A stretch of 36,422 bases of DNA from a virus: positions 1 through 36,422 of IMG/VR virus record IMGVR_UViG_3300030419_001946; one strand, 5' to 3'. Shown piece by piece: positions 1-36,422 of this stretch (position 1 is the stretch's first letter; every line of letters starts with the position of its first letter). The notes below the pieces were generated by a model that was given only the letters and a program-made list of their open reading frames with translations, made no database searches and was not told where the DNA came from. The position numbers were made by a program, and so were the translations under genes.

Positions 1-1233
1 TAAGTGCTGAGTGAGAGTGCCCCCAATATCGCTGAGAGCGCTACCCACGACGATAACACAGCCGGTGAAAGATGTTGCAGTCGTTCCGGTATATCGAAAG
101 ACATCACCACTGGTATCTACACATACACCCGCCTTAGCGAAGCCACTGGTAGAATCCACATTGATTGTAGTTGAGTCAAGGCTACTGAAAGTTGCAGTGT
201 TCACCTGAGTTTGTGACAGTGTGACACTACTGTCTGTCACAACTACCGAACATGTCTCTCCACCTTTTACGGCTCTCATGCTCGTCAACTTGACAATGCC
301 TGTTCCGTAATCTGCATTAGCAGAAGCAAGGAACTCATTGTGAACAGCGACGTTACTTGTTGAGCCTTCAAGAGTAAATGCAGATGCAAACTCTACTGCT
401 GCTTTACTAACTCGGTCTTCCTTGTTGATGAGGTCAGCGAGATTTTGTGCAGTAGTTGTAGCGTCAAAATCAGCACGCCACTGTCCAGTGCCAGTGCCAG
501 CAGTGAGAGTAGCAGCAGTTCCATTACCGGGAGAGAGAACAATAGAACCACTGATGGCTCTCACATCATCCGGTATCTGAATACGTGCTTCTGCTCCACA
601 GATGTCACGATAGTCATCACCTTGCCATAGTTCGATGCGCAACATTTGCTGAACATTGCGGAAAAGAAGTGGGGTTGTGCCGACATAATCTGTGTAATAT
701 CGTCGGCGATACGGCTTGTATGTGTCAAAATTGATGTATTCTGCACTCACAAGGTAGGGTCGCCAAGCATTATGTGTGATATTATCTATCTTATCCTGAG
801 TTTCCTTGATACGAGCCTCAACAATCGCCTTCGTCATACCACGCTGTCTTCCCACTGCTCCATTGGAAAATGAAGATGTATTCTGGACATACGCATTGTC
901 TGCTGCTTGATAATCAGCATGAGTAAACGACCCAGTGAATGCGAGTTTCACACCACTTGCTCCACCGTTGGAAATAGCAGTGATGGTTTTCTCCAATCCA
1001 AGAGGGTCAGCATCACTGTAAATGAGGATGGTATCTCCAACTTCAAATCCTATTGTGCGGTAATCTGCGCCAGTAACATAGACGCCGTCAGAAACAGAAT
1101 CAGCAGCGACAAGCACAGCGTCTTGAGGACCAATAGCAAGGAAGTCAGCAACTTTTTGAGCAGTGGTATAGACAATTGCATCAGGGTCGAGAGGCCGTGT
1201 TTCAGGCTCGCCGGGACTAAAGACAATTGGCAT
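1..1233 (-). CDS. Virion structural protein, C-terminus cut by window edge
   Basis: An open frame of 411 codons begins at an ATG with an excellent ribosome site (AAGGAGTAG directly before ATG) and runs off the left edge without a stop. The protein opens MPIVFSPGEPETRPLDPD and has early segments rich in Val, Asp and Gly, then a YKPYRRRYYTDYVG stretch and a Thr/Ser/Gly-rich, beta-type C-terminal half. There are no membrane segments. It lies at the downstream end of the head cluster, after small decoration- and connector-like genes, so a head-completion, neck or tail-associated role is inferred. No family is recognised and the true length is unknown. Confidence 0.8.
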   Translation of the reverse strand, partial: MPIVFSPGEPETRPLDPDAIVYTTAQKVADFLAIGPQDAVLVAADSVSDGVYVTGADYRTIGFEVGDTILIYSDADPLGLEKTITAISNGGASGVKLAFTGSFTHADYQAADNAYVQNTSSFSNGAVGRQRGMTKAIVEARIKETQDKIDNITHNAWRPYLVSAEYINFDTYKPYRRRYYTDYVGTTPLLFRNVQQMLRIELWQGDDYRDICGAEARIQIPDDVRAISGSIVLSPGNGTAATLTAGTGTGQWRADFDATTTAQNLADLINKEDRVSKAAVEFASAFTLEGSTSNVAVHNEFLASANADYGTGIVKLTSMRAVKGGETCSVVVTDSSVTLSQTQVNTATFSSLDSTTINVDSTSGFAKAGVCVDTSGDVFRYTGTTATSFTGCVIVVGSALSDIGGTLTQHL

Positions 1234-1246
1234 CTACTCCTTCACC

Positions 1247-1459
1247 TCATGAACTCATCAAACAATCGCTACACATACCCGCATTCCTAATCATATACAA
1301 TTCATCTTCTTGTTCACGGTAAATGCCTTTTGCACATTTAGGACAGTGGGTATCAAAATGTTCTCCTTGCCAATCAAAATACCCAAGAGGTGCTGGATTA
1401 CCATCTTCGTCATAGGTATTACTCTTGATAATTTTCCATGCTTTTTCAAATGCAGTCAT
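1247..1459 (-). CDS. 70-aa zinc-ribbon protein with N-terminal AWxxIK tag
   Basis: The small protein starts MTAFEKAWKIIKSNTYDEDG, which is the recurrent AWxxLK peptide of this virus with Trp at residue 8. Behind it is a compact zinc-binding domain with two CxxC pairs (CPKC and CSDC). Its ATG overlaps the stop of the upstream zinc-ribbon gene by four bases. The tag plus downstream sequence (TYDEDGNPAP) resembles the first tag of the 352-aa protein at the far right (TYDDGSPIAG), which suggests common descent of tag and linker. Function unknown. A virion-associated nucleic-acid- or protein-binding accessory is an inference. Confidence 0.8.
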   Translation of the reverse strand: MTAFEKAWKIIKSNTYDEDGNPAPLGYFDWQGEHFDTHCPKCAKGIYREQEDELYMIRNAGMCSDCLMSS

Positions 1460-1755
1460 TCTCTCGCCTCCTCATCTCGGTGACCGAGGTTGTATTCCAT
1501 GGGGCGCTTACATGCACCACATGTTTCTCGCCATAAGAAGTGGAGCATACCGCAGTGTTGACAGCGTGTTCCTTTACCGATGTTAAGGATGTCAGCAGCC
1601 TCACTGTTTCGATTGCGTTGTTCACTTACAACGCCCTGTAGAGGACGGTCTTCGTCAGCAATAGCACCGAGGTCAAGGTTGACATCCGAACGAATAGCCT
1701 GTTTTTGCATACGCTCGATGTCTGAAAACTCAATTGTATGAAGTTCCAAACCCAT
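1456..1755 (-). CDS. 99-aa zinc-ribbon protein
   Basis: The C-terminal half carries a four-cysteine ribbon (CQHCGMLHFLWRETCGACKRP, with pairs CxxC and CxxC about 12 residues apart). The N-terminal half is acidic and helical (EFSDIERMQKQAIRSDVNLDLG), of the kind that binds another virion component. I chose the ATG at 1755; a GTG three codons upstream (1764) is possible. The gene overlaps the next one by ATGA and follows a 57-aa gene, within the late structural operon. Zinc ribbons of this kind in phage head regions often sit in small head-completion or regulatory proteins, but no family is recognised. Confidence 0.75.
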   Translation of the reverse strand: MGLELHTIEFSDIERMQKQAIRSDVNLDLGAIADEDRPLQGVVSEQRNRNSEAADILNIGKGTRCQHCGMLHFLWRETCGACKRPMEYNLGHRDEEARE

Positions 1756-1770
1756 GCATACCACTCACTC

Positions 1771-1944
1771 TCAACTTGTAGTCACTATGATGTAGATGTT
1801 CCCAAGCACTGTATGCGGGTCACAAGATACACAAGTGTTACTCGCGATAGCATCGCTAATTGCTGTAGCAATTGCGGTCCTCGCTGTAGAGTCAGCAAAA
1901 TCCTTTGGCGGATAAGGGCCAAGAATAGTCACTGACTTTGCCAT
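1771..1944 (-). CDS. 57-aa small structural-operon protein
   Basis: This is a short frame (57 codons) starting MAKSVTILGPYPPKDF, with a purine-rich ribosome site (GGTGATTAG before ATG). It fills an otherwise empty gap between two structural genes on the same strand, with spacing of 13 bases upstream and 15 downstream. The sequence alternates Ala/Thr/Ile residues (ARTAIATAISDAIAS) and ends in a short hydrophobic strand (NIYIIVTTS). It could be a small decoration or connector subunit. No family is recognised. Support is from context, start signal and lack of any competing gene. Confidence 0.65.
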   Translation of the reverse strand: MAKSVTILGPYPPKDFADSTARTAIATAISDAIASNTCVSCDPHTVLGNIYIIVTTS

Positions 1945-1957
1945 CTAATCACCGCCC

Positions 1958-2272
1958 TCAAGAGCGGCGACCAATCGCAAGGAAAGTTCCACCAGCGGTA
2001 TCCATACCAGCAAAGGGTGGGTTGACCGTAATAGTGGAGCCACTGAAGGTGAAGGTGTCATGAAGACCACCGCTCACAGCAGCGTAGGAAGTGCCATTAG
2101 CGATGTCAACGTCCTGATGCTTTACTTGTGCAATCGCGGAGTTCACAATCGCTGCATCAATGCTTACAAGAAGACCACTCAGGTCAATACTTGTGTCAGT
2201 CGCGGCGTATGAGCCTGTTACAATCATTCGGTCACCAAAATAGGTAGGTCGGGTGTCAATAGTTACTGCCAT
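1958..2272 (-). CDS. 104-aa beta-rich structural protein
   Basis: The protein starts MAVTIDTRPTYFGDRMIVTGSY and is dominated by Thr/Ser/Val/Gly strands, with a last segment TFSGSTITVNPPFAG. There is no signal peptide or transmembrane helix. The MAVT start is shared with the 135-aa gene two positions upstream, so the two may be distantly related decoration-type subunits. Position soon after the major capsid gene in the same operon supports a head decoration or stabilisation role, which is inference. Confidence 0.75.
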   Translation of the reverse strand: MAVTIDTRPTYFGDRMIVTGSYAATDTSIDLSGLLVSIDAAIVNSAIAQVKHQDVDIANGTSYAAVSGGLHDTFTFSGSTITVNPPFAGMDTAGGTFLAIGRRS

Positions 2273-2277
2273 TCAAA

Positions 2278-2664
2278 TCACTCTTCTTCTTCTGCGGACT
2301 CGGCTACGAGTTCTTCTGTCTCTGCCACTCCGTCGGGACTCATAACGGTTGCGACGAGTTCGAGTAGTGTGGACTTGGTTGCATAGCCCTTGGGCTTGAT
2401 GTCATAAGTAGCCAACCAGCCTTGAATATCCTTACGGGACCATTTCTCATCAGGGATTCCATCTCCGCCAAGGTCTTCAGACCTCTCTTCTGCTTCTGAT
2501 GCAGTCCAACCTTCAATGCGGAAGTTAATCTCATCAAGGCGAGGGTGGTAATGGTCGAGCCAAGCGGATGTCACTTCCACCGGGCGGTTCTGTTCCCAAT
2601 CAGGCATCTTAGGGTCTGTAGCCCGACGCACATGAGAGCGACCGATGTAAGTCACTATAGGCAT
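2278..2664 (-). CDS. 128-aa protein with SAP/HeH-like motif
   Basis: The N-terminal region is short and basic (MPIVTYIGRSHVRRATDP). The middle carries a helix-extension-helix pattern of the LEM/HeH/SAP kind at roughly residues 78-112 (RKDIQGWLATYDIKPKGYATKSTLLELV), and the tail is very acidic (ETEELVAESAEEEE). Such motifs in tailed-virus head operons occur in small connector or DNA-associated proteins. The gene follows the 135-aa decoration-like gene by 11 bases. A head-completion or DNA-contacting structural role is inferred. The domain assignment is by eye. Confidence 0.75.
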   Translation of the reverse strand: MPIVTYIGRSHVRRATDPKMPDWEQNRPVEVTSAWLDHYHPRLDEINFRIEGWTASEAEERSEDLGGDGIPDEKWSRKDIQGWLATYDIKPKGYATKSTLLELVATVMSPDGVAETEELVAESAEEEE

Positions 2665-2675
2665 TTATTATCACC

Positions 2676-3083
2676 TTAAGCGACTATAGCCATGAAGTGC
2701 GTCTGACTGTTTAGAGTGCCTTCTGCTTGCATGACGATTGTCGCTGTTCCAATACCTGCGTCAACAGTCAAAGATTTTCCTGCTACACCTGAACCTCCGA
2801 CAACGATTGCTACAATTTTACTTGCATCTCCGCCAACGGTGAACTCATTGTTGTCTTCTACTAAGGTAAAAGTTCCCACAACTAACTTCAATCCTGCTGT
2901 TGCGTCGGTTGTATTGGAGTTCTTTGCTTGAAATCCATCAAGAGCACCGGGGTATGAACTTGCTGCTGCTCCACCGTCTAGCCATGCAGTGTCGTCCGTT
3001 GGACTTCCTGCGTATAGGTCTAATTCGAATGTGACAGCCATTACGCCGCCACTGCCTGTTGTTCTGCTAAATGTTACTGCCAT
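2676..3083 (-). CDS. Probable head decoration protein (135 aa)
   Basis: This beta-rich protein contains only Ala, Gly, Thr, Ser and Val-dense segments (for example VVGTFTLVEDNNEFTVGG). It starts MAVTFSRTTGSGG and repeats MAVTF at residue 15. It immediately follows the major capsid gene and shares with it a 20-nt identical initiation region (GGAGATGATGAAAAATGGCA), suggesting matched high expression. Size and position fit a capsid decoration or stabilising protein of HK97-type heads. Function is inferred from context. Confidence 0.75.
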   Translation of the reverse strand: MAVTFSRTTGSGGVMAVTFELDLYAGSPTDDTAWLDGGAAASSYPGALDGFQAKNSNTTDATAGLKLVVGTFTLVEDNNEFTVGGDASKIVAIVVGGSGVAGKSLTVDAGIGTATIVMQAEGTLNSQTHFMAIVA

Positions 3084-3097
3084 TTTTCATCATCTCC
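3078..3097 (-). promoter_or_regulatory. Strong ribosome-binding region, copy 2
   Basis: On the minus strand the 20 nt GGAGATGATGAAAAATGGCA span the Shine-Dalgarno and start codon of the 135-aa decoration-like gene. The same 20 nt precede the major capsid gene at 4286-4305. It fixes the start of both genes and points to a shared high-output translation signal. Confidence 0.7.
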
Positions 3098-3118
3098 GTA
3101 TTGTTCTTGTTATCTCCA

Positions 3119-4291
3119 TCAGGACAAGTCCCGAATACTCCCCTGTGCGCGGAAGAAGGTAGTCCATACCTCGCCCATGGTTCGGTATAGCCCTTCCTGA
3201 CCGAGACGGTTGATAGCGAACGGGTCGCCTGTCTCGATACCGGACTCGAAGTATTGAGTCGGGATTGCCGTGGAGAAGTATAGGTAGTCCGTGTCGAGGA
3301 AGTAAACTCGGCTGATGCCGTCCTTCTCAACGTCCTTCGATGGAATGATTGGGACACCGTTGTAGGTAGCGACGATGAATCCGGCTTCGATACCGGGAAC
3401 ACCCTTTACACCGTTGTAGGTTGGTGTAACGCGCTTCTCTTCCATGAATCGCTGCTGTGCCTGTAGCAACTGCTGTAGGCGCATTAGAGTATCATAGCCA
3501 GTGAGCATAACCTTGGGGTTGCCACCAAGTTCCCACATGCGCTGGAACACATCATCCAGTTGGTCGAGGGAGAAAGTTCTGCGGTTGGCTGAATCTTGGT
3601 CGGTGCCACAGTTCACGACAGCGTTGGACCATGAGTTTGCACTTCGGTCAATGCTGTAGATGTCGAGGTCACTTGCACCACAGTGGTCTGCGGATGCTGA
3701 ACCAGTTTCCATGGAAGTAGTTCCACCGGAGGAGCCACCGTCGTTTCCAGTGATTCGGTCAAGGGACTCGAAGTTGTTTCCTGCGGTTGTGTCAGAGTCC
3801 GTGAGGAGCATCTTGTTGACCATCTCAGCATGGTGCTTACCCATTTCTTCCTTGAGGACAGAGCGGATGTCACCAAGACCATCGTCCTTGTCAGCAAGGA
3901 AGATAGCGACTTCGCTCATGTCGAAGGAATGAGCGATGGTCTTAGGCTTTGCAGCCACGTGCTGGAAGACAGGCTTAACTGTCTCTGGTAGAGTGCCGTT
4001 TTCAGCAAGACCACCATGAAGAACACCAGCGTTAGGCTTCTCCGTGATGACGCGCCAACCCGAGCGGTCCCAAGGACGCTTAGGTAGGATTGAGAAAGCG
4101 TTGAACTCTTGGTTCAACTGGCTCCAGACCTTGCGGCCATAGATTGCTTGGTAGGTTCCAGCGGTGGTTGATAGCATTGGGCTGTCAGCCTTCAACAACT
4201 CACTACCGGTGTAGGAATATCCCATTGCATTACCAGCGCCATAGTAGTAGCGCTCCATGTCAGTAACTGTTCGAACGTAATTTCGTGCCAT
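3119..4291 (-). CDS. Probable major capsid protein (HK97-fold type)
   Basis: This 390-aa soluble protein lies directly downstream of the protease-scaffold gene and upstream of a decoration-like gene, the canonical position of a major capsid protein. It begins MARNYVRTVTDMERYYYGAG. It contains an extended-loop-like segment with Trp/Arg (KRPWDRSGWRVITEKPN, about residues 70-86), a helical stretch (about residues 125-160) and a C-terminal Gly/Thr/Tyr-rich part (YFLDTDYLYFSTAIPTQYF). The start is fixed by AAGGAG and ATG in a 20-nt initiation region shared with the next gene. The fold is inferred from gene order and size. No cleavage site can be placed with confidence. Confidence 0.8.
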   Translation of the reverse strand: MARNYVRTVTDMERYYYGAGNAMGYSYTGSELLKADSPMLSTTAGTYQAIYGRKVWSQLNQEFNAFSILPKRPWDRSGWRVITEKPNAGVLHGGLAENGTLPETVKPVFQHVAAKPKTIAHSFDMSEVAIFLADKDDGLGDIRSVLKEEMGKHHAEMVNKMLLTDSDTTAGNNFESLDRITGNDGGSSGGTTSMETGSASADHCGASDLDIYSIDRSANSWSNAVVNCGTDQDSANRRTFSLDQLDDVFQRMWELGGNPKVMLTGYDTLMRLQQLLQAQQRFMEEKRVTPTYNGVKGVPGIEAGFIVATYNGVPIIPSKDVEKDGISRVYFLDTDYLYFSTAIPTQYFESGIETGDPFAINRLGQEGLYRTMGEVWTTFFRAQGSIRDLS

Positions 4292-4305
4292 TTTTCATCA
4301 TCTCC
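4286..4305 (-). promoter_or_regulatory. Strong ribosome-binding region, copy 1
   Basis: The minus-strand sequence GGAGATGATGAAAAATGGCA, preceded by AATAA, gives the major capsid gene a full AAGGAG Shine-Dalgarno. It is identical over 20 nt to the region before the 135-aa gene (3078-3097). Confidence 0.7.
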
Positions 4306-4322
4306 TTATTTTTTTTAATCAT

Positions 4323-5714
4323 TCACTCGTCTCGGAAGACGCTCCCTGCGAGTTGGTGGACCTCGTCCCAAGACATGTTTGCGAGGTCAACCGTTGAAGG
4401 AACCTCGATGTTTGGGGAGGAATCGGACTTAGCAATCGTTGAACCAGATGCGCCAATGTTGTCAATGCGCTCATTTAGAGCGTCAAGAGCCTTCATGACC
4501 TCACCGAGAGGACCACGGGCATCGAAATCAGCAGCAGCAGCCTTCTGTAGTTCAGCATGAGTTTCTGATTGGAAACGGTCTTCAAAGTGCTTCTCAAGGT
4601 TGCCCTTGTAAGCCTGCTCTGCGCGAGCAGCCTTGTAGACCTCGTATGCGGCTTCTAACTGAGATGCGTCAACGGCGTCAGCGGTGATGAAATCACTCTT
4701 CTCAACCTTGCCGCCACCACGAGTTAGACCCGCACGAGCAAGAGCGTTAGTGGAAGGTGAGCCACCTTCTTGAGCGCGACCCTTTACCTGAGCGGCGAAG
4801 TAAGATGCACCGTCACCGATGGCTTCCGGCGTGGAGCCGAGGTTAGCCTTAGCGACATCATCGAAGTGAGCGCGAGCACCAGCAGTGTCAACACCAGCGG
4901 ACTTGAGAGTGTTCTCCATCCAGTCGAGGTATTCTGCGGTGATAACATCGGAATACTCGGACTTCTTCTTGTCGTCGTCGTCCTTGTCTTCTTTCTCATC
5001 CTTGGATTCATCCTTGGATTCATCTTTCGACTCTTTCTTAGCAGCAGCAAGTTGCGGGGGCAACTCTCCCTTCTCCATTGAGTCCAGTCGTCCTTCGAGG
5101 CGTTCGAGAACGCTACTCATTTGTTCCATTACATCGTCAGTCATTTTACTCACCTTGTTGTTATCCTTGTCTTCTTTTAGGATTCTAAATGTTGCTTCCG
5201 GGTTAATTCCCTTTTCGCAGATTGTCACTTCATGAAGTTCGAGTTTAGATATTTCTTGATAGGAACCGTGCGTGTTATCGCTTTTGTTGACTCGCTTGAA
5301 TGCTTGTCCTCCGATACTAAAACCACGTAGGTTTCCTTTTCGAACTTCTGCTGCTACCTCCCTTGCTTTTTCTATATCGTTTCTTAATTGGACTACAACA
5401 AACATTCCCGCGTCGTCTACTTCGCTTTTCCACATTCTCCCGTTGCTGTCCGTATAGTTTGGAATTACTTCTCCTACTTGTATATTTGAATGAGCGAGTT
5501 GGACATTTCTAAACTTCGGGTCTGTCATGAACTTCTTGAAGGCGTCCTTCAGAGCCGAGCGTGTAATCAAATCTCCCTGCTTGTCAACGAGTTCAACAGA
5601 AGCATATCCAGCAACGACGAGGTCAGACCCCGCCTTGAGGAGTTCAATGCCATGTTGTATAGGTTGTCGAAGCACACTAATCCCAGCAAGGGGCTGTTCA
5701 TCTATATGAACCAA
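4323..5714 (-). CDS. Prohead protease fused to scaffold domain
   Basis: Residues about 25-180 match the HK97 (U35) prohead protease pattern: VAGYASVELVDKQGDLI strand, LAHSN with the candidate catalytic His at residue 75, and LRGFSIGG with the candidate Ser at 133, then an EVTICEKGINPEA strand. Residues about 190-460 form a highly charged, Lys/Asp/Glu/Ser coiled-coil scaffold (KESKDESKDE repeats around 225-250), as in protease-scaffold fusions that mature capsids and then remove the core. The C-terminus (MSWDEVHQLAG) is shared with the 109-aa coiled-coil protein at 11978-12307. The start is TTG, supported by AGGGGTGA six bases upstream. The next gene is the major capsid protein. Confidence 0.85.
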   Translation of the reverse strand: MVHIDEQPLAGISVLRQPIQHGIELLKAGSDLVVAGYASVELVDKQGDLITRSALKDAFKKFMTDPKFRNVQLAHSNIQVGEVIPNYTDSNGRMWKSEVDDAGMFVVVQLRNDIEKAREVAAEVRKGNLRGFSIGGQAFKRVNKSDNTHGSYQEISKLELHEVTICEKGINPEATFRILKEDKDNNKVSKMTDDVMEQMSSVLERLEGRLDSMEKGELPPQLAAAKKESKDESKDESKDEKEDKDDDDKKKSEYSDVITAEYLDWMENTLKSAGVDTAGARAHFDDVAKANLGSTPEAIGDGASYFAAQVKGRAQEGGSPSTNALARAGLTRGGGKVEKSDFITADAVDASQLEAAYEVYKAARAEQAYKGNLEKHFEDRFQSETHAELQKAAAADFDARGPLGEVMKALDALNERIDNIGASGSTIAKSDSSPNIEVPSTVDLANMSWDEVHQLAGSVFRDE

Positions 5715-5720
5715 ACGCAG

Positions 5721-8700
5721 TCACCCCTCTGGCTCCTCAATCTCCATTTCGTTGGACTGCTCTAACATTTTGCGCTTTTTTCGGGCCGCTGGGTATTCCT
5801 CTTCAGGGTCTTCCGTTGGCCTCTCTAACATGTCCCAATCAGGCTGTGTTTGCTCACCTTGAACCTCAGTTGGTCCACGAGGTGATTCAACACCGTCACC
5901 AAAAAGACCGACACCCTGAGCACTGGTTCGCCCAGTCATCTTTTCTTTACTGATTCGCTCAGTTAAGTCAGCAATTCGACTGAGCATGTCTGCCATCTTC
6001 TTCTGCTCTTCAGGCTTCAAGATGGTTTCATCATCATCAGAATCAATGATTCCTGCTGATTCTTCCTCAGATTGTTCACGATGTTTAGGATTAGTCATAG
6101 TTCTAACACGCTCTAACTTCTTGGAAATCATGACACCTGCCACATCGTGCCAAATGGGACGAATGCTTTCAGCGAGTTGAATCGCATAGTCGGACTTCAT
6201 CAGAGGAGAAAGCAGGGCTTGAGGCTCATGGACCCAATATCCATTTCGAGTCATGGTCATCTTGTAGACCACATCATCAATACCATCAAAGGAAAGAGTC
6301 ATCTTCCCATCAGCCATTTCGATGTCATAATGCACAGGAATGATTGGATGTGACTTGGCAAGAAGGCTGAGAGATTCAAGGCTTGCTGGACTCTCTATAT
6401 TACTACCCGCGCGTATAGTATTAGGGGTGACATCATAAATGAGGCGTCCTGAACGCTTCTTTTCCTTAACACCCGAAACTGAGACGCGAACAATATCTCC
6501 TTCTTCAAACGGTTTAGGACTCTTCACAGTCCCAACATCGAGATATGTCTCTCCATCGAACTTCACCCCTCTGTTTCCGAGGTCATCCTCATCCACAGGC
6601 CCAGCACCAAGACGATAGGTAAACGGACCTTTTCCGCGAACATCGAGGATTATGAGAGCGATGTCCTTGTTCCTCCTGAGCATAAACCACTTTGGATGCC
6701 TTCGCTCTCCCTTCATGTATGTGGATTTACCATCACGGAGTAGAAGGCGGGGGTTTTCTTCAGACAATCTCTCCACGGCTGCTTCAAGACCTCCCTCATC
6801 AGTCACAACTGTGTCATCAGGAGACGGAATGTGTGCATTCTCATACGAATCAAACTGCCCACGAAGTAATTTCAAACGCTCAGGGGTGCTTAAATCACTG
6901 ACATTTGTGCCATCATAGTCAAGAATATCGAAGATGTAAATGTGATTTGGTCGCTTAATTGCATCAACAACGAAATCCTTCTCTGTCAACTTTTTGAGAT
7001 GCTTCTTTGTTCTACCCCTAATAGCAACATCATCTGCGTTTGAATCATAAGCAGAAATATCATCCCCGTCACGAGTGATAATGATGCGCTGTCCTTCAGG
7101 ATAAGCAGAAACCACCCAATCACCAGTGAAACCACGAAACGAATCGAGATTTTTGACGGAGAAAAGACGGTGCATTGGGAGAAGAGGAGGCGGTCTTGCC
7201 TCATCTTCTTTGTAAAGTAAGTCAGGATTCATCAACGTCATTAGGTCTTCACTCCTCAAGATTATATCATCATTAGGCCGTTGACCCATCATGTTCGCAC
7301 GAGAAATGTAATTCATAGTGCTGAGTGGTTGCCATTGTTGTTGACGCCATAAAGCGGCCTTTTCTTCACCATGTAGTTCCGCCATAATTCCGTGAGGGAC
7401 ACTGTGAAGCAACTCATTTTGGGTCTTGAAACCAATGACCGGTTGACCATTTTCAATTTCCCAACCAACAGGTGAGCGACCCGGATAACCAAAATCCATG
7501 GCAGACGTTGAACCCCACATATCCTGCACAGTGTGATGCTGCCCTGTTGTTGCTGGGCCAACAGGGAACGTGCCCCACCCTGCCTCTGTTGCTGTTCCCC
7601 CTGAATAGATTTGACCTTCCTCTTCCTCCCCGTGAGCCACAATCAAATCATGGAGCGTTGAACGGATTCTATTTTTTGTAGCCTTGATGTTAGGATTCTT
7701 TGCTGTGCCTCTCATTGCATTTCCATATACACTCTCTTGTCTTTGTGACATTTCAACAGGCGTCAGTGGGATATGAGTTAGATTGTTTATCTCACTTGCT
7801 TTCTCGTTACGGCGTATGATAGAAGGTATGAATGAAAGAGGACGCTCGTAACGGTCCTTTAGTTCATTTGCCTTCTGTTTAATCGTCCCACGCTGTTGCT
7901 TTACATAGTCAGTAAAAGCGTCTTGGTGGTTTTCAATTGAGGCGTCGTGAAACGCCATGCTCCCCCTTGGAGTCAAAGGGACACCAGTGCTATGCACCGC
8001 AGAATTGGTCATGACTCTTACTGGACCAATAGTTCTTGCATGGTCAAGAAGACGTTCTATCATGTCGTTGTGATACTCATCATTTGGAAGACCGAGATTT
8101 TGAAGAACAGTGATTGAGTTACTCTCAGGAAGAACCTCGACACCAAATCGTTTTACGATATTTCCCACTCTTGCATGCGGGTCAATGACATTACCTTCAG
8201 AAGAGAAAATCTCACTCGCACTTTTCTTTTCGACTTCTTTCCCACCATATGAGTGAGTGAAAATACCATCTTGTGGGTCTGCCATTCTCAAAACTCGCCC
8301 AGCGTCTGCTAAGGCCCTTGCTGAAATACTCCAGAAACCAGCAGGGTCTTGTTCAGGGTCAGGCATCTTGTCAGAAGGGACCATGGCAAGTAATCGCCTT
8401 GCCATTTCAATGTGTGCAGCATTATCAGCGGCATCTTTCTTATCTATATTCTCAAACTCTGCAAGTCGTTGTTTGTTAGTATACACATCACCGTATTGCT
8501 CAGAATGCTCATATTCTCGTAGGCTTTGCTCAATGGACTCTATTTCCTCCCCTCGCTCTTCCATCCTTCCAATAAGAGTGGGGTCTATCTCCCCTCGCTC
8601 TTTCATTTCTTCCAATTTTTCACTATCTTCATCCTGTAAAGCCATGAGATTAGTTATATTCTCCATATTCGTTTCATAATCAAAGTCACCGGATACATCT

Positions 8701-11432
8701 CTTGTTTCAGCAAATTGTTCTAAGTCGCGCCCTGCTCCTTGAAGACGCCCCATGGAACCCTCCCATTCTTTTGCGTCAGATACATTATGGCTAAACGGAT
8801 GACGGCCCGTTTTCAACTTCTTTACTGAAAGCATGCGCTCTTCTTGAGGGTCATGAGGTGGCCTCATTCTACCAAGTTTTGTTGCATGTCTATGAGCGTG
8901 TCTTGACCTTCTTTTAGAATGACCAAACGGGTCGGTGGATGATTGAATTGTATGAAGGGAATCACCAAGAGGACCAGATACTACATTAGAATATTTTGTA
9001 GGTTTACCCTGATACTTTTCTTGTCTTTCAAGATTACTCATTGTTCTAATGGTATTTGCATAAGGAGCAGCAAAAGATGTGACACCGTTACTAAACGTAT
9101 TTTTTGTTGTTCTTGCTTTTGTAGAGGCTTTTCCATCTCTGAAACCCTTCGGTCTACTCGCATCTTTAGCACTTAACACTCCAGCCGGGTCAACATCGAG
9201 AGGCGCTCTCTTGTCGTAATACATAGGAGTCAAGAAACCAGTAAGACCTGTGTGCTTTTCATTTGCTGTGAAAAAGGTATCATCGAAATCTTCATTCCCT
9301 ATATGAGAAAGTCCATCCTCGTCTTTCGGGTGATGACTGTGCAAAAAATGAAGGAATGCAGAAGATGACCTACCAAGTCCACCGCTCTCATGAAATGAGT
9401 CAGAGAAAAATGATGCTAATCCCTTGAGTGTTTCCCCATCATCGGTCAAGTATAACCCACGCTCATTTTCAGGAACATCTGTTGCCCTATACCCGTCATG
9501 ACCACGTAAATGCCTCTGTGCAGAGTTCCTTACTCTCTTGTGGTCACGAGAACGGTTAGCCAGTAAAAGAGCACGTTGACGAACATTATTGAAATCATCT
9601 GCGCTCATAAGAGGAGCATCAGGATGGTGGTCTTTTTTGGCCTCAAAGGGATTTAGATTTTCATCCAAACCAACAAGTTCGAGTAACTGCTTTTCACTAA
9701 TCTCGTTTTCACCCTTCTGAGATTCTTCTAATTCCCTGTAATATGCTTCTTCGTATGAAATGTCTTTATCTTCCGCACGCCGCCTTGCGTTTGCTGCGGT
9801 TCTAAGGTTAATTCTTGGAATATAATTCAACTCATCTAAAGTGGGAGGCTCATACTCATCCTCGTCTTCATCAAACTCATCCTCGTATGTTTCTCGCATT
9901 TTCGCACTGAGTGGTCTGTGGAACTTTCTATTGAGTTCACCGAGAATAAAATCATGCATAGTTCCTCCAGTGGGATGATTAGTTTCCTTCAACGCCTTGT
10001 AAAAAGCAGCACCGCTAAGTGCTTCTGTCGCTTTGGGAATATCCGCTTCACTTTCATAGTGAGCATTTACATTCCCACCATGTGCATTTTGACCACGGTG
10101 AAACCACTCATATTCGGAATTAACGCGTTGCTTAAGGTCACGAGCAATCCGACCAGCAGATGTATAAGTCCCATCACCGAGAGAAATCATCTGATTATCT
10201 GGATGCTTAGTGTCTTTTTCATAGAGATGCTTAGCAACCATATAACGCTGCGCTGGTGTCATGAACTCTAAACCATGCCTGTAACCGTTGTATGACATTT
10301 TCTTAGGAAAATGTATAGGTTCAGGTGCGTCACGAGGGACATCTTCCCCTCTCATTAAAGCCATCTCTCTTTCAATCCGCTCTTCATCAGTTTCACCAAT
10401 GTAAGGTTCAGGGTGAATCTCATCAGAAAACCAATCTTTTGCACGAGATTCGAAATGCTGTTTTCTTAACTCAAAATCCTGCTTTGCATCATCTTCAGGA
10501 AACATCTCTGTTACTTTTGTTGCAGCATTAGGGTTTTCAGCCTTCCAACGCTCAAAATCAGTCATGTATATGCTGTGAGGTGAAATGTCATGATGGCGAC
10601 CAGCAAAAGGTTGACGAGATTCATTTGTCTTTTCTTGTGCTAATTCTTCAATGGCTTGCTGACGGAATATTTTCTTAGGGTCTTGATTCAAATCAGGGTC
10701 TTCATTACCAAACAATATCTCTTTCACACTGTCATCAGTATTCTCATAGATTTCGTTAATCCTTTGTAGAATCTTTTTTTCTGACGTTTCCTCAACTGTT
10801 CCTGAAACAAAGGGATTTTCCTGACTGATGTCATGTTTGTCTTGCGCCTTTTCGATTTCAGCGTGGATTTCGCTATTGCTTTGAGCACCGGGTTCTGAAG
10901 GGAGATAAAAACGCCTTAATGTCTCAACCCAACGGGGTTCGCCAGTAATGGTATTAACACGCTTATGTGGATGAACAACTGGGCTAAACGGATGCATATC
11001 GTGATAATGGTCGTAACCAGCCTCTCCTACAACGTCAATGTCCTCTGTAAAAATCTGCTCAAGAGGGCGCTCAATAACTCGGTCAAACCAGTGATGTTCA
11101 CCATCATGCATCATCTCCGATATTCTTGTAATGTGTTCGTTTAACAACTGCACTTCAGAAAGTTCTTTGTTACTTCGCTTTTGTCTTTCTTTCTTTTGAG
11201 AGCGTCTGCTGAGTGGTTTAAATTGTCTTTGCTCCGATGGAATCTCTTCTTTCAAAATAGAGATAGTCAAGTGGTCTTCCCACGATTTGACAAAATCATC
11301 ACCCTGACGGGAGACATTTAGGACCGAAAAGTAATGGTCAGCGACGGCGTTATGATAATCAATGCCGTCAACTACAGCCTTGAGTAGATTATCGCGTGTC
11401 CTCAAATAGACATCGAAGGCATCTTCTCGCAC
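5721..11432 (-). CDS. 1903-aa giant virion protein with degenerate DNA-ligase-like domain
   Basis: One uninterrupted frame of 1903 codons, starting at GTG with GAGGGTGA six bases upstream. Residues 1-1400 are hydrophilic, charged and His/Asp/Glu-rich with coiled-coil stretches, and match no family I know. Residues about 1425-1675 resemble the adenylation plus OB-fold module of ATP-dependent DNA ligases: SAYPEGQRIIITRDGDD at motif I, HIYIFDILDYDGTNV, PKWFMLRRNKDIALIIL at motif V, and an OB-like FEEGDIVRVSVSGV. The lysine of KxDG is replaced (YPEG) and motif III/IV acids are not visible, so catalysis is unlikely. The acidic tail (last 150 residues) is coiled. Position between a zinc-ribbon gene and the protease suggests a core or ejected internal protein. 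Confidence 0.85.
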   Translation of the reverse strand: MREDAFDVYLRTRDNLLKAVVDGIDYHNAVADHYFSVLNVSRQGDDFVKSWEDHLTISILKEEIPSEQRQFKPLSRRSQKKERQKRSNKELSEVQLLNEHITRISEMMHDGEHHWFDRVIERPLEQIFTEDIDVVGEAGYDHYHDMHPFSPVVHPHKRVNTITGEPRWVETLRRFYLPSEPGAQSNSEIHAEIEKAQDKHDISQENPFVSGTVEETSEKKILQRINEIYENTDDSVKEILFGNEDPDLNQDPKKIFRQQAIEELAQEKTNESRQPFAGRHHDISPHSIYMTDFERWKAENPNAATKVTEMFPEDDAKQDFELRKQHFESRAKDWFSDEIHPEPYIGETDEERIEREMALMRGEDVPRDAPEPIHFPKKMSYNGYRHGLEFMTPAQRYMVAKHLYEKDTKHPDNQMISLGDGTYTSAGRIARDLKQRVNSEYEWFHRGQNAHGGNVNAHYESEADIPKATEALSGAAFYKALKETNHPTGGTMHDFILGELNRKFHRPLSAKMRETYEDEFDEDEDEYEPPTLDELNYIPRINLRTAANARRRAEDKDISYEEAYYRELEESQKGENEISEKQLLELVGLDENLNPFEAKKDHHPDAPLMSADDFNNVRQRALLLANRSRDHKRVRNSAQRHLRGHDGYRATDVPENERGLYLTDDGETLKGLASFFSDSFHESGGLGRSSSAFLHFLHSHHPKDEDGLSHIGNEDFDDTFFTANEKHTGLTGFLTPMYYDKRAPLDVDPAGVLSAKDASRPKGFRDGKASTKARTTKNTFSNGVTSFAAPYANTIRTMSNLERQEKYQGKPTKYSNVVSGPLGDSLHTIQSSTDPFGHSKRRSRHAHRHATKLGRMRPPHDPQEERMLSVKKLKTGRHPFSHNVSDAKEWEGSMGRLQGAGRDLEQFAETRDVSGDFDYETNMENITNLMALQDEDSEKLEEMKERGEIDPTLIGRMEERGEEIESIEQSLREYEHSEQYGDVYTNKQRLAEFENIDKKDAADNAAHIEMARRLLAMVPSDKMPDPEQDPAGFWSISARALADAGRVLRMADPQDGIFTHSYGGKEVEKKSASEIFSSEGNVIDPHARVGNIVKRFGVEVLPESNSITVLQNLGLPNDEYHNDMIERLLDHARTIGPVRVMTNSAVHSTGVPLTPRGSMAFHDASIENHQDAFTDYVKQQRGTIKQKANELKDRYERPLSFIPSIIRRNEKASEINNLTHIPLTPVEMSQRQESVYGNAMRGTAKNPNIKATKNRIRSTLHDLIVAHGEEEEGQIYSGGTATEAGWGTFPVGPATTGQHHTVQDMWGSTSAMDFGYPGRSPVGWEIENGQPVIGFKTQNELLHSVPHGIMAELHGEEKAALWRQQQWQPLSTMNYISRANMMGQRPNDDIILRSEDLMTLMNPDLLYKEDEARPPPLLPMHRLFSVKNLDSFRGFTGDWVVSAYPEGQRIIITRDGDDISAYDSNADDVAIRGRTKKHLKKLTEKDFVVDAIKRPNHIYIFDILDYDGTNVSDLSTPERLKLLRGQFDSYENAHIPSPDDTVVTDEGGLEAAVERLSEENPRLLLRDGKSTYMKGERRHPKWFMLRRNKDIALIILDVRGKGPFTYRLGAGPVDEDDLGNRGVKFDGETYLDVGTVKSPKPFEEGDIVRVSVSGVKEKKRSGRLIYDVTPNTIRAGSNIESPASLESLSLLAKSHPIIPVHYDIEMADGKMTLSFDGIDDVVYKMTMTRNGYWVHEPQALLSPLMKSDYAIQLAESIRPIWHDVAGVMISKKLERVRTMTNPKHREQSEEESAGIIDSDDDETILKPEEQKKMADMLSRIADLTERISKEKMTGRTSAQGVGLFGDGVESPRGPTEVQGEQTQPDWDMLERPTEDPEEEYPAARKKRKMLEQSNEMEIEEPEG

Positions 11433-11444
11433 ACTTCGTCACCC

Positions 11445-11981
11445 TCAGAGTTCCAGCATATCACGCATCTTGCTAAGAATCCCATCAACGACTTGTCGGT
11501 CGGCGCCGCCACCGTCGTGAGGATTCAACTGACCAGACAACTTGTCCATGGAAACTGACTCAGATGTTGCGCCTTTGTTAGTAACATCTTCTCCGCCGTA
11601 TAGATACTGATTGGTTGTGTAGTAAGCACTGCGTGTTTGTCCACCGCTTTCAGCCATGAACATAACTCCACCGGGGTTAGAGTCAAAAGATGTTTCAAAA
11701 CCCGGTTGAGTGCCCATTTCGGACTTTTCTACATTCATCTTTCCACCGCATCCCATCTTCATGCAAGCGCCTTTGTTCATTTTCTCACCGCAAGTTGGGC
11801 AATCTTTTGCTTTCTTCTTCTCGTCTTTAGCACCCTTACCATCAGCAGCGAAAGAAGGAACTTTCTTTCCTTCATGCTCAACCATGTCTAACTTTTCAGC
11901 CTTTTCAAAAAGACGTTGAGCCTTGTGAAGAAGGGTTATTGCATCTTTACTAACTGGGGATGGAATTGGTCGCATGTTCAT
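11445..11981 (-). CDS. 178-aa protein with cysteine-rich zinc motif
   Basis: After a basic helical N-terminus (about residues 1-60, with AITLLHKAQRLFEKAEKL) there is a short cysteine cluster CPTCGEKMNKGACMKMGCGG at about residues 61-80, then a Gly/Ser-rich, low-complexity C-terminal half. The cluster is a likely zinc knuckle. Its ATG overlaps the stop of the 109-aa gene by four bases, and it precedes the giant protein by 12 bases. Probably a head-assembly or core component. No family is recognised. Confidence 0.75.
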   Translation of the reverse strand: MNMRPIPSPVSKDAITLLHKAQRLFEKAEKLDMVEHEGKKVPSFAADGKGAKDEKKKAKDCPTCGEKMNKGACMKMGCGGKMNVEKSEMGTQPGFETSFDSNPGGVMFMAESGGQTRSAYYTTNQYLYGGEDVTNKGATSESVSMDKLSGQLNPHDGGGADRQVVDGILSKMRDMLEL

Positions 11982-12307
11982 ACCTCTGTGCTTTTGGCTT
12001 GGTCAGCCATCTCATGAATCTCATCCCAACTCATGAGATGGATTTCTTCATTTGTAAAAGTGTCATTTGCCTTGAGAAGCACACCCTCATCAGAGCGGAA
12101 AGCGTCTGTTTCTACATCCTCACTTAGAGGAGTCATTGTAGCAACAAAACCTGCCTTACGAAGAAGAGATGTTGGGTCGTTAATAATGCGTTGAAGACGT
12201 TGATTTTCTGCCTTGAGAATACCAAGGTCGTGGTCCATGGTTTCCATCTTAGAGATAAGTGTGGACATGAGTCGCTCTGTCGCACTCTCAGGTGCGTCAT
12301 CAGACAT
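11978..12307 (-). CDS. 109-aa coiled-coil protein with scaffold-like C-terminus
   Basis: Residues about 10-50 form a heptad-rich coiled coil (RLMSTLISKMETMDHDLGILK). The C-terminus reads HLMSWDEIHEMADQA, nearly matching the C-terminal MSWDEVHQLAG of the protease-scaffold fusion some 6 kb away in the same operon. In many tailed viruses the extreme C-terminus of the scaffold binds the capsid protein, so a second scaffold or core protein sharing that docking peptide is a reasonable inference. The gene follows the 116-aa gene by four bases and overlaps the next by ATGA. Confidence 0.75.
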   Translation of the reverse strand: MSDDAPESATERLMSTLISKMETMDHDLGILKAENQRLQRIINDPTSLLRKAGFVATMTPLSEDVETDAFRSDEGVLLKANDTFTNEEIHLMSWDEIHEMADQAKSTEV

Positions 12308-12311
12308 CTAA

Positions 12312-12662
12312 TCACTCTCCACCGGGAGTAAAGTGACCGAAAGTTCCACGGTGAACACGCATGGGTCCGCCAGTTCGTGCAGCAAGAATCATACCGGGTA
12401 GAACAGCATCACGTTGTGAAGAGTCAAACTTCTCACCAGTTGTGTTCATCTTCATGATTGGAGTAGAGATTTGAGTATTTCCACTTCTTTCTGCCTTCGT
12501 GATTTCCATGTGAATATCTTCTGAAAGATAACCAGCGAACTTTTTAATTTCATTCAAATGGTCTTGAGCAGCCATTGCGTCACCTGTTTCGAGTGCCTTG
12601 CTGAAGGCGTCAGCGTGAACGCCTAACTTGCGTGCCATAGGGTGCATTTTCTTGAGGTCCAT
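12312..12662 (-). CDS. 116-aa protein between portal and scaffold-like genes
   Basis: The protein opens MDLKKMHPMARKLGVHADAFSK, has an amphipathic helical first half (about residues 1-60) and a Gly/Thr/Met-rich second half ending FGHFTPGGE. The start has GGAGAGCGAG upstream of ATG. It sits directly after the portal gene. It may be a small portal- or core-associated structural protein, but there is no recognisable domain. Confidence 0.7.
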   Translation of the reverse strand: MDLKKMHPMARKLGVHADAFSKALETGDAMAAQDHLNEIKKFAGYLSEDIHMEITKAERSGNTQISTPIMKMNTTGEKFDSSQRDAVLPGMILAARTGGPMRVHRGTFGHFTPGGE

Positions 12663-12702
12663 GTTAATCTCGCTCTCCGTAGGTAAGGTGCATTAAAAGA
12701 GA

Positions 12703-14427
12703 TTACGCTCCACGCGGCCTTCTCGCGTTCTGTATTGCATCACTATTCAACTGCTGTTGAGTAGGTGCTGGTCCACGTTGTTGAACACTTGTCACGGGCG
12801 AACCAGCGCCCGGTGAGCCGCGTTGTTGTGGTCTTGCAGGGCTTCTTGGTGTGCGTATTCCTTGTCCTTCACCACCCGGTTGTGATGGAGGCATCATTCC
12901 ACCGGGAGGCATTCCTCCTCTCATTGGCATACCACCCGGAGGCATACCACCCGGAGGCATACCACCCGGAGGCATACCACCCGGAGGCATTCCGCCCGGT
13001 TGCGCCCCTTCTTCTTGTTGGCGATACACGAAGCGAATGTCTCGGTCACCCTCCTCCAAGAGTTCAGGTTGATAACCCAGCATTTGCATTCTTTGTGCCA
13101 AGTTGACTTCCATCTCATCACGGCGGAGGCGGGTGATTTCATCCTCTTCTTCATTTGGATAGAGGGTTAGTTTCCAATCTGTAATACTCATTTCTTTGAG
13201 TATGCGAGGGAATAGGCTCTCTGTGTAGACCTTTTGCCCAAACTCAACAGCACGATTAGTTACAAGAATCTGCAAACCTTCGTTGTTGAGTCCACCAGAT
13301 TTACCATTGTCAATCATAAAGATGCTCGACACACCGTAAAATGCGGCAATTCGATTACGAATCTCATCACGGACAGCGATATACTGCATTTCTTCCAACG
13401 TGTCCATGAACTTAACCCAATTGACAGCACCACGACCAGATTGCGATTCAATACCAACCTTCGGGATGTAATGCGGGTCACGCTCCATCTTTTCATCAAC
13501 GCCCTTCCAGAAGGACTTCATTGACTCAAGATTGTCTGTCGTGACAGAAATAATACCTTTTGGAATCCGCCTCTTCTGGTAAGCAGTATACATGTAATTG
13601 TCCATTGCAGTGAGTGTCATTGCCTGACGCCACATCGTATTGACTGGGGAAGTCCCATACAACTTAGATGGGTTATACTTACTGATATGAATGACTTCAC
13701 CTTTCGTGTAATATTGGTTCTTACCAGAACCTGACATGTTCACATAGTGAGCGTCTACAAGTTTTGAGCCGCATACTTGACACGCTGGCTCCTGACCGGG
13801 ATAAGCCACTTGGTCACGATGGATTTTACAAATCTTGTATCGTCCACCCCGAACACCACGCTTGTCAGCGATAATACGCATGAAAATAGGGTCACCACGA
13901 ATAACTTGCTTAACTCGATAGAACTGTATGTCACCCGTTTCAGGGTCCACATAATACTCTTTGATGAGAATCAAAAACGCATCATCTACAATATTCAAGT
14001 CACGCTCAATTTCGTAAAGAACATCCATGAAACTTTGCTCCATGGCATTTTCTTGCTCCAATAACCAACGACCGTAAATAACCTGCTCAGGGTCAGGGTC
14101 ACGAACTTCTCCACCACATGTCTTACACATGTCAACATCATGCTGGAACTCCTCACCGCACTCAGTGCACTTCTTACGAAACTTCTTCTCCCAATAGTAT
14201 CCCCGTCGGAAAATCTCCTGACCTAACTTTGCCAACACAGTTCGTAGAATAAGATTCTCATTTGAAACAGCGAATAAAGCAGGAATAGTAATACCTTGTG
14301 CGAGAACAGGCTCTTGGATACCTGTTGTATACAAGGGCATTTGAGGCTCAGGTGTTGTGCGTCGCCTAAACGGATTAGCAAGAGCCGATAAAAATCGGCT
14401 AACTGGGCCTTGGTTATCTTCTGCCAT
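12703..14427 (-). CDS. Portal protein with two internal zinc ribbons
   Basis: The size (574 aa), place between terminase and protease/capsid genes, and features typical of phage portals support this call: an N-terminal ALANPFRRR segment, a middle IRNRIAAFYGVSSIFMID and a later LFPRILKEM helix region. Two zinc-binding clusters are visible: CTECGEEFQ...CKTCGGE (about residues 86-106), and CKIHRD...CQVCGSK (about 203-224). The C-terminus is low complexity with tandem GGMPP repeats, Pro/Gln-rich. ATG at 14427 is chosen (GGAGGG six bases upstream; overlaps the previous stop by one base). Portals form the dodecameric DNA channel at one capsid vertex. The zinc ribbons are unusual for this family as known to me. 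Confidence 0.85.
   Translation of the reverse strand: MAEDNQGPVSRFLSALANPFRRRTTPEPQMPLYTTGIQEPVLAQGITIPALFAVSNENLILRTVLAKLGQEIFRRGYYWEKKFRKKCTECGEEFQHDVDMCKTCGGEVRDPDPEQVIYGRWLLEQENAMEQSFMDVLYEIERDLNIVDDAFLILIKEYYVDPETGDIQFYRVKQVIRGDPIFMRIIADKRGVRGGRYKICKIHRDQVAYPGQEPACQVCGSKLVDAHYVNMSGSGKNQYYTKGEVIHISKYNPSKLYGTSPVNTMWRQAMTLTAMDNYMYTAYQKRRIPKGIISVTTDNLESMKSFWKGVDEKMERDPHYIPKVGIESQSGRGAVNWVKFMDTLEEMQYIAVRDEIRNRIAAFYGVSSIFMIDNGKSGGLNNEGLQILVTNRAVEFGQKVYTESLFPRILKEMSITDWKLTLYPNEEEDEITRLRRDEMEVNLAQRMQMLGYQPELLEEGDRDIRFVYRQQEEGAQPGGMPPGGMPPGGMPPGGMPPGGMPMRGGMPPGGMMPPSQPGGEGQGIRTPRSPARPQQRGSPGAGSPVTSVQQRGPAPTQQQLNSDAIQNARRPRGA
12931..12990 (-). repeat. Four perfect 15-bp tandem repeats in portal C-terminus
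   Basis: The plus-strand unit ACCACCCGGAGGCAT occurs four times in a row, encoding GMPPG-type repeats. Degenerate copies extend on both sides. It gives the portal tail a flexible, Pro/Gly/Met-rich extension and is a site prone to copy-number change by slippage. Confidence 0.9.
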
Positions 14428-15638
14428 CACAGACCCTCCTCATATTTACCAATTGTATCCACATCAATGCCCCAACTCTCAAGCAATTCGGTAGCCTTTC
14501 GAGTATCATCCTTCCAATTATTGTATCTAACGACTCGCTTTATCTCTTCCTTCCGAACCTTGTCGTCTTCTTCTATGAAGGCGAGAACGCCCTTGGCTTG
14601 AACTTCCTTCATACGCAGGTGAGGTAGCACTCCCGTTAGGAGTTTGCGGATGTCAGCCTTTGAATAGAACTGAAGTCGATGCTGACTCCTCTGTGAATCC
14701 TTGTAGACCTTATTATCGAGTTGAAGAACGCCGCAGCCCAGTGTTTTATGGAGATTTTCACAATGTATTCTTCCTCTATCCCCTGTTGCGATAAAGCCAG
14801 CACGTGGTTCACCGCGTCCTGTAATTGTGATATATCCATCAGCGTCAAGGAATCCAGCACTGTATGCCCATGGGTCTTTGAGAACAAGGCCATCAGAATC
14901 AAGAACAACATAAGTTCCGCGCTTTGCACCCTTAATGATGTCAACTTCTTCACCATACATATTGAGAAGCCGGGCCAATTTCTTATCAGTAAATGATTTT
15001 TTCATCATACCCGCTTCACTTAGATTTCTACGAATCTCAGTGGACTTCATCGGTCCTCTCTCATTCAACTGTTGAGCAGCAAAAGAAAGAAAATCTCGCT
15101 CATGCTTAGTGAGAGCATCAATCTGATGTAGGCTATTTTTCCACATCTTCTTCGCATCACTTCTCGTAGACATGGCTGTAGCCCATGCACGTTGCTCTTC
15201 TTCTCCCCATACATCCTCAAACTCATCGAGCATTTTGAGGGCAACCTCTGCACTTTTCCACATGTTACATGCTTGTTGAAGAGATACGGAACGGGTTTCC
15301 CCAAACTTACGCAAACTCTTGAGGTCACGGTCACTAAGTCCTAATTGCTTGATGACATCAGCATTCTCAGCACCCCAAGTAAGTGAATTGATTGTTACTT
15401 CAGTTTCTAACGCTTTCATGACACGTATGTCAGAAATAATGGCATCAATTTCATCACGACTATCCTTATTTCGTCTACGCATTTTTCGCAATCTTTTCAC
15501 AAGGTCACCGGCAGAACAGCCTAACTTAGCCTCAAACCAACCATCACCATTAGCAAAAAGGCTCTCAGTCACTTCAGCCTTAGTGATGACTTCGGGGACT
15601 TCTTCTTCGAAGGATTCGATAAGTGCCGACCCCCACAT
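14427..15638 (-). CDS. Winged-helix protein with C-terminal LAGLIDADG domain
   Basis: The 403-aa protein has a charged helical N-terminal half. A winged-helix-like stretch follows at about residues 165-250 (KSTEIRRNLSEAGMMKK through TYVVLDSDG). The C-terminal domain, from about residue 265, contains AGFLDADGYITI (a single LAGLIDADG motif) and a following IHCENLHKTLGCG-type element. LAGLIDADG proteins are usually homing endonucleases or DNA-binding factors derived from them. Here it is a standalone gene between the packaging and portal genes, not inside an intron or intein. It may be a domesticated regulator or packaging nuclease. ATG at 15638 has GAGGTCA nearby as ribosome site. Confidence 0.8.
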   Translation of the reverse strand: MWGSALIESFEEEVPEVITKAEVTESLFANGDGWFEAKLGCSAGDLVKRLRKMRRRNKDSRDEIDAIISDIRVMKALETEVTINSLTWGAENADVIKQLGLSDRDLKSLRKFGETRSVSLQQACNMWKSAEVALKMLDEFEDVWGEEEQRAWATAMSTRSDAKKMWKNSLHQIDALTKHERDFLSFAAQQLNERGPMKSTEIRRNLSEAGMMKKSFTDKKLARLLNMYGEEVDIIKGAKRGTYVVLDSDGLVLKDPWAYSAGFLDADGYITITGRGEPRAGFIATGDRGRIHCENLHKTLGCGVLQLDNKVYKDSQRSQHRLQFYSKADIRKLLTGVLPHLRMKEVQAKGVLAFIEEDDKVRKEEIKRVVRYNNWKDDTRKATELLESWGIDVDTIGKYEEGL

Positions 15639-15642
15639 ACTT

Positions 15643-15661
15643 TGACCTCACGAGTGACCTC
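15643..15661 (-). promoter_or_regulatory. TGACCTC direct repeat, 12-bp period
   Basis: The plus strand reads TGACCTC-5 bases-TGACCTC in the short gap between two genes; the minus-strand GAGGTCA nearer the ATG can serve as Shine-Dalgarno. The same arrangement (same 7-mer, same 12-bp period, opposite orientation) recurs at 36141-36159. An operator role is only inferred. Confidence 0.35.
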
Positions 15662-15957
15662 TACTTAACGGCTACCATCTTCACGATAGTCGGTTTACCG
15701 CCTACGCCCTGCTTCTTAGAGCGCTTACGCTTAGTGGCTGCACGTTTTTCACCCTCAGACATTGAACCAGAAGTTTTTGGCGTTTTTTCGCTGACCTTTA
15801 CAGAAGGGCGGCACTTTGGGTAACCCTTACTTCCCTTCTTTGCTTTGGAACGACCGCAAGGAGGGTGCTTACCCGTCTTCGGGTCTTTACGACTAACATC
15901 TACCCACTTCTCTTTGAACCAACGGTTCAGGTTTTTACGGACCAGAACCTTACTCAT
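15661..15957 (-). CDS. 98-aa basic protein of a family common in marine phages
   Basis: This small, very basic protein has a conserved-looking core: RWFKEKWVDVSRKDPKTGKH, then CGRSKAKKGSKGYPKCRPSV (two Cys about 20 residues apart) and a Lys/Arg-rich tail (AATKRKRSKKQG). From memory, short proteins with this EKWVD...CGR...GYPKC layout are widespread in marine phage and giant-virus data. Their function is unknown to me, and nucleic-acid binding is likely by charge. The start at 15957 overlaps the upstream stop by ATGA; an in-frame ATG five codons earlier is possible. Confidence 0.8.
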   Translation of the reverse strand: MSKVLVRKNLNRWFKEKWVDVSRKDPKTGKHPPCGRSKAKKGSKGYPKCRPSVKVSEKTPKTSGSMSEGEKRAATKRKRSKKQGVGGKPTIVKMVAVK

Positions 15958-16316
15958 TTCTTCGCCGCCCATGCATCACAAACGTGGTCAGCACGACAAT
16001 TAAAATCATACCACTCACAATAACCAGTCATCGGGTCATCAGTTTTTGAAGAATCCCATGCTTTACAATTACCACACTTTTCTGACCCTGTGGCCTTGCG
16101 ATAATTTGGTGCATCTTTTTTGGCTTTTATTATGGCCCATGCCGCTTCAAGAGCATCCATTTTATGGACTTCTGTTTGCGATGTAACGTAATTTTGACAT
16201 TGATTTGCATACCATATCCTATCTCCGGCACCGCTCAATCTACACCTTTCCCAAGGGTCATCTACACCGCATAGAAAACATGGAGCATTGCCGCCCCCCC
16301 TCTTAAAACTCATCAT
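15954..16316 (-). CDS. 120-aa cysteine-rich zinc protein with internal AWxxIK tag
   Basis: The N-terminal CFLCGVDDPWERC cluster is followed by a tag (ALEAAWAIIKAKK, Trp at about residue 60). Then comes a C-terminal KCGNCKAWD...GYCEWYDFNC...VCDAW domain with five cysteines. That C-terminal pattern resembles small Cys-rich phage proteins of unknown function. The tag lies between two metal-binding modules, so it behaves as a portable linker element. ATGA overlaps join it to the genes on both sides. Possible role: virion-internal zinc protein. Confidence 0.8.
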   Translation of the reverse strand: MMSFKRGGGNAPCFLCGVDDPWERCRLSGAGDRIWYANQCQNYVTSQTEVHKMDALEAAWAIIKAKKDAPNYRKATGSEKCGNCKAWDSSKTDDPMTGYCEWYDFNCRADHVCDAWAAKK

Positions 16317-16510
16317 TTCTTTTTCTTCCCCTTCTTTCTAAACTTACCACGGCAGTATTGCACAGCCCAACCATTTGCATAGGCAGAAGGATAAACCTTG
16401 AACTTCCGCTTAGCAGCGGCCTTTCCTTCGGGACATAATTTCTTTTCAAGTGAATCCCAAGCCAATGTCATGGGTCCACAGTGTTCACAATCACAATTCA
16501 ACAATTCCAC
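16313..16510 (-). CDS. 65-aa basic protein with N-terminal tag
   Basis: The N-terminus has CDCEHCG and then PMTLAWDSLEKKL (a divergent copy of the tag, Trp at residue 18). The rest (AAKRKFKVYPSAYANGWAVQ and a Lys-rich end) matches, from memory, a short basic domain frequent in marine phages and giant viruses. The start is GTG at 16510, overlapping the preceding stop by 13 bases; TTG codons at 16504 or 16501 are alternatives because GAGGTG lies right at the GTG. DNA-binding or DNA-condensing function is inferred from charge only. Confidence 0.7.
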   Translation of the reverse strand: MELLNCDCEHCGPMTLAWDSLEKKLCPEGKAAAKRKFKVYPSAYANGWAVQYCRGKFRKKGKKKK

Positions 16511-18108
16511 CTCTTTAGTGCTGCACCTTTTGGTGTGAGTTTACCTTTCTTTGATGTTGGCCCCTTTGTTCCACTCATACGAGCGCAGAATGACTTACGG
16601 CGCTTGGCCTTCTTAGAGCCGGGCTTGAGTTTACTTGGCTTAGTGGTTACAGGTGGTTTGAGATTTGCACCCGTCTCACGCTTGAACTTAGCCCTTCCTT
16701 TAGCACTTAGCCCACCTTTTCTATGGTGGCGCTTTGGATTATATCCGTGAAACGGTTTGGACTTCTTCTTGGCTTTCATAACAGCCCAAGCAAGTTCACT
16801 GGGGCTACAACAATCACAGAAATCAACATTAGACAAATCACCTTTGAGAATATCAGATAAAGCATCATCATCTTCACTTCTTTGGATTATACCTTCTGCA
16901 CCGCGTCTTTGTTGCACTGTATTTTTTCTTGGCCGTTGTATTGTTCTACCATAGTTAGGATTCCTCCGCAAACCATATGGGGTTTTTTCATACATAGGTT
17001 CATCTGCAAATCGTGGGTCAGGGACAGTTACTAAGCGACCGGTTTTTGAACCATGTAAAGCATGAAGCCTTGGTCTAATATTAGGAGAATCTCCTTGAAG
17101 ACCTTGAAGCCGGTCTAACTCTCTTTCTTCATGGTCAAGACGAAGTTCCATATGAGGGTCTTCAAAAGGTATTTCTCCTTCAATATTCATACGACTATAC
17201 ATTGGTATTGGATTTTCTACTTCGGTAGGTTGTATGCCCCCACTGGCCCATACTTCATCAGGTAATGATGCATAATTTACAGGAGGTTCTACTTCTGAGA
17301 GAGGAGTCATTGCCGGACTCATAGGTATTGTTTCCGGTGGTAACTGTTCACCAGCCTCGGTAACGCCTCTGTCTAAAGGTAATGGGCTGAGGTTGGACGG
17401 ACCCGTTGGTGCAAAGGCCGAACCCCACGGCCAACCGCCTCGTTTGAACCTGTCAAGCAAATACGCGTGTTTAATCTTCCCTATTCCAGAGCCAGTAGGA
17501 CCACGCCGGTCTGAATACTTGTGTTCTGTGCGAGAAGGAGAAGAAGGGTCAAACCGTCCAGCAGCCTTGAGTAAACGCCAAGCCAAGTCCATCGCTTCTC
17601 CGGTTTGCACACGCCCTGTCATACGGTCAGAGAAGAACTTAGACGGGTCATCGCGACGAAGTTCAGCAAGGCTTTCTTGTCCTTGTGCAACTTGACGGCG
17701 GTGTTTATCCACTTGTCGCATTAAACGCATAAAGTTCTCACGGTGAACTGGGTCGTATTCTTCAGGGTTTTGTCGCATATCCATAAAATCAGGAGATTGA
17801 AGCCCTTCTTCATAGAGGGCAGTCGGCATTTGTTCATCTCCGGGCGAAAGAACCTGTGCAGCCTGTGTAGCCACTTCGCGTCCCGGTGTTTCCTGACCTA
17901 ACATATTCGCAGTTGATTGGAAACGACGGGCAGTCGGGAAATCACGGGCACCACGAAGGGACTCGGCTTCTTGTTGAAGTTCTTCGATACTGGCTTTCTT
18001 CTTCGTATCAGGGTCAGCCTCTCGCTCAGGTTTCTTACCACCGGGTTTACCCACTGAGATAACAACGACCATGCCCTTGGGCTTCTTGCCGACTTTTTCC
18101 TCTTTCAT
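16498..18108 (-). CDS. 536-aa tagged protein with basic C-terminal domain
   Basis: Two copies of the recurrent tag are present: EAMDLAWRLLKAAG (Trp about 177) and SPSELAWAVMKAKK (Trp about 441, preceded by CDCC). Between them lies a Pro/Glu/Arg-rich, poorly ordered region. The last 80 residues (GGLSAKGRAKFKRETGANLK...CARMSG...LKRWNC) match, from memory, a short basic domain widespread in marine phages. The ATG at 18108 overlaps the terminase stop by ATGA; an in-frame TTG at 18120 is less likely. A packaged DNA-binding virion protein is inferred. Confidence 0.8.
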   Translation of the reverse strand: MKEEKVGKKPKGMVVVISVGKPGGKKPEREADPDTKKKASIEELQQEAESLRGARDFPTARRFQSTANMLGQETPGREVATQAAQVLSPGDEQMPTALYEEGLQSPDFMDMRQNPEEYDPVHRENFMRLMRQVDKHRRQVAQGQESLAELRRDDPSKFFSDRMTGRVQTGEAMDLAWRLLKAAGRFDPSSPSRTEHKYSDRRGPTGSGIGKIKHAYLLDRFKRGGWPWGSAFAPTGPSNLSPLPLDRGVTEAGEQLPPETIPMSPAMTPLSEVEPPVNYASLPDEVWASGGIQPTEVENPIPMYSRMNIEGEIPFEDPHMELRLDHEERELDRLQGLQGDSPNIRPRLHALHGSKTGRLVTVPDPRFADEPMYEKTPYGLRRNPNYGRTIQRPRKNTVQQRRGAEGIIQRSEDDDALSDILKGDLSNVDFCDCCSPSELAWAVMKAKKKSKPFHGYNPKRHHRKGGLSAKGRAKFKRETGANLKPPVTTKPSKLKPGSKKAKRRKSFCARMSGTKGPTSKKGKLTPKGAALKRWNC

Positions 18109-19586
18109 GGAATCACCCAACTATCTCTCTTGGCCCCACCACTCATGTAATCATCAAAGCCGGGAAGGTAGTCATCAAGAAGCATGACTGAACCACGGAA
18201 CTCTTTGGTTCCCCAGTTAGCAAGAGCGAGCGCCATTGCCAAGTCGTCATGCGTTCCCACACTCTCAAGCCTCCCATTTTTCTGCATACCAAACCGATTC
18301 AATTCTTCTTCCAACTTGTGAGTGAACGTCTTACTTCTCTCGTCTCCATACGGCGTGCGTATCTGCCCTTGTTCAAAAGCCAGCAGTAGGGACATGAAGA
18401 GGCTTTCCTTTCTTGTCTTAGTTGTCATAAAGGTTCGAATTGGAATATCGTCACGTATTTCTTTCAACTCCATGGCGAACATTCGCTGGAAATTGTTACC
18501 CTCAAGTTCAATGAGGTCAGGTTTGAACTTGTTATTGAGAATAATGATTTGACGCTTCTGAGCCATCGAAGACATTCCTTTTTCGTGAATGATATTGACA
18601 ATCTGTTTTTCATTTTCGCCGGGTGGAGTGCGAAGAGTAACCATTGCTGTAAAGTCAGCATTCTTGTCAGAAGCAATCGCTGTATCCCAACCAATGAAAT
18701 GCTGACCGAATACACCGGCAGGTTCCCCTTCTTCGTTGTATTCCATTTCTGCCCGGTCAAGAAGAACAAGATTGGTGTCACGTGCTCTCTCAAGAATATC
18801 CGACGGGAACATACTGGCAACGTCGTGAATTGGTTCACACAGATACTCACGAGTAAACTGAATTGCTGGCATAGACCGGCGACGCTCTTCGAGCGAGTCC
18901 AAGTCCCAACGCTCAGGCCACAACGCCACGCCCTCAGCGTTAATCGCAGGATATGTTTCGACAACGAACGTATCCTTCTGCTCAAGTTCCGCATACAGGT
19001 CATTGTATGAGAACGGAGTTCCGACCATCATTAGACGCGCACTATGGTGAAGAACAGGAAGCAGAACACCATAGAACCAATCGGCTGCTCGCTGCAACTC
19101 TCCACCCGTTGTGCCCCACAGAATATCGTCACATACAACCACATCAGGGTGGAAACCACGAGTTGCTCCACCGACCGACTTTGCCATAATACGACTACCG
19201 TTTGTGAACTCGAAATAGGACTTAGCCCACGGTTTACCAGTGGGTCGAAGTTGGCGAAGGCAAGGAGTTGTGTCTATACAATTACGAATAAAACGCATGT
19301 GTTCGAGTGTCTGCTCCAATGAGTGAGAGAAAACCATGATGTGTGTGCCGGGCTTAAACGCAGCAATCCACAACGCATAGGCCATGAACAGAGTGGATTT
19401 ACCATGGTCACGGGATGCTTTTACGCAATAGTAGCGATTTTGGGTCAAGCCTTCGTCCCATAATTGGTGGTGATGTGAGTAATGAAAACCAAGGATTGAC
19501 TCAAAGAAAAAACGGAATGAGCGAGAAGCCATCTTCCCATCCATCTCGATGATGAGTTGCTTGGTCTGTTCATTATCATCTGACAC
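18105..19586 (-). CDS. terL: Terminase large subunit
   Basis: The ATPase part shows a Walker A-like SRDHGKST, a motif with GSRIMAKSVGGATRGF, and Walker B DVVVCDD. The nuclease part has FIGWDTAIASDKNADFTAMV, LIELEGN and the C-terminal THDDLAMALALANWG, each offering the acidic residues of the RNase H-like endonuclease. This motor cuts and pumps DNA through the portal. GTG at 19586 (TTG 19589 as alternative) is chosen because AGGAGGT lies 6-9 bases upstream; starting at the more distant TTG (19616) would bury the ribosome site in coding sequence. About 493 aa is normal for the family. It overlaps the flanking genes slightly. Confidence 0.93.
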   Translation of the reverse strand: MSDDNEQTKQLIIEMDGKMASRSFRFFFESILGFHYSHHHQLWDEGLTQNRYYCVKASRDHGKSTLFMAYALWIAAFKPGTHIMVFSHSLEQTLEHMRFIRNCIDTTPCLRQLRPTGKPWAKSYFEFTNGSRIMAKSVGGATRGFHPDVVVCDDILWGTTGGELQRAADWFYGVLLPVLHHSARLMMVGTPFSYNDLYAELEQKDTFVVETYPAINAEGVALWPERWDLDSLEERRRSMPAIQFTREYLCEPIHDVASMFPSDILERARDTNLVLLDRAEMEYNEEGEPAGVFGQHFIGWDTAIASDKNADFTAMVTLRTPPGENEKQIVNIIHEKGMSSMAQKRQIIILNNKFKPDLIELEGNNFQRMFAMELKEIRDDIPIRTFMTTKTRKESLFMSLLLAFEQGQIRTPYGDERSKTFTHKLEEELNRFGMQKNGRLESVGTHDDLAMALALANWGTKEFRGSVMLLDDYLPGFDDYMSGGAKRDSWVIP

Positions 19587-20508
19587 CAATGAAAGACCTC
19601 CTGTTACCCTTTTCAAAATCTCCTAAAGTTGATTGAACCATCTTTTTTTCTTCTTCAGTAAGAGCCTTATGTTCATTCATGGCTTCATCAGAAACATGAC
19701 TTGGTTCAGCCATGTGTTGTGACACTCCACTGCCCAATGCGTTTTGCGCTTCCACAATTTCTTGGGGAGATAATGACTGCGCCGTCGTAGGTGGTGCTAC
19801 AGTAGGTGGTGCTACAGATTGCGTCGTAGGAGCACCTGTATCAAACCCTTCAAAATCACCTAATTTTGCTTGCTGTGTCTCACCCGCCGAAGTTGGAGGT
19901 CGAAGCGGAAGAGATACTCCGACGGGTGGACGTTTTATCATGGATGCTCTCATACCTGCGGTTTGCAACGCTGGGCTGAGTTGTTGGTGAGTAAGATAAC
20001 CTTGGGTTCCTGCGCTCCCGAGTGCACTGATGAGGTCTGTGCCTGATTCATTGGCTCTTTGAAGTGCCAGCAAACCAGCAAGACCACCAAGGGCACCGGC
20101 TGCAAATCTACCAGCACGTGCACCTCGTCCAGTTCTTCGGAGTGCCTCATTGAATGCTTGCTGAGTATTTGAAGAACGCTGTGCATGACCACGTGCTAAA
20201 CGCTCTTGAAGAGGCATTTTTTTGTCATATCTTGCTTGTGCCCTTTGCGCCCATCCCCTTTGCTCTTCAGGAGTTCTTCCACTAAGAGTAGTAGGAGCAC
20301 CAAGTGCAGCGAGTCGCTCCGCATCTTTATCTTTTGTAGGTTCAAAACCAAGTTCTCCACTTTGTGTAATAAATGACTCATGAGGCTTCAAACGGTCAGG
20401 ACCGGGTTGGTATCTTAAATTGGAACTACTTTCACCCATACTCAGAGGGACTTGAAACGGTCCTATCTGTGTGAACACATCCTGCTTTAATACGAGAACT
20501 GGCTTCAT
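19576..20508 (-). CDS. 310-aa protein of unknown function before terL
   Basis: The N-terminus (MKPVLVLKQDVFTQIGPFQVP) is followed by an Arg/Gln-rich region. A central Gly/Ala-rich, weakly hydrophobic segment (about residues 132-165, GRFAAGALGGLAGLLALQ) follows, and then repeats of VAPPT near residue 235. The Gly/Ala segment resembles membrane-inserting stretches of some ejected virion proteins, but could also be a flexible helix. The start overlaps the previous stop (TGATG-type). Possible virion protein. No family is recognised. Confidence 0.75.
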   Translation of the reverse strand: MKPVLVLKQDVFTQIGPFQVPLSMGESSSNLRYQPGPDRLKPHESFITQSGELGFEPTKDKDAERLAALGAPTTLSGRTPEEQRGWAQRAQARYDKKMPLQERLARGHAQRSSNTQQAFNEALRRTGRGARAGRFAAGALGGLAGLLALQRANESGTDLISALGSAGTQGYLTHQQLSPALQTAGMRASMIKRPPVGVSLPLRPPTSAGETQQAKLGDFEGFDTGAPTTQSVAPPTVAPPTTAQSLSPQEIVEAQNALGSGVSQHMAEPSHVSDEAMNEHKALTEEEKKMVQSTLGDFEKGNRRSFIGVR

Positions 20509-22802
20509 CAGACACCCCCCATACTTACCTTAACCATCTTGACCACATCAAGCGGGACATCTAACTTTTCCGAAATCCTGTTCCAGTCACCAGAAGTATG
20601 AGCAATGGTTCTCACATCAAGAGATGTAAGCCCTAAGCCCTTTGCGATTCTATGGATTCCACGCTCATCAGAAATGTCAACCTCACGAACAGGAACGCGC
20701 TTCATGATGTCTGTATCCATGCGAGCCTCATCTTTCTGCATCTCTTCCATCGCCTTCATCAAACGGTCAGTCATTGGGAGTGACTCATCGAGGCTACGAA
20801 GATACTGGGACAAAAGTTGCTGACGAGGGTCACCAAACGTCTGTTGGAATCGCTGCTCCTGCGGTGTGAGAGTTTGACCAGTGCCAATTGGAACTCTCGC
20901 GCCCACTTGTTGAAGAGCCTCTCTAAATTGTGTAGGTTGCATTTGTCCGATTTTTTGTCGGGCACTAACAAGAAGAGGGTCTTGAGGAGTGAAAGGCTGC
21001 TGCACAGCCACTTGTCCCCGACGAGGCGTCTGAGTCGAAAGCGCAGGTGATTCAGGGGCTTGAATGGCAGGAGTTCCCTCCTCCTCTCTTGTGGTTGCTC
21101 TCCCACTTCCAGTCATTCTTGTTGAGAGTTTTTCGTGGTCCTCGTGATGACGAGCATACGATGGTAGGCTACCCATTGGAACTTCAGAATAGCCAGCGAT
21201 GTTTTGTGCATACATCGGTTGTGTAGGAATCATCTCAGGTGGTGGGATTTCACGTTGTGGTTGGTGACCAAAACCCATTGCGACCAACGAAGCAATACCT
21301 TCCATGGCAATGCGACGATGTTGGAGGTTTTCGTCTCCAGATTCAGGATTAAGACGGAATCGCCTAAGAATCTCAGGGTCATCAATCTGAAGATTGCGAA
21401 GATTGGACACCCCCTCTTCATCAACACCAGCCATCATCAACTTAGTAGCCAATTTTGCAGCATTAGCGTGAGTGTGCTCTTTAATCCTCGACCCATCACT
21501 AAGAGAAACATGAGGTCCATGACCCACATACTGTTTCATTTGTGCATAATCAAGGCTGTCTTCAGGGGCACCCAAATTATCCATCATAAATTGAAACAAT
21601 TCACGACCAGAAGAGTTCTTCGCATCAATGCGACCGAAGAGATAAGTAAAAGCCGGTGTAACAGCAAGTTCACGAGCCATAGCATTGAGAAGGTCTGGAC
21701 TTCGCAATACAGATGTAAATGGGTAAAGAGTGTAATCACCAGCAGCAGTTCCATTGTTTTCTTCTACTGTGATGTCTTTGTTTAACGGAACTTGAAAATC
21801 AGGGACTCTACTCGGGTCAATTTGACTAAACGCCTCAAGAATATGTTTTCTTGCATTTTCAATAGCCGTTGACGGGGGTCTACCTATGCCTGCTTTTTTG
21901 TAAAAGAATGCATCAGGAAGATGATGGAGCATTTCCCATGCATAGACATTGTCCATCACCTTTTCACTTTGCACACCTTCAGGCATAAACTTCGCATGAG
22001 CAGTCGGTATTGTTGCACCGGGTCCAAGTCCTTGGCCCTGCTTTGCACCCTTCATTCTGTAAGCAGATGGATGAAGATAACGAGGTGTGATGTATGGATA
22101 TTTAATCCACTCAGGGGCTTGGTTGATGTTGAAACCTTTCAAACCCAACTTCTCTATGAGAATCTGACCGAGTTCTTTGTGCATTGGATTTGCACCTGAT
22201 TCGATGTGCATACCGGCGGGGCTTTTTTCATGACCCCTATTAGTGAAATAAGTCACTGGGTCGCCACCAGCACCCTTAGTGCGCTCAGCGTAATCCCTTG
22301 AAAAAGGCGCTGAGTTGATTTTACGCCAAGCAGTTGCGTCAGCATCGGGGAGATGCATTCGCTCATCCGGGTGATTTTGGTTGAACTTATCTATCGAAGC
22401 CTGAACAAGAGCCATTGCTTGCATTGGGTCTTCCCCGAACTTTTCCAACATCTTAGCAGTTTCATGAATAATAGCATCAATTGGATGGAGATGAAGATAC
22501 TCCTTACCCTCAAACTCATGTGCAAACTCTGCGTGCCCAAACTGTCCCTTTCGAGGTTTCACCGGAAGCAACTTCCCTACACCGTTGTGACCTTCAGATT
22601 CAGCAATCAAGTGTGGGTCCGCTGAACCCATGTGAGCAAACGCTGGTGCATCGGGGAAGTTTTTGTCAGGATGAAACGCTTCAGGGGGAGGGTGTCGAAG
22701 TAAGTGTGCCTGTCCTTGACCGGGTAAGTGAGCGTAAACTCCGTCACCCTTCATAATGAGTTTAGGAACACTCATCGGTTGGGGAAGGAATGCGATAATC
22801 AT
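20508..22802 (-). CDS. 764-aa unknown protein, helical C-terminus
   Basis: The N-terminal 500 residues are globular and rich in His, Met and Pro (for example QAHLLRHPPPEAFHPDKNF and MKQYVGHGPHVSLSD). Residues about 560-640 are low complexity Thr/Pro/Gln. The last 70 (GIHRIAKGLGLTSLDVRTIA and ISEKLDVPLDVVKMVK) look like two helix-turn-helix-like units. One spot, NVYAWEMLHHL, resembles the recurrent tag but lacks its Lys. Overlap of four bases with the upstream gene and one with the downstream places it in the same transcript. Role unknown. Confidence 0.8.
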   Translation of the reverse strand: MIIAFLPQPMSVPKLIMKGDGVYAHLPGQGQAHLLRHPPPEAFHPDKNFPDAPAFAHMGSADPHLIAESEGHNGVGKLLPVKPRKGQFGHAEFAHEFEGKEYLHLHPIDAIIHETAKMLEKFGEDPMQAMALVQASIDKFNQNHPDERMHLPDADATAWRKINSAPFSRDYAERTKGAGGDPVTYFTNRGHEKSPAGMHIESGANPMHKELGQILIEKLGLKGFNINQAPEWIKYPYITPRYLHPSAYRMKGAKQGQGLGPGATIPTAHAKFMPEGVQSEKVMDNVYAWEMLHHLPDAFFYKKAGIGRPPSTAIENARKHILEAFSQIDPSRVPDFQVPLNKDITVEENNGTAAGDYTLYPFTSVLRSPDLLNAMARELAVTPAFTYLFGRIDAKNSSGRELFQFMMDNLGAPEDSLDYAQMKQYVGHGPHVSLSDGSRIKEHTHANAAKLATKLMMAGVDEEGVSNLRNLQIDDPEILRRFRLNPESGDENLQHRRIAMEGIASLVAMGFGHQPQREIPPPEMIPTQPMYAQNIAGYSEVPMGSLPSYARHHEDHEKLSTRMTGSGRATTREEEGTPAIQAPESPALSTQTPRRGQVAVQQPFTPQDPLLVSARQKIGQMQPTQFREALQQVGARVPIGTGQTLTPQEQRFQQTFGDPRQQLLSQYLRSLDESLPMTDRLMKAMEEMQKDEARMDTDIMKRVPVREVDISDERGIHRIAKGLGLTSLDVRTIAHTSGDWNRISEKLDVPLDVVKMVKVSMGGV

Positions 22803-24982
22803 GAGCGATTGCTCCCCCGCGCGTTGATGACCTGTGCGGGGTCTGCACCATACATCTTCGCTTCGGCCTCTTCATTCTCAGTTCCTCCCTGCGGTTTACT
22901 TGTTTGGTTCGCAGAATTGGAGGGGTGATTTGGAAGATTGGAGCCAGCGCCGGAGGTATCTGGAGTGCCCATTCCCTTGCGCTTCTTGTCCTTATCGCGA
23001 GCATCGCGTAGAGCCTCACGAAGTTCTCGGACAAGGATTCGCATTTGTCCTATGTCGCTTCTGGACTTCATGAGGTCAGAGTGAACGACATCATCCTCAC
23101 TCATTGTTACTATGCTTGGCATCTTGGGTTTGTTGAGACGAGGCTTACGAACACCCTTTGGTGGTTGAATACGAGGAGCGCGAACAGGGTGAAGACGGGG
23201 CTTTCGTGGATGTGGGATGTTACGAAGTGATGGGCGACCGAAACGACGGTGTTCACCCGGAGGAGTGCGGACATTTCCAAGACGCTTCTGAGCCTCTTGA
23301 GTTGCCATGTAGTCAAGATACTGTTGAGGGTCTTTCGACTTCGGTTGCTTACTCGCAATACCACGGTGAGACATCTCAACAGATAAATCTGCTAAGTTCA
23401 ATCCAGTGTGTCTCCCAACGGGTAGATTCCGACTGATGATTTTAGCACGAGCAGGAGTCATAGGTCTTCCACCAAACCCACCTTTGGGTCGCTTAAACGC
23501 ACCAGTAGATGGACGGAACTTCTTACTCTCTTCGTCCTTGTCCTTTTTTTCCTTCATTCGCTTGGACTTCAACAACTCAGACCAAGCATGGTCCATCGGC
23601 TCGCTTTTTTGCTGTTGATTCTTTTGAGCCTGATACGCAGCAAACTTGATAGCATCCATAAACTCGTCATTAACATAGTAAGTATCTGGTAAAGGACCGG
23701 GTTCAATCTTATCTTCTTGAACAGGTTGAGGTTCAGGAGTAGGTTCAGGAGTAGGTTCAGGAAGAGGCGCGTTAATGTCAGCCATTCTATCATCTGAAAA
23801 ACGACCAATGTTATGTGCAAAGGTAGCCAAGTCAGCCATGTAATCACCACCCTCAACAGCATGGGCTGCGGTCGGGTAGAGTTGAGCAGTAAGATTATCC
23901 CTAACCATTGAAGGTCGGAGATTAGCAAATCTCAATGGTTGTCTAAGATGTTGAGTGGACGGTCTTTGGTCTACTCTTCTTTCACCGGGATACTTTTTAT
24001 TCGGTTTTTGAACTGCAACGGTTTGACTGGGTGGCATAAAATTAGCGACAGACGCACTATACAATCTATTAGGCGGAATATTTGCAACTCCACCGTATCG
24101 TGCTATTAGATTCCTCATAGCAGGTAGTTGTCTTCTTTGAGGAGAGGTAAGAAGTGCCTCATTGAGATTTGTCATTACTGGAATGTGTGTTCTATTTCTA
24201 CGTTGAATATCAGCATGAATGTCCCGTTCAGTTTCTGCACGTGTTTTACCAGTATGCGTCGCATGATGAACTCCAGCAGGTAGTCCTTTGGGTTTGTATG
24301 GAGGGGCTTTTACTAACACATCACCGATAAACATCGGCTCACTTTTTTGAGCAAGTGCCATTCTCTTAATGTGGGCCGGATAGCCCATGTTTGGGTTCAA
24401 ACCCACGCACGGTTCTCCGACTTGAGCATTACAAGTAGGACAGGGAACAGCGGTTACCCTGTCTTGTATCTGCTGTTCAGCCCTCGCCATCGCTGCTTGT
24501 TCCGCTTCACGCATCGCTTTTTGTCGCTCCAAATAATCATCATCTTTCAACAACTCAGACCAAGCGTGCTCCATCGGTTCACCGGTAGCAACCATGTGCC
24601 CATGAGCAGCACCCGGACCTTTTGCTCCTGTAGCAAGGCTCGTTAGGAATCCACCAGTCCCCATAGGATTTGTTTGGAGGCCGACTTCACGGTCAGCGTC
24701 TAACTTTGTTGAATCATCAAGCCCCTCTTCCTCTTCTTCATCGTCATGCATTGCACTAAGATGGTGGCGGCGAACCTTGATGTGGCGAATCTTTCGCTCT
24801 TCTTGCTCTTCTTTCTCTTTCTTAGCCTGACGTTTGTCAGCCTTACCTTCACGGTCACGTGGGTCTTCATACCCAGTTCGAGTTGATTCCTCTTCGTGAT
24901 TCTCGCGGAACATATGCGAGGACTCAGAGCGGGGGGAATACATGCGCGTGTCAGAGGAGCGGCCCATCATTCCTTCAGTCAT
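22799..24982 (-). CDS. 727-aa protein with two AWSELLK tags and a zinc knuckle
   Basis: Residues 136-146 read EPMEHAWSELLK and a near-identical EPMDHAWSELLKSK occurs around residue 467, with over 300 unrelated residues between. A third related peptide, SEPMFIGDVLVKA, sits at about 214-226. A CPTC...PC...H zinc motif (CPTCNAQVGEPCVG, H204) precedes it. The N-terminal 100 residues are highly charged, and basic Arg/Pro/Lys-rich stretches occur throughout the C-terminal part. The repeated tag inside one protein strongly suggests modular domain insertion. A DNA-binding virion protein is inferred. Confidence 0.85.
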   Translation of the reverse strand: MTEGMMGRSSDTRMYSPRSESSHMFRENHEEESTRTGYEDPRDREGKADKRQAKKEKEEQEERKIRHIKVRRHHLSAMHDDEEEEEGLDDSTKLDADREVGLQTNPMGTGGFLTSLATGAKGPGAAHGHMVATGEPMEHAWSELLKDDDYLERQKAMREAEQAAMARAEQQIQDRVTAVPCPTCNAQVGEPCVGLNPNMGYPAHIKRMALAQKSEPMFIGDVLVKAPPYKPKGLPAGVHHATHTGKTRAETERDIHADIQRRNRTHIPVMTNLNEALLTSPQRRQLPAMRNLIARYGGVANIPPNRLYSASVANFMPPSQTVAVQKPNKKYPGERRVDQRPSTQHLRQPLRFANLRPSMVRDNLTAQLYPTAAHAVEGGDYMADLATFAHNIGRFSDDRMADINAPLPEPTPEPTPEPQPVQEDKIEPGPLPDTYYVNDEFMDAIKFAAYQAQKNQQQKSEPMDHAWSELLKSKRMKEKKDKDEESKKFRPSTGAFKRPKGGFGGRPMTPARAKIISRNLPVGRHTGLNLADLSVEMSHRGIASKQPKSKDPQQYLDYMATQEAQKRLGNVRTPPGEHRRFGRPSLRNIPHPRKPRLHPVRAPRIQPPKGVRKPRLNKPKMPSIVTMSEDDVVHSDLMKSRSDIGQMRILVRELREALRDARDKDKKRKGMGTPDTSGAGSNLPNHPSNSANQTSKPQGGTENEEAEAKMYGADPAQVINARGSNRS

Positions 24983-25377
24983 TACATGTCACCCCCTGTC
25001 AAAATCGCAGCGTATTCCTTCAAGCGGAAGGGCACCCGGTTGTAGAACCTTCTGACGAAAAGGTCGTTTGGAAACGCCTTTGTCATGTCAGTAAATATCT
25101 CGGATAATATGGAGAGTGTATTATTCAACACTACGCGTGTAGGGAATACTTTCTCAGGCTCATCATTTTCTGCAAGTGTTTGAAATGCCTCACAAAGAAC
25201 AGCAAACATATCCGTAGGAACTCTAATGTCACCATAAAAATTGAAGCGTTCCACAAGACAACGAGAGAAATCTAAGAGAGATGGTATCTCGTCATCTGTG
25301 ATTGGAATATCACTGGATGTAATTCTAAAACCGGGATGCCCAACTTGAAGTAAATCAGTAACAGACACTGCAATCAT
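24982..25377 (-). CDS. 131-aa unknown protein
   Basis: A compact alpha-helical-looking protein (MIAVSVTDLLQVGHPGFRIT, then LLDFSRCLVERFNFYG, RVPTDMFAVLCEAFQTLAEN and a helical C-terminus). No membrane segment or metal motif. It overlaps the probable small-terminase gene upstream by ATGA and the 727-aa gene downstream by one base, so it is translated in a tightly linked unit. It may assist packaging. No family recognised. Confidence 0.75.
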   Translation of the reverse strand: MIAVSVTDLLQVGHPGFRITSSDIPITDDEIPSLLDFSRCLVERFNFYGDIRVPTDMFAVLCEAFQTLAENDEPEKVFPTRVVLNNTLSILSEIFTDMTKAFPNDLFVRRFYNRVPFRLKEYAAILTGGDM

Positions 25378-26057
25378 TCAATGTCACCCACCTGTTCAAT
25401 CAACTTTTCACGCACACGCATCCAAGTTTCAGGACTCTCTTTACTAAGTTCTACTTTGAGGATATTGATGGTGTTATGAGTTTGACCATTTTCAGAAGTA
25501 GCACCCCATTCACCTTGGAACTTCAATAAGTCCTTGATGGATTCTCTTACTTCTTTGTGCAAGGACACTGCATCCCGAATGAACCCATCTTCGTGAACGC
25601 TCCCTTCATTGAGCAGTTCGGACAACTTATGATTGAGGTGTTCGACATTCCCACGTAATACATCAATTTCACTTCCAACAACCAAGGCTACCTCTGTAGC
25701 AGCACTGCGTTGCACTAATGGTTGAAAATGATGTCGCATGTGGTGATACACTGTGTTCTCAGATACACCAAGTTCTGCTGCAATCGCATCCGACTCAGAC
25801 CCATCCGCGAAATATCGCCCTTCTAACTCAGAGCGTTCAGGATGAGTGCAAATCTTACACTGAGGATTTGCAGCCATGTGATACTTACCCATGTGATTAC
25901 GATAATGCCGGTCAGTTGTATTGGGTCGCCAACCCATATCTTGGTCTAACTGACGAGGCGATATTTCGCCTTGCCGAAGCGCTTCTTCTAACTCATCTCG
26001 GCTTGGATGTTGGCAAAGCGCACAAGAACGCTTAGTCACACGCTCCGCTACATCCAT
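25374..26057 (-). CDS. Probable terminase small subunit (two zinc-HTH units)
   Basis: Two repeated modules of the pattern CxxC-HPxRxELE...(helix-turn-helix)...RNHMGKYH / MRHHFQP are visible (CALCQHPSRDELEEAL and CKICTHPERSELEGRYF). Each is followed by a turn and recognition-helix-like segment (SPRQLDQDMGWRPNTTDRHYR; SDAIAAELGVSENTVYHHMR). A long coiled coil follows (about residues 130-190). Zinc-HTH plus coiled coil is a plausible small-terminase architecture that marks viral DNA for packaging. Position upstream of terL on the same strand supports this. It could also be a regulator. Confidence 0.65.
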   Translation of the reverse strand: MDVAERVTKRSCALCQHPSRDELEEALRQGEISPRQLDQDMGWRPNTTDRHYRNHMGKYHMAANPQCKICTHPERSELEGRYFADGSESDAIAAELGVSENTVYHHMRHHFQPLVQRSAATEVALVVGSEIDVLRGNVEHLNHKLSELLNEGSVHEDGFIRDAVSLHKEVRESIKDLLKFQGEWGATSENGQTHNTINILKVELSKESPETWMRVREKLIEQVGDIE

Positions 26058-26115
26058 ACTGTTCTTAAGGCAGCATCGAACATAACGGTTTTGAATGTAA
26101 AGTAGATGCGAAGTT
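26058..26115. promoter_or_regulatory. Divergent intergenic region
   Basis: This 58-base gap separates the only plus-strand gene from the packaging operon on the minus strand. It must hold the initiation signals for both, but no clear TATA box, -10/-35 pair or operator stands out by eye. An A/T-rich spot lies at about 26089-26102. Confidence 0.4.
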
Positions 26116-26352
26116 GTGCCTCGACGTATTCAACGGATTCCGGGTGAAATCACTCGCGCTGTTTCAGATGTTGTAAAAAACAAGCGTGTCACAAAAGCAG
26201 AATATGCTCAACGTCTCTCGATTTGTGACACTTGCCCACTACTTATGAAAAGAAGTGGGCTATGTCGTTCATGTGGTTGTGTGATGCGTGTTAAAGCAGC
26301 ACTCCCAAGTATGGAGTGCCCAATGGGAAAATGGTCAACGAGTGAGTCGTGA
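26116..26352 (+). CDS. 78-aa cysteine-rich zinc protein (only plus-strand gene)
   Basis: The frame starts at GTG (MPRRIQRIPGEITRAVSD) and contains a cysteine cluster ICDTCPLLMKRSGLCRSCGC, then ECPMGKW. This C-x2-C...C-x2-C-x-C...C-P-x-G-K-W layout recurs, from memory, in short phage proteins of unknown function, and suggests one structural zinc. It is oriented against the whole operon and its end overlaps the 3' end of the convergent membrane-protein gene by 18 bases. An early-expressed regulator or a transferred cargo gene are options. Confidence 0.8.
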   Translation: MPRRIQRIPGEITRAVSDVVKNKRVTKAEYAQRLSICDTCPLLMKRSGLCRSCGCVMRVKAALPSMECPMGKWSTSES

Positions 26353-26601
26353 ATAAATGGTGCCGAGCATCATGGATGCACTAAAGATTCCAATCAACGC
26401 AAGGCTCACATCTGTGGAAGAAAGCGTCTGACCCTTAAAGAGCAACAGAGCAAAAAATGTGACAATGATGCTGATGAACTGCACCATAATCATGTCAGTA
26501 ATAACTGACCTTGTTGGGGCAAATACATCAATACTGGAAGTCGTTATACCCCGCATTGGGATTTCAATAGCGTCTCTTGGTGTAGGTATCATGTCAATCA
26601 C
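26335..26601 (-). CDS. 88-aa membrane protein with two transmembrane helices
   Basis: Two hydrophobic segments are visible: about residues 37-57 (MIMVQFISIIVTFFALLLF) and 65-83 (VSLALIGIFSASMMLGTIY), separated by a short polar loop. The N-terminal 35 residues are soluble. ATGA overlap with the upstream 214-aa gene. A holin-like or small membrane scaffold role is conceivable: two helices and a polar N-terminus fit, but so would a virion membrane component. It lies in the membrane/GTPase module. Confidence 0.7.
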   Translation of the reverse strand: MIDMIPTPRDAIEIPMRGITTSSIDVFAPTRSVITDMIMVQFISIIVTFFALLLFKGQTLSSTDVSLALIGIFSASMMLGTIYSRLTR

Positions 26602-27242
26602 TGTTTTGGTAGACCCATGAAGGAGCGAGCGACACTTCCAATGCCACCTCCAACCTTCTCCATCATTCCTTCATTTGCAAGTGCTGCTTGAAGTGCACCA
26701 CCCATCATGGATTGTTGGGATACGGCAATAATTTGTTGGCGTTGCATCTCAGCCTGTTGCACCGTTTGTGTGCTGTTCGCAACCATTTGGTTGATGAGAA
26801 TACCCACATTTTCTGCACTTAATGTCTTGAGGTTTTCAGGTAGGCTGGAAGTGTCTAACTTCATACCACCTTCATCTTCATCAATTGCAAAAGTTGCATC
26901 CTTGAGAATTGTAAGAAGTGAAAGAGTTGTAGTCGCTGCTACAATTTCGACTAAAGTTCCAAGACCGCCATCTTTAATGAAGCGATGGAGTGGATTTTGT
27001 GAGATAAGAAGAGCATTGAGAATCTCCATTTCACTCGGAGGTGCGACGGGTTGTTGCATGAACTGTTGCTGTTGTGGAGTAACTCCCATACCACCCATCA
27101 TACCCTGCATCATAGGATTTTGTTGCATTTGTTGAACGGGTTGTTGTGTAAAACCGAATGACTGCTGAGCAGCAACTGGAGCGCCTGTTGCAGATAGATT
27201 GAGTGAACCGGGTTGTGCTGGTTGTGTGCCGAAGTTGAACAT
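26598..27242 (-). CDS. 214-aa Gln/Met/Pro-rich protein with a central hydrophobic segment
   Basis: Residues 1-75 are low complexity (Gln, Met, Pro, Gly, for example QQPVQQMQQNPMMQGMMGGM). A hydrophobic stretch near residues 100-122 (TLVEIVAATTTLSLLTILKD) could be an amphipathic or membrane helix. The C-terminal part is helical and ends in a Gly-rich tail (GGGIGSVARSFMGLPKQ). It abuts the upstream 306-aa gene and overlaps the membrane-protein gene. No known family. Confidence 0.7.
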   Translation of the reverse strand: MFNFGTQPAQPGSLNLSATGAPVAAQQSFGFTQQPVQQMQQNPMMQGMMGGMGVTPQQQQFMQQPVAPPSEMEILNALLISQNPLHRFIKDGGLGTLVEIVAATTTLSLLTILKDATFAIDEDEGGMKLDTSSLPENLKTLSAENVGILINQMVANSTQTVQQAEMQRQQIIAVSQQSMMGGALQAALANEGMMEKVGGGIGSVARSFMGLPKQ

Positions 27243-28163
27243 CTACTCACCCCCAAGACCCTGCGTCGAATCAATGTTCTGTTGAGCAACTAAATCTTGA
27301 AACGCTTGAGTAGGGGTATTCAAAGCCTCAAGTTCTGCTTGGAAAATACGCAGGTCAAAGACAATCATTGTGACATCATTTACCTCAGTAACTGGGTTCT
27401 TGTAATGAAGGATGCTAATGCCTTTGGTTTTACCAGCATCTCGCTCAAGTTCTGCGAAGAATGGCTCATATTTCTGAAGCATTGCGGGTTGCGGGTCTTT
27501 CTTTTTCACAGATGCTACAGGGACTGACACGATTGAAACGCCACGCTTCACCTTATCACGAAGACGACTTGGATTCATTTCCCTCTCTTTCTCTTCCTCT
27601 GCTTCCCATTTCTTTAACAAATGATAGAGGTGAAGGTGCTCAGGGCAATACGTGCCTCGCATCTTACGACCGCTTGTTACTTTGTCACGAGCGATAAACG
27701 CTTCAGGCTCGCCAGTAACAGGATTCTGCCAATACATTTCCCACAAACTACGACCTGTATCTTCATCACAAATACGCATGTAGAGATTGTCATGCTTGAT
27801 GAGTTCTGCTACGTCACACCCGTCAACAACACAAACACCAGTGTCTTTGTCGTAACGATACTTGTTTCCAAACCAACGTAGAGGAGAAAACCGACTTCTC
27901 TTTGCTGGTTGAAGAAGTTTGTAAGCCTGTTTGATGTCCCTCCGGCGTGCTTTCCGAGGGTCGGGGTGTGTGCTCGGATAGAAATTGACCTTCGGGACTT
28001 CGATATTTCGCACTTCAGCCGCTGCTTGCATGGCTTGTTGTGCATTGACCATTTCTGTAAGAGCGGCCTGAGTAAGTTGCTCATTACCTTGGGCAGCAAG
28101 CATAGACAAGTGAGCATCATTGACACTTGCCAAAGACACTTGTTCATTCTGTCGCATCATCAT
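27243..28163 (-). CDS. 306-aa protein with Cys/His zinc motif
   Basis: Start at ATG (28163) is favoured over GTG (28172, which overlaps the AbrB gene by GTGA) because AAGGAG lies eight bases ahead of the ATG. The N-terminus is polar and helical. In the middle (about residues 113-185) are CVVDGC and, later, YCPEHLHLYHLLKKW, four plausible zinc ligands around a 60-residue loop. The C-terminal third (AGKTKGISILHYKNPVTEVN onward) looks globular. In the same gene module as the GTPase and AbrB genes. No family recognised. Confidence 0.75.
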   Translation of the reverse strand: MMMRQNEQVSLASVNDAHLSMLAAQGNEQLTQAALTEMVNAQQAMQAAAEVRNIEVPKVNFYPSTHPDPRKARRRDIKQAYKLLQPAKRSRFSPLRWFGNKYRYDKDTGVCVVDGCDVAELIKHDNLYMRICDEDTGRSLWEMYWQNPVTGEPEAFIARDKVTSGRKMRGTYCPEHLHLYHLLKKWEAEEEKEREMNPSRLRDKVKRGVSIVSVPVASVKKKDPQPAMLQKYEPFFAELERDAGKTKGISILHYKNPVTEVNDVTMIVFDLRIFQAELEALNTPTQAFQDLVAQQNIDSTQGLGGE

Positions 28164-28168
28164 GTAAA

Positions 28169-28339
28169 TCACTCCTTATTGGGTGTTACAACAAGCCGCA
28201 TTTCACCATCTTCAACCTGAAGTGCCCAAACGACTTCGTCACCGGGTGTAAGTGAAAAATGTTCTACAACCCATTGTGGAACTGTGGTTCTAAGGCTACG
28301 ACTTGTGCCACCTGTAGATACGAGACGCGTCCTGACCAT
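28169..28339 (-). CDS. 56-aa AbrB/SpoVT-like DNA-binding protein
   Basis: This short frame is supported by a strong ribosome site (GGAG five bases before ATG). The protein shows the swapped-hairpin AbrB pattern: MVRTRLVSTGGTSRSLRTTV, then PQWVVEHFSLTPGDEVVWAL. The second stretch corresponds to the P-x-x-h...h-x-h-x-x-G-D-x-h core of AbrB/SpoVT proteins, which dimerise and bind DNA. It lies between the GTPase gene and the 306-aa gene, with its stop overlapping a possible GTG of the latter. Likely a transcriptional regulator, abundant in archaea and bacteria alike. Confidence 0.75.
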   Translation of the reverse strand: MVRTRLVSTGGTSRSLRTTVPQWVVEHFSLTPGDEVVWALQVEDGEMRLVVTPNKE

Positions 28340-28374
28340 GCTTTCTCCACTCTCCTGTTTTTATTAAAGGTCAC

Positions 28375-29088
28375 TCAAAGGGTCAATAAGTCCAACATCG
28401 TCTTTTCTACGTTCCAACCGATACGTGTAGCCATGAATGACCGTTTTGTCGGTATGCCTGCTTTTTGTAGACGAATCAAGTCATCACGAAAAGGGTCGAA
28501 TATCTTATGTTCACCAATTCTACCATCTCGCCACAACTTAGACGCTGTATCATCAAAAAAACGGTCAGCCTTGTTTGCAACAAGCATGATGATACGAGGA
28601 TGGTAACGACGACCTTTCAATCGTGACCAAATAGAGCGGTAACGATAATCGCGAGCAATAACTCTGTCAACAAGAAAGCGAAATCCAGCAATTTGCTCTC
28701 CAGCGTCTTCACCTTTGAATGCACGGTCATCGAACATATATACTACAGCCTCGACACCACGTGTTACCATATCTTCTACCCAAAGATTCCAAAATCGCGT
28801 ATCACCACCAACGTCAGAAGAAAACACAAGACGGCGCTCATTATTCCACGAAAGTCGTTTTCGTGTGGGCTTAGGCATTCTATAATTGCCTAATTTCAAG
28901 ATTCGGTTGTGCACCGTCCGCTCTTCTATTTCTTCCATTTCACCCGGCGTAGTCATGTATCGGTCAAGTGTTGTTTTACCAACCATTGGAGTGCCATAGA
29001 TACCTACTTTTCGTGGACGATAAGTATGGTAAAGCATCTGTCCCCACATGGCCGCGCCAACCAGCGCGGTTCCAGTTGGGTCAGGCAT
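28375..29088 (-). CDS. Small Ras/Arf-like GTPase
   Basis: The 237-aa protein has the GTPase motifs in order: G1 YGTPMVGKTTL (residues 31-41), a G2-candidate Thr-rich stretch (about 59-75), G3 DVGG (92-95) and G4 NKAD (172-175, after a hydrophobic MLVA strand). A G5-like SFMATR follows near residue 218. The first 25 residues are weakly hydrophobic (ALVGAAMWGQMLYHTY) and may anchor it to a membrane. The NKxD motif marks GTP specificity. This is unusual in a tailed-virus genome. Flanked by one-helix and two-helix membrane proteins, so membrane-linked signalling or trafficking is inferred. Confidence 0.85.
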   Translation of the reverse strand: MPDPTGTALVGAAMWGQMLYHTYRPRKVGIYGTPMVGKTTLDRYMTTPGEMEEIEERTVHNRILKLGNYRMPKPTRKRLSWNNERRLVFSSDVGGDTRFWNLWVEDMVTRGVEAVVYMFDDRAFKGEDAGEQIAGFRFLVDRVIARDYRYRSIWSRLKGRRYHPRIIMLVANKADRFFDDTASKLWRDGRIGEHKIFDPFRDDLIRLQKAGIPTKRSFMATRIGWNVEKTMLDLLTL

Positions 29089-29091
29089 GTG

Positions 29092-29355
29092 TCACCACCA
29101 TTTAATCCAATTAGCAAAATCTACAAGTTTAGCAGCAGTCCAATCAGCAGTGTTTTCCCAAAGGCTAAACTCAGGATTATGAAACTCGAAACCACTAACT
29201 ACTAAGGCGGTAATAGCGGATGCAACTATGGTCTTGAGCCAACCCCAAGTTCGCTCATAAGTTGTATCAACCGTGTTCGCAATATGCATTGCACGGAGAG
29301 TTTCCTCTGTAGCGTTGTCAGAGGGAGTTTTGAAGATACGGCCCATGCACTTCAC
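29092..29355 (-). CDS. 87-aa membrane protein, one transmembrane helix
   Basis: A single hydrophobic segment at about residues 41-56 (LKTIVASAITALVVSGF) sits between a charged N-terminus and an aromatic-rich C-terminus ending FANWIKWW. The start may be GTG at 29355, which overlaps the upstream stop by GTGA, or ATG at 29346. The gene ends just before the GTPase gene, whose ribosome site overlaps it. It is probably the membrane partner of that module, but no family is recognised. Confidence 0.7.
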   Translation of the reverse strand: MKCMGRIFKTPSDNATEETLRAMHIANTVDTTYERTWGWLKTIVASAITALVVSGFEFHNPEFSLWENTADWTAAKLVDFANWIKWW

Positions 29356-29972
29356 TCACTCTTCTTGGTATATCGCTTATCGGGCTTACCATCCTTTGTG
29401 AGTGGAACATCGTCTTTGATTCCAAGATTGACAGGAGTTTGAGCCTCAGCCTCGTGAGTTGGAATACGACTCGCATCAAAGCGGTCATTTTGTTTCGCAT
29501 CAAAGGCACCGATGATAGATGGACCTCCACCTTGGACACCCCAACTTGGTGGCATCTTACCGGGGTTGGCTTCCATCCACCGAAGTTCTCGTTCAAGTTG
29601 TGCTTCTTGTAAACGCATTTCCATTTCAGCACGACGATGGTCGAACGATTGCTGCATGTTTCGATACTTCGATGTGCGTTGTCGTTCGATATTCGTCATT
29701 CTTACTCGTTCTCTCATCTGTTGTTCAAAGAACATCTTGAACACATAGTAGGCAAGAACCTGAACGGCCAATGCTCCCATGCCATATGTCAATCCATTCA
29801 CCCAATCAGATGCTCCGCTTCCTCCCGGTAGCCAAACACCCGAACTGAAGATACCGACAGCGATAGCGACAAGGATACTCTGTGCGAGAATCAGTCCCAT
29901 CAGTCGGATTTCTGCGTCGTGTTGTTGATACTCATCCATAGCGACCACTGGAGTGTCCACCGTAGAGGTCAT
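29352..29972 (-). CDS. 206-aa membrane protein with coiled coil
   Basis: Two hydrophobic segments at about residues 24-47 (LMGLILAQSILVAIAVGIFS) and about 60-80 (LTYGMGALAVQVLAYYVFKM) are followed by a long Arg/Glu/Gln-rich coiled coil (about residues 82-135). A polar tail ends it. It is the first gene after the TATA-like element. Topology suggests a membrane anchor that presents a cytoplasmic coiled coil. Together with the downstream one-helix protein, GTPase and AbrB gene it forms a distinct small module. Function unknown. Confidence 0.8.
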   Translation of the reverse strand: MTSTVDTPVVAMDEYQQHDAEIRLMGLILAQSILVAIAVGIFSSGVWLPGGSGASDWVNGLTYGMGALAVQVLAYYVFKMFFEQQMRERVRMTNIERQRTSKYRNMQQSFDHRRAEMEMRLQEAQLERELRWMEANPGKMPPSWGVQGGGPSIIGAFDAKQNDRFDASRIPTHEAEAQTPVNLGIKDDVPLTKDGKPDKRYTKKSE

Positions 29973-30066
29973 GATAAAGGTAGCGAGGGATGTTTCTAAT
30001 GTTTCTAATGTCTAATCTTACTTTTTATACATAGTTAATTACAAAAGAGTAGATTGAACATAAGAA
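29973..30066 (-). promoter_or_regulatory. TATA-like promoter region before the membrane/GTPase module
   Basis: This 94-base non-coding gap on the minus strand contains CTATGTATAAAAAGTAAG; the TATAAAAAG core (30021-30029) lies about 53 bases before the ATG of the 206-aa membrane protein. It matches an archaeal-type TATA box in spacing for a start about 25 bases downstream. Two copies of a nine-base plus-strand element (GTTTCTAAT) lie between TATA and gene. It could also be a chance A/T-rich gap. Confidence 0.4.
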
Positions 30067-31686
30067 TCATTGGAATCTTCGAAATCTATTTGCATTTCCA
30101 AATGACTCATGATGCTTTTCTTCTTCGGGCATTTCCTCTTCAGATTGCTCATCAATAGTGCGGCTCAGTGCAGCGACTATTTTCTCATCTTGCTCATCCA
30201 TTGGTCCTGCCAAAAGATTGCGTAGAAGAGCAAGGTCGTCTTTGAGAGATTTAGCAATTGGTCGTAGGGTTCCCTTGTCTTTGAAGTGCCGCCCCCGGTT
30301 CGCGTGTTGACTTTCAAGAGTTAGGCCCCCACCTTCCGTGTGACTGACATCCATGTGGTCATGCGAGCCGTAGATTCCACGACGCCGACGTTCACGGTTC
30401 AGTTCTTCACGGTATTTCACGCGTTCCGGGGATGACTCGTATTTCTTGTCGTATTCACGCTTATGGCGCATGGCTTCAGGCGACTTGCGCTCCTTTACCA
30501 ATACATCACCAACAGACATTGGTTCAGATGCATATTTCATTTGCTCAGATGGAAGCATAGTGTGATAATCTAAATGTGTAGCGGGATAGAATCCCATTTC
30601 ATCAAATGACGGCTGATGTGTATCTATGTCATAACTTCGCATACCGTCCACACCAGTAGGAATCAAAGAGTCAAGTGAGCCTTCGCGACTAAATATCTGA
30701 TGCCCGTGAAACAACCCACTATCTGGTATTTCAAAAGGTGCATCTACTTCCCGCGTTTCCTTTAATCTTCTCTCAATTTCTCTCATTGCTTCTTGGCCTT
30801 CAAGTATCTTAGTTGCAAGTTCTGGTCCGTATATTCTTTCATGTAAATTGTAATATGCCTCTCGCCCTCTTGTGATTTCATCCATATTTTCGGGCGTTTG
30901 AGGTAAATTGGACCAACCCCAATGCTCTTCAGCATTTACTTTTTCTCTTTCTTTATCGGCTAAATCATGAAGATGTTGTATATTTTTATCAGTTAAAATG
31001 TCAAGTGCTTGAGCAAACTTTCTTTGAAGAGCAAAAGTAGGTTCACCCATTTCTTTGAATGGATAATGACCTATTTCTGCTTGCTTTTTTAATTCAGACC
31101 AAGCAAACGCCATAGGATATGATGCCAGTTTTACGTCCGGTTGCTGAAATATGTGACTTCCGGGGATGTCATACCTCCTCGCACAATCTGCGCACATGTG
31201 GTGGTCATAGTTCATTTCGGGGCTGCGATGCACTTTATGTCTATACTCAACTTTCACAACAGGTTGAGAGAGCGTTGAGCAATCAGGAATAGTGCATTGG
31301 TCTGTAGGTAGTGTCTTTAGTCCACCATGGTAGAATACGCTGGACACTTCAGTTGGCCGTTGCATCAATTCATCCACCGGAGCCATGGTCATTTCACGGT
31401 CACCAACTGCTTTACCGAATTGCCCCGTTTCAATATCCGCATCCATAATCGCTCGTGTGCGTTGTTCCCGGTCTAATTCTTTTTGACCGCTGGCTTGTTG
31501 TCCGGCTTGGGCCATTTGCCCAGCAACTTGAGCACCTGTAGCAACTTGGCTACCGACTTTTTTTGCTGCCTCTTCCGTCAGTTCCTTTCCAGCCGTAGCA
31601 GCAGCCGCTTGCGCTCCACGTGTAGCAAGCGCTCTTCCAGCAACTCCTATAACAGCACCGGCTGCTGCACCAAGAGGACCGGGCAT
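30067..31686 (-). CDS. 539-aa tagged protein with zinc motif and HNH-like basic domain
   Basis: The N-terminal 70 residues are Ala/Gly-rich and helical. A CTIPDC...CADC zinc cluster spans about residues 131-168. The recurrent tag follows (SYPMAFAWSELKK, Trp about 196). A second tag type (SEPMSVGDVLVKERK, about residue 395) directly precedes a basic domain (YREELNRERRRRGIYGSHDH, then MDVSHTEGGGLTL and ANRGRH). From memory this resembles an HNH-like module common in marine phages. Joined to the 269-aa gene eight bases upstream. Likely internal virion protein with nucleic-acid contact, inferred. Confidence 0.8.
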   Translation of the reverse strand: MPGPLGAAAGAVIGVAGRALATRGAQAAAATAGKELTEEAAKKVGSQVATGAQVAGQMAQAGQQASGQKELDREQRTRAIMDADIETGQFGKAVGDREMTMAPVDELMQRPTEVSSVFYHGGLKTLPTDQCTIPDCSTLSQPVVKVEYRHKVHRSPEMNYDHHMCADCARRYDIPGSHIFQQPDVKLASYPMAFAWSELKKQAEIGHYPFKEMGEPTFALQRKFAQALDILTDKNIQHLHDLADKEREKVNAEEHWGWSNLPQTPENMDEITRGREAYYNLHERIYGPELATKILEGQEAMREIERRLKETREVDAPFEIPDSGLFHGHQIFSREGSLDSLIPTGVDGMRSYDIDTHQPSFDEMGFYPATHLDYHTMLPSEQMKYASEPMSVGDVLVKERKSPEAMRHKREYDKKYESSPERVKYREELNRERRRRGIYGSHDHMDVSHTEGGGLTLESQHANRGRHFKDKGTLRPIAKSLKDDLALLRNLLAGPMDEQDEKIVAALSRTIDEQSEEEMPEEEKHHESFGNANRFRRFQ

Positions 31687-31694
31687 TTAGACAC

Positions 31695-32504
31695 CTACAT
31701 GGACTTGAGAACAGCCCATGCAGCGTCAATGGCACTCATTGGCTCACTGAGTTGGATTCTATCACGTGAACTGTCAGGAACTTCTGCCATTGGTTGTCTG
31801 TTACGAATCATCTGACGAATCATTGCCGCGCCTTGAGGTGTTTTTGATTGACGCATCAGGTCTTGGAATGGGAGAACACCCATTGCTTCTTGAGTCATAC
31901 CAGCCGCTTGCATTTCTTGCATGAGGCGATTACGGTCACGCTCAGCAGCATCTTGTTGCTCCATCGCGCGTCCTTGTTGCATTATTCTTTGCTCAGGACT
32001 TACTGGGCGACGCCTTGCGTCTGCTACATATGGAGATGCGCGTCCGGCGCGACCGTAAATTGACGGGTCATACTTACGAAGGAACTCCATGGATGCACGA
32101 ACCCTATCTTCCTCCTCCTCCTCCCATGGATACCCAGTTGATGGCTTAGTTGTGCTATAACCTTGGTCAGTGCTGGACCATTCAGGCGCAGGAGGAAATG
32201 CCTCATCATCAGTTTCATCCATTTCATCCATTTCACCTATACTCTCAGGGGATGCTGAGGAAAGGTCAAGTGAACCAAATCCATGCGGTAAAGGAGCGTT
32301 AGCCGTCATATTTGCTAACCCTCCTGCTCTCATTAGATACTCATATACTTCCTGTGCTTTCTGTCGTTGCGCAGGGTCAGGATGTTTTGTGTTTTCAAGA
32401 ACAAACCGCATCATCTCTTCTACTCTGTCTCTTCTCTGAGGACGACGGTCAGGGAAGTTTTTCAAAATAGTCCAAGCAAAATGCATCGCGTTCATTCTAA
32501 TCAC
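31695..32504 (-). CDS. 269-aa protein with tags at both termini
   Basis: Tag 1 is at the N-terminus (NAMHFAWTILKNF, Trp about 11) and tag 2 is the extreme C-terminus (LSEPMSAIDAAWAVLKSM). Between are a charged helical stretch, an acidic Pro/Glu/Asp-rich region and a Gln/Met-rich region. Having the same peptide at each end with unrelated sequence between makes it an obvious candidate for a bridging or cross-linking protein. It overlaps the previous gene by ATGA. Function unknown. Confidence 0.8.
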   Translation of the reverse strand: MIRMNAMHFAWTILKNFPDRRPQRRDRVEEMMRFVLENTKHPDPAQRQKAQEVYEYLMRAGGLANMTANAPLPHGFGSLDLSSASPESIGEMDEMDETDDEAFPPAPEWSSTDQGYSTTKPSTGYPWEEEEEDRVRASMEFLRKYDPSIYGRAGRASPYVADARRRPVSPEQRIMQQGRAMEQQDAAERDRNRLMQEMQAAGMTQEAMGVLPFQDLMRQSKTPQGAAMIRQMIRNRQPMAEVPDSSRDRIQLSEPMSAIDAAWAVLKSM

Positions 32505-33040
32505 CTAAAACTCTCATACGGGTCGTATCCTGCTGCCTGTATTCTACGGAATAGTTCTGCTTGAAGTTCAGCAGTGCTAAATTGACTTAAATCAGCAGGT
32601 GGTGCCTGAAATTGCCGTGGAGGAGTATTCGCACCTTCTGCTGCCGTCATTGGTGCGTGAGACATCATTGACATTTCAGGAGCACCAGCAGGAAGGTCAG
32701 GCATTACCATTGTGCTATGTGGGTCATGAGGCATCATACTTCCGGGGAAGTTAATCGAGCCGGGTTCCATACCGAATCTCGATGCGAGAAAGTCCATAAC
32801 TTCTGGATTGTCACCATGTTCCATTAGGAATTGCTTGAGTGCACCTTGGTCCATTTCTCCACCCATCTCATTGAGAGCGCGAGCCATCTGATTTGACAAC
32901 TTCTTCGGACCTGCTGGTCCAAACGAACGGTCACCAATAGAGCCGCTAATAGGCGAACCCCTTGGAAGAGGTGGTGCTTTCAACACAGACCAAGCGTAGT
33001 CAATCGCGGACATCTGCTTCTTCCCATGCTGGTGCATCAT
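32501..33040 (-). CDS. 179-aa tagged protein downstream of HMG-CoA-lyase-like gene
   Basis: The chosen ATG (33040) overlaps the stop of the lyase-like gene by ATGA; ATG at 33013 (start of MSAIDYAW) is an alternative. The N-terminal region carries the recurrent tag (MSAIDYAWSVLKAPPLPRGS, Trp about 17 from the first ATG). The rest is Met/Pro/Gly-rich with DPHSTMVMPDLPAGAP. A longer in-frame extension to 33130 would overlap the lyase-like gene by about 94 bases and is not adopted. The gene ends by overlapping the 269-aa gene. Unknown function. Confidence 0.75.
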   Translation of the reverse strand: MMHQHGKKQMSAIDYAWSVLKAPPLPRGSPISGSIGDRSFGPAGPKKLSNQMARALNEMGGEMDQGALKQFLMEHGDNPEVMDFLASRFGMEPGSINFPGSMMPHDPHSTMVMPDLPAGAPEMSMMSHAPMTAAEGANTPPRQFQAPPADLSQFSTAELQAELFRRIQAAGYDPYESFR

Positions 33041-33867
33041 ATAGGTATTGCGTCGGCGAGCCGAATCCTGCGGACGATTCCAAGAGCCTTGTTTAACCCA
33101 TCTTCTTGAACTGTGCAATGGACACCCCAAGACGAAAGGTGACGGACCAGTGTTTCAGTTGAAAGGTTCGCTCCACTCTCTTCAGAAAAGGGACAACCAC
33201 CCAAGCCACCAATGCTACTATCGAACTCACGAATACCCGCGTATAGGCCCGCGCGTATAAGCGCGAGCGGGCGCGATTCGTCTCCTTTGTGATGTAGATG
33301 TAGAGCAGGTGTAACATCCATGTCTTTTGCCAGTGATGCGAAGAAATCTATGTCTTTGATTGAACCGCAGCCTATCGTATCTGCAAAAACAACGGTATCC
33401 CCAAGAGTGCTTGCAACTTCAACACATTCTCTGAGCAATTTACTCTCAATTTCACCGTGCGGAGAGCCGAAAGCCATTGAAATGTATACTCGAACATCTT
33501 CCTTCGGTATCTCGTTAATAAAGCAGCAGTATTCTTCAATGGTTTTTGCCCTATTTCGACCAAGATTTTGCTCGTTGAACACTTCACAAGCAGAGAAAAC
33601 CAGATTGAACTTCTTGACACCCACTGCTTTGGCGCGTTCAAAGCCACGCTTGTTCATTACAAGCGCCGCACCGTGTCCTGAGAACACATCTTCAGCATCA
33701 GCCATCTGCGGGACCAGTTTTGGATGAGCGAAACTGACTTCTTCGACCGTTTCTATCCCAGCCTCATAGAGTGAACTAATGAGTTGACGCTTGATGTCTG
33801 TGTCTATGAAGGACTTGATGCTCTGCAACCCGTCGCGAGGACCGACTTCATAGACAGTAACGGTCAA
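33037..33867 (-). CDS. HMG-CoA-lyase-like enzyme (DRE-TIM metallolyase family)
   Basis: The 276-aa protein has the family signature EVGPRDGLQ (residues 7-15; Arg11, Asp12) and VEEVSFAHPKLVPQMADA. It also has metal-ligand candidates His190 and His192 in LHLHHKGDES, and GLGGCPFSE with Cys225. HMG-CoA lyase splits HMG-CoA into acetyl-CoA and acetoacetate. The usual H-x-H-D-T-Y-G after the histidines is replaced by HHKGDESRP, and one residue is inserted before Asn234, so substrate or activity may have shifted. TTG start at 33867 has GGAGGT eight bases ahead and overlaps the stop of the upstream 53-aa membrane protein (TTGA). A rare metabolic gene in a viral context. Confidence 0.85.
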   Translation of the reverse strand: MTVTVYEVGPRDGLQSIKSFIDTDIKRQLISSLYEAGIETVEEVSFAHPKLVPQMADAEDVFSGHGAALVMNKRGFERAKAVGVKKFNLVFSACEVFNEQNLGRNRAKTIEEYCCFINEIPKEDVRVYISMAFGSPHGEIESKLLRECVEVASTLGDTVVFADTIGCGSIKDIDFFASLAKDMDVTPALHLHHKGDESRPLALIRAGLYAGIREFDSSIGGLGGCPFSEESGANLSTETLVRHLSSWGVHCTVQEDGLNKALGIVRRIRLADAIPI

Positions 33868-34025
33868 CGCTGCGACCTCCGCAGCCCTTCTATGAACATC
33901 TCATCGAGTTCTTCTTCTTCGTCAAACAACTGCTTGATTTCTACGCCTTCACTAAACATGAGATAGAAGGCAATGACCATTAAAACGAATCCAAAACTGA
34001 TGAGGAATACTCCAAGCATGTGCAT
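33864..34025 (-). CDS. 53-aa membrane protein coupled to the lyase-like gene
   Basis: A short frame starting MHMLGVFLISFGFVLMVIAF, one clear transmembrane helix (about residues 3-22), followed by an acidic and then basic soluble tail (LFDEEEELDEMF...RRSQR). Its stop overlaps the TTG of the lyase-like gene by TTGA, so the two are probably translationally coupled. It may localise the enzyme or be an unrelated membrane peptide. The start has no strong ribosome site. Confidence 0.65.
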   Translation of the reverse strand: MHMLGVFLISFGFVLMVIAFYLMFSEGVEIKQLFDEEEELDEMFIEGLRRSQR

Positions 34026-34052
34026 CGCAGGGGCGGTGTAGATTTAACACTT

Positions 34053-34066
34053 ACCTCTACAGAGGT
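34053..34066. promoter_or_regulatory. Short interrupted palindrome after the 352-aa gene
   Basis: ACCTCT-AC-AGAGGT, six-base arms, lies just past the stop of the 352-aa gene and before the 53-aa gene, fused to a GAGGTCAC element. It could be an operator half-site pair or a short RNA hairpin. Too short to be a convincing terminator, and no U-run follows. Confidence 0.35.
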
Positions 34067-34068
34067 CA

Positions 34069-35127
34069 CTAATTGCCAGTAAGACGGTTAAACTCAGCCA
34101 ATTCTTTCAATCCTATTTCTAATTCCTTGTCAAAATCTACGTTTCTTAGATGTCGTGGCACTTCTCCAGTCATATTACTAACCGCCGTATTCCACAAATC
34201 GTTATTTTCTAACTCAGGCCGTGGTTTGTCGATATTTCTTTCTATATCTTCTCCCACCTTGCTTGTTACTGGAATACCTTGCTCTTCAAATATATTCTGT
34301 ATATCTGCCCCATGCATTTCATCAGCAGCAGCCAATCTATCGGCTGCTTTGTCGGGTCTTGCAAAGACGCTTCGTAAGCCCTGTAATCTTATTTCATCAG
34401 CAGGACTTCGTTTTCCATCACGTAACGCTTGAGCATCTAACATATCTTGATATTCTTCTGGACTGTTAATTCTCATGAACTCATCCATCTCTTCCTGAGA
34501 TGTGCCGGGTGCACCGGCGGCAGGTTGCACTGCACCAGTGCGCGTTGCACCACTGGGTTTCCTTGTCATAGCAGGGTTTCTTTCACCGTAGGAAGTGGAC
34601 GGGTGTCGTTTTCTGGTTGTTACTTGTGGTGTATCAGAAGAAGATGGGAAGCGTTTAGATTGACCTGAAGCACGTTGTGGTTTTCGGTCCTTTTGATTTT
34701 CTGGAACTCCAAACAGCATTTGGTCCCGATACCGTCTGTTTCTTCGGGAGTCAATTCTTTCTTTGAGTAAAACCCAAGCAGCGTCGAATGCGCTTGACTT
34801 CAACGGGAACCTTCTCGATAAAGGATTGAGCGCCATTTCTTCTTGTTCATCTTCCATTTCGCTTATTTGCTCAGTGGTTTGCATTACGGGAGATTCCATT
34901 TGATTTGTTTCATCCCCTGCCATTGGGTTGTTGCCTTTTCTTTGCTTTGCCCTTGGTTCAGGCTGAGGAGGGGAAGGAGGGTAAACACCCAATGCTGGGT
35001 TTATTTCACCTTCTCGTGCCATGCGACGCCGCTCTTTAATAGAAATACCACTACCTGCAATTGGCGACCCATCGTCGTAGGTTCTCGCTTTCAACAAAGA
35101 CCAAGCAGTGTTGAAAGCGCCACTCAT
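34069..35127 (-). CDS. 352-aa protein with two tags
   Basis: Tag 1 is at the very N-terminus (MSGAFNTAWSLLKART, Trp 9) and tag 2 at about residue 118 (SSAFDAAWVLLKERI). The linker is acidic and Pro/Gln/Met-rich; the remainder is Arg/Ser/Glu-rich with a folded-looking C-terminal part (about residues 250-350). A TTG at 35175 would extend it by a leader peptide MSDLAIFKTYPYLRKL whose DNA is also found, untranslated, before the 162-aa gene. ATG at 35127 is chosen. Likely paralogous in its N-terminus to the next two upstream genes. Confidence 0.75.
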   Translation of the reverse strand: MSGAFNTAWSLLKARTYDDGSPIAGSGISIKERRRMAREGEINPALGVYPPSPPQPEPRAKQRKGNNPMAGDETNQMESPVMQTTEQISEMEDEQEEMALNPLSRRFPLKSSAFDAAWVLLKERIDSRRNRRYRDQMLFGVPENQKDRKPQRASGQSKRFPSSSDTPQVTTRKRHPSTSYGERNPAMTRKPSGATRTGAVQPAAGAPGTSQEEMDEFMRINSPEEYQDMLDAQALRDGKRSPADEIRLQGLRSVFARPDKAADRLAAADEMHGADIQNIFEEQGIPVTSKVGEDIERNIDKPRPELENNDLWNTAVSNMTGEVPRHLRNVDFDKELEIGLKELAEFNRLTGN

Positions 35128-35171
35128 GAGTTTACGCAGGTAGGGGTAGGTCTTGAAGATTGCGAGGTCAC
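35128..35171 (-). repeat. 44-nt conserved leader repeat, copy before 352-aa gene
   Basis: This 44-nt block and the one at 35661-35704 are about 37 of 44 identical, each ending exactly at the ATG of a tagged gene. Read in frame both resemble D-L-A-x-F-K-x-x-P-x-L-R-K. A more diverged copy lies before the 134-aa gene (36106-36148) but in a shifted frame. The simplest reading is tandem duplication of an ancestral cassette. Confidence 0.6.
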
Positions 35172-35660
35172 TCAATCTCTATTTCTTCGAAACTCGTTTG
35201 GTAGGTATTCATCTTCAAAAAGGCTACCAAACATTGCACCCTCTGTCGCCATGTCAAAGCGTTGCTCCCATTCTCTTTGTCTTTCATCTTCGTCAACAGC
35301 ACTGTTAGGAGGCACATGCGTCAATTGTCCGTAATTCGAAAATGCGTTTTTTGCAGCAAAGATGTTAGGGAGGTCTGAAGCATGTATCCCCTTTCCTTTT
35401 TTGCCTATGGATACTTCTTCAGGGTGAACTCTCATGTCAAGAGACGGGGTAGTCACAAAAGGTTCACCTTGTGATATATTGCGGACTTCTTGCAATCTAC
35501 GCATTGCACCCATGATAGGGGGAGGAACTGTCCCCTGTCTTACTTGAGATGTGAAACTCTCTTGACCTAATTGTGAAGCCGGGTAATGCTCTTCGATGAA
35601 TGCCTGTTGCTCGGGTAGTGCTTTGAGGATAGACCATGCAAGGTCAAAAGCACTACTCAT
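35172..35660 (-). CDS. 162-aa tagged protein
   Basis: The ATG start gives MSSAFDLAWSILKALPEQQAF, the tag with Trp at residue 9. The rest is polar with a few hydrophobic patches (GAMRRLQEVRNISQGEPF; FAAKNAFSNYGQLTHV). No known domain. It follows a 40-base gap after the 134-aa gene that consists of the leader repeat. Its C-terminus leads into the 352-aa gene. N-termini of the three neighbours are clearly related, bodies are not. Confidence 0.75.
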   Translation of the reverse strand: MSSAFDLAWSILKALPEQQAFIEEHYPASQLGQESFTSQVRQGTVPPPIMGAMRRLQEVRNISQGEPFVTTPSLDMRVHPEEVSIGKKGKGIHASDLPNIFAAKNAFSNYGQLTHVPPNSAVDEDERQREWEQRFDMATEGAMFGSLFEDEYLPNEFRRNRD

Positions 35661-35704
35661 GGGTTTACGCAGGAGGGGGTGGGACTTGAAAGTTGCGAGG
35701 TCAC
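35661..35704 (-). repeat. 44-nt conserved leader repeat, copy before 162-aa gene
   Basis: Partner of the repeat at 35128-35171. Here the in-frame reading is interrupted upstream by TAA and contains no ATG/GTG/TTG start, so it is an untranslated leader or a relic of a longer ancestral N-terminus. It also contains the GAGGTCAC element (35697-35704). Confidence 0.6.
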
Positions 35705-36105
35705 ATGTAACTTAATTCATGCCTTTGGAACATATGTTGGTCATCACCCTCAAGGGATTTATTTTCAGGGTTTGTAAATTGAGGATACATTAAATCAAGC
35801 GCTTCCATTTCACTAACACCAAGGTAATCAGCCATAATTCGCATTAAGTTTCTTTCTCTATCAATCGGTGCTGTTCGCCCCGCCTTTGCGTGCTCACGAC
35901 CGAACGAGAAGTTGGGGTAGCCGGAGTGAAGTTTAGGGCGAGTAGCGTTAATCTCAGTCAAAGCAGCATCTGTTCGGGTATGGTGAGTAGGTCCAGTCGA
36001 TGCATAATGCGTATGGCTATCTTTTGTAGGGTCTGGAGTCATGGATAACTTACCATCAACTTCGTATGCCTTCAACACAGACCATGCATACTCGAAGGCG
36101 GACAC
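35701..36105 (-). CDS. 134-aa tagged protein, first gene of the operon
   Basis: GTG start gives MSAFEYAWSVLKAYEVDGKL (tag, Trp 8). Its body includes a Thr/His-rich stretch (SHTHYASTGPTHHTRTD) and a helical C-terminus (MRIMADYLGVSEMEALDLMYPQF). No known family. As the first minus-strand gene after the right-end non-coding region, it may be the 5' end of the long late transcript. No standard ribosome site is obvious, so leaderless or atypical initiation is possible. Confidence 0.65.
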   Translation of the reverse strand: MSAFEYAWSVLKAYEVDGKLSMTPDPTKDSHTHYASTGPTHHTRTDAALTEINATRPKLHSGYPNFSFGREHAKAGRTAPIDRERNLMRIMADYLGVSEMEALDLMYPQFTNPENKSLEGDDQHMFQRHELSYM

Positions 36106-36140
36106 AGTTGTGGGAAGAGGGTAAGAGGTTTGAATGTTGT

Positions 36141-36160
36141 GAGGTCACTGCTGAGGTCAC
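36141..36160. repeat. GAGGTCAC tandem direct repeat
   Basis: GAGGTCAC occurs at 36141-36148 and 36153-36160 (12-bp period), just upstream of the first gene. Single copies also lie at 34062-34069, 35164-35171 and 35697-35704, always at gene junctions. The same spacing recurs at 15643-15661 on the other strand. Confidence 0.45.
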
Positions 36161-36194
36161 TGTAATTTTCTGTAAAAAATTGCTGGAGCGCTGT

Positions 36195-36420
36195 GTGGGG
36201 TTAAAAGAGCGTAAAAGGCCGCGTAAAAGGTATGCCTCCGGCTAAGGGGGGCCACGTAAAAGGGTGCTGCGGCGGTGTAGTTTCTGCACCGGCCTTCGGC
36301 GTAAAAGCCCCCTTACACGTAGCGCGTAAAAGGCAGCAGTAGCACAAGTGTAGCACTAACACACGCGCATGTATGGTGTTCGCTATTGCGACAGTAAGCC
36401 GCTACGCCCCTTAACCCCAC
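36195..36420. repeat. 10-bp inverted repeat flanking the iteron-like region
   Basis: GTGGGGTTAA at 36195-36204 and its exact complement TTAACCCCAC at 36411-36420 bracket the CGTAAAAG cluster. Loop size (about 206 bases) rules out a simple terminator hairpin. Confidence 0.5.
36210..36333 (+). repeat. CGTAAAAG iteron-like cluster, five copies
   Basis: CGTAAAAG starts at 36210, 36222, 36255, 36300 and 36325, all in one orientation; four are followed by G (CGTAAAAGG), the one at 36300 by C. Spacing is irregular (12, 33, 45, 25). Such clusters often bind an initiator or regulator protein, and no protein for it is identified in this window. Confidence 0.6.
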
Positions 36421-36422
36421 CC

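What the first reader, a model, noticed from the sequence alone, without database searches (positions are those of the whole stretch)
6400..7180. Degenerate DNA-ligase-like domain inside a 1903-aa virion protein
Residues about 1425-1675 show the order of adenylation-domain and OB-fold features of ATP-dependent ligases, but KxDG reads YPEG and the acidic residues of motifs III and IV are not visible. An inactive nucleotidyltransferase fold embedded in a giant probable structural protein suggests recruitment of a ligase for DNA-end or nick binding rather than catalysis.
Basis: partly seen in the sequence, partly recalled or inferred. Interest (0 to 1): 0.75.

Follow-up and report, generated by a model that had tools for sequence, protein, structure and literature searches.

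The report
Dead DNA-ligase domain in head protein
A giant protein in the head-building gene cluster of viruses that probably infect marine archaea contains a DNA-ligase fold in which the catalytic residues tested are gone, yet it is the most strictly conserved part of the protein, so a former enzyme appears to have been turned into a building or binding part.

Summary
Residues ~1415-1680 of the 1903-aa ORF (window 6393-7190, minus strand) are an ATP-dependent DNA-ligase nucleotidyltransferase (NTase) plus OB fold. All 20 homologues first aligned, and 47 later, hit Pfam DNA_ligase_A_M. The AlphaFold model matches archaeal ligases (Foldseek E 1e-11).

In 176 of 179 distinct homologous domains that could be parsed, the KxDG lysine is never present. 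The motif III glutamate is I/V, the motif IV glutamate column is unconserved, and the first motif V lysine is L/V/M/I. A new signature, RD..S.YM.GE..HPKW, is nearly invariant (HPKW 179/179).

dN/dS of the domain is 0.01-0.02 against 0.18-0.33 for residues 1-1400. The ORF lies between portal and prohead protease in nearly all relatives (magrovirus-like). It is the only PF01068 match in 16 contigs of 81-108 kb, so the "ATP-dependent DNA ligase" credited to magroviruses may be this dead domain.

One clade (39 domains) lacks the OB fold but keeps the NTase part, and conserved positions show no excess of basic residues. Presence in the virion is inferred from gene position only.

The parts
5721..11432 (-). 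1903-aa giant ORF (GTG start) carrying the ligase-like domain
   Evidence: orthologues of about 1750-2080 aa in the same slot
6675..7190 (-). pseudo-nucleotidyltransferase (adenylation-fold) domain, residues 1415-1586
   Evidence: PF01068 match, Foldseek, 179 distinct homologous domains
6393..6674 (-). OB-fold domain, residues about 1587-1680; absent in one clade of relatives
   Evidence: beta-rich region in the models; missing in 39 distinct domains, one change on the tree
7086..7103 (-). motif I remnant Y1444-P-E-G-Q-R1449 in place of KxDGxR
6957..6965 (-). motif III remnant D1490-A-I1492 in place of DGE
6675..6755 (-). motif IV-V region, residues 1560-1586, with the near-invariant RD..S.YM.GE..HPKW signature; motif IV Glu and motif V Lys lost
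7233..8432 (-). upstream mixed alpha/beta region, residues 1001-1400, confidently modelled except its last ~25 residues, no known family
5808..5957 (-). conserved C-terminal tail, residues 1826-1875 (KEKMT...ESPRGPT), low-confidence model
12703..14430 (-). portal protein
   Evidence: phrog_18178 E 4e-62, PF04860
11445..12662 (-). three small conserved genes between portal and the giant ORF (11445-11981, 11978-12307, 12312-12662)
   Evidence: conserved order in most loci that reach this far
4323..5714 (-). S78-type prohead maturation protease, next gene downstream
   Evidence: PF04586 E 4e-9, phrog_23555
3119..4291 (-). major capsid protein (SU10/HVTV-1 type)
   Evidence: phrog_24667 E 2e-59; 34% identity to HVTV-1 MCP
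18105..19616 (-). terminase large subunit
   Evidence: phrog_38 E 2e-63

Best explanation
The feature is a pseudoenzyme: the NTase-OB core of an ATP-dependent DNA ligase (archaeal/eukaryotic type by fold), captured by a magrovirus-like tailed virus of marine archaea, fused into a giant protein of the head module, and stripped of its catalytic residues in all sampled relatives. Shown: fold, loss of catalytic residues, strong purifying selection, fixed place between portal and prohead protease, and absence of the OB part in one clade (one change on the tree). Inferred: hydrophobic residues now fill much of the former ATP pocket. Also inferred: the NTase core works as a rigid, non-catalytic docking module of a head-associated protein, using the surface around the new RD..S.YM.GE..HPKW signature to hold another virion protein, or a fixed DNA or portal-vertex contact, during assembly, packaging or ejection.
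For: Profile and fold. Loss of catalysis: 0 lysines at the KxDG position in 176 parsed of 179 distinct domains; motif III Glu to I/V and first motif V Lys to L/V/M/I. HPKW in 179/179. Domain blocks about 0.5-0.8 conserved against mostly 0.3-0.5 elsewhere. dN/dS 0.009-0.023 in the domain against 0.18-0.33 in residues 1-1400. Synteny: protease follows the giant ORF in 180 of 186 loci, and 5 others show the same pair on the minus strand. OB missing in one clade while the NTase is retained.
Against: No experiment shows that the protein is in the virion or what the domain binds. A binding partner is not identified. The retained Arg of KxDGxR and the Arg/Trp cluster would also suit DNA contact. The dN/dS values rest on few substitutions and two very close relatives.
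Confidence: 0.6

Rival explanations
1. DNA-end or nick binder: the dead ligase clamp holds packaged or ejected genome ends or nicks without sealing them.
For: Ligase ancestry; Arg of KxDGxR kept in nearly all homologues, and the Y..G...R/K...W cluster kept. Catalytically dead Dnl4 still binds double-strand breaks and shapes joining in yeast (PMC3694833).
Against: OB half missing in a whole clade; no basic enrichment at conserved positions (p 0.62); upstream region is mixed alpha/beta, not the helical DNA-binding domain.
Confidence: 0.25
2. Nucleotide or cap sensor: the dead NTase pocket still binds a nucleotide or capped end, as snurportin's guanylyltransferase-like domain binds the m3G cap.
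For: Weak Pfam matches to SPN1_m3Gcap_bd in 15 of 20 members, best E 0.0028; snurportin appears in the PDB list at E 0.72.
Against: Matches are below the curated cut-off; pocket positions are bulky hydrophobics in most members (W/M/Y/L/F, I/V, L/V/M).
Confidence: 0.07
3. Still-active enzyme with a shifted lysine (SKWYDG has a Lys one residue earlier; SIQKDG one residue later).
For: Many homologues carry a Lys one position before the canonical one (94 of 168 rows).
Against: The window and many others have none (SAYPEG, SGLPRG, SVMPEG); the motif III, IV and first motif V catalytic residues are lost as well.
Confidence: 0.03
4. The ligase resemblance is a chance profile match.
For: Single-sequence scores are modest, around the Pfam cut-off.
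Against: All 47 members of a diverse alignment match, and an independent fold comparison puts archaeal ligases first.
Confidence: 0.02

Closest known systems
ATP-dependent DNA ligase, archaeal LigB/eukaryotic LIG type (PDB 6wbo, 4eq5; Pfam PF01068)
   Same: NTase + OB order and fold; motif IIIa (FD...DG), Y..G...R/K...W region, Arg of KxDGxR
   Different: No catalytic Lys, no conserved Glu in motifs III and IV, first motif V Lys lost, no RxDK in the window; short link between motifs III and IIIa; embedded in a 1903-aa head-module protein
HGTV-1 ATP-dependent DNA ligase (a true ligase of an archaeal tailed virus)
   Same: Superfamily and fold (BFVD hit)
   Different: Stand-alone 475-aa gene with KVDGYR, DGEV, EEGIIVKD and WQKRK intact, PF01068 E 1e-25
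Snurportin-1 m3G-cap-binding domain
   Same: An NTase fold reused without catalysis (from general knowledge)
   Different: Derived from the capping-enzyme branch; sequence link here only suggestive
HVTV-1 gp115 (Druskaviridae), large protein between portal and protease
   Same: Similar genome slot in a related virus
   Different: Zeta-toxin kinase and ART domains, no detectable homology

Membership tests
ATP-dependent DNA ligase | NTase + OB fold | tested here: met
   (OB absent in one clade)
ATP-dependent DNA ligase | Motif I KxDGxR lysine | tested here: not met
   0 Lys in 176 parsed of 179 distinct domains
ATP-dependent DNA ligase | Motif III glutamate (DGE) | tested here: not met
   I 122, V 38, others 7 of 168 rows, no Glu
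ATP-dependent DNA ligase | Motif IV glutamate | tested here: not met
   column variable: D 42, E 34, K 32, P 17 and others; P in the window
ATP-dependent DNA ligase | Motif V KxK | tested here: not met
   first Lys is L/V/M/I in all 168 rows; second is R in 138 and K in 11
ATP-dependent DNA ligase | Motif VI RxDK | tested here: not met
   absent in window residues 1590-1700 by inspection; not counted across the family
ATP-dependent DNA ligase | Ligation or auto-adenylylation activity | not testable with these tools
   needs biochemistry
Virion structural protein | Gene in the head module | tested here: met
   portal - three small genes - giant - protease - MCP order
Virion structural protein | Presence in the particle | not testable with these tools
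   no cultured member (PMC10768690)
Magrovirales | HVTV-1-like MCP, PolB, 90-110 kb genome | tested here: inconclusive
   MCP 34% to HVTV-1; HMGL-like gene in the window; PolB in 10/10 large relatives, contigs up to 108 kb among those searched; ICTV reference genomes not held

The most novel reading that the evidence does not exclude
Magroviruses as sampled lack a recognisable DNA ligase gene altogether. The ligase credited to them is a pseudo-ligase that became an essential, invariant part of the head or portal apparatus, a previously unreported reuse of a replication enzyme as a structural virion module.
Probability: 0.45. Interest if true: 0.75.

Novelty: new variant of a known kind. Interest (0 to 1): 0.6.

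Why it matters
Magroviruses are described as among the most abundant marine viruses, and published profiles credit them with an ATP-dependent DNA ligase as part of near host-independent replication (PMC10768690, PMC12999244, PMC10160649). If the only ligase-like sequence is this dead domain, that claim needs revision. It would also be a clear case of a replication enzyme turned into a head component, with a conserved signature that can be tested directly.

Tried and rejected
Homology of the giant ORF to HVTV-1 gp113-gp116, gp119 or vir519_22: none by hhalign. Relatives in cellular genomes: none by two GTDB pattern scans. Relatives among deposited phage records: none by tblastn. NAD+ ligase or RNA ligase in 10 large relatives: none. 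HGTV-1 ligase as query in 13 large relatives: none, but without a positive control. Basic-residue enrichment at conserved positions: not significant. Other known domains in residues 1-1400: none. Decaying relic: rejected by dN/dS. hhalign of the family profile to a single true ligase (HGTV-1) was not significant (E 0.28), so the motif register rests on HMMER alignments to 4eq5 and 3rr5 and on inspection of HGTV-1.

Full report
Observation. The minus-strand ORF 5721-11432 encodes 1903 aa. Residues 1480-1582 match Pfam DNA_ligase_A_M (E 8e-5 in the full protein; 3e-6 for the isolated 312 aa), as do all 20 members of a homologue alignment and all 47 of a broader one. A profile search of the PDB puts archaeal DNA ligase 4eq5 first. 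An AlphaFold2 model of the domain (mean pLDDT 72) retrieves archaeal and eukaryotic ATP DNA ligases and then mRNA guanylyltransferase, and viral DNA ligases and capping enzymes.

Catalysis. Motif definitions follow PMC4609770 and general knowledge of the family. The register comes from HMMER alignments to ligases 4eq5 and 3rr5, with the intact ligase of haloarchaeal virus HGTV-1 inspected as a contrast (KVDGYR, DGEV, EEGIIVKD, WQKRK). Over 179 distinct NTase domains from 323 ORFs, the lysine position (176 parsed) is W 78, M 21, Y 20, L 19, F 16, H 15, Q 6, I 1, never K, and no domain contains KxDGxR at all. On 168 aligned rows (some near-duplicates) the motif III glutamate is I 122 or V 38 with no Glu, the motif IV glutamate column is unconserved, the first motif V lysine is always hydrophobic, and the second is mostly Arg. 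The domain is therefore very unlikely to adenylylate or ligate. Hydrophobic residues at three of these positions suggest a filled pocket (inference).

Constraint. The domain is the longest well-conserved stretch of the protein (about 0.5-0.8 majority identity per 25-residue block, against mostly 0.3-0.5 elsewhere; only the C-terminal tail is comparable). Against two close relatives dN/dS is 0.009 and 0.023 in residues 1401-1700, against 0.18-0.33 in residues 1-1400; neighbouring MCP and portal genes give about 0.12 and 0.04. A new signature, [RK]D..S.YM.GE..HPKW, is nearly invariant. A dead enzyme is thus under strong selection for something else.

OB loss. In 39 distinct domains the sequence passes from HPKW straight into the C-terminal region, without the roughly 105-aa OB part. 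On a tree of 107 NTase domains this is a single change with 99% SH-aLRT support; that it is a loss rather than an original absence is inferred from the ligase ancestry. This weakens a DNA-encircling clamp as the essential function, since the NTase part persists alone.

Context. The giant ORF is followed by the S78 protease in 180 of 186 loci, with 5 more showing the pair on the other strand, and is preceded by three small genes and the portal where the locus reaches that far. The MCP is 34% identical to that of HVTV-1, and an HMGL-like gene lies at 33037-33867. Together with PolB in 10 of 10 large relatives this fits magroviruses, viruses assigned to Poseidoniales archaea (PMC10768690, PMC12999244); the reference genomes were not held, so assignment is by resemblance. 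That the protein is part of the virion is inferred from gene position.

The ligase of magroviruses. ICTV profiles and a survey credit magroviruses with an ATP-dependent DNA ligase (PMC10768690, PMC12999244, PMC10160649). In 16 relatives of 81-108 kb the only PF01068 match is this giant ORF, and NAD+ and RNA ligase families are absent from the 10 tested. The records are not marked complete, and the papers' gene tables could not be read, so identity with the published 'ligase' is an inference.

Mechanism. I favour a non-catalytic docking module in a head-associated protein (about 60% with the identity claims included). DNA-end or nick binding stays open (25%): the Arg of KxDGxR is kept, and catalytically dead Dnl4 in yeast still binds breaks and shapes joining (PMC3694833). 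Against it are the OB loss and the lack of basic enrichment at conserved positions (Fisher p 0.62). A snurportin-like nucleotide-binding role is possible but only weakly suggested.

Verdict. A real, conserved pseudo-ligase domain; not a member of the working DNA ligases; a new variant of a known kind (pseudoenzyme reuse). I found no description of such a case in the searched library, which holds open-licence papers only.

Noticed in passing
window 2676-3083 (-): The small gene just after the MCP is only 36% identical to its counterpart in relatives L002, L003, L004 and L006 whose neighbouring genes are about 95% identical: a swapped or fast-changing gene, possibly decoration or surface related.
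   Followed up: no
window 5808-5957 (-), residues 1826-1875: The C-terminal tail of the giant protein (KEKMT...ESPRGPT...) is strongly conserved yet modelled with low confidence, which would suit a short docking peptide or a protease-related site.
   Followed up: no
window 7233-8432 (-), residues 1001-1400: A mixed alpha/beta region, confidently modelled except its last ~25 residues (pLDDT about 70-96), matches no Pfam, PHROG or PDB sequence family.
   Followed up: partly
L114 13623-17564 (HVTV-1 gp115): In the related haloarchaeal virus HVTV-1 the large protein between portal and protease carries zeta-toxin kinase and ADP-ribosyltransferase domains instead of a ligase fold.
   Followed up: partly
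BFVD entry A0A516LT18 (827 aa, no name given): Best viral structural match to the 903-aa C-terminal model (E 2e-24, 464 columns, 20% identity); a distant relative in another protein whose source I could not identify.
   Followed up: no
window 33037-33867 (-): HMGL-like gene (PF00682), an auxiliary metabolic gene also reported in magroviruses.
   Followed up: no
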